Below, one piece after another: positions 1 to 43,859 of a stretch of DNA of 43,859 nt. The position numbers and the translations under genes were made by a program. The stretch comes from Cellulomonas sp. (GTDB lineage Bacteria > Actinomycetota > Actinomycetes > Actinomycetales > Cellulomonadaceae), in NCBI GenBank assembly GCA_022013895.1, contig JAKLPK010000172.1, positions 1 through 43,859 of the forward strand, in the 5' to 3' direction. The notes beneath the pieces are model-generated. The model ran no database searches. It was not told where the DNA came from and saw only the letters and a list, made by a program, of their open reading frames with translations. The first letter of the stretch is position 1. Each line of letters starts with the position of its first letter.

Positions 1-894
1 GGCGAGGGACGGGTCGACCAGATGGGTGCGGGGCCGGTCGCGCAGACGTGCGCGTGAACGAAGGTGGGTGGACCAGGCCGGTTGCACCTCAAGAATCATC
101 AGCCGGGTGAGCGCGTCTTGGTACTCGTGGGCGGACAGGCGCGAGAGGGAGACGTCCTCGCCGTCGGCCTCGGCGGCCAGCCGGGAGACGATGTGCTCCA
201 TCGCGGTGTTGCGGGCCAACGCCTGGATGAACCTCGTGACGCGGGCGGAGTCGCGGCGCGGGCCCGAGACGCGCGGCAGATCGACCTCAGCGATGGTTCG
301 CAGGTAGTCGCGGTTCGCGGCGCCGGCGTCGGCGGTCTGCATCGAGAGGTTCAGCGGCCAGCCGCCGCGGACGATCAGCTCGGCCATCCGCTGCACGGTC
401 ATCGGATCGGCGGGGGCCTGTGGGTGATCGCCCGCGAGCAGGGCTCGTAGCGACATGACGCCGCTGGAGTCGGCGGACTCGTGCAGGCTCATCGGGCGCA
501 TGGTGAGGCGCGCGAACCTGCCGGCACCGGAGTGGCGGCGGACGTCATCGTTCGGGACCGCCGAGCCGGTCAGGATGAACTGGCCCGGTGCGCCGCGCTG
601 GTCCACTTGTGCGCGGACGTGGTTCCAGACTCAGGTGCCGTCGAGCTGCCACTCGTCGACGAGCTGCGGGGGATCTCCGGCCAGGACCAACGTGGGGTCG
701 ATCTGAAGGGCAAGGAGAGACGCGTCATCGCGATCGAGGTAGACAGCGCTGCGAGCCTGCTGCTCGGCCGTCCGCGTCTTGCCGCACGCCTTGGGCCCCT
801 CGATCAGGACCGCACCCGCGGAGCCGAGCCGGGCCGTGAGGAGCCCGTCCACCACTCGGGGTAGGTAGTTCACGGGCATCTCCCTCGGCTGCAT
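1..894 (-). pseudogene. AAA+ ATPase with DUF4143 domain, broken by an in-frame stop and cut by the window edge
   Basis: The first 87 codons from ATG at 894 hold a Walker A motif (GPKACGKT, about residues 34-41) and a Walker B-like LVDEWQ, then a TGA at 631-633. Reading on in the same frame to base 1 gives no further stop and continues the family: VWNHVRAQVD, the sensor-like FILTGSA, GAGRFARLTMRPMSL and a DUF4143-type helical region ending at HLVDPSLA. The intact paralogue at 3619-4902 has the same order of motifs, so this is one gene with a single nonsense change and no frameshift. COG1373-type ATPases of this kind have no settled function. The 3' end lies outside the window. A four-copy 23-bp repeat array precedes the start. 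A short truncated ATPase may still be made. Confidence 0.85.
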
Positions 895-909
895 TCCGTA
901 CCAGTGACC

Positions 910-991
910 TTACACTGTGCAGGCTCCTGCATTTACAGTATGCAGATCCGAAGTGAGACACCGTGCAGGCATCGGAGTCGACAGCCTGCAG
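910..991 (-). repeat. Four direct repeats with 23-bp period upstream of the broken ATPase gene
   Basis: On the plus strand ACA-N3-TGCAG occurs at 912, 935, 958 and 981, exactly 23 bp apart each time; in the gene's sense direction it reads CTGCA-N3-TGT. The two copies nearest the gene match over 11 of 13 bases (910-922 and 933-945). The nearest copy runs into a plausible -10 box (TAAGGT in sense, plus-strand 907-912), so the array covers the core promoter and about 70 bp upstream. A 6-2-6 palindrome at 918-931 (TGCAGG/CCTGCA) lies between the first two copies. This is likely an operator array; the binding protein is unknown. Confidence 0.75.
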
Positions 992-1023
992 CCCGGTGGG
1001 CTCCTGTGCGACGAATCCGGGCC

Positions 1024-1614
1024 CTACGTGCGCGGCCTCCTGCTCACCGCGTGCATGAGCGGCAGGCACACGGCGTCGACGATCTCCTCGATCCGCGCAT
1101 CGCTCGGTTCGTCGGTGAGCAGCAGGTCGTGGCGGAACAGGATGACGGGCACGGAGGAGACCAACGGCGGGATGGGCACCGGGCCGAGCTCGCCGCGCTC
1201 GCGGGCGCGCTGGAGCACGGTGCGGGAGATCTCGTCGGCGAGCGCATCGGTCAGCTCGAGGAGCACGCTGCGGAGGTCGGCGTCCGCGTCGGCGACGATG
1301 CCCCGGAGGGCCTGCGCCCCGGCGGTCTGGAACCGGGTGCGCATGAGCTGGAGCAGTGCGATGAGATCGCCCCGCAGGTTCCCGGTGTCCGGAGCCGGGG
1401 TCACCGAGGCGAGCTGTGCGGTCAGCGCGTCCAGGACCAGGTGGGCGCGGGAGCGCCAGCGCCGGTAGAGCACCGGTTTGCTGGTGTGGGCCCGTCGTGC
1501 GACGCCGTCGTAGGTGACCCCGGCGTAGCCGTGGTCACGCAGCTCGTCCCGGACAGCACCGAGGATCTCCGAGCGCAGAGCATCGCCGCGTCGTCGTGTG
1601 ACCGGTTCCACCAT
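1024..1614 (-). CDS. TetR/AcrR family transcriptional repressor
   Basis: 196 aa. The N-terminal 60 residues are a TetR helix-turn-helix domain: a first helix around RSEILGAVRDELRDHGY, then YDGVARRAHTSKPVLYRRW, where TSKPVLYRRW is the recognition-helix signature. The rest is an all-helical ligand-binding domain resembling the C-terminal domain common in actinobacterial AcrR proteins. The ATG at 1614 follows a GGAGG at 1618-1622. The gene is divergent from the membrane protein at 1716, and the 101-bp gap holds a perfect 17-bp palindrome, so it very likely represses itself and that neighbour. The inducer cannot be read from the sequence. Confidence 0.92.
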   Translation of the reverse strand: MVEPVTRRRGDALRSEILGAVRDELRDHGYAGVTYDGVARRAHTSKPVLYRRWRSRAHLVLDALTAQLASVTPAPDTGNLRGDLIALLQLMRTRFQTAGAQALRGIVADADADLRSVLLELTDALADEISRTVLQRARERGELGPVPIPPLVSSVPVILFRHDLLLTDEPSDARIEEIVDAVCLPLMHAVSRRPRT

Positions 1615-1635
1615 GGCCCTCCGATTGAGTACTTG

Positions 1636-1689
1636 CCGTATCTTAACGGCCCGCGCTAGTCTCCGAGAGATACGGACCGTATCTTAACG
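1636..1689. promoter_or_regulatory. TetR operator region in the divergent promoter
   Basis: AGATACGG-A-CCGTATCT at 1668-1684 is a perfect 8-1-8 palindrome. The 13-mer CCGTATCTTAACG occurs at 1677-1689 and again at 1636-1648, so one full site and one extra half-site lie between the divergent TetR and membrane-protein genes. Position, symmetry and size fit a TetR dimer site. Which gene each site controls is inference. Confidence 0.85.
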
Positions 1690-1715
1690 ATTCTTGACCG
1701 CGGAGGAGTGACCCC

Positions 1716-2756
1716 ATGGTGACGGCACCCAGCCCCACCCGAGACGCACCCAGCCCCACCCGGAGCGCACCGTCGAGCTGGCCGCGCGTCGCGGTGATGA
1801 CCCTCGCGCTGGTCGGCGCGATCATGACTCTCCTCGTCGCGTTCGCCCTGCCCGGGATCGAGTCTGGTCTCCACGATGTCCCCGTGGCGGTCGTGGGACC
1901 CGCCCAGCAGACCGCCGCGCTCACCGAGCGGCTCGAGGCGGCCGCCCCCGGCGGGTTCGAGGTGCGGGTGCTCACGAGCGCCGAGCAGGCGCGTGAGCAG
2001 ATCCTCGACCGTGAGGTCTACGGGGCGCTCATCGTGGGCGACTCCGGGGTCACGCTCGAGGTGGCCTCCGCGGCCAGTCCCACCATGGCGACCGCGCTCA
2101 CCCAGGCGGTGACCTCGCTCGGCGAGGCGGCGTCGATCCCGGTGCAGGTCGAGGATGTGCGCCCGTTCCCGGCCGACGACCCGAAGGGCGTGGGACTGTC
2201 CACCGGGGCCGTCCCCCTCGCCCTGGGCGGGTGGATCGCCGCAGTGGGGATCATGGCCGGTGTGCGCGGCGCCCGGCAGCGGCTGCTCACCGGGGCGGGC
2301 TTCGCGGTCTTCGGCGGGCTCGGGTTGGTCGCGATCCTGCAGTACTGGTTCGGGACGATCGACGGCAGCTACTGGCTCACGTCGCTCGGCGCCATGCTTG
2401 GTGCGGGAGCCGCCTGCTTCGCGGTGCTCGGGCTCCAGCGGATGTTCGGGAAGGTGGGGCTCGGCCTCGCGGTCATCGCGCTGATCCTGCTGGGCAGCCC
2501 GCTGTCCGGTCTGACCAGCGCGCCCGAGCTGCTTCCTGCCCCGTGGGGAGCCATCGGCCAGTTCCTCCCGCCCGGCGCGACCGGAACCCTGCTGCGCAAC
2601 CTCGCGCTCTTCGACGGCGCCGCGACGACGGTGCCGATCCTCGTGCTGGCCGGATGGTTGCTCGCAGGGCTGGCGCTGTTCGGCGCTGGGACGCTGCGTG
2701 GACGCCGGCGGACCCCTGGACCGGCGACGGAGGAGAGCGCTGCCCCGACGGACTGA
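1716..2756 (+). CDS. Membrane protein, ABC-2 permease/YhgE-like, TetR-controlled
   Basis: 346 aa. A first membrane segment lies around residues 27-48, then an extracytoplasmic domain of about 110 residues that resembles the soluble part of YhgE/Pip and ABC-2-type permeases (VAVVGPAQQTAALTERL, VYGALIVGDSG). Five or so further hydrophobic segments follow from about residue 165 to 330. The tail is short, polar and acidic. The N-terminus holds a small repeat (APSPTR twice), encoded by a repeated CCCAGCCCCACCCG. The start is supported by GGAGGAG at 1701-1707. No ATPase gene is adjacent. Families like this are usually linked to export or envelope stress; the substrate is unknown. Pairing with a TetR gene fits an inducible efflux or envelope function. 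Confidence 0.7.
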   Translation: MVTAPSPTRDAPSPTRSAPSSWPRVAVMTLALVGAIMTLLVAFALPGIESGLHDVPVAVVGPAQQTAALTERLEAAAPGGFEVRVLTSAEQAREQILDREVYGALIVGDSGVTLEVASAASPTMATALTQAVTSLGEAASIPVQVEDVRPFPADDPKGVGLSTGAVPLALGGWIAAVGIMAGVRGARQRLLTGAGFAVFGGLGLVAILQYWFGTIDGSYWLTSLGAMLGAGAACFAVLGLQRMFGKVGLGLAVIALILLGSPLSGLTSAPELLPAPWGAIGQFLPPGATGTLLRNLALFDGAATTVPILVLAGWLLAGLALFGAGTLRGRRRTPGPATEESAAPTD

Positions 2757-2825
2757 CCGGAGCCGGCCGCGGGCCCGGTGAGGGCATGCGGTGTCTCGGG
2801 ACATCGGCGACGGTGCGCGTCTCGA

Positions 2826-2831
2826 TAGGGT
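2826..2831 (+). promoter_or_regulatory. -10 box of a likely leaderless promoter
   Basis: TAGGGT ends 6 nt before the ATG at 2838 and there is no Shine-Dalgarno sequence between. The same spacing recurs before several other genes in the window, as expected for actinobacterial leaderless transcripts. Confidence 0.6.
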
Positions 2832-2837
2832 CTCGCC

Positions 2838-3587
2838 ATGCGTGGCGCATTGACGGATCGGTCCGACGTCACGGTGTGGGGCGAATCCTCCGAACGGGCC
2901 TTTCTGTTCGTGCACGGCATGGGCGGCAGCAAGGCCGACGCCGAGATGTTCGCCCAGCGCGCGACCCGGCACGGATGGCAGACGGTGAGTGTCGATCTGC
3001 CGCCGGCACTCCTGCCGTGGGAGTGCGTCCCCTTCCTCCAGGACGCCGTCGCGATGATGCGCGAGCAGTGGCCGACGATCGGGCTGCATGCCACGAGCAT
3101 CGGTGCCTGGTTCAGCACGAGGGCGCTGAGCGGACAGCCGCTGGCCGGAGCGCTGCTGCAGTCGCCGGTGCTGGACATGGTCGGCATGATCGAGCAGATG
3201 ATGGCCTCGGCCGGTGTGACGCGCGACGAGCTGGAGTCCGCTGGAGAGATCTCTGCAGCAGAGGGCACCGTCCTGTCGTGGCGCTATCTCAGGTGGGCCG
3301 AGCAGCACCGGGTCGAGGCCTGGGACGCGCCGACGTCGATCATCGTCGGCGAGAACGACGAACTGATCCCGCGGATCTGCGTCGACGAGTTCGCACAGCG
3401 GTGGGGTGCCGAAGTGCGGGCCGTCCCCGGTGGCGCGCACTGGCTGCACCTGCCGCACGAGCTCGATGCCGTGGCGCGTTGGGAAGACGGCTCCCTGTCC
3501 CGCGAGGACGAGCTGGATGACGCGTTCTCGCAGGTCCCGGCGATCGGGGTCGCCGGCCCCAGAGCCGATGGCAGGGCGGCCACGTGA
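2838..3587 (+). CDS. Alpha/beta hydrolase
   Basis: 249 aa, no signal peptide. The fold is indicated by the strand-turn FLFVHGMGG near residue 24 (oxyanion-hole HGMGG), a nucleophile elbow HATSIGAW with serine in an unusual T-S-I-G context instead of G-x-S-x-G, an acid in IIVGENDELIP and the histidine in GGAHWLHLP. The C-terminal 35 residues are polar and probably disordered. The gene is transcribed from a leaderless promoter and converges on the DUF4143 gene. The small size and absence of a large lid suggest a carboxylesterase or serine aminopeptidase-like hydrolase; the substrate cannot be inferred. Confidence 0.8.
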   Translation: MRGALTDRSDVTVWGESSERAFLFVHGMGGSKADAEMFAQRATRHGWQTVSVDLPPALLPWECVPFLQDAVAMMREQWPTIGLHATSIGAWFSTRALSGQPLAGALLQSPVLDMVGMIEQMMASAGVTRDELESAGEISAAEGTVLSWRYLRWAEQHRVEAWDAPTSIIVGENDELIPRICVDEFAQRWGAEVRAVPGGAHWLHLPHELDAVARWEDGSLSREDELDDAFSQVPAIGVAGPRADGRAAT

Positions 3588-3594
3588 GCGGGAC

Positions 3595-3637
3595 GGCACT
3601 CGGGTCCCGTGCCCACGGTCACGGCCCGAGCAGTGCC
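3595..3637. terminator. Imperfect dyad between convergent genes
   Basis: GGCACTCGGG at 3595-3604 can pair with CCCGAGcaGTGCC at 3625-3637, leaving a small bulge and a 20-nt loop. It lies between the hydrolase stop and the end of the convergent ATPase gene, where a two-way terminator would be expected. There is no T tract, so this is only a suggestion. Confidence 0.3.
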
Positions 3638-4902
3638 AGGGGAATCACGGCGACGCCGTCCGGACGCCGGTACGCGTGCCGCCCGGTGTTCACCAGCACC
3701 ATGTCGGTGAGCTGATCGCCCATCCGGGCCTTCAGCCAGTGGAGGTGACGGACGTCGTCGGGATTCACGGTCGGCGAGACCTTGACCTCGAACGCGACGG
3801 TGGTGCGTTCGCCGCGGCCGGTCACGATGAAGTCGACCTCGTGGGCAGAGTTCTTGGTGCGCAGGTGGTGCACGTCCGCGTCGGTCGCCTGCGCGAAGAC
3901 CCTGAGGCTGAGGGCCACCAGTGACTCGAACAGGGCGCCGAGCAAGTGCCCGTCGCGGGGTATCGCTGGGCCGACCGGTCGACCGGTCAACAGGTCCTCC
4001 ACGCTCGCACCGAGCAGCGCCGCGGCGAGCGCCGGGTCGGCCAGGTGGTGCTTGGGGCCTTCGGTGAGCCGGTCGATCCGCACGCCGATGGGGTGCCATG
4101 CGGGCACGGGGTCGGAGATCCAGATGCTCTCGAGGGTGTCCCGGTACGGGATGGTGCTGGATCGCGGCGGCGGGTTGGAGTGCCCGGTCGCTGCCGCATC
4201 GCGGATCGTCTCGAACGTCGCGGTGGTCGACGTCGCCGCTGCGAACGCGCGCATCCAGCGGAGCAGGCCGGCGGGGTTCCGGACGTCCCTGCCCGCCTCG
4301 GGGAAGTCCCGGTCGACGATCCTGCGGATGTACCCGTCGAGCTGGATCGCCCGCGCGGCCGTGCTGAGGGACCGCATCCCGGGGAAGCCGCCACCGACGA
4401 TCTGCTCGGTGTAGTCCGCGAGCCCGTACCCGGAGTCGCCGTTGATCGTGCCGGTCCGGCCGCTCAGCAGATCCGCCAACGACACGGCGGGTATGACCTC
4501 GCCGCGTTCGGGGAGAGTGAGCGGGCGCATCCGGAGGCTGACGATCCGACCGGCCCCCGAGTGGGTCTGGGGGTTTCGCGGGCTGGCGGAGCCGGTGAGG
4601 ATGAAGCGTCCGGGCCGGGGGTCGTCGTCGACCGCCCTGCGGACGACGTCCCAGGACGGCGGCCAGTGCTGCCACTCGTCGATGAGGATCGGCTCCGGCG
4701 CCTCGGTCAGTCGGCTCGGATCGGCCTCGAAGAGGTCGATGGGGTCGGTGTCGAGTCGATGCACCGTGGCCGCACGCTGCTCCGCGGTGGCGGTCTTGCC
4801 GACCGCCTTCGGCCCGTCGATGGCGATGGCGAAGAGGTTGGCGACCAGGAGGTCGACCTGGTCGTCGACGATCCGTCGCCGGTAGCCCCGTGTGGTGCCC
4901 AC
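3619..4902 (-). CDS. AAA+ ATPase with DUF4143 domain (COG1373 type)
   Basis: 427 aa, GTG start. Walker A GPKAVGKT (about residues 29-36), Walker B ILIDEWQHW, sensor-type FILTGSA, then GAGRIVSLRMRPLTL. The middle is a helical DUF4143 region. The end holds a PD-(D/E)xK-like pattern, HEVDFIVTGRGERTTVAFEVKVS split as E-VDF and E-x-K, as in many COG1373 proteins. These ATPases are common in bacteria and archaea and their function is not established. The gene is a distant paralogue of the broken copy at 1-894. Its start lies 7 nt after a -10 box that is itself the last unit of a 23-bp repeat array, so a leaderless, array-controlled transcript is likely. It is divergent from the LytTR regulator gene. 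Confidence 0.9.
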   Translation of the reverse strand: MGTTRGYRRRIVDDQVDLLVANLFAIAIDGPKAVGKTATAEQRAATVHRLDTDPIDLFEADPSRLTEAPEPILIDEWQHWPPSWDVVRRAVDDDPRPGRFILTGSASPRNPQTHSGAGRIVSLRMRPLTLPERGEVIPAVSLADLLSGRTGTINGDSGYGLADYTEQIVGGGFPGMRSLSTAARAIQLDGYIRRIVDRDFPEAGRDVRNPAGLLRWMRAFAAATSTTATFETIRDAAATGHSNPPPRSSTIPYRDTLESIWISDPVPAWHPIGVRIDRLTEGPKHHLADPALAAALLGASVEDLLTGRPVGPAIPRDGHLLGALFESLVALSLRVFAQATDADVHHLRTKNSAHEVDFIVTGRGERTTVAFEVKVSPTVNPDDVRHLHWLKARMGDQLTDMVLVNTGRHAYRRPDGVAVIPLALLGP

Positions 4903-4905
4903 GCG

Positions 4906-4985
4906 GTCGAGGCTACAGCAGGACGTTATGCAACGCTACGGATCGACTCCATGCGACGCTACTTCAGGACACATTTGAACGCTAC
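4906..4985 (-). repeat. Four direct repeats with 23-bp period upstream of the intact ATPase gene
   Basis: On the plus strand AGGCTAC at 4910-4916 and ACGCTAC at 4933-4939, 4956-4962 and 4979-4985 are spaced exactly 23 bp apart. In the direction of the ATPase gene each unit begins GTAGCGT (GTAGCCT in the copy next to the gene). The copy next to the gene supplies its -10 box, and the next falls where a -35 box would lie. No fifth copy is seen on either side. Period, copy number and position match the array at 910-991, although the unit sequence is different. A role at the divergent LytTR regulator gene (start 5168) is the main alternative. Confidence 0.8.
4910..4915 (-). promoter_or_regulatory. 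-10 box of a likely leaderless promoter for the ATPase gene
   Basis: In sense the hexamer is TAGCCT and ends 7 nt before the GTG at 4902, with no Shine-Dalgarno sequence between. It coincides with the gene-proximal unit of the 23-bp array, so a protein bound to the array would probably block or steer RNA polymerase. Confidence 0.6.
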
Positions 4986-5167
4986 GCTTCGACGAAGACA
5001 GACCACAGGAACGGGCCATGACCGGCATCGGTCGGGTACCCCGGTCGGCCGGGAGCGACCAGTTCGCCCGGCTGCCGCCTGCGCCGCGTCAACGGCCGGT
5101 TCGGTGTGCGCCGACGACAAGGAATGATGGGCCCGTTCGGACCGATCGGCATGAGAGGCAGACGAAC

Positions 5168-5893
5168 GTGGTGCAGGTGGTCCGGCTGGGTGTGGTCGAC
5201 GACCAGCCCGCGAGCCGGGAGCTCGTCGTCGAGCACCTGGAACGCTACGGGCGCGAGCACGATGACGTGACCTTCGAGGTGCGGACCTACACCGACGGCG
5301 CCGAGCTCGTCGAACGGTACCGGTCGGACCTCGACCTCCTGCTCCTGGACGTGCAGATGCCGCAGATGGACGGACTCGAGGCGGCGCGGCGTGTGCGGGT
5401 GCTCGACGCGGACGTCGTCATCGTCTTCCTCACCAACATGGCGCAGTACGCGGTCAAGGGGTACGAGGTCGACGCGCTCGGCTACCTGGTCAAGCCCGTG
5501 CCGTACTTCGCATTCGCAGCCGAGCTCAAGCGGGCGGTGGACCGCGTCCGACGGACCCGCGGCGAGAGCCTGGTCCTGCCGGTGCCGGGCGGCGTGGCGC
5601 GGGTGGCGGTGGCGGACATCCTCTACGTGGAGTCGATCAAGCATCGGATCGTCGTGCACTCCTACCAGGGCGATCACGCTCTCACCGGCACGCTCAAGGC
5701 CTTCGAGGAGGCGCTCGACGGCAAAGGCTTCTTCCGGTCCAACTCCGGGTACCTCGTCAACCTGCGGCACGTCACGGCGGTGGGGCCGTCGTCCTGCACG
5801 CTCGCGGGGCGCGACGAGCTCCAGGTGAGCCGGCCGCGCCGCAAGGCGTTCCTTGCGGCGCTCACCGATCACGTGGGTGGGCGGCCGGTGTGA
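5168..5893 (+). CDS. LytTR-family response regulator
   Basis: 241 aa from GTG 5168. Receiver domain at residues 1-125: acidic pair VVDDQ near the start, phospho-acceptor Asp61 in LLLLDVQMPQMDG, switch threonine in VFLTNMAQ and lysine in YLVKPVPY. The LytTR DNA-binding domain fills residues 135-235 (LYVESIKHRIVVHS, FFRSNSGYLVNLRHV). A longer reading from 5018 is open but adds low-complexity residues before the receiver fold; GTG 5168 has GAGAGG about 9 nt upstream and fits the domain edge. The gene overlaps the sensor kinase by 4 nt. LytTR regulators bind paired direct repeats about 21-22 bp apart, and such a pair lies before the GH3 block. Confidence 0.9.
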   Translation: MVQVVRLGVVDDQPASRELVVEHLERYGREHDDVTFEVRTYTDGAELVERYRSDLDLLLLDVQMPQMDGLEAARRVRVLDADVVIVFLTNMAQYAVKGYEVDALGYLVKPVPYFAFAAELKRAVDRVRRTRGESLVLPVPGGVARVAVADILYVESIKHRIVVHSYQGDHALTGTLKAFEEALDGKGFFRSNSGYLVNLRHVTAVGPSSCTLAGRDELQVSRPRRKAFLAALTDHVGGRPV

Positions 5894-7206
5894 TCGGGGA
5901 CCTGCTCCCGGACATCCCCCGGGGGCTCACCGCGCTGGCCGAATGGGGCGCGTGCCTCGTCTACGTCCTCCTCGTCCCCCGGCGACTGCCGCTGCGCCGG
6001 CTGGTGCCCGTGGTGGTGGTGGGGTTCGCCGTGCTGTGGGGTGTGCAGACCGTGGCGGGCACGCTGCCGCGCGCGCTGTGGACCCTCGGGATGCTGCTCG
6101 CCGTCGCGACGATGTTCGCGTTCGTCCACCTGTGTGCGGCCGGGCCCGCGCGCGTCGCCGGGTACCTCGTCGCGCGCGCATTCGTGCTGGCCGAGCTGGT
6201 CGCATCGCTGCACTGGCAGCTCGACGTGTACTTCTTCCTCGAGGCCGACGAGCCCGTCGTCCTGCGGGGCGCGATGCTGGTCGTGATCTACGGCGGCGGC
6301 CTCGTCGCGGCGTGGGCGCTCGAACGGCGGCACTTCCCGCCCGATGTCGCGGTGGACGTCGACGCACGTGCCCTCGCGTCCGCGGTGGCCATCGCGGCCA
6401 TCACGTTCCTCGTCTCCAACCTCAGCTTCATCAGCACCCGCACCCCGTTCTCGGGACGCCTCGGCCTCGAGGTGTTCTACATCCGCACGCTCGTGGACCT
6501 CGCGGGGTTCGTCGCGCTGTTCGCGCAGCACGGCCAGCGGCTCGAGCTGCGGCGGGCGCGTGAGGTGGAGGCGATGGACCGGCTCATGCGCAGCCAGCAC
6601 GATCAGTACCTCGCGTCCCGGCGCAACGTCGACGAGGTGAACCGCAAGTACCACGACCTCAAGCACTACGTGCAGGCCATCCGCGCCGAGGAGAGCGCGA
6701 GTGCGCGCGCCGAGTACCTCGACCGGCTCGAGGAGTCGATCCGCGGCTACGAGTCACAGGTCCAGACGGGCAACCGCGTGCTCGACGTGCTCGTCTCGTC
6801 GCGCCTGGCGGAGTGCGCCACGCAGGGCATCACCCTCACCTGCGTGGCCGACGGCGCGGCGCTCGCCTTCGTCGACGTCATGGACACCTCGGCGCTCGTC
6901 GGGAACGCGCTGGACAACGCGGTCGAGGCGACCCGCGAGGTCGCCGACCCGGACCGGCGGTTCATCCGTCTGGCGGTCTATGCGCAGGGCGGTCTCGTGA
7001 TGTTCCGCGTCGACAACTACGTGAGCGACGTGGACCTCGAGTTCCACGACGGGCTGCCGCGCACGACGAAGGGTGACACCACCTCGCACGGCTACGGCCT
7101 CACGACGATGCGCCAGGTGGCCGAGCGGTACGGCGGCTCGCTCACGGTGCAGGTCGAGGACGGGTGGTTCACCGTGCGGGTGCTGCTGCCGTCGCCTCAG
7201 ACGTAG
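5890..7206 (+). CDS. Sensor histidine kinase, GHKL type (AgrC-like)
   Basis: 438 aa, GTG start inside the GTGA overlap with the regulator gene, so translation is probably coupled. Residues 1-220 contain about six hydrophobic segments forming a membrane sensor. A linker helix follows, then the H-box YHDLKHY with His255 as the likely phospho-acceptor, an N-box NALDNAVEA near residues 339-347 and a glycine-rich ATP lid (TSHGYGLTTMRQVAERYGG). This HPK10-type kinase typically pairs with LytTR regulators and often senses peptides or membrane state. No AgrB/AgrD-like peptide genes are visible, so the signal is unknown. Confidence 0.9.
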   Translation: MIGDLLPDIPRGLTALAEWGACLVYVLLVPRRLPLRRLVPVVVVGFAVLWGVQTVAGTLPRALWTLGMLLAVATMFAFVHLCAAGPARVAGYLVARAFVLAELVASLHWQLDVYFFLEADEPVVLRGAMLVVIYGGGLVAAWALERRHFPPDVAVDVDARALASAVAIAAITFLVSNLSFISTRTPFSGRLGLEVFYIRTLVDLAGFVALFAQHGQRLELRRAREVEAMDRLMRSQHDQYLASRRNVDEVNRKYHDLKHYVQAIRAEESASARAEYLDRLEESIRGYESQVQTGNRVLDVLVSSRLAECATQGITLTCVADGAALAFVDVMDTSALVGNALDNAVEATREVADPDRRFIRLAVYAQGGLVMFRVDNYVSDVDLEFHDGLPRTTKGDTTSHGYGLTTMRQVAERYGGSLTVQVEDGWFTVRVLLPSPQT

Positions 7207-7273
7207 GCCCGCGGGCGCCGCGTTCTCGCGCGCCCGGACACCGGAGCACCCCCATCCGAGACCCGACCGTGAT

Positions 7274-7284
7274 GTCACTGTGAC
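7274..7284. promoter_or_regulatory. Small perfect palindrome upstream of the GH3 block
   Basis: GTCAC-T-GTGAC is a perfect 5-1-5 dyad, and GTGA at 7269-7272 adds a further half-match. It lies about 20 bp upstream of the paired 12-bp repeats. Its size would fit a dimeric regulator, but a chance palindrome cannot be excluded. Confidence 0.35.
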
Positions 7285-7294
7285 CTTCGCGACC

Positions 7295-7327
7295 GATCGT
7301 GCGCCGAGATCGACAGTTCGTGCGCCG
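7295..7327 (+). repeat. Pair of 12-bp direct repeats, 21-bp period, candidate LytTR site
   Basis: GATCGTGCGCCG at 7295-7306 and GTTCGTGCGCCG at 7316-7327 differ at one base and are 21 bp apart, the spacing typical of LytTR dimer sites. A possible -10 box (TAACTT, 7355-7360) lies 28 bp downstream with a poor -35 region, as expected of an activator-dependent promoter. The first downstream gene is the lipoprotein GH3 at 7498. The promoter call is weaker than the repeat. Confidence 0.6.
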
Positions 7328-7497
7328 CCGCCCTGTCGCCCCCCGGCCTCCGCGTAACTTCGCTCCCGCGGCGCAGGACCACGACGTCCGGCCGCTCGGA
7401 TCGCAGCGTACGCATCGCCGCGCACGCACGACCGGCCGCTCCGACGACGGGGCAACGCCGACGAGGCGTGACAGGGCCAGGAGGACGAGGAAGGTCG

Positions 7498-9894
7498 ATG
7501 AGGACAACCAGAGGGCTCAAGGGCAAGAAGGCGTTCGTCAGGAGCGCGGTCGCCATGGCGGCTGTGGGCGTGCTCACGCTCACAGCGGCGTGCACGACCG
7601 GGACTTCGGACGACGACGCGACCGACGCCAACAAGTTCACCACACGCGACGTCACCGACGGCACGACGACATTCGTGCTCGTCGAGAACCCCGACGGCGG
7701 GCAGACGCTCTCCTACGCCAAGGACGGACCGATGGAGCTCCTCGAGGTCGAGGAGGACGGCAACACCCTGGCGTTCAAGGACATGAACGCCAACGGCGAG
7801 CTGGACCCGTACGAGGACTGGCGGCTCGAGGCCAGCGACCGAGCGGCCGACCTCGCGGACGACCTCACCGCTGAGCAGATCTCCGGGCTCATGCTGTTCA
7901 GCTCGCACGAGGGGTCACCCAGCGACGGCCTGACGGACACGCAGAAGACCTATCTGTCGGAGTCGAACCTCCGCGCGGTCCTGAACGCCGGCTCGTCCGA
8001 CGTCGAGGACAACGTCACGTGGGTCAACGAGATGCAGGCCTACGTCGAGACCCTCACGACCTCCGACGCGCCCTACATCCCGGCCAACTTCTCCTCGGAC
8101 CCGCGCAATACGGCCACCGCCGCGGACGCCGGCACGGTCGGCAGCATCTCGCTGTGGCCGAGCAACCTCGGCATCGCCGCCACGTTCTCGACCGAGACGG
8201 CGGAGCTGTACGGCCGCTCCATCAGCGAGGAGTACCGCGCACTCGGTCTGACCAACGCGCTGAGCCCGCAGATCGACCTGGCCACCGACCCCCGGTGGCT
8301 GCGCGACTCCGGCACCCTCGGGGAGGACCCGGACCTCGCGTCGGAGCTCGCGGACGCGTTGGTCACGGGATACCAGAGCACCTACGCCGAGGACGGCACC
8401 AACCTGGGCTGGGGCCTGGACTCGGTGCCCACGATGATCAAGCACGCCCCCGGTGACGGCTCGGGCGAGGGTGGGCGCGAGTCGCACACCGCGGCCGGTA
8501 AGTACGCCATCGCCGGCGACAGCATCGGGGACTCGCTGGAGGTCTTCGCTGCGGCGTCGGACTCGATCGGCATGATGACCGACTACTCGATCCTGCTCGA
8601 CACCGAGGGCAACTCCCTCGGTGGAGGTGACAGCGTCGGGACCGCATACGACCCCGAGACCATGGCGCAGATCCGCGAGCAGTTCGACGGTGTCATCGTG
8701 ACCGACTGGGGCGTCTTGACCGGGGCCACGGACGAAGGCGCGACGATGGGCATGGCGTGGGGCGCCGAGGACCTGACTCCCGCCGAGCGCTACTACCAGG
8801 TGCTGCTCAACGGCACCGACATGTTCGGTGGCGTGAACGACTCGACGTACATCCTCGAGGCCTACAACCTGTGGACCGAGCACTACGAGGCTGGCGAGGT
8901 CGACGTGGATGCGGACACCCGCTGGCAGCAGTCGGGGACCCGCATCCTCACCGGGTACTTCGCGCCGGGGCTGTTCGACAGCCCGTTCGTCGACCTCGAC
9001 GCCTCGGTGGAGACCGTGGGCGCGGAGGCCACGGTCGAGGCCGGGTACCAGGCTCAGCTGGACTCGGTCGTCATGACCAAGAACGACGGCGTGGTCTCCG
9101 AGGCCACCCTCGAGGACTGGGCCGACAAGACGGTCTACATCCCGCACACCTACGACACCGGCCACGCCAGTTCGTTCGGTGAGGGGGAGTACACCGAGGG
9201 GCCGACACTGACGGTCGAGGCGGCGGAGGAGTTCTTCGCGAAGGTCGTCACCGACACGGTCGAGTACGACGCCGACGGCAAGGTCACGAGCATCACCGCT
9301 CCTGACCTGTCCGACGTCGACATCGCACTGGTGGGGATGCGCAGCCCGTCGGCGGGTGCGGTCTTCAGCAACTCCGGCCTCGACCAGACGACGGGGACGT
9401 ACTACCCGCTCTCGCTGCAGTACCGGCCTTACACGGCCGACGGTGAGTACGTCCGCAAGGTCTCGATCGGCGGTGACGTCCTCGCGGACGGCACGCAGGA
9501 GAACCGGTCCTACTTCGGTGCGACCGGCACCGTCTCGAACGAGGCCGACCTGGACGCCTTCGAGCGGACGGTCTCCGCTGTCGACGCCTCGGGCAAGGAC
9601 ATCCCTGTGGTCGCGCTCATCAAGGCGTCCAACCCCGTGGTGCCGACCGAGTTCGAGGCCGACGCCGACGCGGTGCTGGTCGGTTTCGGGGTGAGCGACA
9701 AGGCTCTCATCGAGGTCGCACTCGGTGTGTCCGAAGCGCAGGGTCGTCTCCCGATCGGGTTCCCCGCGAGCATGGACGCCGTCGAGGCGCAGGACGAGGG
9801 GGTCGCCGGGGACACCGAGACCTACGTGGACTCCGCCGGCAACGACTGGAAGTTCGGCTTCGGCCTGAACTTCTCGGGCCCGATCGCCGACTGA
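7498..9894 (+). CDS. Glycoside hydrolase family 3 lipoprotein
   Basis: 798 aa from ATG 7498, preceded by AGGAAGG; the longer frame to 7468 would misplace the signal peptide. The N-terminus is a lipoprotein signal (positive start, hydrophobic stretch, lipobox LTAAC, Cys about residue 32). Residues 95-107 (DMNANGELDPYED) form an EF-hand-like calcium loop as in many extracellular GH3s. The TIM barrel follows, with MIKHAPGDGSGEGGRESH and the nucleophile motif VTDWG (Asp403). A GH3 C-terminal alpha/beta domain runs to the end (VDIALVGMRSPSAG, GRLPIGFP). The enzyme should be anchored outside the membrane and release sugars from the non-reducing end of a glycan. Sugar and linkage specificity cannot be read. 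Confidence 0.92.
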   Translation: MRTTRGLKGKKAFVRSAVAMAAVGVLTLTAACTTGTSDDDATDANKFTTRDVTDGTTTFVLVENPDGGQTLSYAKDGPMELLEVEEDGNTLAFKDMNANGELDPYEDWRLEASDRAADLADDLTAEQISGLMLFSSHEGSPSDGLTDTQKTYLSESNLRAVLNAGSSDVEDNVTWVNEMQAYVETLTTSDAPYIPANFSSDPRNTATAADAGTVGSISLWPSNLGIAATFSTETAELYGRSISEEYRALGLTNALSPQIDLATDPRWLRDSGTLGEDPDLASELADALVTGYQSTYAEDGTNLGWGLDSVPTMIKHAPGDGSGEGGRESHTAAGKYAIAGDSIGDSLEVFAAASDSIGMMTDYSILLDTEGNSLGGGDSVGTAYDPETMAQIREQFDGVIVTDWGVLTGATDEGATMGMAWGAEDLTPAERYYQVLLNGTDMFGGVNDSTYILEAYNLWTEHYEAGEVDVDADTRWQQSGTRILTGYFAPGLFDSPFVDLDASVETVGAEATVEAGYQAQLDSVVMTKNDGVVSEATLEDWADKTVYIPHTYDTGHASSFGEGEYTEGPTLTVEAAEEFFAKVVTDTVEYDADGKVTSITAPDLSDVDIALVGMRSPSAGAVFSNSGLDQTTGTYYPLSLQYRPYTADGEYVRKVSIGGDVLADGTQENRSYFGATGTVSNEADLDAFERTVSAVDASGKDIPVVALIKASNPVVPTEFEADADAVLVGFGVSDKALIEVALGVSEAQGRLPIGFPASMDAVEAQDEGVAGDTETYVDSAGNDWKFGFGLNFSGPIAD

Positions 9895-9903
9895 GCGAGC
9901 CCA

Positions 9904-9938
9904 GCCCGGGTGGCCGGCGACAGACCGGCCACCCGGGC
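9904..9938 (+). terminator. Strong GC hairpin between GH3 lipoprotein and small lipoprotein genes
   Basis: GCCCGGGTGGCCGG (9904-9917) and CCGGCCACCCGGGC (9925-9938) form a perfect 14-bp stem with a 7-nt loop. No T tract follows. It begins 9 nt after the GH3 stop. It could be a partial terminator or an mRNA-stabilising structure that raises the level of the first gene relative to the rest of the block. Confidence 0.75.
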
Positions 9939-9987
9939 AGCCGGGTCACGGGGTGGGCCCGTGGCCAGATCGAACAAGGAGCACAAG

Positions 9988-10401
9988 ATGAAGCGAAACT
10001 CTGCGCTGCGTGTCGGCATCGGCCTGGCGCTCGCGCTGACCGGGGCCTTCGGGCTCACCGCCTGCGGAAGCAGCGACGGGGGTGACTCTGCCGAGAGCTC
10101 GCAGGTCGCCACCACGGACGTCGACATCGCCGCGGACCTGGAGCTGGCGCGAACCGCCGTCCTCGATGCGCTCGAGGACGACCCCTCGTGGAAGCAGGTC
10201 ATGCTGGCGAGCGACGTCAAGCAGCCCACCCAGAAGTACGGCCTCCTCGTGATGCCCTACGTCCCGTCCGACGCGGTCGATGACGTGACGGGGACCGTCA
10301 ACATCGACGGCGGCGACTTCGTCATCGAGGGCACGTCGGTCGCGACGGGCCAGACGTGGCAGATCGACCAGGACGGCAACATCACCGAGGTGACCGAGTA
10401 G
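9988..10401 (+). CDS. Small lipoprotein of unknown function
   Basis: 137 aa from ATG 9988, preceded by AAGGAG. An 80-bp-longer reading exists but would bury the signal peptide. The N-terminus is a lipoprotein signal with lipobox LTAC (Cys about residue 25), followed by a Gly/Ser/Asp-rich linker. The mature part is a single acidic domain of about 95 residues with mixed helix and strand (ELARTAVLDALEDDPSWKQV, then beta-rich YGLLVMPYVPSD and TGTVNIDGGDFVIEGTS). I do not recognise the family. Its place between two GH3 genes suggests a surface accessory such as a glycan-binding or enzyme-tethering protein; this is inference from position only. Confidence 0.8.
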   Translation: MKRNSALRVGIGLALALTGAFGLTACGSSDGGDSAESSQVATTDVDIAADLELARTAVLDALEDDPSWKQVMLASDVKQPTQKYGLLVMPYVPSDAVDDVTGTVNIDGGDFVIEGTSVATGQTWQIDQDGNITEVTE

Positions 10402-10425
10402 CAACCCCGGGACCCGTCCCTGACG

Positions 10426-10463
10426 CGCGCGCCCGACCTCGCCTGCCAGCGGGCGGGCGCGCG
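10426..10463 (+). terminator. GC hairpin downstream of the small lipoprotein gene
   Basis: CGCGCGCCCG (10426-10435) pairs with CGGGCGCGCG (10454-10463) across an 18-nt loop. The 189-bp gap holds this structure and then the Shine-Dalgarno sequence of the next gene. It may end or attenuate part of the transcript; no T tract is present. Confidence 0.5.
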
Positions 10464-10590
10464 TGTCCCGGCCCCGACGTCGCCCACCCAGGTGGCGGAC
10501 CGGGCCTACCACCGGCAGATCGCGAGTGCGCAGCGAACCGCTCACCGCCGCCCGTCACCCGACCGCCGGCCCCACTCGAGGAGGAATGCT

Positions 10591-13500
10591 TTGAACGCCA
10601 GGGCCAAGAGCGCGGACCGCGCCAGGAAGTCGATGTCGAACAGGAAGTTCTTGTGGATCTGGGTCCCCGTGCTCAGCACGGTAGCGGTGCTCACCGTCGT
10701 CGTGAACGTGGCCCTCGTGGTCGCCGGCGGCTGGGTCGGCTCGCAGTTCGGGAACGGCACCTACACGTTCACGAACTCCGCGGAGTCGGCCGGCTGGGAC
10801 ACCGACTACTACGTGTCCGACTACGCGAACATCGACGAGGTCGATGAGGCGGCGAAGGCGCTGGTCGAGGAGATCGCCGCCGGTGGCATGGTCCTGGCGA
10901 AGAACGATGCGGCCGCGCTGCCCCTCACGAGCGGGGCCAAGGTCACGATGCTCGGGCGTGCGGCCGCGGACCCGATCTTCGGTGGCTCCGGTTCGGGTTC
11001 GGTCGACACCAACACCGCGGTCACCGCGCGTGGCGGGCTCGAGAACGCGGGCTTCGTCGTCAACGACGCGGTCTACGGCGCGATCGAGGCGTACACGGCG
11101 GAGAACGACCGTGGCTACATCGAGATGGACAACCCGGATGCGTCGTCGTACTACATCGGCGAGATGCCGGTGTCGGGCTACGAGGCGCAGCAGGCCTCGT
11201 TCGCGGACTACTCCGACGCGGCGATCGTCTACATCGGCCGCCCGGGCGGTGAGGGCGGTGACCTCACCCGCGACATGACGGGGTGGGACGACAACGCGGT
11301 CGAGGGGCAGCACCAGCTCGAGCTCAACCAGGACGAGAAGGACCTCATCGCGCTCGCGAAGGCGAGCTTCGACACGGTCGTCGTCGTCGTGAACGCCTCC
11401 ACGACGATCGAGATGGGGCTGCTGCAGGACGACCCGGACATCGACGCGATCGTGCTCGCGGGCTCGCCGGGTGCGACGGGCTTCAACGCCCTGGGCGGCA
11501 TCCTGGCCGGCGAGGTCAACCCGTCGGGCCGGACGACCGACCTGTGGGCTGCGGACTTCACGGCGGACCCGACCTACGTCAACTTCGGCGGCTTCCAGTA
11601 CGACGGGCTCGAGGTCTCCTACCCGGTCTCGGCGGTCGAGAGTGCCGCGTCCAACGCGACCGTCACCGACGAGGCCACCTTCGTCAACTACGCCGAGGGC
11701 ATCTACGTCGGCTACCGCTACTACGAGACAGCGGCGGCCGAGAACTTCATCGACTACGACGACGCCGTCGTGTACCCGTTCGGGTACGGCCTCAGCTACA
11801 CCGACTTCTCCCACGAGATCGTGGGCACCGAGGCGGGCGACGTGGACGGCACCATCGCGGTGTCGGTCGAGGTCACCAACACCGGTGACGTCGCGGGCAA
11901 GGACGTCGTCGAGCTGTACTACACCGCGCCGTACACCGACGGCGGCATCGAGAAGTCCGAGGTGGTCCTCGGCGGGTTCGACAAGACCGACCTCCTCGAG
12001 CCCGGTGCGAGCCAGACCGTGACCATCGAGCTGGCCGTCGAGGACATGGCGTCCTACGACTACCTGGGCGAGCAGGCGTACGTGCTCGAGGCGGGCGACT
12101 ACCAGCTGAGCGTGCGGACCGACTCGCACACCGTGGCCCCCGGTACGGAGCCGATCACCTACACGGTCGACTCCGATGTCGTGTACTCCGGCGAGAACCA
12201 CCGGTCGACCGACGAGGCCGCGGTGACCAACCAGTTCGACGACGTGTCGTCGCAGTTCAGCACCGAGGCGGAGGACGGCAAGATCCTGTCGATGTCGCGT
12301 GCCGACTTCGCGGGGACCTTCCCGACGGCGCCGACGGGCGACCAGCTCGTCGCCAGCGAGACGGTCGAGGCCGGCTTCGCCGCGTGGGATGACGACGCGG
12401 CGGCGGACGCCTTCGAGGGTGAGATGCCCACGACGGGTGCGGACTCCGACCTGTCGCTCATCGACCTGCGCGGCCTGGCCAAGGACGACCCGAAGTGGGA
12501 CGAGCTCCTCGACTCCCTCACGGTCGACGAGATGACGGACATGCTGCTCAACGGCGCCTACCAGACGACGGCGATCGGCTCGATCGGCAAGCCGGCGACG
12601 GTGGAGCCGGACGGCCCGGCAGGCTTCTCGTCGTTCATCAACTCCTCGATCAACGGCGTGGCCTACCCGTCGGAGTACCTCATCGCGCAGACGTGGGACG
12701 TCGACCTCGGCACGGCCATGGGCGAGATGCTCGGCAACGAGGCGCTCCAGAAGGGCATCAACGGCTGGTACGCACCGGCGGCCAACCTGCACCGCTCACC
12801 GTTCGCGGGCCGCAACTTCGAGTACTACTCGGAGGATCCCTTCCTGTCCGGTTCGATGCTCACCGCGGTGGCGAACGGGGCGGCCGAGAAGGGCGTCTAC
12901 GCGATGCTCAAGCACTTCGCGCTCAACGAGCAGGAGACGAACCGGGTCAACAACGGTGTCGCCACCTTCGCCACCGAGCAGGCGATCCGTGAGCTCTACC
13001 TCAAGCCGTTCGAGATGGCCGTCAAGAACATCACGATGGACGTCCCGTACATCTCGGACGAGGACGGCACGATCGCGACGGCCACCGTGGGCGCCACGGG
13101 GGTCATGAGCTCGTTCAACCGGATCGGTGCCACGTGGACCGGCGGTTCGCAGGCGCTCATGACGAACGTCCTGCGCGACGAGTGGGGATTCCAGGGCTTC
13201 GCGATCACGGACTTCAACCTGTACGCGTACATGAACCCGAACCAGGCGATCAGCGCGGGCACGGACCTCACGCTCACCTTCCAGCCGTCGAAGTCCTTCT
13301 CGGACACCTCATCGGCGAAGGCCGTGAGCGACATCCGTGAGGCGACCGGGAACGTCCTGTTCACGGTGGCCAACTCCAACGCCATGGACGGCCTGGCTCC
13401 GGGTGCCACGGTGTCCTACACCCCGCCGACCTGGGTGTACATCCAGATCGGCGCCAGTGCGGCGATCGGCCTGCTCGTGCTCCTGGGGGCGTTCCTGGTG

Positions 13501-13599
13501 ACCCGTCGGGTGCTGCGTCACCGCCGGACCGGCGCCGGGACCCCGGGCGTCGGGACCGGCGGCCCCGGCCCGGCCGCCGGCGGGCCGAGCACCGACTAG
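10591..13599 (+). CDS. Membrane-anchored GH3 glycosidase with reversed domain order
   Basis: 1002 aa from TTG 10591, chosen because GAGGAGGA at 10578-10585 sits at the right distance; an ATG at 10587 would stop after two codons. A membrane segment lies at about residues 20-46 and a second at about 948-970 with a basic tail. Between them the usual GH3 order is inverted: the C-domain comes first (about 85-400, GGMVLAKNDAAALPL, YPFGYGLSYTDF), then a fibronectin-III-like domain (to about 515), a linker, then the TIM barrel (about 620-930) with GRNFEYYSEDPFLSG, MLKHFALNEQE and nucleophile Asp874 in AITDFN. C-domain-first GH3s are known (Ruminococcus albus, Butyrivibrio fibrisolvens). The catalytic part is probably outside the cell, held by both ends. 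Confidence 0.9.
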   Translation: MNARAKSADRARKSMSNRKFLWIWVPVLSTVAVLTVVVNVALVVAGGWVGSQFGNGTYTFTNSAESAGWDTDYYVSDYANIDEVDEAAKALVEEIAAGGMVLAKNDAAALPLTSGAKVTMLGRAAADPIFGGSGSGSVDTNTAVTARGGLENAGFVVNDAVYGAIEAYTAENDRGYIEMDNPDASSYYIGEMPVSGYEAQQASFADYSDAAIVYIGRPGGEGGDLTRDMTGWDDNAVEGQHQLELNQDEKDLIALAKASFDTVVVVVNASTTIEMGLLQDDPDIDAIVLAGSPGATGFNALGGILAGEVNPSGRTTDLWAADFTADPTYVNFGGFQYDGLEVSYPVSAVESAASNATVTDEATFVNYAEGIYVGYRYYETAAAENFIDYDDAVVYPFGYGLSYTDFSHEIVGTEAGDVDGTIAVSVEVTNTGDVAGKDVVELYYTAPYTDGGIEKSEVVLGGFDKTDLLEPGASQTVTIELAVEDMASYDYLGEQAYVLEAGDYQLSVRTDSHTVAPGTEPITYTVDSDVVYSGENHRSTDEAAVTNQFDDVSSQFSTEAEDGKILSMSRADFAGTFPTAPTGDQLVASETVEAGFAAWDDDAAADAFEGEMPTTGADSDLSLIDLRGLAKDDPKWDELLDSLTVDEMTDMLLNGAYQTTAIGSIGKPATVEPDGPAGFSSFINSSINGVAYPSEYLIAQTWDVDLGTAMGEMLGNEALQKGINGWYAPAANLHRSPFAGRNFEYYSEDPFLSGSMLTAVANGAAEKGVYAMLKHFALNEQETNRVNNGVATFATEQAIRELYLKPFEMAVKNITMDVPYISDEDGTIATATVGATGVMSSFNRIGATWTGGSQALMTNVLRDEWGFQGFAITDFNLYAYMNPNQAISAGTDLTLTFQPSKSFSDTSSAKAVSDIREATGNVLFTVANSNAMDGLAPGATVSYTPPTWVYIQIGASAAIGLLVLLGAFLVTRRVLRHRRTGAGTPGVGTGGPGPAAGGPSTD

Positions 13600-13620
13600 C
13601 GGATGAGCTCCGCACCTCCC

Positions 13621-13655
13621 GTCGGGCCGGCGGCGCCCACCGTCGCCGGCCCGAC
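13621..13655 (+). terminator. Strong GC hairpin between the second and third GH3 genes
   Basis: GTCGGGCCGGCG (13621-13632) and CGCCGGCCCGAC (13644-13655) make a perfect 12-bp stem with an 11-nt loop, 21 nt after the stop codon. No T tract. This is the third such structure in this gene block. Confidence 0.7.
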
Positions 13656-13727
13656 CCGAGAACCCTGCCCACGACAGCGCACGGCTGCGCCACCACGAAC
13701 GGCCGCGCTCAGACCCCCGAGGAAGTC

Positions 13728-16145
13728 ATGATCGAGAACCTGTCCCTCGAGGAGAAGGCCGCCCTGCTGTCCGGCAAGACGGTCTGGGACTCCCGCGACG
13801 TGCCCCGCCTGGGCATCCGTTCCCTCGTCCTCACGGACGGCCCGCACGGCGTGCGGCGCCAGACGGGATCGGCGGACCACCTGGGCATCGCGGCGTCCTT
13901 GCCGGCCACCTGCTTCCCCACCGCGGCGGCCGTGGCCAACACGTGGGACATCGAGCTTGTGCAGGAGATCGGTGCGGCGCTCGGCGCGGAGGCGACGGCG
14001 CAGGGCGTCGACGTGCTGCTCGGACCGGGTCTGAACATCAAGCGCAGCCCGTTGTGCGGGCGCAACTTCGAGTACCTCTCGGAGGACCCGCACCTGGCCG
14101 GCCACCTCGCCGCGGCGTACGTGCGTGGCATCCAGGGCGCCGGCCCGGCCGCGTGCCCGAAGCACTTCGCGGTGAACAGCCAGGAGCTGCGCCGCATGAC
14201 GAACGACTCGGTGGTCGACGAGCGCACGCTCCGCGAGATCTACCTCACGGCGTTCGAGATCGTGGTCCGCGAGGGCCGTCCGGCCACCGTCATGTCGTCG
14301 TACAACAAGGTCAACGGCACGTACGCGCACGAGAACGCGTTCCTGCTGCAGCAGGTGCTGCGCGACGAGTGGGGCTTCGACGGCCCCGTCGTCTCGGACT
14401 GGGGTGGCGGCGACGACCCGGTGGCTGCGGTCCGTGCGGGCGGCACCCTCGAGATGCCGTCGCCCGGGATGGACTCGGCGTTGCGGATCCTGGAGGCCGT
14501 GCGCCGTGGTGAGCTCACCGAGGCCGAGCTCGACGTTCGCGTGGCGGAGATGCTCGCGCTCGTCGAGCGGTCCGGGCCCGCGAGGGTCGGGACGTACGAC
14601 GATGCCGCGCACCACGCACTGGCCCGCCGCGCGGCGGCGGCGAGCGTCGTGCTGCTCAAGAACGACGACGCCCTGCTGCCGCTCGCGCCGGCGACGCGCA
14701 TCGCGATCGTGGGCGACTTCGCGTTCGTGCCGCGCTACCAGGGTGCCGGTTCGTCGCAGGTCAACCCGACCCGTGTGACCGACCTCGTCACGGCACTCGG
14801 GACCTCGACGCTCGATGTCGTGGCGACCGCCCGCGGCTTCCGCCGTGACGGCGGCGCGGACGAGGCCCTGCTCACCGAGGCGGTCGCCGCCGCCCGCGGT
14901 GCGGACGTCGTCGTCGCGCACCTGGGCCTCGACGAGCTGAGCGAGATCGAGGGCCGCGACCGGACCGACCTGCGCCTGCCGGCCGCGCAGCTCGAGCTGC
15001 TGGCCGCGCTGCACGACACCGGCGTGCCGGTGGTCGTCGTGCTGGCCGCCGGGTCCGTGGTCGAGATGCCGTGGCTCGAGGCGGCCACCGCCGTGGTGCA
15101 CGGGTTCCTGGGAGGCCAGGCCGGTGCCGAGGGGATGGCCGACGTGCTCGTCGGGCAGGTGAATCCGGCCGGGCGCCTCGCGGAGAGCTACCCCGTCCGG
15201 CTGGCGGACGTCCCGAACGTCGCGTACTACCCGGGGGACGGCCCGACGGCGGAGTACCGCGAGGGCCTGTACATCGGCTACCGGTACTACGCCTCGGCCG
15301 ACGTCCCGGTGACGTTCCCGTTCGGGTTCGGCTTGTCCTACACGACGTTCGCGTACGACGAGCTCGAGGTGACTCCCGACGGCGTGACGTTCACGCTCGA
15401 GAACACCGGGACCGTGGCCGGCGCCGAGGTCGCCCAGCTGTACGTGGGCCGTGCCGCGCACGACGACGGTGTGCACCGTCCGGTGCGCGAGCTCAAGGGC
15501 TTCGCACGCGTGAGTCTCGAGCCCGGCGAGCGTCGCCGTGTGCGCGTCGCGTTCGACGAGCGCACCTTCCGCCACTTCGACACCCGCACGGGTCGCTGGG
15601 AGGTGGAGGGCGGGACGTGGACCGTCGCGGTCGCGGCGAACGCGACCGACCTGCGGCTCGTCGGCACTCTCGACGTGGTCGGCACCGTGGCGGTCGGGTC
15701 CGATGCAGCGACGCTGCCGCACTACGCCGCCGCGGACGTCCGGGCTGTGCGGGACGACGAGTTCGAGGCCCTCCTGGGTCGGCCGATCCCGCCCGCGACC
15801 CGCCCCGTGGGGCCGCTCGACGCCAACGACCCGCTCGCCGCGCTCGGGCATGCCGCGAACCCGCTCGGCCGGCTCGCGTACCGCGTGCTCGTCGCGCTCA
15901 TGGCCCGCGCCGACCGCAAGGGCACGCCGGACCTCAACCTGCTGTTCCTCTACGGCATGCCGTTCCGGGCCATCGCCAAGATGACCAACGGCGTGGTGAG
16001 CACGCAGATGGTCGATGCGCTCGTGCTCGCGGTCAACGGCCACGGCTTCCGTGGCCTGGGCAGGTTCGTCGCCGCCTACGTCCGCAACGTCCGCGCCACC
16101 CGTGCCCTGCGCCGCGAGCTCGCGTCGCCGGGCGTTCCCCACTGA
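13728..16145 (+). CDS. Glycoside hydrolase family 3, beta-glucosidase-like, cytoplasmic
   Basis: 805 aa, no signal peptide or membrane segment. Conventional GH3 order: TIM barrel at about 1-300 (LTDGPHGVRRQ, KRSPLCGRNFEYLSEDP, PKHFAVNSQE, nucleophile Asp224 in VVSDWGG), alpha/beta C-domain at about 300-530 with a candidate acid/base glutamate in LDELSEIEGRDR, and a fibronectin-III-like domain at about 545-640. A C-terminal extension of about 160 residues (FLYGMPFRAIAKMTNGVV) is found in a subset of GH3s. ATG 13728 follows GAGGAAG. It should act inside the cell on oligosaccharides brought in or made by the neighbouring products. Beta-glucosidase is the nearest guess; other beta-glycosidase activities are possible. 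Confidence 0.9.
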   Translation: MIENLSLEEKAALLSGKTVWDSRDVPRLGIRSLVLTDGPHGVRRQTGSADHLGIAASLPATCFPTAAAVANTWDIELVQEIGAALGAEATAQGVDVLLGPGLNIKRSPLCGRNFEYLSEDPHLAGHLAAAYVRGIQGAGPAACPKHFAVNSQELRRMTNDSVVDERTLREIYLTAFEIVVREGRPATVMSSYNKVNGTYAHENAFLLQQVLRDEWGFDGPVVSDWGGGDDPVAAVRAGGTLEMPSPGMDSALRILEAVRRGELTEAELDVRVAEMLALVERSGPARVGTYDDAAHHALARRAAAASVVLLKNDDALLPLAPATRIAIVGDFAFVPRYQGAGSSQVNPTRVTDLVTALGTSTLDVVATARGFRRDGGADEALLTEAVAAARGADVVVAHLGLDELSEIEGRDRTDLRLPAAQLELLAALHDTGVPVVVVLAAGSVVEMPWLEAATAVVHGFLGGQAGAEGMADVLVGQVNPAGRLAESYPVRLADVPNVAYYPGDGPTAEYREGLYIGYRYYASADVPVTFPFGFGLSYTTFAYDELEVTPDGVTFTLENTGTVAGAEVAQLYVGRAAHDDGVHRPVRELKGFARVSLEPGERRRVRVAFDERTFRHFDTRTGRWEVEGGTWTVAVAANATDLRLVGTLDVVGTVAVGSDAATLPHYAAADVRAVRDDEFEALLGRPIPPATRPVGPLDANDPLAALGHAANPLGRLAYRVLVALMARADRKGTPDLNLLFLYGMPFRAIAKMTNGVVSTQMVDALVLAVNGHGFRGLGRFVAAYVRNVRATRALRRELASPGVPH

Positions 16146-16160
16146 AAGAGAGCTCCACCG

Positions 16161-16814
16161 ATGCTGCGACGCGCCCGCGAGGCATGGGCCTCCTTTGCCT
16201 CCCGACGTCCCGCGACGGCCCAGTTCGTCGTCTTCTTCCTGCTCAGCAACGGCGTGACCGTGCTCCAGCTGGCGCTCATGCCGGCGTTCAAGTGGGTCTT
16301 CGGCATGACCTCGCTCGTCGACACCACGTTCCAGGCGTTCCCCGTCGGATCCAACATGGACGGCTCGCCGTTCTACATCTTCGACTACGCCGCGGGTCCG
16401 CTGCCCGACGGCGGCGGTGGCCTCGCCTACTTCCTGGCGGTGCAGATCACGCTGGCGATCGCCCAGGTCATCAACTTCTTTGCCCAGCGCAACGTCACTT
16501 TCAAGTCGAACTCGAGCGTGGGCCGGGCAGCGTTCTGGTACGTCATCGCCTACATCGTCATCACCTTCGCCGCCGGTGCGCTGCAGGGGCTCTACAAGGC
16601 CCCGATCTACACGCTGCTCATGGACACCTGGGGCTGGGGCAGCACGGGCGAGACGGTCGCGGACTTCGTCACGATGATCATCAACGCCGCGCTGTCGTTC
16701 TGGGTGTTCTTCCCGATCTTCAGGGTGATCTTCAAACGGGTCCCGGAGGACGAGGCCACGGCCACCGCGCCGACGACGCCCTCGACCGCCGCGCCGGAGC
16801 GCACCGGAGACTGA
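16161..16814 (+). CDS. GtrA-like membrane protein
   Basis: 217 aa with four hydrophobic segments at about residues 20-45, 88-110, 125-150 and 170-195, arranged as in GtrA, with the family-like pattern FLLSNGVTVLQLAL and INFFAQRNVTFKS. A loop of about 45 residues between the first and second segments is longer than usual. GtrA proteins are thought to move lipid-linked sugars across the membrane, usually beside a glycosyltransferase. The gene starts 15 nt after the third GH3 with GAAAGAGAG as ribosome site, and the GT2 gene follows after one base, so the two are translationally linked. Confidence 0.8.
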   Translation: MLRRAREAWASFASRRPATAQFVVFFLLSNGVTVLQLALMPAFKWVFGMTSLVDTTFQAFPVGSNMDGSPFYIFDYAAGPLPDGGGGLAYFLAVQITLAIAQVINFFAQRNVTFKSNSSVGRAAFWYVIAYIVITFAAGALQGLYKAPIYTLLMDTWGWGSTGETVADFVTMIINAALSFWVFFPIFRVIFKRVPEDEATATAPTTPSTAAPERTGD

Positions 16815-16815
16815 C

Positions 16816-17862
16816 ATGACCCCTGCCACCCCGGCGTCGACGGCGACGCTGAGCATCGTCGTGCCGAGCTACAACGCAGCCGCCTACCTCGACCGGTGCC
16901 TCGGGACGGTCGTCCTGCCCGGTGTCGAGGATCTCGAGGTCATCGTGGTCGACGACGGCTCGACCGACACGACCGCCGCTGTCGCGCAGAAGTGGGTGGA
17001 CCGGCACCCGGGAGTCGTGCGTCTTGTCCGGCAGGCGAACGCGGGGCACGGCGGCGCCATCAACACCGGCCTGGCTGCGGCGCGCGGCCGGTTCCTCAAG
17101 GTCGTCGACTCCGACGACTGGCTCGACGTCGAGGCGTTCGGTCGGGTGCTCACCCGGTTGCGTGAGCTCGACGACGACATCGACATGATCGTGTCGAACT
17201 TCGTCTACGAGAAGGTCGACAAGCGCCGCAAGAAGGCCATGCGCTACCGCGGCGTGCTGCCCCAGGGGTGCGTGTTCGGCTGGGACGAGGTCGGCACGTT
17301 CGCCAAGTCGCAGTACATCCTCATGCACTCCCTGGTCTACCGGACCGACCTGCTGCGCGAGTGCGGGCTGGTGCTGCCCGAGCACACGTTCTACGTCGAC
17401 AACCTCTACGCGTACGTACCGCTCGCCCATGTCGAGCGGATGGTGTACCTCGACGAGGACCTCTACCGGTACTTCATCGGCCGCCCGGACCAGTCGGTCA
17501 ACGAACGCGTCATGATCGGGCGGCTCGACGAGCAGCTGCGGATCAACCGGATGATGGTCGAGCACGTGGGCCGGGTGCGGATGCAGCCCGGGGTGTCCGT
17601 GGGGTTGTGCCGGTACCTCGTCCACTACGCCGAGATCGTCTCCGCGGTGTCTTCTGTGCTGCTGGTGCGCGCCGGTACGCGCGAGGCGCTGGCCTGCAAG
17701 GACGCGTTCTGGGAGGAGCTGCGTGGCATCGACCCGTGGCTCTACCGCCGGCTGCGTCGCCGCTCGGTGCTGGGGCAGCTCACCAACCTTCCCGGGCGCC
17801 TCGGGCGCCGGACGACCGTCCTCGCGTACCACGCCGCGCAGCGGGCGGTGGGGTTCAACTAG
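16816..17862 (+). CDS. Glycosyltransferase family 2
   Basis: 348 aa. The GT-A fold is plain: SIVVPSYNAAAYLDRCL at about residues 14-30, VIVVDDGSTDTTA, NAGHGGAINTGLAAARG and the metal-binding VVDSDDWLD near residue 98. The C-terminal half has aromatic and basic helices but no membrane segment, unlike GtrB-type transferases. It probably adds a sugar from a nucleotide donor to a membrane or surface glycan. The single-base gap to the GtrA gene indicates joint translation. It is the last gene of the block; no strong terminator is visible after it. Confidence 0.9.
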   Translation: MTPATPASTATLSIVVPSYNAAAYLDRCLGTVVLPGVEDLEVIVVDDGSTDTTAAVAQKWVDRHPGVVRLVRQANAGHGGAINTGLAAARGRFLKVVDSDDWLDVEAFGRVLTRLRELDDDIDMIVSNFVYEKVDKRRKKAMRYRGVLPQGCVFGWDEVGTFAKSQYILMHSLVYRTDLLRECGLVLPEHTFYVDNLYAYVPLAHVERMVYLDEDLYRYFIGRPDQSVNERVMIGRLDEQLRINRMMVEHVGRVRMQPGVSVGLCRYLVHYAEIVSAVSSVLLVRAGTREALACKDAFWEELRGIDPWLYRRLRRRSVLGQLTNLPGRLGRRTTVLAYHAAQRAVGFN

Positions 17863-18435
17863 TCCGATCCCCGTGAGGTGGGGGCGGGACGGGCGCAGTC
17901 GTAGCGAGTCCACGGATGACGGGCCGCCCCATGCTCATGGGGTTGTCGACGGTCGCGGCGTCCTCGAACGTCAGGAGCCATCTGGCGGCAAGCCCCAGGA
18001 CGGTCCACCACCCGTGCACCTCGGCGGCGGGGGCCTGGGGATCTCCGCACCGCCTTCGCGAGACCCTCACCTGCGCGTCTGTTGGCGACCGGGTCCGGGC
18101 GTCCATGCAAGGGAGAAGCGATGTCGACCTTTGCCCGCTGATCCCCCGGCGGCGAGCTCTTCCTCAGACCGGTCGAGCACCTCGACGGTTGCCGATCCGT
18201 AGGTCAGAGGCATGGGGGCTCGCTGCCGTCGCACCGCGCGAGTTCACCTCCGTCCGCGCTTCGCGCTCGGCCTGGTCATCGGCATGAACGCGGGCTTGGG
18301 CGGCCACCCCCGGGCCCCTGTAGATAAGTAGAGCCCGGCGCGGCGAATACGCTGCATTCAGTGCATTGCTGCGCGTCCTACGTCCTGACTACTCTCGGTA
18401 TCGGTTGGATGTCTACAGCGAGGTAGCACAACGAA
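17863..18435. other. Gap of 573 bp without a supported gene
   Basis: No reading frame here has convincing homology or a good start. A tiny frame at 18121-18141 (MSTFAR) has a good ribosome site (AGGGAG) but stops after six codons, which could be the remnant of a truncated gene. A minus-strand frame at 17855-18106 (83 codons) has the plausible segment GWWTVLGLAARWLLTFEDAA but no recognised family. TGCATT occurs at 18353 and 18362 near the start of the catabolic block and may be part of its control region. Only short weak dyads are seen after the GT2 stop. Confidence 0.5.
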
Positions 18436-19698
18436 ATGAACGCGGTCGTGCAACGACTTGAAGCGGTCAAGGCTCTTCTCGACGGTGCGGAGGGCGTCAG
18501 GTTCCGCGAGACCTACTACGGGAAGTTCTTCTCGGGAGCGATGACCATCATCGACAACGAGGACTCCGGAACCCTGATCTTCAAGAATGGCATCGCCGTG
18601 GAGGCGGTGGCCGGCGAACCGGTGACGGGGGTGGACGTCGGGCTCTGGGGCACGGCCGAGTGCTGGGACCTGTGGGGCAAGTACCGCCGCAGCCTGACCA
18701 TTGTCAGTCAACAGCTCCGGCGGGAGAACCGCGCGGGTTTTCGGATCCTGGGCGAGACGTTGCGATTCCGCCAGAACAACAATGCCGTGGCGCAGCTCGG
18801 GCGGCTGTACTCCTACGTCCGTGACGGCGTCGAGCCGGGCTCCGACCTGCCGTCGAGGGACCCGGTGCCACCCACCCCGCGGGACGGACCGGTCGGGATC
18901 CGCGGTCTCTACGTCCGCGTGAACGGCATCAAGATCTACTGCGAGACCAACGACGGACCCGATGACCAGGCCACGGTCATCGCCCTGCACACCGCGGGGC
19001 GCGAGAACCGGCAGTACCACGGCCTGATGGAGGTCCTCGCCGACCGGTACCGCCTGATCTCGATCGACATGCCTGGTCACGGCAAGAGCTGGCCGCTGCC
19101 CGGCAACACCGTCATCGACAACTACCGGCAGTACGGCCAGTGGGTCTGGGACGTGATCACGGCGCTGGGCGTCCAGAACCCGATCGTCATCGGCTGCTCC
19201 ATGGCCGGGGGCATCACGTTCCACCTCGCCCAGAACTACCCGGTGCGCGCGATCGTCTGCATGCAGGGCTCCGACAACACCGAGGACGACATGGTCAATG
19301 GTGTCCTCGAAGGCCTTTTCCACCCCCACATCAGCCCGCAGCACTCCCACTACGAGTTCTCCGAATCGCTCATCGGCACCCGCACCCGCCAGGACCGGAT
19401 CGACTTCATCAACTGGGGCGTGCTGTGCGAGATCGGCAAGGTCAAGCAGGGGGACCTGACCGAGACCAGCACCTTCAACGTGAGCGACCGTATGGACGAG
19501 GTGACCTGCCCCGTCATGATCATCGAAGGAATCGACGACCAGGCGTACACCCCAGAGATGGCCGAGGAGTGCCTCTCCCGCCTCACCAACTGCGACAACA
19601 AGCGACTGAAGCTGCTCGAGGGCTACGGCCACTTCATCATCGTCGAGAACCCCGAGATCGTCGGCAAGCACCTCGACGAGTTCATCCGGTCGCTGTAG
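18436..19698 (+). CDS. Alpha/beta hydrolase with an extra N-terminal domain
   Basis: 420 aa. Residues 1-150 form a separate domain (RFRETYYGKFFSGAMTIID, GLWGTAECWDLWGKY) whose length and pattern loosely recall SCP2-like sterol-carrier domains; that assignment is weak. Residues 155-420 are an alpha/beta hydrolase: IALHTAGRENRQY near the oxyanion hole, IDMPGHGKSW, nucleophile Ser255 in GCSMAGG, acid Asp367 or Asp368 and His399 in GYGHF. Relatives include enol-lactone hydrolases and C-C bond hydrolases of aromatic catabolism. It opens a seven-gene run in one direction. ATG 18436 has only a distant GAGG, so its translation signal is weak. Confidence 0.85.
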   Translation: MNAVVQRLEAVKALLDGAEGVRFRETYYGKFFSGAMTIIDNEDSGTLIFKNGIAVEAVAGEPVTGVDVGLWGTAECWDLWGKYRRSLTIVSQQLRRENRAGFRILGETLRFRQNNNAVAQLGRLYSYVRDGVEPGSDLPSRDPVPPTPRDGPVGIRGLYVRVNGIKIYCETNDGPDDQATVIALHTAGRENRQYHGLMEVLADRYRLISIDMPGHGKSWPLPGNTVIDNYRQYGQWVWDVITALGVQNPIVIGCSMAGGITFHLAQNYPVRAIVCMQGSDNTEDDMVNGVLEGLFHPHISPQHSHYEFSESLIGTRTRQDRIDFINWGVLCEIGKVKQGDLTETSTFNVSDRMDEVTCPVMIIEGIDDQAYTPEMAEECLSRLTNCDNKRLKLLEGYGHFIIVENPEIVGKHLDEFIRSL

Positions 19699-19735
19699 CC
19701 ATGGTTTTCAACGACAGTTCAGGTAGTGAGGAAAG

Positions 19736-21169
19736 ATGACTACTGGAATCGTGCGCATCGGTGCGTACATCCCCTACTACTCGATCACACGGGAGGTCAT
19801 TGCCGCGGCCTGGGACGCCCGGCCGAGCCCGGGTGAGCGCAGCCTGTGCAACGCGGACGAGGACAGCGTGACGATGGCCGGCGAGGCCGCGGTGAACCTC
19901 CTGCGTGGCGTCGAGCGGGACACCGTGGACGGACTCTACTTCGCGTCCACTACCGCCCCCTACGTCGAGAAGTCGCACGCGACGCTGCTGGCGAAGGTGT
20001 GCGACCTGGCCGACACGGTGGACGTCTCCGACTTCGCGAACTGCACGCGGGCGGCCACGCAGGCAGTGCGGGCGGCCTTCAACGCCGTCGAGGCCTCCAG
20101 CGCCCGATCTGTGCTGGTGACCGCCGCGGACGCCCGCAACGGCTATCCGAAGTCTGCGCAGGAGCAGATGTTCGGTGACGCGGGGGCGGCGGTCCTGATC
20201 GGCGACACCGACGTCGTGGCGGAGATCGTGGCGTCGGTGTCGGTGAACAACGAGATCACCGACCTCTGGCGCAACCGGGAGGACGACTTCGTCCGCTCCG
20301 GCGAAGGCCGGTTCATCAAGGGCCACGGGTACACGAGCTCGCTGATCGGCGCGGTGAAGGCGCTCGTGGCCAAGGCGGGGATCTCGCTGGACGACGTGAC
20401 CACGTTCGTCCTGCCCACCCCGGGCCTGAAGGACCACCTGGGTGTGGCCAAGGCGCTGAAGGTGCCGGCGGAGAAGGTGCAGGACCCGCTGATGACCCTC
20501 GTCGGCGACTGCGGCACCGCGCAGCCGCTGCTCCTGCTGGCGGCGGCCCTCGGCACGGCCAGCGCCGGCGACCTCATCGTCTGGACCTCCTACGGCAACG
20601 GCGCGGACGCACTGCTGCTGCGGGTCACCGACCGGATCGCCGATCTGGCCAACCGCGACCAGATCGGCCACCTTCTGGCCAGCCGCCGACAGCTCGCGGG
20701 CTATCCCCGCTTCCTCTCGTTCCGCGGTCTGCTCGAGGCCCAGCCGGGTGAGCCGTACAAGATCACGCCGTCGACGACGGTCTACTGGCGCGACCGCAAC
20801 AGCATCTTGGCGCTCCACGGCGGCACGTGCCGCAAGTGCGGCCTCACGACCTTCCCGATCAACCGGATCTGCTTCGACTGCCATTCCAAGGACGAGTACG
20901 ACGAGGTGCGTCTCTACGACCAGCCGTTCTCCCTGTTCACCTATTCGGTCGACCAGCTCGCCGGCCGCAGCGACGACCCGATGATCGGCCAGGCCGTCGC
21001 GGAGGCGCCGGACGGGACCCGGATCTACCTGCTGATCACCGACTTCCGCTCCGAGGACATCGCCATCGGCATGCCCCTCGAAGCGACCTTCCGCAAGATG
21101 CACGAGCTCGGCGACTTCAAGAACTACTACTGGAAGCTCCGCCCGGTGCGGACCGGGAGGGGTGCGTGA
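19736..21169 (+). CDS. HMG-CoA-synthase-like (thiolase fold) protein fused to a DUF35 domain
   Basis: 477 aa. Residues 1-340 have the initiation-type thiolase fold of HMG-CoA synthase and KAS III: catalytic Cys103 in DFANCTRAATQA, a glutamate in MAGEAAVNLL, a likely histidine in GLKDHLGVAKAL and the nucleotide-pocket WTSYGNGADALLLR. Residues 360-477 are a DUF35 domain: a zinc ribbon with Cys365, Cys368, Cys379 and Cys382, then an OB fold. DUF35 proteins hold thiolase-fold enzymes together, as PhlB does for PhlA/PhlC and as in the archaeal thiolase/HMG-CoA synthase complex. Here the HMGCS-like and DUF35 parts are one chain and the thiolase is the next gene, overlapping by one base. The expected role is acyl transfer between CoA thioesters or to a carbon acceptor. 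Confidence 0.88.
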   Translation: MTTGIVRIGAYIPYYSITREVIAAAWDARPSPGERSLCNADEDSVTMAGEAAVNLLRGVERDTVDGLYFASTTAPYVEKSHATLLAKVCDLADTVDVSDFANCTRAATQAVRAAFNAVEASSARSVLVTAADARNGYPKSAQEQMFGDAGAAVLIGDTDVVAEIVASVSVNNEITDLWRNREDDFVRSGEGRFIKGHGYTSSLIGAVKALVAKAGISLDDVTTFVLPTPGLKDHLGVAKALKVPAEKVQDPLMTLVGDCGTAQPLLLLAAALGTASAGDLIVWTSYGNGADALLLRVTDRIADLANRDQIGHLLASRRQLAGYPRFLSFRGLLEAQPGEPYKITPSTTVYWRDRNSILALHGGTCRKCGLTTFPINRICFDCHSKDEYDEVRLYDQPFSLFTYSVDQLAGRSDDPMIGQAVAEAPDGTRIYLLITDFRSEDIAIGMPLEATFRKMHELGDFKNYYWKLRPVRTGRGA

Positions 21170-22353
21170 TGGCCATCAAGGACCAGGTCGCCATCGTCGG
21201 GATGGGTTGCACGAAGTTCGGCGAGCGGTGGGACAGCGGGATTCCCGACCTCATCATCGAGGCCGCCTACGAGGCGTTCGCGGACGCGCATGTGGCACCG
21301 GAGGACATCCAGGCCGTCTTCTTCGGGCAGGGTAACCAGCCCGCCGGCGGCACCGGGGGGACGCCCGTCGCCGACGCCCTCAAGATCACCGGTATCCCGA
21401 TGATGCGCAACGAGAACTTCTGCACCTCCGGGCACGTCGCCCTGATCCAGGCCTGCATGGCGGTCGCCTCGGGTGAGTTCGACGTGGTCATGGCGCTGGG
21501 TGTGGAGAAGCTCAAGGACACCGGGTTCGGTGGTCTGGGCGCCGGCCGCGGATGGAGCCCGGTGTACGAGACCAGGCGGACCGGGCCGGGCTCGTTCGCC
21601 ATGATCGCCTCGCGCTACTTCGAGAAGTACGGGTTGAGCCCCGACGAGGGCAAGCGCCTGATCGGGCAGATCGCCGTCAAGAACCACCACAACGGCATGT
21701 TCGCGCCCAAGGCCCACTTCCACCGGGAGGTGACGATCGAGGAGGTCCTCAAGGCCCCGATGATCGCCTACCCGCTCGGACTGCTCGACTGCTGCGGCAA
21801 CAGCGACGGCGGCGCCGCCGCCATCATCACCAGGACCGATCTGGCGGAGAAGTACACCGACGCCCCGATCCTCGTCAAGGGCTGGGGCATGGCGGTCGAC
21901 TCCATGCTGAGCCAGAGCCGGCCCCACTTCGAGTGGACCGGTTTCGAGGCCCTGCGCAAGTCCTCGGCGATGGCCTACGAGATGGCTGGCATCACGAACC
22001 CGCGCGAGGAGCTGGACCTGGCCGAGGTCCACGACTGCTTCACCAGCACCGAGATGATCATCTACGAGGACTTCGGGCTCAGCGCCCCGGGCAAGGCCGC
22101 GGACGACATCAGATCCGGGTTCTTCGAGCGGGACGGCGGGCTGCCGATCAACATCGACGGCGGGCTGAAGTGCTTCGGCCACCCCGTGGGGGCCAGTGGC
22201 ATCCGGATGACCTACGAGATCTACAAGCAGCTTCAGCACCGGGTCGACAACCCGGCCCGGCAGGTGGCGGGCGCGAAGCTCGGCCTGTCCCACACCTTCG
22301 GCGGATCACCGCAGGCCAGCGCCGTGCTGGTGCTCGGCAGCGAGAAGAACTGA
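21169..22353 (+). CDS. Thiolase, SCP2/PhlC type
   Basis: 394 aa. Thiolase fold with nucleophile Cys85 in NENFCTSGHVAL, His288 in EVHDCFT, His338 in GHPVGASG and His375 in LSHTFGGSPQAS. The last motif carries His where biosynthetic and degradative thiolases carry the second Cys, as in SCP2-type and archaeal DUF35-linked thiolases. The active cysteine is kept, unlike in the retro-aldolase Ltp2 relatives. Its start overlaps the stop of the HMGCS/DUF35 gene (TGATG), so the two products are probably made in equal amounts and form one complex. It could form or cleave a beta-keto bond; the substrate is unknown. Confidence 0.9.
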   Translation: MAIKDQVAIVGMGCTKFGERWDSGIPDLIIEAAYEAFADAHVAPEDIQAVFFGQGNQPAGGTGGTPVADALKITGIPMMRNENFCTSGHVALIQACMAVASGEFDVVMALGVEKLKDTGFGGLGAGRGWSPVYETRRTGPGSFAMIASRYFEKYGLSPDEGKRLIGQIAVKNHHNGMFAPKAHFHREVTIEEVLKAPMIAYPLGLLDCCGNSDGGAAAIITRTDLAEKYTDAPILVKGWGMAVDSMLSQSRPHFEWTGFEALRKSSAMAYEMAGITNPREELDLAEVHDCFTSTEMIIYEDFGLSAPGKAADDIRSGFFERDGGLPINIDGGLKCFGHPVGASGIRMTYEIYKQLQHRVDNPARQVAGAKLGLSHTFGGSPQASAVLVLGSEKN

Positions 22354-22364
22354 GGACCGGGACG

Positions 22365-23549
22365 ATGAGCGACGCGATGAAGGGCGTGAAGGTCCTCGAC
22401 CTCAGCCGAGTCCTGGCCGGGCCGTACTGCGCAGCCATCTTCGCCGATATGGGCGCGGAGGTGCTCAAGGTCGAGGAGCCGGGCCGCGGGGACGAGGCGC
22501 GGATGCTGCGCCCGTTCTCGGGCGGCGAGAGTGCGTACTACATCACCTTCAACCGCGGCAAGAAGGGGGTCACCCTCAACCTGAAGAAGGGCAAGGACCT
22601 CTTCCTGCGGCTCGTCGGCGATGCGGACATCCTGGTCGAGAACTTCCGGCCCGGGGTGATGGAACGCCTCGGCCTCGGCTACGAGGCCCTGCGCGAGATC
22701 AACCCCGGGCTGGTCTACGTCGCGATCTCTGGCTACGGCCAGACGGGACCGAACCGGCTCCTGCCCGGCTACGACCCGATCGCCCAGGCGATGAGCGGGA
22801 TCTGCAGCGTGACCGGCTGGCCCGACGCGGACCCGGTGCGCTGCGGTGCACCGGTCGGCGATGTGCTCGCCGGCCTCAACGCCGCCATCGGCGCACTGGC
22901 AGCGCTGCGGCACCGCGACCTCACCGGCCAGGGTCAGCTGGTCGACATCGCGCTCGTGGACTCCTCGGTGAGCGCGCTGTCGAGCCTCACCCAGGTGTAC
23001 CTCTCCGAGGGCAGGGTCCCGGCGCGTCAGGGCAACGGCACGGAGGCTGCCGCACCGGGCGGGTCCTGCCATGCCGCCGACGGTGTCGTGGTGTTCGCAG
23101 CGGGGAACGATCGCATGTGGCCGAAGCTCTGCGAGGTCATGGGGCGGCCGGAGCTGGCGACGGACCCGCGCTTCGTCTCCAACGCGCAGCGGGTTCAGCA
23201 CCGCGAGGAGCTCGCCGCACTCGTCGACGACTGGGCCTCGGCGTTCACGGTCGCCGAGGTCGTGGACAAGCTGAGATCGGCCGGGCTCCCGGCCGGACCG
23301 GTGCTCACCATCGACCAGGTTGTGGCGGACCCGCACCTGGCCGGTGCGCGAGACATGTTCGTCACGGTGGACCACCCGATCGCAGGTCCGGTGAGGATCA
23401 CGAACAGCGCGATCAAGATGTCGCTGACCCCCCCGAAGGCGCGTATCAGCTCACCGACCCTCGGCGAGCACAACAACGAGATCTACCAGGCCTCGTTGGG
23501 CCTCACGGAGAATGAGATCAATGCCCTCGCAGCCGATGGTGTGATCTAG
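22365..23549 (+). CDS. Family III CoA-transferase (CaiB/BaiF)
   Basis: 394 aa from ATG 22365, 11 nt after the thiolase stop with GAGGA upstream. The start gives the family N-terminus VKVLDLSRVLAGPYCAAIFA. Further motifs are DMGAEVLKVEEPGRGDEAR, NRGKKGVTLNL, VENFRPGVMERLG and YGQTGP. Catalytic aspartate is Asp166 in PVGDVLAGLNA. These enzymes move CoA between acids such as formate/oxalate, carnitine or succinate/benzylsuccinate. In this block it would activate a carboxylic acid before thiolysis. Classic beta-ketoadipate pathways use a two-subunit family I transferase instead, so its presence marks a different pathway. Confidence 0.93.
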   Translation: MSDAMKGVKVLDLSRVLAGPYCAAIFADMGAEVLKVEEPGRGDEARMLRPFSGGESAYYITFNRGKKGVTLNLKKGKDLFLRLVGDADILVENFRPGVMERLGLGYEALREINPGLVYVAISGYGQTGPNRLLPGYDPIAQAMSGICSVTGWPDADPVRCGAPVGDVLAGLNAAIGALAALRHRDLTGQGQLVDIALVDSSVSALSSLTQVYLSEGRVPARQGNGTEAAAPGGSCHAADGVVVFAAGNDRMWPKLCEVMGRPELATDPRFVSNAQRVQHREELAALVDDWASAFTVAEVVDKLRSAGLPAGPVLTIDQVVADPHLAGARDMFVTVDHPIAGPVRITNSAIKMSLTPPKARISSPTLGEHNNEIYQASLGLTENEINALAADGVI

Positions 23550-23599
23550 CTTCGAATTCTCCGCCAAGATCGATTTCACAAGGGAGTGAGAATCGCATC

Positions 23600-24865
23600 A
23601 TGAGTCAGATTCTGGAGAAGTCGCGCACTGAACCGATGTCCAAGGAGTCGCGGGTCACCCTGCTCCTGGTCGTCCTCGCCTGGATCGCGGCCTCGATGGG
23701 CAACGGGGCCTGGACCCAGAGCATCGTCGAGATCCGCGAGGAGTTCGGCATCGACTCCACCACCATCGGCTACATCAACTCCACCTTCATGCTCGGCGGC
23801 GCCCTCGGGAGCTTCCTCATCCCCGTGGTCGCCGACCGGTTCGGCCGCCGCTGGGGCATGTTCATCTGCGTCGCGATGGCGACCGTCGGGTGCTTCTTCG
23901 TCGGCATCGCAGCTGCTCTGCCGCTGCTCGTGCTGGCCCGTTTCATCTCGGTCGCAGGTCAGAGCGCCGAGTGGTCGATCGGATCGGCTCACCTGTCCGA
24001 GAGCGTCCCGGCGGGCAAACGCGGGATGGCGATGGGCGTCCAGCAGATGGGAAGTCCCATCTCGACCTTCTTGGTGGCCGCGGCGATCGCCGTCCTCGCC
24101 GCGAGCGGGTTCGGCTGGCGGTACAACTTCTTCCTCTGCGCGATCCCCATCGTCCTGGTCATCTTCATCCTGATCTTCGTCAAGGAGAGCGCGCACTGGC
24201 GCGCGAGCCGGGAGCAGCACCGGACCGATTCCTCCGAACAACCCAAGGTCTCATGGCGCCAGATGTTCCGGCCCGAGTACCGGAAGTTCACGCTGTTCGC
24301 CATCGCGCTCCACGTCGGCGGCGGGATCTGGGCCCAGACCAATGGCATCTGGTTCACCACCGGGATGCGCCAGGACTTCGGTATGGACGCGGTGCAGGGC
24401 GCCAAGATCACGTCGTGGATGTGGTTCATCGGAATCTTCGGCTACTTCTTCGCAGGTCGGATCTCCGACTGGATCGGACGCAAGAGGGCGTTCCTGCTGA
24501 TGATCTCGACCCTGGTGATCGGCGTCGGGGCCGTCAACCTGCTCCTGGTGACGAGCACGACGTCCACCTGGCTGCTCTGGGGGTCGGTGGCGGTGTGGGG
24601 CTTCGGCCTCGGAGCCCACTCGGTGATGATCGCGGTGTCCAGCGAGGTCTTCCCGTCCTACCTGCGCGCGGCTGGTATCGGCCTGGCGATCGGGATCGGC
24701 CGGTTGGCCGTGGTGGCGACGCAGCCCCTGATCGGCTCGCTCGTGGACCGCATGTGGGTCTGCACGATCCTCCTGCTCATCGCCCTGGTGTACGCGCTGG
24801 TACTGATTCCGGTGTTCCGGATGCCGGAGACCGCGAACAAGCAGCTCGAAGACATCGTCAGCTAG
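23600..24865 (+). CDS. Major facilitator superfamily transporter
   Basis: 421 aa with about twelve membrane segments. MFS signatures: DRFGRRWGM after segment 2, GKRGMAMGVQQMG after segment 4 and DWIGRKRAF after segment 8. A charged loop of about 35 residues separates the halves. The look is that of aromatic-acid/H+ symporters and sugar-acid carriers. GGGAGTGAG precedes the ATG by 9 nt; a second ATG at 23636 is possible. Placed between the CoA-transferase and the cycloisomerase-like gene, it most likely imports the acid that the block degrades. Confidence 0.9.
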   Translation: MSQILEKSRTEPMSKESRVTLLLVVLAWIAASMGNGAWTQSIVEIREEFGIDSTTIGYINSTFMLGGALGSFLIPVVADRFGRRWGMFICVAMATVGCFFVGIAAALPLLVLARFISVAGQSAEWSIGSAHLSESVPAGKRGMAMGVQQMGSPISTFLVAAAIAVLAASGFGWRYNFFLCAIPIVLVIFILIFVKESAHWRASREQHRTDSSEQPKVSWRQMFRPEYRKFTLFAIALHVGGGIWAQTNGIWFTTGMRQDFGMDAVQGAKITSWMWFIGIFGYFFAGRISDWIGRKRAFLLMISTLVIGVGAVNLLLVTSTTSTWLLWGSVAVWGFGLGAHSVMIAVSSEVFPSYLRAAGIGLAIGIGRLAVVATQPLIGSLVDRMWVCTILLLIALVYALVLIPVFRMPETANKQLEDIVS

Positions 24866-24884
24866 CGCTCCGGAGGAGAGCCGC

Positions 24885-25991
24885 ATGAACATCACCAAGG
24901 TCGACGTCATCCCGGTCAACATCCCCTTCTCCTCCACCGTCAAGTGGGCCGAGGGCCAGATGCCGGGCGCCGACAACGTCATGGTCAAGATCACGGCCGA
25001 GGACGGAACGTTCGGCGTCGGCGAGGCAACCCCTCGGATCGGCATCTATGGCGAGACGCAGCAGTCCATCTACCACGTGATCCGCGACCACCTCGCGCCC
25101 ATGCTGATCGGAGAGGACTCGTTCGGTCTGGAGCGCATCTGGAAGAAGATGGACTTCGTCGTCTGGAACCCGACGGCCAAGGGTGCGATCGACATCGCGT
25201 TGCACGACCTCAATGCGCGGGTGCTCGGCGTGCCGCTCAACCGGCTCCTCGGCGGCCCTGTCCGCGACCGGGTGGCCCTGTCCTGGACGATGTCCGGCAC
25301 CTACGGAGACCCGCGGCAGCAGGTCGAGGAGGCCGCGCGCAAGGCCGGTGAGGGGTACCGCACCTTCAAGGTGAAGACCGGGCACGGCGATCCCGAGGCG
25401 GACATCCGACTGCTGCGGGAGATGAAGGACGCCTGCCCCGAGGACTGCGCGTTCTACATCGACGCGAACATGGTCTACTCGCGGGAGCAGGCCTACCACG
25501 TCCTGAACGAGCTGAAGGACGTCATCGTCGCGTGCGAGGAACCCATCGCCGCGACGGACCGCGAGGGGCGGCTCGCGCTGGCCAGGGCTCTGCCGGTACC
25601 GATCCTCAGCGATGAGAGCACCGTGACCGTGGACGACGTCTACCGGGAGATCCAGCTCGGCGCGGTCAGTCGGATCGGCATCAAGCTGCCGCGGACCGGC
25701 ATCACGCTGTCCCGCAAGATCATCAACCTGGCCGAGTGCGCCAACCTGCCCTGCCAGATCAGCACCCAGCTGGAGAGCGACCTGGGCAGCGCCACCTGCA
25801 TCCAGCTCGCTGCGGCGTTCGGCCAGATCTCGCTCGCCTGCGAGATCGCGTTCTTCGAGGAGAACTTCAGCGACTCGCTCATCACGGAGCCGCTCCGGAT
25901 CGAGAACGGCCACCTGCTGCTGCCCGAGGGACCGGGGAGCGGGGTGGACGTGGACTGGGACAAGGTGGCTCGCTACGCTGTCGCGGTCTAG
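24885..25991 (+). CDS. Enolase-superfamily enzyme, muconate-cycloisomerase-like
   Basis: 368 aa. Capping domain at about 1-125 and barrel at 130-360. Catalytic set of the muconate lactonizing subgroup: Lys162 and Lys164 in FKVKTG, metal ligands Asp193 (YIDANM), Glu218 (CEEPI) and Asp243 (LSDEST), and Lys267 (GIKLPRTG) opposite. All are present, so the protein should be active. The subgroup includes muconate cycloisomerase, o-succinylbenzoate synthase and dipeptide epimerase, which cannot be told apart by eye. The ATG follows GGAGGAG. Beside a hydrolase, CoA-transferase and thiolase, a lactonizing or isomerising step on a dicarboxylic acid is the natural guess. Confidence 0.88.
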   Translation: MNITKVDVIPVNIPFSSTVKWAEGQMPGADNVMVKITAEDGTFGVGEATPRIGIYGETQQSIYHVIRDHLAPMLIGEDSFGLERIWKKMDFVVWNPTAKGAIDIALHDLNARVLGVPLNRLLGGPVRDRVALSWTMSGTYGDPRQQVEEAARKAGEGYRTFKVKTGHGDPEADIRLLREMKDACPEDCAFYIDANMVYSREQAYHVLNELKDVIVACEEPIAATDREGRLALARALPVPILSDESTVTVDDVYREIQLGAVSRIGIKLPRTGITLSRKIINLAECANLPCQISTQLESDLGSATCIQLAAAFGQISLACEIAFFEENFSDSLITEPLRIENGHLLLPEGPGSGVDVDWDKVARYAVAV

Positions 25992-26094
25992 CAGGATGGT
26001 TCACGCGAGCGTCGCCCGCCCGACGAAGGTGCGGGCGCTCGGCGTCGGTCTCGGCGCGACCTCACAAGCCGCTGGGACCGACGGGGGTTCGCCG

Positions 26095-27699
26095 ATGGGA
26101 CTCTCGACAAGGGATGTCCTCGAGCGGCTCGGCCCTGAGTGGGGCCTGGAGATCGTCGGTGGCCGGTCGGGCCTGAGTGATGAGCCGCTCGAGCGCATCA
26201 CCGTGATGGAGACGATGGACTTCGCCATCGGCGCCAGTCCCAGCAAGCTCTTCGTCCTGACCACGCTCTACACGATGACGATCGACCCTGATCGGACCCT
26301 GGCCGGTATCCGCAGCCTGTTCACCCGCGGGCTCGCTGGGATGGCGATCAAGCTGAACCGGTACGCCCGCGAGGTGCCACCGGAGATCGTGGAGCTGTCG
26401 AACACCTACTCCGTCCCGCTCTACGCCATCCGCACCGACGTGCTGTTCGCCGACTTCATCGCGGCCTTTGCGGAGGGGATGCTGCCGCAGCGCGAGGGCG
26501 CCACGGAGGGCAGTCCCGGGAACTTCCTGCGGCTCGCCAAGAGTCTGTCCCTGAGCGGCACCCCGGACAACGTCCTCGCGGTCCTGAGCAGCATCGTCGG
26601 TGGTGCCTGCTGCTTCTTCTCGACAACCGGCGAGGTGGTCTCGATCATCGACCCGGTGCACGTCTGGAGCGATTCGGAGATCCTCCAGGAACTCGGCGGC
26701 TCCGTCGTCCGCCGTCAGATCGTCGAGGACCCGTCCGCCTCGTACGAGTGGATCGACGGCCTGCTCGCGCTGCCGTGCCGCACCAACAGCCGCTACCTAG
26801 GCGCGCTCGTGGTAGGCGGAGTCACGACCCTGACCGACGAGCTGGAGGTGATCCTCAAGCAGGCGCTGCTGTGCATCGCGATCCAGAGGTACGAGCTTCA
26901 GATCGCCGCCCCGCGGACGACGGACGGCGCGGGCTACCTCGACGAGGTGCTGCTGAAGCGGTTCGACAACCGGTGGCAGGTGGCCGAGCGGCTTGCGAGC
27001 GCCGGGCTGGTCCTCGACAAGCAGGTCGCCGTCGTGGTGCTGGAACCGCGCGATGAGCTCAACCCGACGAGCCGGCGCGATGTGGTCGAGTTCTGCGGGG
27101 CGCTGTTCGGGCTGGTCTTCGACCGGGTCGTGACGCGGTCGGACGGGTACCGCCTGACCGCGGTGGTCTCGTTCGGCTCGGGTGAGCCGGGTGAGGTTCC
27201 CGTCCACGATGCGATCGAGCTGCTGCGGTCGAAGCTGCTCGGCACGATCCGTGACGTCGTCGACTTCGGGGTGAGCCTCGCCCAGGCGGATCCGCGTGAG
27301 CTTCCGGACTGCTACGAGCAGGCGAGGGCGGCGATCCGCCTCGGGCGCGAGTACCGACCCGATCGGCACCTCTTCCGCTACGAGGCCTTCGCCGCCCAGG
27401 GGTTGATCGCGCGTGCCAGCGGGTCGCCGGAGTACCACTTCTTCCACACCCAGGTCGTCAGTCCGCTCCAGGAGCATGACCGCACCCACGAGAGCCATCT
27501 GTGGGAGACCCTGAGCGTGCTGTTCCGCATGCGGTCGCTCAAGGAGTCCGCCGAGGCGCTGTTCATCCACATCAGCACTCTCAGGTACCGCATCCAGCGG
27601 ATCGAGGACCTGACCGGCTACGACTACTACTCGCCGATCGGCCGGTACCAGCTCCACACCGCGTACCTGATCTACCGGGCGGAGCGGGAGTCGGCGTGA
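26095..27699 (+). CDS. PucR/CdaR family transcriptional regulator
   Basis: 534 aa from ATG 26095, where the PucR N-terminal domain begins (MGLSTRDVLERLG, RITVMETMDFA). An upstream ATG at 25996 would add 33 residues unlike the family and has a poorly placed ribosome site. Residues 1-125 are the PucR sensor-like domain, the middle is a GAF- or GGDEF-like regulatory region and the last 60 residues are the HTH_30 domain (SLKESAEALFIHISTLRYRIQRIED). PucR proteins control purine, aromatic and amine catabolism. As the last gene of the catabolic run it probably senses the pathway substrate and controls the promoter before 18436. Confidence 0.9.
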   Translation: MGLSTRDVLERLGPEWGLEIVGGRSGLSDEPLERITVMETMDFAIGASPSKLFVLTTLYTMTIDPDRTLAGIRSLFTRGLAGMAIKLNRYAREVPPEIVELSNTYSVPLYAIRTDVLFADFIAAFAEGMLPQREGATEGSPGNFLRLAKSLSLSGTPDNVLAVLSSIVGGACCFFSTTGEVVSIIDPVHVWSDSEILQELGGSVVRRQIVEDPSASYEWIDGLLALPCRTNSRYLGALVVGGVTTLTDELEVILKQALLCIAIQRYELQIAAPRTTDGAGYLDEVLLKRFDNRWQVAERLASAGLVLDKQVAVVVLEPRDELNPTSRRDVVEFCGALFGLVFDRVVTRSDGYRLTAVVSFGSGEPGEVPVHDAIELLRSKLLGTIRDVVDFGVSLAQADPRELPDCYEQARAAIRLGREYRPDRHLFRYEAFAAQGLIARASGSPEYHFFHTQVVSPLQEHDRTHESHLWETLSVLFRMRSLKESAEALFIHISTLRYRIQRIEDLTGYDYYSPIGRYQLHTAYLIYRAERESA

Positions 27700-27723
27700 C
27701 GTGGCCGCCACCTGCGGAGAATC

Positions 27724-27797
27724 TGGAGCGGATGACGGGAATCGAACCCGCGCTACGACCTTGGGAAGGTCGAGTTCTACCATTGAACTACATCCGC
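27724..27797 (-). tRNA. tRNA-Gly (anticodon CCC)
   Basis: The sense strand reads GCGGATG at the 5' end (from 27797), a D arm with GTTCAATGGTAGAAC, the anticodon stem CGACC/GGTCG around TTCCCAA, the T arm GCGGGTTCGATTCCCGT, the acceptor strand CATCCGC, discriminator T and an encoded CCA at 27724-27726. Anticodon CCC reads GGG. Discriminator U is usual for tRNA-Gly. There is no variable-arm extension. The sequence downstream of its 3' end (plus-strand positions below 27724) belongs to the PucR gene end, and no obvious duplicate of the tRNA 3' end was seen in the window. Confidence 0.95.
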
Positions 27798-27981
27798 GTG
27801 ACCGTCCCTTGACCCGTGAGGTGCGCGGGCTGCGAGACAGCCCGACCAGCATACCGACTCCTGGGCCTGGCGCCCCACTGTCCGCGGAGCTCGTCGGACC
27901 CGGTGCGTGCCAGGCTCCCCGACCCCCCCACCGTCGCCTCCCGACGGATCGCACGGCTCCGCCCCGTGCCAGGCTTGCGGT

Positions 27982-28587
27982 GTGCCGACCATCCGCCCGT
28001 TCCACCTGTGCGACCTGCCGGCGACCTACCGCATCTGCCTGCTGACCGCCGATGCCGGCGGGGACGCCTCGGACCGGCACGACGACCCCGACCTGCTCGG
28101 GCACGTCTGGGCCGGCGCCTACCCGATGGCCGATCCGGGTCTGTGCTGGGTGGTGACCGACGATCGCGGTGTCGCCGGCTACCTGCTGGCCACGGCCGAT
28201 ACGGTCGGCTTCGAGGGCTGGTGCGAGCAGCACTGGTGGCCGGCCCTGCGCGAGCGCTACCCGCTGGGCTCCTGGTCGGGTGGCACCGACGCCGATGCCG
28301 AGCTCGTCGAACGTCTGCACCACCCCCTGCTGACCGATGTCCCCGCAGGTCACCCGGCGCATCTGCACATCGACCTGCTCCCCAGGCTGCAGGGGCAGGG
28401 GATGGGCCGGGCGCTCATCGAGACCATGCTCGGCGAGCTGGGTCGACGCGGGGTGCCGGGTGTCCATCTGGGGGTCCATCCCGCCAACACCCGGGCCAAG
28501 GCGTTCTACGCCCACCTGGGCTTCGTCCCGTCCGCAGCCGATGCCGGGATCCTGATCCGCCCGGTCCCGGCGCTCTGGCCGGTCTGA
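27982..28587 (+). CDS. GNAT acetyltransferase, similar to the OGA-type HAT-like domain
   Basis: 201 aa from GTG 27982; the longer frame to 27907 adds a proline-rich stretch unlike the family. IRPFHLCDLPATYRICLLT at the start, GVAGYLLATADT and the acetyl-CoA loop LLPRLQGQGMGRALIETML followed by GVHPANTRAKAFYAHLGF are classic GNAT motifs. The N-terminal pattern and the WWPALRERYP region recall the bacterial relatives of the acetyltransferase-like domain of O-GlcNAcase, which tend to sit near N-acetylglucosamine genes. A possible leaderless -10 (CAGGCT, 27970-27975) precedes it. It converges on the sugar ABC operon, fitting an amino-sugar link. Whether it is catalytically active is uncertain. 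Confidence 0.82.
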   Translation: MPTIRPFHLCDLPATYRICLLTADAGGDASDRHDDPDLLGHVWAGAYPMADPGLCWVVTDDRGVAGYLLATADTVGFEGWCEQHWWPALRERYPLGSWSGGTDADAELVERLHHPLLTDVPAGHPAHLHIDLLPRLQGQGMGRALIETMLGELGRRGVPGVHLGVHPANTRAKAFYAHLGFVPSAADAGILIRPVPALWPV

Positions 28588-28634
28588 ACCGCCCACCGCC
28601 ACCGGTCCCGACGCCCCCCGCCCCCGCCCCCGCC

Positions 28635-29456
28635 TCAGCGCGAGGTGCCGCCGAGCATCCCGCGCACGAAGTGCTTCTGGGCGAACGTGTAGGCGATGAC
28701 GACGGGTGCGGCGACGATCATGCCGCCCGCGGCGAGCAGCGCGTAGTCCGTGGAGCGGCGGCCCTGGAAGAACGCCATGCCCAGCGGTGCGGTGCGCAGC
28801 GACTCGTCGGTGACCATGACCAGCGGGATGAGGAATTCGTTCCAGGTCCACATGCCGAGCAGCAGGCACATGGTGAGCACCGCGGGCCGCAGGGCCGGCA
28901 GCGCGACGCGCCACATGAGCTTCCACTCCGAGGCCCCGTCGAGCCGGGCGGCCTCGATGATCGACGTCGGGAACTGCTTGAAGTTGTTGCGCATCCAGAA
29001 CGTGCCGAAGGCGAGCGACTGGGCGACCTGCGGGGCGATGAGGCCCCAGTAGGTGTTGGTCAGCCCCATCCCGCGCAGGTTGTAGTAGAGCGGGATGATG
29101 AACGCCTCGGCGGGCAGCATGAGGCCGATGAGCAGCAGGAAGAACAGCGGCGTCGCGCCCGGGAAGTCGAGCCGGGCGAATCCGTAGCCGGCGGCCGAGG
29201 CGAGCACCACGGTGAGGGTCACGACGGCGACGGTCACGATCACCGAGGAGCGCATGTAGACGCTGAAGTGCCCCTCCTGCCAGGCGGCCGCGAAGTTGCC
29301 CCAGGCCAGGGACGACGGGAGGGCGAGCCCGCCGGTGGCCTCGTCGCGCGGGGTGAGCGCGGACAGCACGACGCCGATGAGCGGCAGCAGCGAACCGATC
29401 GTGAACAGTGACAGGACGGCGTAGTTGAAAGCCGCCTCGGCACGGGAGATCTTCAT
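28635..29456 (-). CDS. Sugar ABC transporter permease, MalG type (CUT1)
   Basis: 273 aa, six membrane segments. The EAA loop reads IIEAARLDGASEWKLMWRVA followed by LPALRP, in the cytoplasmic loop that docks the ATPase. LPAEAFIIPLYYNLRG and NTYWGLI are typical of MalG-like permeases. The start overlaps the stop of the MalF-like gene by 4 nt (ATGA). It is the last gene of the kinase/binding-protein/permease operon. No ATP-binding subunit is encoded in the operon or elsewhere in the window, as in many actinobacterial CUT1 systems that share a MsiK-type ATPase. Confidence 0.93.
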   Translation of the reverse strand: MKISRAEAAFNYAVLSLFTIGSLLPLIGVVLSALTPRDEATGGLALPSSLAWGNFAAAWQEGHFSVYMRSSVIVTVAVVTLTVVLASAAGYGFARLDFPGATPLFFLLLIGLMLPAEAFIIPLYYNLRGMGLTNTYWGLIAPQVAQSLAFGTFWMRNNFKQFPTSIIEAARLDGASEWKLMWRVALPALRPAVLTMCLLLGMWTWNEFLIPLVMVTDESLRTAPLGMAFFQGRRSTDYALLAAGGMIVAAPVVIAYTFAQKHFVRGMLGGTSR

Positions 29457-30373
29457 CCGTCGTCCTTGGGGTTGAAGCGGTTGATCACGACGGACACCAG
29501 CAGGATGAGCGCGGTGAGCACCACGGCGATGGCGGCGGCCTGGCCGACCTCACGCTGCTGGAACGCCTTGGAGTACGCCTCGTAGGCGGGGACCGTGGTC
29601 GAGCCGCCCGGTCCGCCGCGCGTGGTGACGTAGACCAGGTCGAAGGTCTTGATGGCGCCGATCACGGTGAGCGTGAGGGCGACGACGATCTGGCCGCGCA
29701 GGGCGGGCAGGGTGATCGCCCGGAACTCGGTGAAGATGCCGGCGCCGTCGAGCCTGGCCGCCTCGAACACCTCGGTGTCGATGCTGGAGACGCCGGACAG
29801 GAACAGCACGAGGCAGAGCCCGATGCCCAACCAGGTGCCGATGAACCCGATGGCCGGCAGCGCGAACGTGAAGTCGCCGAGCCATGCCCGGGCGAGGGAG
29901 CCGAGGCCCACGGCCCGCAGCGCCTGGTTGACCAGGCCGTTCGGGGAGTAGATGGCGACCCAGGTCGAGGCGACGACGACCGAGGCGATGACCTGCGGCA
30001 GGAACAGCAGGGTGCGGAACGCCCCGACGCCGCGCAGCCGGATGCTGCGGGACAGGATGGCGGTCAGGCCCAGGGCGATCGTCACGGGGAGCACCGCGTA
30101 GAAGATCACCAGGACACCCGCGTGACCGAAGGCGGCCCGCAGGCTCTCGTCGTGCAGCAGCGCGGTGTAGTTGGACAGCCCGGCCCAGGTCGCCGTGGAG
30201 AACCCGTCCCAGGTCCACAGCGAGTACCACAGGCTCTGCCCCAGGGGCACGCCGAGGAACACGATGAACACGACGAGCGCCGGCGCGACGAACGCCAGGC
30301 CGAGCCAGGACCGGCGGCGCCGGGGCCGGGGGATGATCCCCGGCCCCGACGTCACCACGGGAGCGGTCGTCAC
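29453..30373 (-). CDS. Sugar ABC transporter permease, MalF type (CUT1)
   Basis: 306 aa with a basic N-terminus and six membrane segments (WLGLAFVAPALVVFIVFLG is the first). EAA loop: VFEAARLDGAGIFTEFRAIT followed by LPALRG. PLGQSLWYSLWTWDGF is a usual MalF-type periplasmic signature. It overlaps the binding-protein gene upstream and the MalG-like gene downstream by 4 nt each, so the complex is made by coupled translation. It pairs with the MalG-like protein to form the membrane channel. Confidence 0.93.
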   Translation of the reverse strand: MTTAPVVTSGPGIIPRPRRRRSWLGLAFVAPALVVFIVFLGVPLGQSLWYSLWTWDGFSTATWAGLSNYTALLHDESLRAAFGHAGVLVIFYAVLPVTIALGLTAILSRSIRLRGVGAFRTLLFLPQVIASVVVASTWVAIYSPNGLVNQALRAVGLGSLARAWLGDFTFALPAIGFIGTWLGIGLCLVLFLSGVSSIDTEVFEAARLDGAGIFTEFRAITLPALRGQIVVALTLTVIGAIKTFDLVYVTTRGGPGGSTTVPAYEAYSKAFQQREVGQAAAIAVVLTALILLVSVVINRFNPKDDG

Positions 30374-31719
30374 TTGTCGGCGGCGAACTTGTCGGCGTCG
30401 TCCTGCAGGGCCTGGGCGAACGCCTCCGGCGTGATCCGCTGGGCGATCAGCTCCTGCACGTTCGACGTGATGGTGTCGTAGAACGTCGTCGTCGTGTAGT
30501 CGAGGTACGGGGTCAGGGAGTCGGACTCGTTGACCTGGGTCCAGTAGTCGACGATGTCGGTCTGGACGCCCTCGGCCGGGGTGTACCCGTCAGGGACGAC
30601 GGCGGCCAGGTTGCCGGAGTCGAGCATGGCGAGCTCGGCGTCGGCGTTGGTGACCCAGTCGATGTACGCGGCGGCGACGTCGGGGTTCTTGGTCGCGGTG
30701 CTCATGGACCAGGCCAGGCCGATGCCACCGGTGCTGGTCGGGGTGGTCGTGCCGTCGGGCGACAGGACGACGAACCCGGCGTCGGTGCCCAGGTCCTCGG
30801 CCACGGTGGCGCCGTTCCAGGTGCCCGAGATGTAGAAGGCGGCCTCACCCTTGACGAAGGCGTCACGGGCCGCATCGGGCGCCACGCCGCCGGAGTCCGG
30901 GGTCAGGTAGCCGTTGGCGGCCCAGGTCTGCAGGGTCGTGGCAGCCTCGACGGTCGCCTCGTCGGTCCAGGCGCCGTCGGCGCCGGTGACCAGGTCCTTG
31001 ACGGCGTCGGTGCCGGCGGTCGCGGACTGCACGACGCCGAACTCGTGGATGCCGGGCCAGCCCTCGGAGTTGCCGAAGGCGAGCGGCAGGATGCCGGCGG
31101 CCTTCACCGTGGCCATGGCGGAGTCGAAGTCGGACAGCGTGGTCGGGACCTCGACCCCGGCCTGGTCGAGCAGCGCCTTGTTGTAGTAGATGCCGACGAC
31201 CTCACCGGTCTGCGAGATGCCGTAGAGGTTGCCCTCCTGCCAGGTCTTCCCATCGGCGGAGAAGGTGTTGATGGCGAGCTGGCCCGCGGGGAACGTGGTG
31301 TCCCAGCCGTAGAGCGTCGAGTAGTCGTCGAGCGGGCGCAGCAGACCGCCGGAGACGAAGGTGCCCATGTCCGGGTAGCCCTGGTTGGCCTGGACCACAT
31401 CGGGGGCGTCGGAGGAGTCGAGCGCCAGGCCGAGGGTCGTCTTGATGTCGGCGAAGGTGCGGGCCACGCGCTTGATCGTGACGTTCGGGTACTTCTCCAT
31501 GAACGCCGCGTTGAGCGCCTCCTGCGTGTCGTTGCCGGCGCCCTCGACGTTGATGTCCCAGACCGTGAGGGTGACATCGCCGGCGGCGGCGACATCGGTC
31601 GAGGCGGCCGAGGATGCGGCCGACGGCGTGTCCGAGCTGCTGCCCGGGGCGCAGGCGGCCAGGCCCAGCGCACCGACGAGGCCGACGGCGAGCACACGGG
31701 TCAGATGAACGGCTTTCAC
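30370..31719 (-). CDS. Extracellular sugar-binding lipoprotein of the ABC transporter
   Basis: 449 aa from GTG 31719, with GGAGG at 31727-31731 seven bases upstream; a longer open frame reaches 32220 but overlaps the kinase gene. Lipoprotein signal with lipobox LAAC, then an Ala/Ser linker. The body is a CUT1 solute-binding protein: DVTLTVWDINVEG, AAFMEKYPNVTIKRV, VVQANQGYPDM, GLLRPLDDY, YGISQTGEVVGIYYNK and AAFYISGTWNG. The stop overlaps the MalF-like start (ATGA) and its own start overlaps the kinase stop (GTGA). Ligand specificity cannot be read; the operon suggests an amino sugar or beta-glucoside. Confidence 0.93.
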   Translation of the reverse strand: MKAVHLTRVLAVGLVGALGLAACAPGSSSDTPSAASSAASTDVAAAGDVTLTVWDINVEGAGNDTQEALNAAFMEKYPNVTIKRVARTFADIKTTLGLALDSSDAPDVVQANQGYPDMGTFVSGGLLRPLDDYSTLYGWDTTFPAGQLAINTFSADGKTWQEGNLYGISQTGEVVGIYYNKALLDQAGVEVPTTLSDFDSAMATVKAAGILPLAFGNSEGWPGIHEFGVVQSATAGTDAVKDLVTGADGAWTDEATVEAATTLQTWAANGYLTPDSGGVAPDAARDAFVKGEAAFYISGTWNGATVAEDLGTDAGFVVLSPDGTTTPTSTGGIGLAWSMSTATKNPDVAAAYIDWVTNADAELAMLDSGNLAAVVPDGYTPAEGVQTDIVDYWTQVNESDSLTPYLDYTTTTFYDTITSNVQELIAQRITPEAFAQALQDDADKFAADK

Positions 31720-32720
31720 TGGGGGTCCTCCGATGCGGGTACGGAACTGCGAGGGGTCAACCAGTCGTGGATGCGGGCCCAGCCCGCGGCGTCCGGTTCG
31801 GGGAGCGAACCGGTGTGGTCGGTGAGGTACGCGAGCAGCTGGGTCACGTCCGGGGCGCTCGCGGCGCCGCCGAGTCCGCGCACGGACAGTGCGGCGGCGA
31901 GGTTGGCCAGACGGAGCCGGTCGTCCAGGGGCCAGTCGAGGTCGTAGCTGGCGGCGAACCCTGCGACGAAGGTGTCGCCGGCGCCCGTCGGGTCGGCGGC
32001 CTCGACGCGCACGCCTGCGACGTGCACGGTCTCGTCGGTCGAGCGGTCGTAGGCCACGACACCGTCGGGCCCGCAGGTGACCACGACCATGGGCACGTAC
32101 CGGCCGAGTGCCCGGGCGGCCGCGGCGGGGGAGTCGGCGCGGGCGTAGCTGCAGGCTTCGACGCTGTTGAGGACGAAGGCGTCCAGGTCGACGAGCCGGT
32201 CGAGCTTGTCGGTGCGCCACTCGCCCGTGGCGTCCCAGCCGGCGCCCGCATAGAGGAGGGTGCCGGCGGCGCGCAGCTCGTGCGCCCAGTCGGGCAACGG
32301 GTGGCTGATCCCGATGTCGAGCACACCGACCTGCGGCAGGTCACCGGTGAGGGCGACGGGCTGCGTCGGTTCGTAGTAGGTGATGAAGCTGCGGTCCTCG
32401 GCGCCGCTGATCGCCACGCTCACCGGGGTCTGCCAGCCGGGGCGACGGGCGAGCCAGGTGAGGTCGAGGTTCGGCTCATCGGCCATGAGGTCGATCACGG
32501 CGCGGCCCAGCGGGTCGTCGCCGATGGCCGAGAGCATGCCGGCGTGCCGTCCGAGGCGGGCGCTGGCGACCGCCCGGTTGACGGCTCCGCCAGGGGAGAA
32601 GGCGTAGCGCTCGGCGAAGGTCTCGGTGCCGGGGTCGGGGATGCGCACCCCGGTGAACACGAGGTCGCAGAACACCTCGCCGGTGACCATGAAGTCGACG
32701 ACGGCGTGCTCAGTGCCCAC
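31716..32720 (-). CDS. PfkB-family sugar kinase
   Basis: 334 aa from GTG 32720, with GGAG upstream; a longer frame to 32795 runs into the promoter region, and an internal ATG at 32690 is an alternative. Ribokinase fold: FSPGGAVNRAVASARLG near residue 40 (first signature), AFVLNSVEACSYA and DPTGAGDTFVAGF with catalytic base Asp249. The family phosphorylates ribose, fructose, nucleosides and 2-keto-3-deoxygluconate among others. As first gene of the ABC importer operon it probably phosphorylates the imported sugar. That would supply the 6-phospho substrate needed by the GH4 enzyme and NagB encoded divergently. Confidence 0.88.
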   Translation of the reverse strand: MGTEHAVVDFMVTGEVFCDLVFTGVRIPDPGTETFAERYAFSPGGAVNRAVASARLGRHAGMLSAIGDDPLGRAVIDLMADEPNLDLTWLARRPGWQTPVSVAISGAEDRSFITYYEPTQPVALTGDLPQVGVLDIGISHPLPDWAHELRAAGTLLYAGAGWDATGEWRTDKLDRLVDLDAFVLNSVEACSYARADSPAAAARALGRYVPMVVVTCGPDGVVAYDRSTDETVHVAGVRVEAADPTGAGDTFVAGFAASYDLDWPLDDRLRLANLAAALSVRGLGGAASAPDVTQLLAYLTDHTGSLPEPDAAGWARIHDWLTPRSSVPASEDPQ

Positions 32721-32785
32721 GGACCGCTCCGTTCGTGTCGGCAGCCACCCACCGGCGGCCTCGTGGGGCGTCACCCTACGCGCAC

Positions 32786-32837
32786 AGATGAGCATCGTCC
32801 ACCATCGTTATCAAGCAGAGATGTTCAAAGATGAGCA
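32786..32837. promoter_or_regulatory. Repeated AGATGnnCA sites, candidate DeoR operators
   Basis: AGATGAGCA occurs at 32786-32794 and 32829-32837, and AGATGTTCA at 32819-32827. The last two are 10 bp apart and lie on the -35 region of the DeoR-type gene; the first is 43 bp from the last. They lie in the 138-bp gap between the two divergent sugar operons. Tandem direct sites about one helical turn apart are common for DeoR-family repressors. Confidence 0.65.
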
Positions 32838-32852
32838 GAGTCGCGCTAGGGT
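32824..32852 (+). promoter_or_regulatory. Leaderless promoter of the DeoR/GH4/nagB operon
   Basis: TTCAAA (32824-32829) and TAGGGT (32847-32852) are separated by 17 bp, and the ATG at 32859 follows the -10 after 6 nt. The -35 overlaps the AGATGnnCA repeats, which fits repression of this promoter by the product of its first gene. Confidence 0.65.
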
Positions 32853-32858
32853 GATCAC

Positions 32859-33623
32859 ATGCTTCCCGACGAGCGCCATCGCCACATCGTGGAGGCCCTG
32901 CGTGACGGGGGCCGCACCGTCCGCGACCTCGCCGGCTCCCTGCAGGTGAGCGAGGCCACCATCCGGCGCGACCTCGAACGCCTCGACCGCAACGGCGACC
33001 TCGTGCGCACCTACGGCGGCGCCGTGCTGGCCGCCGGCCCGCGCACCGACAACGGTGAGGCCGAACCGCCGTTCGGCATGGGCCCGTTCGCCGACCAGCG
33101 GCGCGCCGTGGCCGCCGCAGCCGCGCAGCTCGTCGAGGACAACTCCGTCGTGCTGCTCGACATCGGCTCCATCACCGCGCAGGTCGCGCACCTGCTGCGC
33201 GGGCGCCCGGTCACGGTCGTCACCAGCAGCCTGGCCGTGCTCGACGAGCTGCGCGACGACCCGCAGGTGCGCCTCGTGCTGCTCGGCGGCATCCTGCGCC
33301 GCAACTACCGCACCCTCGTCGGCTCTCTCACCGAGGCCGCCATGCGTCAGGTCAGCGCCGACCTGCTGCTGCTGTCCTGCACCGGCGTCCGCCCCAACGG
33401 CATGGTCGTCGACGACATGCAGGTGGAAGCGCCCATCAAGCTCGGCCTCATCGAGGCCGCGGACCGGGTGGCGCTGCTCGCACCCGAGATGAAGTTCCCC
33501 GGGACCGGCGCGCAGCGGCTCACCACGCTCGCTGACGTCGATGTGGTGGTCACCACCGCAGGAGCCCCGGCCGAGACCCTGGACCTGTGCCGGAACGCCG
33601 GCGGAGAGGTGATCGTCGCATGA
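32859..33623 (+). CDS. DeoR-family transcriptional regulator
   Basis: 254 aa. N-terminal DeoR helix-turn-helix: RHRHIVEALRDGGRTVRDLA, then LQVSEATIRRDLERLDRNG and the family mark RTYGGAV. The C-terminal sugar-phosphate-sensing domain (DeoRC, ISOCOT fold) is seen in LLDIGSITAQVAHLL, VVTSSLAVLDEL, LLGGILRRNYRTLVG and VTTAGAPAE. It overlaps the GH4 gene by 4 nt (ATGA). Members answer to phosphorylated sugars, here probably a product of the kinase or of NagB/GH4. Likely targets are both divergent sugar operons through the AGATGnnCA sites. Confidence 0.93.
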   Translation: MLPDERHRHIVEALRDGGRTVRDLAGSLQVSEATIRRDLERLDRNGDLVRTYGGAVLAAGPRTDNGEAEPPFGMGPFADQRRAVAAAAAQLVEDNSVVLLDIGSITAQVAHLLRGRPVTVVTSSLAVLDELRDDPQVRLVLLGGILRRNYRTLVGSLTEAAMRQVSADLLLLSCTGVRPNGMVVDDMQVEAPIKLGLIEAADRVALLAPEMKFPGTGAQRLTTLADVDVVVTTAGAPAETLDLCRNAGGEVIVA

Positions 33624-34990
33624 AGCTCGCAATCCTCGGCGGAGGCGGTTTCCGCACCCCCCACGTGTGGGAGGCCCTCATCCGGGACACCGCCACCCCG
33701 CGCGTCACCGATGTCGTCCTCATGGACACCGACGCCCACCGCCTCGCGGCGATGAAGGCGGTGCTGGACTGTCTGGCCGTCGGCTTCGACGCCCCGGCGC
33801 TCACCAGCACCACCGATCTGCGCGAGGCGCTCACGGGCGCCGACTTCGTGTTCGCCGCCATCCGCGTCGGCGGGCTCGACGGGCGCTGCTGCGACGAGCA
33901 CGTCGCGCTCGACCTGGGCGTCCTCGGCCAGGAGACCACCGGACCGGGCGGTCTGGCCTACGCGATCCGCACCATCCCGCAGATGCTGCACGTCGCGCAC
34001 GTCATGCAGGAGGTCTCCTCCCCGCGTGCCTACCTGCTCAACTTCACCAACCCGGCCGGGATCATCACCGAGGCCGTCCAGACGGTGCTCGGCGACCGGG
34101 TGCTCGGCATCTGCGACACCCCGTCCGGCCTCGGCCGCCGGGTGGCCCTGGCCCTGGGCAAGGACGCCTCGCGCGTCCAGATGGACTACGTCGGGCTCAA
34201 CCACCTGGGCTGGATGCGTCGCGTGCTGGTCGACGGGCAGGACCTGCTGCCGCAGCTGCTCGCCGATGACGCTGCGCTCGCCACCATGGAGGAGACCGAG
34301 GTCTTCGGCACCCCGTGGCTGCGCACCCTCGGTGTCATCCCGAACGAGTACCTCTACTACTACTACAACAACAAGGACGCGGTCGCCGCGATCCAGGCCG
34401 CCAAGCAGACCCGCGGCGACTTCCTCAAGACGACCCAGACCCTGTTCTACGACACGGTGCTCGACCAGCCCGATGCGGGCGCCTACTGGCGGGCCGCCGT
34501 CGACGAGCGCGGCGCGAGCTACATGGCCGAGGCCAAGGGCCGCGAGCAGGGTGACCCCAACCCGCACCAGCAGGACGAGGTGCACGACTCAGACCCGGCC
34601 GACGAGGGCTACGCGGGTGTCGCGCTCAAGGTCATGAAGGCGATCAGCCGCAACGAGCGCTCCACGATGATCCTCAACGTGCGCAACCGCGGCACCGTGC
34701 ACGCCCTGCCCGAGGACGCCGTGATCGAGGTCCCGACGATGGTGGACGCCAACGGTGTGCACCCCCTCGCGCTGGAGACCCAGCCCACGCTCCACCAGCT
34801 CGGTCTGTTGGCCGGCGTGAAGTCCGTCGAACGGCTCGTCATCGAAGCCGCCTTGACCGGGTCGCCGCAGGCGGCGTTCCAGGCGTTCGGGCAGCACCCG
34901 CTCGTCGGCTCCATCCGGGTCGCCGCCGGTCTGGTGGACGGTTACCGCGACGCGATCCCCGAGGTGGCCGCTGTCCTGGACCGTCCGTGA
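33620..34990 (+). CDS. Glycoside hydrolase family 4, 6-phospho-beta-glucosidase-like
   Basis: 456 aa from ATG 33620. NAD-binding start KLAILGGGGFRTP, FTNPAGIITEAV, metal-site Cys165 in GICDTPSGLG and His195 in GLNHLGW, and EYLYYYYNNKD. GH4 enzymes need NAD+ and a divalent metal and cleave by an oxidation/elimination route; this motif set fits the 6-phospho-beta-glucosidase branch. The usual PTS that would supply a 6-phospho-disaccharide is absent; the locus has an ABC importer and PfkB kinase instead. Start and stop overlap the neighbours (ATGA before, GTGA after). Confidence 0.9.
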   Translation: MKLAILGGGGFRTPHVWEALIRDTATPRVTDVVLMDTDAHRLAAMKAVLDCLAVGFDAPALTSTTDLREALTGADFVFAAIRVGGLDGRCCDEHVALDLGVLGQETTGPGGLAYAIRTIPQMLHVAHVMQEVSSPRAYLLNFTNPAGIITEAVQTVLGDRVLGICDTPSGLGRRVALALGKDASRVQMDYVGLNHLGWMRRVLVDGQDLLPQLLADDAALATMEETEVFGTPWLRTLGVIPNEYLYYYYNNKDAVAAIQAAKQTRGDFLKTTQTLFYDTVLDQPDAGAYWRAAVDERGASYMAEAKGREQGDPNPHQQDEVHDSDPADEGYAGVALKVMKAISRNERSTMILNVRNRGTVHALPEDAVIEVPTMVDANGVHPLALETQPTLHQLGLLAGVKSVERLVIEAALTGSPQAAFQAFGQHPLVGSIRVAAGLVDGYRDAIPEVAAVLDRP

Positions 34991-35742
34991 GCACGCTCGC
35001 CGTACGCCGCCACTTCACGCTCGACGTCGTCCCCGACGCCTCGGCCGCGGGCCGTGCCGTCGCCCAGCGCATCGCCGAGCAGGTGGCCGCCCGGCCGCAG
35101 AGCGTCATCGGGGTGGCCACCGGGTCGTCGGCCGAACCGGTGTACGCCGCGCTGGCCGGGTTGGTCCGCGAGTGGGGGCTCGACCTGGGCGGGGTGCGTT
35201 GGTTCGCGCTCGACGAGTACCTCGGCCTGCCCGACGGGCACCCGCAGTCCTACCGCGAGGTGCTCAGGCGTCAGCTCGTCGAACCGCTCGGCCTGGCCCC
35301 GGACGCCGTGCACGTGCCCGATCCGCACGGCGACCCCGTCGCGTCGGCACAGGCCTACGAGCAGGCCATCGCGCAGGCCGGCGGGATCGACGTGCAGCTG
35401 CTCGGGATCGGGGCCAACGGGCACCTCGCCTTCAACGAGCCGGGGACACCGTTCAGCTCGCGGACCCGCGTCACCGAGCTCACGGCGAGCACCCGGGCGG
35501 CCAACGACCGGTTCTTCGGCGACGGCGAACGGACGCCGCACCGGGCCCTCACCCAGGGCCTCGCGACGATCGCGGCGGCACGTGCGCTCGAGCTCGTCGT
35601 GTTCGGAGCGGCGAAGGCCGAGGCGTTGTACGGTGCGATCGACGGACCGGTCGATCCGTCGTGCCCCGCCTCCCTGATCCAGCGGCACCCCTGCGCACGG
35701 GTGACCGCAGATGACGCCGCAGTCGCGCTCCTCGTGGTGTAA
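34987..35742 (+). CDS. nagB: Glucosamine-6-phosphate deaminase
   Basis: 251 aa, GTG start in a 4-nt overlap with the GH4 stop. Family motifs: VIGVATGSSAEPVYAAL (phosphate loop), RWFALDEYLGL with catalytic Asp76, and LLGIGANGHLAFNEPGTPF. It turns glucosamine-6-phosphate into fructose-6-phosphate and ammonia in the cytoplasm. No nagA deacetylase is visible in the window, so if N-acetylglucosamine is the substrate the deacetylase is elsewhere. A related 6-phosphogluconolactonase-like function is less likely, because the deaminase motifs are intact. Confidence 0.9.
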   Translation: MSTLAVRRHFTLDVVPDASAAGRAVAQRIAEQVAARPQSVIGVATGSSAEPVYAALAGLVREWGLDLGGVRWFALDEYLGLPDGHPQSYREVLRRQLVEPLGLAPDAVHVPDPHGDPVASAQAYEQAIAQAGGIDVQLLGIGANGHLAFNEPGTPFSSRTRVTELTASTRAANDRFFGDGERTPHRALTQGLATIAAARALELVVFGAAKAEALYGAIDGPVDPSCPASLIQRHPCARVTADDAAVALLVV

Positions 35743-35788
35743 CCCCTGCACACTGCGATGGAGCGCGGCTGCGGCTTTCTGTGAGCGG

Positions 35789-37051
35789 TCAGCCAGCCAG
35801 GCCGTACGGCAGGCTCGTCATGGCCGCGATCTCCAGCAGCCGGTTGTACTTGGCGACGCGTTCGCCACGAGCCGGAGCCCCCGACTTGAGCTGACCGCAG
35901 CCCGAGGCCACGGTGAGATCGGCGATGAAGGAGTCGGGCGTCTCACCCGAGCGGTGCGACACCATCTGCGTGTAGCCGCTGTCCCGGCACAGCGCCATCG
36001 CTGCCAACGTCTGCGTGACCGTGCCGATCTGGTTGAGCTTGATGAGCGCGGAGTTGGCGACCTTGCGGTCGATGGCTTCGGCGATGATCGCCGGGTCGGT
36101 GACGAAGATGTCGTCCCCGACGAGCTGGGTCGTGCCGCCGAGCCGTCCGGTGAGGCGCTCCCAGCCGTCCCAGTCGCCCTCGGCCAACCCGTCCTCGATG
36201 GACCAGACCGGGTACGCCTTCACCATGGCGGCGTAGCGCTCGATCATGTCGTCGCTGGTCAAGGCTTCGCCGGCCACGTGGTAGCGACCGTCCCGGTAGA
36301 ACTCGCTCGCCGCCGGGTCCAGCGCGATGGCCACGCCCGTCGGCCCCGGGGTGTAGCCGGCGTCGGTGATGGCCTTCACGATGAGGGCCAGGACGTCCTC
36401 CGGCGCCGTGATGTCCGGGGCGAACCCGCCCTCGTCGCCCAGACCGGTCGCGAAGCCGCCGGCCTTGAGCAGGCTGCGCAGCGCGCCGTACACATCCGCC
36501 CCCGCGCGCACCGCCTCCGGCAGGGACGGCGCACCGATGGGCGCGATCATGAACTCCTGGAAGTCGAGCGAGTTCGGCGCGTGCACCCCACCGTTGAGCA
36601 CGTTGAAGTGCGGGACCGGCAGCCGCGGCGTCACCCCCGCCGGCGCCAACGACTCGTAGAGCGGACGGCTGCTGGCCAGCGCCCGGGCCACCGCCATCGA
36701 CACCCCGACGATGGCGTTCGCGCCGAGCCGGGCCTTGTTCGGTGTGCCGTCGGCGTCGATCATCGCCTGGTCCACCTCGGCCAGGGAGGCCCACGGTCGG
36801 GACCGCAGCAGATCGGCGAGCTCACCGTTGACGTTGCCGACGGCCCGGGTGACGCCCTTGCCGCCGAACCGTGCCGGATCGTGGTCCCGCAGCTCGACGG
36901 CCTCCCGGGTCCCGGTCGAGGCCCCCGAGGGCACCCCGGCCACGGCATGCGTACCGTCGCCCAGCGTGAGCGAGACCTGCAGGGTCGGGTTGCCCCGCGA
37001 GTCGAGGATCTCCAGTGCCGAGAGGTCGGTGAGGGTGAAGGTGGAGGTCAT
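35789..37051 (-). CDS. eno: Enolase, divergent copy
   Basis: 420 aa from ATG 37051, with AAAGGA upstream; the open frame extends to 37237 without family similarity. Motifs: LEILDSRGNPTLQV, VPSGASTGTREAVELRD, ATGLGDEGGFAPD, YPVWSIEDGLAEGDWDGW, LVGDDIFVTD, the catalytic lysine in ALIKLNQIGT and SHRSGETPDSFIADL. The ligand set is complete, so it should convert 2-phosphoglycerate to phosphoenolpyruvate. Several usually invariant stretches differ: NGGVHAPNSLDFQEF where housekeeping enolases have NGGAHADNNVDIQEF, and KSGAPARGERVAKYN for the usual SGRSERVAKYN. It may be a second enolase; a housekeeping copy would be elsewhere. It converges on the nagB operon. Confidence 0.88.
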   Translation of the reverse strand: MTSTFTLTDLSALEILDSRGNPTLQVSLTLGDGTHAVAGVPSGASTGTREAVELRDHDPARFGGKGVTRAVGNVNGELADLLRSRPWASLAEVDQAMIDADGTPNKARLGANAIVGVSMAVARALASSRPLYESLAPAGVTPRLPVPHFNVLNGGVHAPNSLDFQEFMIAPIGAPSLPEAVRAGADVYGALRSLLKAGGFATGLGDEGGFAPDITAPEDVLALIVKAITDAGYTPGPTGVAIALDPAASEFYRDGRYHVAGEALTSDDMIERYAAMVKAYPVWSIEDGLAEGDWDGWERLTGRLGGTTQLVGDDIFVTDPAIIAEAIDRKVANSALIKLNQIGTVTQTLAAMALCRDSGYTQMVSHRSGETPDSFIADLTVASGCGQLKSGAPARGERVAKYNRLLEIAAMTSLPYGLAG

Positions 37052-37195
37052 GACGGTCCTTTCTGAACGGTCGGGTGACGAACCACTGCACGCCGTCGTG
37101 CAGGCGGGGCGCGGTCGCGCCGGGTCGAGGAGCCGGTCGGGCGGTGAGCCGGGACCGGGGGCCGCGTCCGGGAGGACGCGGGGTGGGGAGCTCCG

Positions 37196-37234
37196 CTGCT
37201 GTCTGCGGCTGCTGTCTGCGGCTGCTGTCTGTGG
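37196..37234 (-). repeat. Tandem repeat, three 13-bp units
   Basis: CTGCTGTCTGCGG occurs twice and then once as CTGCTGTCTGTGG, without spacers (37196-37208, 37209-37221, 37222-37234). In the eno direction the units read CCGCAGACAGCAG and fall in the probable leader of eno. Copy number may vary between strains. Confidence 0.85.
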
Positions 37235-37440
37235 CACGGCACACCTGCCCGTCGACGATGGGGCAGGAGCCGTCAGCCTCGCGGCGGTTCAGGCCAGAAG
37301 GCCTCGGCGGGATCCATCGCCATCTCGACTCTAGCCACCGGGCGCGGACGGTGCTGGGCCGCACGGCCCAGTCCCTCGCACGGCAGCGCGGCCCATCCCA
37401 TCCCCCCGCCCCGGCCGCACCACGGGTGAGGTTCGCGCGC

Positions 37441-37446
37441 TAGCGT
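37441..37446 (+). promoter_or_regulatory. -10 box of a likely leaderless dcd promoter
   Basis: TAGCGT ends 6 nt before the GTG at 37453, with no ribosome site between. The spacing matches the other leaderless promoters in the window. Confidence 0.65.
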
Positions 37447-37452
37447 GCTCCC

Positions 37453-38028
37453 GTGCTGCTCTCCGACCGTGACATCCGTGCCGAGCTCGGTGCCGGGCGC
37501 GTCGTGCTCGAACCGTACGACCCGGTGATGGTTCAGCCGTCCAGCGTCGACGTCCGGCTCGACAAGTTCTTCCGGCTGTTCGACAACCACCGGTACCAGG
37601 TGATCGACCCGGCGGCCGAGCAGCCCGAGCTCACGCACCTGGTCGAGGTGCCCGACGGCGAGCCCTTCGTGCTGCACCCCGGGGAGTTCGTGCTCGGGTC
37701 CACCTACGAGCAGGTCACGCTGCCCGACGACGTCGCGGCCCGGCTCGAGGGCAAGAGCTCGCTGGGCCGGCTCGGCCTGCTCACCCACTCCACCGCAGGC
37801 TTCGTCGACCCAGGGTTCAGCGGGCACGTGACCCTTGAGCTGTCCAACGTCGCGACGTTGCCCATCCTGCTGTGGCCCGGGATGAAGGTCGGCCAGCTCT
37901 GCTTCTTCCGGCTGTCCTCGCCCGCCGAGCACCCGTACGGCTCCTCGGTGTACGGCTCGCGCTACCAGGGGCAGCGCGGTCCGACGGCCTCCCGGTCCTG
38001 GCAGAGCTTCCACCGCACGGCGGTCTGA
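37453..38028 (+). CDS. dcd: dCTP deaminase
   Basis: 191 aa, GTG start. Trimer-forming dUTPase-like fold: [20 protein letters not shown], the catalytic glutamate in [13 protein letters not shown], and [19 protein letters not shown]. It deaminates dCTP to dUTP. Mycobacterial homologues also hydrolyse dUTP to dUMP; length and motifs are compatible with that bifunctional type, but this cannot be settled by eye. The next gene starts inside its stop codon (TGATG), so an uncharacterised partner is made with it. Confidence 0.94.
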
Positions 38029-39179
38029 TGACCCCAGCCCTGCCGGTCCTCGACCTGCACGACCCGCGGACCCGCGCCCACCACCTGCTGGCCCTGCCGC
38101 CCGATGTCGAGCCGGCCGAGCTCGAGGCGCTCGCGGTCTCGCGGTTCGGTGCGGTCGCCTGGGAGCAGATCGAGACCGTCGCGCCCCGCACCGGGATCCT
38201 GCCGGCCGTCACCTCGGCGTTCGGCGTCCGGGCGGTCGGTGCGCGGCCCGCCCCGGTGAGCCGGTTGCGGATCGGACGGCAGTCAGGGCTCGTCGGGCCC
38301 TCCGCGCTCGCCGACCCGGTGGCGCTCGGGCTCCCGGCGTACTGCGACCGCGCGTGGCTGGTCGAGACCCCGCGCGAACGGGGCGATCCGCCCTTCGCCG
38401 GGGGAGGTGACCGCGACGGGCTGCGCCGGGCGTTCGGCGCCGGTCTGCCGGTGCGCGAGGAGGAGCGCGTCATGCGCTGGCTCATCGCATCGGCCCGGCG
38501 CGTCGGTGGGGCGGTGCGCACGGCCGATGACGGTGTGGTGCTCACCCCGGACCCGGACGCGGCCGTCGACCTCACGCTCTACACCACGGCGCAGCCGACG
38601 CCCGAGGAGCTGCTCGCCCACGTACGCCGGGTGCTGCCCCGCGCCAAGCTTCCGGTTGATGGGGGCTGGCGCGGACCGCTGGTCGACCGGGCCGCGACCG
38701 GCCGGCACTCCCGGGTGCGCCCGCAACCCCAGACCGGGAGCCTCGCCGCGCTGCGCGAGACGCTCGAGGTGCACGGCGTCGCCGATGAGAAGGAGCGCCA
38801 GCGGCTGGCCGCCGAGGCCGCCGCGTTCGACGAGGCGATGGCGGGCCGGCGCCGCTCGACGGTGTTCGGGGTGCTCGCCGACCTGGACCTCGACGGTTTC
38901 GTCGAGGTCGTCTCCGAACAGCTCGAGTCGCCGCCGCCGGTGCTGCGCGAGGTGGTCTGGGCATCGTCCGGTCTGGTGGCGCTGCGCATCCGCTGGCACT
39001 CGGTCGACCCCGAGCAGCAGCAGCTGGAGCGCCCGTCCGCCCTGCACCGGGTGGCCCGCGGCCGGGCGGCGCCCCTGGTCAACGCCGTCGCGGTGCGGCT
39101 GTGGGAGGAGTTCGGCGGCGAGGTCGCCGATGAGGCCGACTTCCTCATCCACCCCGACGACCTACGTCCGGCGCCCTGA
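38028..39179 (+). CDS. Uncharacterised protein coupled to dcd
   Basis: 383 aa from ATG 38028, overlapping the dcd stop by one base. No signal peptide or membrane segment. The sequence is rich in Ala, Arg and Leu, with a first half containing LGLPAYCDRAWLVETPRERGDPP and WLIASARRVGGAVRTADDGV, a middle basic segment and a C-terminal region with VVWASSGLVALRIRWHSVDP. I recognise no catalytic motif or domain. Codon usage is like its neighbours, so it is a real gene rather than a shadow. The coupling to dcd may be accidental or may reflect nucleotide metabolism. Confidence 0.75.
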   Translation: MTPALPVLDLHDPRTRAHHLLALPPDVEPAELEALAVSRFGAVAWEQIETVAPRTGILPAVTSAFGVRAVGARPAPVSRLRIGRQSGLVGPSALADPVALGLPAYCDRAWLVETPRERGDPPFAGGGDRDGLRRAFGAGLPVREEERVMRWLIASARRVGGAVRTADDGVVLTPDPDAAVDLTLYTTAQPTPEELLAHVRRVLPRAKLPVDGGWRGPLVDRAATGRHSRVRPQPQTGSLAALRETLEVHGVADEKERQRLAAEAAAFDEAMAGRRRSTVFGVLADLDLDGFVEVVSEQLESPPPVLREVVWASSGLVALRIRWHSVDPEQQQLERPSALHRVARGRAAPLVNAVAVRLWEEFGGEVADEADFLIHPDDLRPAP

Positions 39180-39284
39180 GCTCGAAGCCCTGAGCCCGAT
39201 CCCCGGCTGCCGGCGCCGGGCGCGCGGCCCCGCGGCTCTGGAGCGCGCAAGCTCAGCGCCAGCTCGGCTGCCTGACGCGGGATC

Positions 39285-39300
39285 GGCCGAGATCTCAGCC
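39285..39300. other. Near-perfect dyad between convergent genes
   Basis: GGCcGAGATCTCaGCC has 8-bp arms with one mismatch and no loop. It lies in the 176-bp gap between the ends of the convergent uncharacterised gene and ABC exporter gene. Without a loop it is not a good terminator; its role is unclear. Confidence 0.35.
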
Positions 39301-39355
39301 GAGTCTGCGGTGGACAGCCGAACCGGCGGGCCGGGGTGCGGGGGCCGGGTGGGGC

Positions 39356-41227
39356 TCAGGCCGCCGGCGCGAACTGGGTGCGGTACAGGTCGGCGTAGAG
39401 CCCGCCCGCGGCCAGGAGCTCGGGGTGGGTGTCCTGCTCGACGACGCGGCCGTCGTCGAGCACCACGATGAGGTCGGCCTGGCGGATGGTCGAGAGCCGG
39501 TGCGCGATCACCAACGACGTACGGCCCGTGAGCGCCTCGTCGAGCGCGGCCTGGACGGCGGCCTCGGACTCGGAGTCCAGGTGGGCGGTGGCCTCGTCGA
39601 GCACCACCACATCGGGCGCCTTGAGCAGCAGGCGGGCGATGGCCAGGCGCTGGCGCTCGCCGCCGGACAGCCGGTAGCCGCGGTCGCCGACCACCGTGTC
39701 CATCCCGTCGGGCATGGCCGCGACCAGGTCCCAGATGCGCGCGGCGCGCAGCACGGCCTCCAGCTCGGCGTCGGTGGCCTGCGGGCGGGCGTAGCGCAGG
39801 TTGCCGGCGACGGTGTCGTGGAACAGGTGCGCCTCCTGGCTGACGACGCCGATCACCTCGTGCAACGAGGCCTGGGTGACGTCACGCAGATCCGCGCCGG
39901 CGATGCGGACGGCGCCACGGGTCGGGTCGTACATCCGGGTGACGAGCTGGGAGATGGTCGTCTTGCCGGCGCCGGACGGGCCGACGAGGGCGACCATCGC
40001 CCCGGCCGGGACGGTGAAGCTGACGTCCGTGAGGGTGTCGGCGCTCGCATCGTGCGGCAGCGTGGCGACCGACTCCAGGGAGGCCAGGGACACCTCGTCG
40101 GCCGAGGGGTAGCGGAAGGCCACGTGGTCCAGCTCGACGCTGGCCCCCTGCGCGGCCACGGAGGTCCGCAGGTCGCGGGCGGTGGGCGCATCGGCCACGG
40201 AGGGACGCAGGTCGAGCACCTCGATGACCCGCTCGAACGAGACGAGGGCCGTCATCACATCGACCTGCACGTTGGACAGGGCGGTGAGCGGACCGTAGAG
40301 CCGTTGCAGGTAGGCGGTGAGGGCGACGACGACGCCGACCGTGAGCCCCCCGCTGATCGCGGTCAGGCCGCCGACGCCGTAGACGATGGCGACGGCAACG
40401 GCGGCGACCGTGGTGAGCCCGACCCGGAACCAGGTGGCGTACAGCGCGCGGCGCACGCCGATGAGCCGCACGCGTTCGACCTGCTCGCCGTAGGCGGCGG
40501 ACTCGCGCTGCGGGGTGCCGAAGATCTTCACCAGGTGGGCGCCGGCGACGTTGAACCGTTCGGTCATGGTCTGGGCGGCGGTCGCGTTGAGCTCGTAGGA
40601 CTCCCGGGTGATGGCGGACATCCGGGTGCCGAACCAGCGGGCCGGGGCGATGAAGACCGGCACCAGGACGAGGGACAGCAGCGTGAGCTGCCAGGACATG
40701 GAGGCCATGGCGGCGAGCACGAACACGACCGTGAGGGTGTTGGAGACGACGTTCTGCAGGGTCGAGGTGAAGGCCTCCTGCGCTCCGAGCACATCGCCGT
40801 TGAGCCGCTGAACCAGGGCGCCGGTCTTGGCCCGGGAGAAGAACGCGAGCGGCATCCGCTGCACGTGGTCGAACACCTCGGTGCGCAGGTCGCGAATGAG
40901 ACCTTCGCCGATCCGGGCGGACAGCCAGCGGTCGACCACGGCGAGGCCGGCACCGAGCAGGGCGAGGTCGGCGGCCCCGCTCGCGGCCAGCACGACCACC
41001 CGGCGGTCGCCCGGGGTGATGCCGTGGTCGATGAGCTCGCGGAAGAGCATGGGGGTGAGCGCGCCGGCGGCGGCCTCGAGGGCGATGACGATGAGGAACA
41101 CGGTCAGCTGCCGGCGGTAGGGGTGGGCGAAGCCCAGGATCCGCCGCAGCGTCTGCCGCGACAGCGTGTGGTCGGTGACCGAACGGTCGCGGGTGTACCC
41201 GGCGAGGGTCGGACGCATGTGGGACAC
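39356..41227 (-). CDS. ABC exporter, fused membrane and ATPase domains
   Basis: 623 aa, GTG start 41227 preceded by GGAGG; ATG 41218 is an alternative. Residues 25-330 are the six-segment ABC type-1 exporter domain. Residues 360-620 are the ATPase: Walker A VGPSGAGKTT, Q-loop VVSQEAHLFHD, signature LSGGERQRLAIARLLL, Walker B VVVLDEATAHLD and the switch histidine in VIAHRLSTI. A half-transporter that should work as a homodimer, exporting drugs or lipids. It is divergent from a MarR gene across 118 bp holding a candidate operator, so expression is probably inducible. Confidence 0.94.
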   Translation of the reverse strand: MSHMRPTLAGYTRDRSVTDHTLSRQTLRRILGFAHPYRRQLTVFLIVIALEAAAGALTPMLFRELIDHGITPGDRRVVVLAASGAADLALLGAGLAVVDRWLSARIGEGLIRDLRTEVFDHVQRMPLAFFSRAKTGALVQRLNGDVLGAQEAFTSTLQNVVSNTLTVVFVLAAMASMSWQLTLLSLVLVPVFIAPARWFGTRMSAITRESYELNATAAQTMTERFNVAGAHLVKIFGTPQRESAAYGEQVERVRLIGVRRALYATWFRVGLTTVAAVAVAIVYGVGGLTAISGGLTVGVVVALTAYLQRLYGPLTALSNVQVDVMTALVSFERVIEVLDLRPSVADAPTARDLRTSVAAQGASVELDHVAFRYPSADEVSLASLESVATLPHDASADTLTDVSFTVPAGAMVALVGPSGAGKTTISQLVTRMYDPTRGAVRIAGADLRDVTQASLHEVIGVVSQEAHLFHDTVAGNLRYARPQATDAELEAVLRAARIWDLVAAMPDGMDTVVGDRGYRLSGGERQRLAIARLLLKAPDVVVLDEATAHLDSESEAAVQAALDEALTGRTSLVIAHRLSTIRQADLIVVLDDGRVVEQDTHPELLAAGGLYADLYRTQFAPAA

Positions 41228-41297
41228 GGGGCCTCCCGGAGGACGAGGGACGGACCGCCGGGCTCCGCACCACAGGCGGGAGGGGGTCGCGATTTAC

Positions 41298-41310
41298 TGA
41301 GGTTAACTCA
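41298..41310. promoter_or_regulatory. Candidate MarR operator
   Basis: TGAGGTTAACTCA is an imperfect dyad centred on GTTAAC, lying 36 bp before the MarR start and 71 bp before the divergent ABC exporter start. Size and AT-rich centre fit a MarR site in an otherwise GC-rich region. Confidence 0.5.
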
Positions 41311-41333
41311 TCATGTGCCAGGCTCACAACTGG

Positions 41334-41339
41334 TAGGGT
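41334..41339 (+). promoter_or_regulatory. -10 box of a likely leaderless MarR promoter
   Basis: TAGGGT ends 6 nt before the ATG at 41346, with no ribosome site between them. Confidence 0.6.
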
Positions 41340-41345
41340 CCGGAC

Positions 41346-41783
41346 ATGGCCGACGACTCCTCCGCCGAGCTGCTCGACCTCGTGCACACGCTGCTGCACA
41401 CCGTGCGGCGCGAGACCATGAGATCCGACGCCAACGACGGCGTCACCCCAGGTCAGCTCCGCTTCCTGCGCATGCTGCACCGTTGCGGCGGGCCGCAACG
41501 ACCCGGTGAGCTCGCCGCGCGGCTCGACCTGGCGCCCCGATCGGTCACCACCAAGGTCGACCTGGCAGCCGCCGAAGGACTCGTCGAACGCCGTCCCGAC
41601 CCCACCGACCGACGCGCCACGCTCGTCGCGCTCACCCCCGCCGCCGAACGCCTGCTGGATCGCGTCGCCCAGGACCGCGCGGCCGGGGCCGCGGCCAGGC
41701 TCGCCCGGTTGACGCCGGACGAGCAGACCCAGCTGCTCGCCCTGCTGCACCGCATCGTCGACGAACCCGGCACCCCGAGGTAG
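41346..41783 (+). CDS. MarR-family transcriptional regulator
   Basis: 145 aa. Winged helix: TPGQLRFLRMLHRCGG, PGELAARLDLAPRSVTTKVDLA as the recognition region, GLVERRPDPTDRRATLVALT as the wing. Flanking helices form the dimer interface. It is divergent from the ABC exporter and probably represses it, releasing on binding the exported compound. The stop codon lies inside a 14-bp tandem duplication that runs into a terminator hairpin. Confidence 0.93.
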   Translation: MADDSSAELLDLVHTLLHTVRRETMRSDANDGVTPGQLRFLRMLHRCGGPQRPGELAARLDLAPRSVTTKVDLAAAEGLVERRPDPTDRRATLVALTPAAERLLDRVAQDRAAGAAARLARLTPDEQTQLLALLHRIVDEPGTPR

Positions 41784-41804
41784 GGCAGACGAGGTAGGGC
41801 AGAC
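41777..41804 (+). repeat. 14-bp tandem duplication at the end of the MarR gene
   Basis: GAGGTAGGGCAGAC at 41777-41790 is repeated exactly at 41791-41804. The first copy contains the MarR stop codon (TAG 41781-41783), and the second supplies part of the left arm of the following terminator. Confidence 0.9.
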
Positions 41805-41829
41805 CCACGGGTCGGCTCGTGGGTCTGCC
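41798..41829 (+). terminator. Terminator hairpin after the MarR gene
   Basis: GGCAGACCCACG (41798-41809) pairs perfectly with CGTGGGTCTGCC (41818-41829) over an 8-nt loop. It separates the MarR gene from the following two-component operon. There is no long T tract, as is common in actinobacteria. Confidence 0.8.
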
Positions 41830-41856
41830 GTGTGTCGAGGCGGTACCCCGGCCCTC

Positions 41857-41862
41857 TAGCGT
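41857..41862 (+). promoter_or_regulatory. -10 box of a likely leaderless kinase promoter
   Basis: TAGCGT lies 7 nt before the GTG at 41870 and there is no ribosome site. It starts 28 nt after the MarR terminator hairpin. Confidence 0.6.
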
Positions 41863-41869
41863 CGAACCC

Positions 41870-43228
41870 GTGAACGAGACGACCACCCCAGGCTGGCCCG
41901 ACGACCTCGCCGTCGTCGCCCCCGCCCTGTCCGGCGGGCCGCAGCTGTGGCGCGCACCGCTGACCGCCGCGACCTGGCGGGCGGTCTCGCAGACCGTCCT
42001 CGGCTGGATCTGGTTGACCCTCGCGGGGATCGTGACCCTCGCGCTGGTGCCCACGGCGGCGTCGCTCGTGCTGGTGTTCGGGGTGGGGCTCGTGCTGCTC
42101 GCCGGCTGGCAGCTGGTCGCCCACGGGTTCGCCGTGGTCGAGGCCGGTCGGCTCTCGGCCCAGACCGGTCTGCGCATCGAGGCGGCCGGGCGCCGACGGC
42201 CGAGCGGGCCGGGGGGGTGGCCGGCCGTCGTCGCACTGCTCGGCGACCGGGGCGCGTGGGCCGCGAGCCTCTACGCGGTGCTCGGGATGTTCACGTCGAT
42301 GATCGCCTTCGCCGTCGTCATCGTGCTGTTCAGCGGCGGTCTGGCCGGGATGGTGACCGTCGCGCTCGGGGTGTTCCCCGATCTGCTGGCGACCCGCTCG
42401 GCGGTCATCGACCTCGGGCTGGTGGTCGGTGGGGTGCTGGCGCTCTGGCTCGGCGCCGTGGCGGCCCAGGGGTTCTCGCTGCTTCAGGTGCGGCTCGGCC
42501 GGGCGCTGCTCGCCGACGGGCCGCGGGGCCTGCGGGCCGCCCGCCGCGACCAGGCACGGGCCGAGGCGGCACAGGCCGAGGCCGAGCAGCGGGCCGCCCA
42601 CCTCGCCCAGACCCGCACCCAGGCGGTCGGTGCGGCCGAGGACGACCGCCGCCGCATCGAACGGGATCTGCACGACGGCGCCCAGCAACGTCTCGTCGCC
42701 CTCGGCGTCGAGCTCGGCACCGCGCGTCGGCAGGCCGTCGTCGACCCGCAGGTGGCGCTCGCCGCACTCGACCATGCGCACCTGGAGGTCAAGGAGACCC
42801 TCGCCGAGCTGCGCGACCTGGTGCGCGGCATCCACCCGGCCGTGCTCACCGACCGTGGGCTGGACGCCGCGCTGTCGGCGCTCGCAGCCCGCAGCCCGGT
42901 GCCGGTGAACGTCCAGGTGGACGATGCCGATGCGCTGACGGTGTGCGGCTCCTCGGCGCAGGCTGCGGCCTACTTCGTGGTGGCCGAGGCGCTCACCAAC
43001 CTCGCCAAGCACGCCGGGGCCGCGCGTGCCCGGGTGGTGGTCGGGTGCGCCGACGGCCGCCTCCGGGTCGCGGTGCACGACGACGGACGCGGCGGTGCGC
43101 GGCTGGTGCCCGGCGGCGGCCTGGACGGGCTGCGGGCCCGGGTGGCGGCGTTGGACGGTTCGTTCGACCTGGTCAGCCCCGTCGGGGGTCCGACCGTGCT
43201 CACCGTGGAGGTGCCGTGCGCATCGTGA
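41870..43228 (+). CDS. Sensor histidine kinase, NarL-partner type (HisKA_3)
   Basis: 452 aa from GTG 41870. Four or more membrane segments at about residues 40-195 form the sensor. The dimerisation helix carries RRRIERDLHDGAQQRLVALG with phospho-acceptor His268, followed by the HATPase region: VVAEALTNLAKHAGA (N-box) and VHDDGRGGARLVPGGGLDGL. The gene overlaps the response-regulator gene by 13 nt, so they form one operon. The signal is not known; such kinases often control antibiotic or envelope-stress responses. A longer frame to 41819 overlaps the terminator and is not preferred. Confidence 0.92.
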   Translation: MNETTTPGWPDDLAVVAPALSGGPQLWRAPLTAATWRAVSQTVLGWIWLTLAGIVTLALVPTAASLVLVFGVGLVLLAGWQLVAHGFAVVEAGRLSAQTGLRIEAAGRRRPSGPGGWPAVVALLGDRGAWAASLYAVLGMFTSMIAFAVVIVLFSGGLAGMVTVALGVFPDLLATRSAVIDLGLVVGGVLALWLGAVAAQGFSLLQVRLGRALLADGPRGLRAARRDQARAEAAQAEAEQRAAHLAQTRTQAVGAAEDDRRRIERDLHDGAQQRLVALGVELGTARRQAVVDPQVALAALDHAHLEVKETLAELRDLVRGIHPAVLTDRGLDAALSALAARSPVPVNVQVDDADALTVCGSSAQAAAYFVVAEALTNLAKHAGAARARVVVGCADGRLRVAVHDDGRGGARLVPGGGLDGLRARVAALDGSFDLVSPVGGPTVLTVEVPCAS

Positions 43229-43859
43229 TCGCCGAGGATTCGGTGCTGCTGCTCGACGGGCTGCGTCGGTTGCTGGAGGCCGAGGGGCACGAGGTCGTCG
43301 GCTACCCGACGGCGGATGCCGTGGTGGCCGCGCTGGGTGCCGACGCCGCGCTGCCGGACCTGCTCGTGACCGATGTCCGGATGCCCCCGACCCACACCGA
43401 CGAGGGCCTGCGGGCCGCCGTCCACCTGCGCGCGGTGCACCCGCGGCTGGCCATCCTCGTGCTGTCCCAGTACGTCGAGCAGCGCTACGCCCGGGAGCTG
43501 TTCGCGGGTGATGTGCGCGGGCTGGGCTACGTGCTCAAGGACCGCATCGCCGATGTGGACGACTTCCTGGACGCCGTCGCCCGTGTCGCCGGCGGGGGCA
43601 GCGTGGTGGACCCCGAGGTGGTCGCCCAGCTGCTGGCCCGGTCCGGCGACCTGGCGGCGCTCACGGCACGTGAACGTGAGGTGCTCGCGCTCATGGCCGA
43701 GGGCCGGTCGAACGCCGCGATCGCCGAGCGGCTCGTCGTCGGGCTCCCCGCGGTGGAGAAGCACGTGACTTCGATCCTGCTCAAGCTCGGTCTGCCGCCG
43801 GACGCCGACGACCACCGCCGGGTGCTCGCCGTGCTGCGCTGGCTGGAGCACGGCCGCAC
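43216..43859 (+). CDS. LuxR/NarL-type response regulator, cut by the window edge
   Basis: At least 214 codons from GTG 43216; the frame is open to the last base. Receiver domain: IVIAEDSVLLLDGL, phospho-acceptor Asp53 in LLVTDVRMPPT, GYVLKDRIADVDDF with the switch lysine. The C-terminal LuxR helix-turn-helix starts LTAREREVLALMAEGRSNAAIAERL and continues GLPAVEKHVTSILLKLGL. The turn before the recognition helix reads VGLPAVEKHV, where VSEGTVEKHV-like sequences are usual. It is the partner of the kinase at 41870. The C-terminus lies outside the window. Confidence 0.92.
   Translation, partial: MRIVIAEDSVLLLDGLRRLLEAEGHEVVGYPTADAVVAALGADAALPDLLVTDVRMPPTHTDEGLRAAVHLRAVHPRLAILVLSQYVEQRYARELFAGDVRGLGYVLKDRIADVDDFLDAVARVAGGGSVVDPEVVAQLLARSGDLAALTAREREVLALMAEGRSNAAIAERLVVGLPAVEKHVTSILLKLGLPPDADDHRRVLAVLRWLEHGR

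Follow-up and report, generated by a model that had tools for sequence, protein, structure and literature searches.

The window analysed here is a whole contig of 43,859 nucleotides from a Cellulomonas sp., and it carries two paralogous genes on the minus strand, each headed by a short row of direct repeats. Gene 2 (3619..4902) starts with GTG and encodes a protein of 427 amino acids made up of an AAA_14 ATPase, a winged helix and a DUF4143 domain of the PD-(D/E)xK type. Its predicted operator array (4910..4993, minus strand) consists of four cores, GTC-N5-GTAGC[GC]T, at 4979-4993, 4956-4970, 4933-4947 and 4910-4924, with a period of 23 bp; this core is read in the frame of the whole family and corrects the one given in a sequence-only reading of the same DNA. 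Over the four units 38 of 69 positions match at lag 23, the top lag-23 score of the window; in 20,000 mononucleotide shuffles made on the local 230 bp it was never reached. A probable -10 box of a leaderless promoter, TAGCCT (4910..4915, minus strand), lies within the last repeat, 7 nt ahead of the GTG. A genome search found no tandem of two gene 2 cores elsewhere above chance. On one side lie TetR and ABC-2 genes together with a weak match to a hydrolase, and on the other a LytTR regulator and a kinase.

Gene 1 (1..879, minus strand) is a partial paralogue truncated by the start of the contig and is, because of an in-frame TGA at 631-633, a pseudogene or the carrier of a sequence error. Its array (900..991, minus strand) has four 23-bp units, CTGCA..STGT, at 969-991, 946-968, 923-945 and 900-922, with unit starts at 912, 935, 958 and 981 when read on the plus strand. 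This array, with 33 of 69 matches, has only the fifth-best lag-23 score of the window, below three spots at 34-35 where no array is known, and was equalled by 30 of 20,000 local shuffles; taken alone it is therefore weak. Thus the four-unit, 23-bp arrays that had been proposed ahead of both paralogues are present, strongly at gene 2 and weakly at gene 1. The units were also said to be unrelated in sequence. They do differ, but each can be fitted to a degenerate skeleton shared by the family, approximately CKGCAAAYTGTAGMGTAGA with a spacer of 4-5 nt added. The same genome holds two further copies: L001 has its own 23-bp array of three clear units (GGATCTGCGGG), and L003 is an internally deleted copy in which the array scan detected none.

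The domain assignment of the gene 2 protein rests on Pfam matches to DUF4143 (E 1.5e-21, 77.3 bits against a cut-off of 28.1) and AAA_14 (E 9e-12, 45.6 bits against 27); COG1373 is the label used in the sequence-only reading. The Walker A motif GPKAVGKT (residues 30-37; 4792..4815, minus strand) keeps its G and K in all 173 array-bearing homologues, and the PD-(D/E)xK active site E355, D357, E372 and K374 (3781..3840, minus strand) is at least 90% conserved in set A6. Overall, the ATPase and nuclease residues are retained in 171-173 of the 173 array-bearing proteins. An AF2 model of the protein has a pLDDT of 86.7. A profile search of PDB sequences returned mainly generic P-loop ATPase matches.

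The array is a real feature and extends far beyond two genes. We scored 298 DUF4143 genes, a non-random sample chosen for fetching from the listed matches and enriched in relatives of the window gene. An array was called when z reached at least 4.5 across 3-4 units, the match rate being assumed to be 0.28. The best upstream period was 23 bp in 183 genes, 22 bp in 20 and another value in 18, and 77 had none; the array usually comprised 3-4 direct repeats. A 23-bp period was best in 159 of 218 genes of the window's own family, in 17 of 31 plasmid, phage, viral and other genes, and in 7 of 49 genes sampled elsewhere in the phylum, 38 of which lack any array of 22-24 bp. The array as a trait of every DUF4143 gene was rejected, since the 30 best phylum matches belong mainly to another subfamily without arrays. 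Plasmid homologues in three other phyla carry a 23-bp array as well, and a Chlorobiota plasmid homologue, 56.7% identical, is preceded by a closely matching unit (GCGAAACGGTAGCGTA).

Control gene starts showed no excess at 23 bp. Only 2 of 357 passed the threshold at this period, both in the window's own gene 2 region, which had been left unmasked among the controls; from the locus and the equal z these two appear to be the gene 2 array itself. At other periods 34 control starts passed at 21 bp, 15 at 33, 11 at 24 and 1 at 22. The threshold is thus unclean at periods divisible by three, and the class of 32-33 bp arrays is therefore less secure than the 22-23 bp classes. In coding DNA none of 153 genes reached a z of at least 5 at any period from 15 to 40. 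Upstream autocorrelation in 116 family genes, the check proposed in the sequence-only reading, peaked at lag 23 (0.423) and lag 46 (0.370); the lags around the first peak, 18-22 and 24-29, gave 0.25-0.28, and lag 23 within the genes gave 0.279. A three-unit pattern search of 220 genomes gave 14 loci, all 14 directly upstream of a DUF4143 gene, while the reversed pattern gave 0. The three-unit core is also present in four viral contigs, and the fetched viral stretches that bear it all lack a DUF4143 gene by HMM. Two viral contigs share an identical, perfect 23-bp tandem near an end of the fetched stretch.

The position of the arrays points to the promoter. A -10-like TAnnnT lies 12-13 nt ahead of the start codon in 94 of 152 family genes, with start codons chosen by script near the HMM start rather than taken from annotation. 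Widening the interval to -14 to -12 adds one box to these 94; of the 95 whose register was scored, 62 lie in phase with the repeat, at unit position 21/22. In 27 cases TAnnnT recurs at -35/-36, one unit upstream of -12/-13. With the promoter placed by these boxes (94 of 152 genes), the predicted operator overlaps the gene's own promoter; the transcript would thus begin at the start codon, with the array upstream of it. In the low-GC homologues L305, L318 and L320 the array, judged by eye, ends just upstream of a -35/-10 pair.

Unit sequence diverges with protein sequence, as the second check proposed in the sequence-only reading required. Among 173 genes with 23-bp arrays and proteins of at least 380 amino acids, unit similarity drops from 0.75 above 80% protein identity to 0.25-0.27 below 45%; shuffled units give 0.255. 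The registers of the units were aligned with weights from overall protein identity, not from single columns, so that a residual bias is possible. In the clade of the window gene (n=87) the maximum covariation over 8,694 residue-by-position pairs was 0.301, against 0.123 as the largest of 60 permutations. The top six pairs, given as protein column and unit position, were 340-14, 244-19, 245-0, 245-1, 341-14 and 341-13, and in all 173 proteins the top four were 340-14, 244-19, 245-0 and 341-14. When units were permuted solely within clusters of related proteins, at three cluster cuts, the observed value was reached in 0 of 100 permutations for eight of the nine target pairs. The columns of the top pairs map to two places that are likely to read DNA: the first residues of helix 247-259 and the turn that follows strand 343-349. 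In the former, the putative recognition helix of the winged helix (4126..4164, minus strand), R247 and S248 covary with positions 19, 0, 1 and 22 of the unit, and I251 does so weakly with position 21. In the latter, K350 and N351 at the tip of a DUF4143 hairpin beside the PD-(D/E)xK site (3850..3855, minus strand) covary with positions 13-14. The terminal PD-(D/E)xK segment had been suggested as the reader of the repeats; this is half right, in that the hairpin covaries with positions 13-14, but positions 19, 22, 0 and 1 go with the recognition helix of the winged helix, which that reading does not mention.

In sister-pair contrasts (81 disjoint pairs, 7,889 ranked), 244-19 ranked 2, 340-14 ranked 18 and 245-22 ranked 33, so that the K350 position was supported and the N351 position was not. 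Rank 1 in this test went to an unrelated pair, 378-11, and among the top 15 the reader sites held only 244-19 and 244-20; 245-0 ranked only 126, and 245-1, both 341 pairs and 248-21 were without support. Independent replication in a second clade (n=49) failed, as no pair exceeded the permutations (observed maximum 0.209, largest permuted value 0.219). Of 8,740 pairs there, 245-0 ranked 2, 341-14 ranked 66, 340-14 ranked 297, 244-19 ranked 915 and the other targets ranked 4,626-8,494. In held-out prediction across clades, 244-19 alone clearly predicted its base, with other columns ranking higher; 245-0 raised accuracy (0.63-0.65 against 0.53) but not log-likelihood, and 340-14 gave no gain (0.58-0.59 against 0.60). 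A portable recognition code was rejected, as it mostly breaks down in prediction across clades. Mutually exclusive addresses within a genome were rejected too: among 152 genes in 75 genomes the units of paralogues were not less similar than units from different genomes. A weak deficit appeared solely in one tiny class, with a similarity of 0.068 over 4 pairs, whereas at 50-55% identity the 24 pairs of paralogues were even more alike than expected (0.382 against 0.332). The earlier idea of self-specific arrays that co-evolve with their own ATPase gains support from covariation at two putative reader sites in the window clade. As covariation, the sequence evidence for self-recognition is strong, and it suggests that each protein reads its own array and controls its own row of repeats.

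We propose that each gene of this group has its own operator, usually 3-4 direct repeats spaced 23 bp apart, which ends on or just upstream of the gene's promoter. The protein, an AAA/STAND-like ATPase with a winged helix and a PD-(D/E)xK domain, would read each repeat in two places, one half-site by the recognition helix and the second by the nuclease-domain hairpin. Several protomers bound next to one another along the array would block the -10 region and keep expression low; a nuclease that may do harm would thus stay scarce until something relieves the repression. On the sequence evidence, we consider it likely that the DUF4143 protein binds its own promoter array through two reader elements and represses its own gene. 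The computed support for this model comprises the array geometry, the association with the gene family, the covariation in the window clade, the in-register -10-like box and the conserved ATPase and nuclease residues; from it we infer that the protein binds directly, that it forms an oligomer along the repeats, that it represses and does not activate, and that the nuclease is an effector, probably in defence. A more elaborate form of the model is doubtful. In this form an NLR-like ATPase with an intact nuclease would sit parked on the private array at its promoter, as an oligomer with a regular order. It would read each unit through two groups of residues that change fast, of which one belongs to the nuclease domain, and the array would serve as silencer and safety catch. 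Loss of the parked state, through foreign DNA, decoy sites or a change in DNA state or copy number, would release both synthesis and nuclease.

The array might instead be a platform for activation, on which ATP-bound protomers line up upstream of the -35 element and turn their own gene on in a positive feedback, much as MalT/AfsR-type STAND activators use direct repeats. The STAND/NLR-like resemblance of the model would suit this, and in L305, L318 and L320 the array stops, by eye, where the -35 element starts, which makes activation as plausible as repression in these three. A Thermus thermophilus gene with AAA_14 and DUF4143 is, according to PMC4406477, 6.6-fold up in the plasmid-bearing wild type, an effect that depends on the presence of Argonaute. 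However, the in-register box in 62 of 95 family genes has a position suited to occlusion, and the L318 promoter, near-consensus by eye, should need no activator; we regard activation as unlikely. Decidedly unlikely, in our judgement, is a selfish single-gene element for which the array is an address, like an iteron or homing site, with regulation secondary. Its patchy occurrence (28 of 81 genomes in the genus, one with as many as 17 copies), its presence on plasmids in several phyla and the conserved nuclease residues would all fit, as would the gene tables of 17 plasmid loci, in which the neighbours vary and no partner gene recurs; at the window locus, too, no adjacent partner of the toxin-antitoxin type was seen. 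Against this, the array sits on the promoter. The search for an insertion boundary compared one flank of the window gene within the genus, where the best match, 73% identical, was too distant for an empty site to be compared.

If the repeats were mere multiplied promoter motifs unconnected with the gene's own protein, -10 boxes in which 23 bp is one step from -35 to -10, the 27 cases of TAnnnT at -35/-36 would follow. Many units, however, have no TAnnnT, a closely matching unit precedes the Chlorobiota plasmid homologue, control gene starts lack the array, and the bases of the unit vary in step with residues of the recognition helix and of the hairpin; this explanation is highly improbable. 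That the repeats act in RNA, as a structured 5' leader or as CRISPR-like guides, is barely credible, even though regular short repeats adjoin a nuclease gene, since the -10-like box would place the array outside the transcript and the covariation is with likely readers of DNA.

DUF4143 ATPase genes are very common in bacteria and are suspected of anti-viral defence. A private DNA target of known sequence beside many copies brings their function within reach of the bench, since a candidate ligand, its half-sites and the likely reader residues can be named, and the 173 natural matched pairs of protein and DNA can be used to study how recognition is re-coded. If the self-addressed switch is true, these modules, each a single gene that is quickly re-coded, would represent a novel type of immunity or of selfish element. 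A search of freely available journal papers on DUF4143, COG1373, PDC-S01 and Rv2008c, presumably a relative, turned up no description of such arrays.

Among related known systems is PDC-S01, a PADLOC candidate anti-phage gene, which the gene 2 protein matches over its whole length (residues 7-425, E 6.7e-66). The available text of PMC12988326 describes PDC-S01 as a fusion between an ATPase domain and the PD-(D/E)xK superfamily and ranks it fourth in frequency among the defences of prokaryotes, counting 29,494 bacterial and 9,986 archaeal systems; it states that most PDCs await experimental validation, and mentions no private operator array or self-recognition. In structure, the best matches are the archaeal AAA+ ATPases PAB2304 (2qen) and SSO1545 (2fna), with Z 15.3 and 14.8 and rmsd 4.4 and 4.2 over 254 and 247 residues, but the alignment stops at model residues 297-298 and leaves the PD-(D/E)xK domain of gene 2 uncovered. 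The region of NBD, helical part and winged helix also resembles that of STAND/NLR proteins (RPP1, CED-4, Avs5), a likeness of fold only, with Z 10-13.4 and an rmsd of about 5 over some 200-259 residues at 8-13% identity.

MalT and AfsR-type STAND regulators bind direct repeats at promoters. In the family described here, by contrast, DNA appears to be read by the winged helix itself together with the nuclease domain, and the target was, as far as the searches went, the promoter of the gene that encodes the reader. STAND regulators have a C-terminal repeat sensor, whereas the C-terminal part of the gene 2 protein is a PD-(D/E)xK domain; we therefore liken it to a STAND switch and do not class it as one. 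Toxin-antitoxin pairs and iteron-bearing plasmid rep genes have autoregulated operators, likewise self-specific repeats of about two helical turns directly upstream of the gene for the reader; here the module is a single gene with neither an antitoxin partner nor a replicon seen, and the candidate reader is an ATPase-nuclease. Folded alone, the DUF4143 domain matches McrC (128 residues, 3.9 Å), Card1/Can2 (Card1: 142 residues, 4.0 Å) and restriction enzymes, with a best Z of 8.6 for McrC and Card1 and lower values below, and most of 50 structural rows are PD-(D/E)xK nucleases. It likewise keeps their E-D-E-K residues, and by fold and active-site residues it is placed here with such nucleases. 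Unlike them, it has beside the active site a hairpin whose residues covary with bases in the promoter of the gene itself, which suggests that a PD-(D/E)xK domain has been reused as a sequence reader.

The two 23-bp repeat arrays that the sequence-only reading had proposed upstream of the DUF4143 ATPase genes both exist in the window, which is one complete contig of a 3.76-Mb assembly. The array of gene 2 (3619-4902, minus strand; array at 4910-4993) is the top lag-23 array of the window, with 38 of 69 matches, and its score was reached by none of 20,000 local shuffles. The array of gene 1 (1-879, minus strand), a gene truncated at the contig start and carrying an in-frame TGA, ranks fifth (33 of 69) and was reached by 30 of 20,000 shuffles. 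When a tandem of two window cores was searched against the genome, three matches with 0-1 mismatch fell at gene 2's own array; elsewhere there were three sites with 2 mismatches, which is chance level (27 for the reversed pattern). The genome holds two further copies, one with a 23-bp array of its own (L001) and one with an internal deletion and no detected array (L003). A 1,086-aa open frame at 13599-16856 (minus strand) lies opposite a second long open frame and is without a Pfam match at 0.001.

The 23-bp array is real and is general inside several subfamilies. DUF4143 matches were found in 28 of 81 genus genomes (1 to 17 per positive genome), 95 of 200 family genomes and 113 of 296 sampled phylum genomes. 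The predicted upstream autocorrelation was observed in 116 family genes, where mean identity was 0.423 at lag 23 and 0.370 at lag 46, compared with only 0.25-0.28 at lags 18-22 and 24-29 and 0.279 at lag 23 in coding DNA. With HMM-anchored starts, the best period was 23 bp in 102 and 22 bp in 14 of 153 family genes. The final set had, out of 218 family genes, 159 at 23 bp and 15 at 22 bp; the 31 plasmid, phage, viral-contig and other loci contributed 17 and 2, and the 49 genes of the phylum sample 7 and 3, respectively. No gene of the coding-DNA control (0/153) reached a z of at least 5, and only 2 of 357 control gene starts passed at 23 bp, both in the window's gene-2 region (L336), which had been left unmasked. 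At periods that are multiples of three, more of these control starts pass (34 at 21 bp, 15 at 33 bp), and therefore arrays called at such periods are less secure.

The architecture also occurs on faecal phage and viral contigs and on plasmids of Chlorobiota, Bacillota, Bacteroidota and other Actinomycetota, the Actinomyces oris plasmid gene (z 4.0) being under the array threshold of 4.5. Most of the sampled genes from the general subfamily, whose P-loop reads GPRQSGKT, had no detected array. Repeat geometry tends to track the DUF4143 subfamily: 22 bp is found in many GARQVGKS-type genes and scored best in each of the five alphaproteobacterial plasmid genes read, of which L308 and L313 exceed the threshold; 32-33 bp, mostly as two units, is found in the KPLI..GARQVGKTWL type. 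Loci with these non-23 periods include L158, L149, L275, L313, L294 and L271, among others. In six loci of other classes without a 23-bp array (L061, L064, L068, L078, L080 and L086), short inverted repeats such as AACCAT..ATGGTT were seen by eye near the start codon; these are perhaps a simpler operator.

The association of array and gene was also seen in reverse. A three-unit core pattern matched 18 times in 220 family genomes, at 14 loci in as many genomes, all 14 directly upstream of a DUF4143 gene, and the reversed pattern gave none in the same genomes. A perfect 23-bp tandem, GCGACATCTGTGGGTAGCGTGGG, compatible with the family skeleton, lies near one end of the fetched stretch in two viral contigs (L356, 21-71; L358, 11720-11770), and a DUF4143 gene was not found in these stretches; it is possibly a decoy array or an assembly-end repeat. 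The gene on Prosthecochloris aestuarii plasmid pPAES01 (L295, Chlorobiota) is 56.7% identical to the window protein and has an actinobacterial-type unit, which points to gene and array having moved together between phyla. An 86% identical homologue (L301) in a MAG labelled Proteobacteria reflects mis-binning or recent transfer.

The placement of the arrays suggests promoter control as their natural role. Among 152 family genes, 94 carry TAnnnT at -12 (75 genes) or -13 (19 genes) relative to the start codon, and it occurs 27 times one unit upstream, at -35/-36; all remaining offsets from -40 to -6 hold 0-5 each. Since 62 of 95 register-scored boxes begin at unit position 21 or 22, this -10-like box belongs to the repeat frame, as expected for a leaderless promoter over the last unit. 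Arrays comprise three (75 arrays), four (94), five (3) or six units (1). Overlap with the -10 box favours repression as the probable regulatory sign in actinobacterial genes. In some low-GC homologues, a -35 hexamer starts by eye where the array stops.

Unit sequences diverge with their proteins: unit similarity is 0.75 above 80% protein identity, 0.33-0.39 at 50-60% and 0.25-0.27 under 45%, and 0.255 for shuffled columns. The proposed co-variation was assessed in 173 genes with units in common register, by mutual information with average-product correction between every protein column and the 23 unit positions. It held in the clade of 87 that includes the window gene (best pair 0.301 vs. 0.123 for the largest of 60 permutations). 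The top six of 8,694 column-position pairs there were 340-14, 244-19, 245-0, 245-1, 341-14 and 341-13; all 173 genes gave 340-14, 244-19, 245-0 and 341-14 as the top four. Shuffling units only among clustered relatives never reached the observed score in 100 trials for eight of the nine target pairs; for 248-21, the remaining one, 0-1 of 100 trials did so. Column 340 pairs R or K with C at position 14 (66/74) and H with G (11/13), and column 244 pairs K with G at position 19 (21/32) and R with T (63/92), preferences that look chemically sensible. Among 7,889 pairs in 81 disjoint sister pairs, 244-19 ranked 2, 340-14 18, 245-22 33 and 245-0 126; rank 1 went to an unrelated pair, and there was no support for 245-1, 248-21 or the 341 pairs. 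In a second clade of 49 proteins no pair beat the largest permuted value (245-0 ranked 2, remaining targets 66 to 8,494), and cross-clade prediction worked for 244-19 and was weak or absent for the remaining targets. Thus, the reader sites have good support within the large clade and in the data taken together, but there is no portable code.

The covarying columns correspond to R247, S248, K350 and N351 of the window protein. In its AF2 model (pLDDT 86.7), R247 opens helix 247-259, the second helix of the motif, preceded by helix 230-238; K350/N351 lie in the turn after strand 343-349, immediately before E355 and D357. The array is best read as a putative private operator, which would be read by its own ATPase-nuclease via two domains.

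No description of upstream arrays was found in the literature searched. PADLOC assigns the window protein to PDC-S01, a candidate defence family. One report ranks it fourth by frequency among the defences of prokaryotes, most PDCs awaiting validation (PMC12988326), and another names it the individual locus found most often in rumen genomes (PMC13356809). One expression datum was found for such genes: TT_P0211 (AAA_14 + DUF4143) is 6.6-fold up in plasmid-carrying Thermus thermophilus HB27, an induction not seen without Argonaute (PMC4406477). Neighbours are annotated as restriction endonuclease and QatA on the Roseivivax plasmid (L313) and as cas3u on the A. oris plasmid (L296), which fits a defence context for some of the copies.

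Walker A, Walker B and the E-D-E-K set are conserved in 171 to 173 of 173 proteins, so that, judged by these residues, the array-bearing proteins look like functional ATPases and nucleases. The whole model best matches the archaeal ATPases 2qen and 2fna (Z 15.3 and 14.8). Next come switches of the NLR and CED-4 type, which align over residues 2 to about 320 with a Z of about 12-13 and an rmsd of about 5. The DUF4143 domain folded alone (pLDDT 84.1) resembles McrC, Card1, Can2 and restriction enzymes, with Z of 8.6 and lower.
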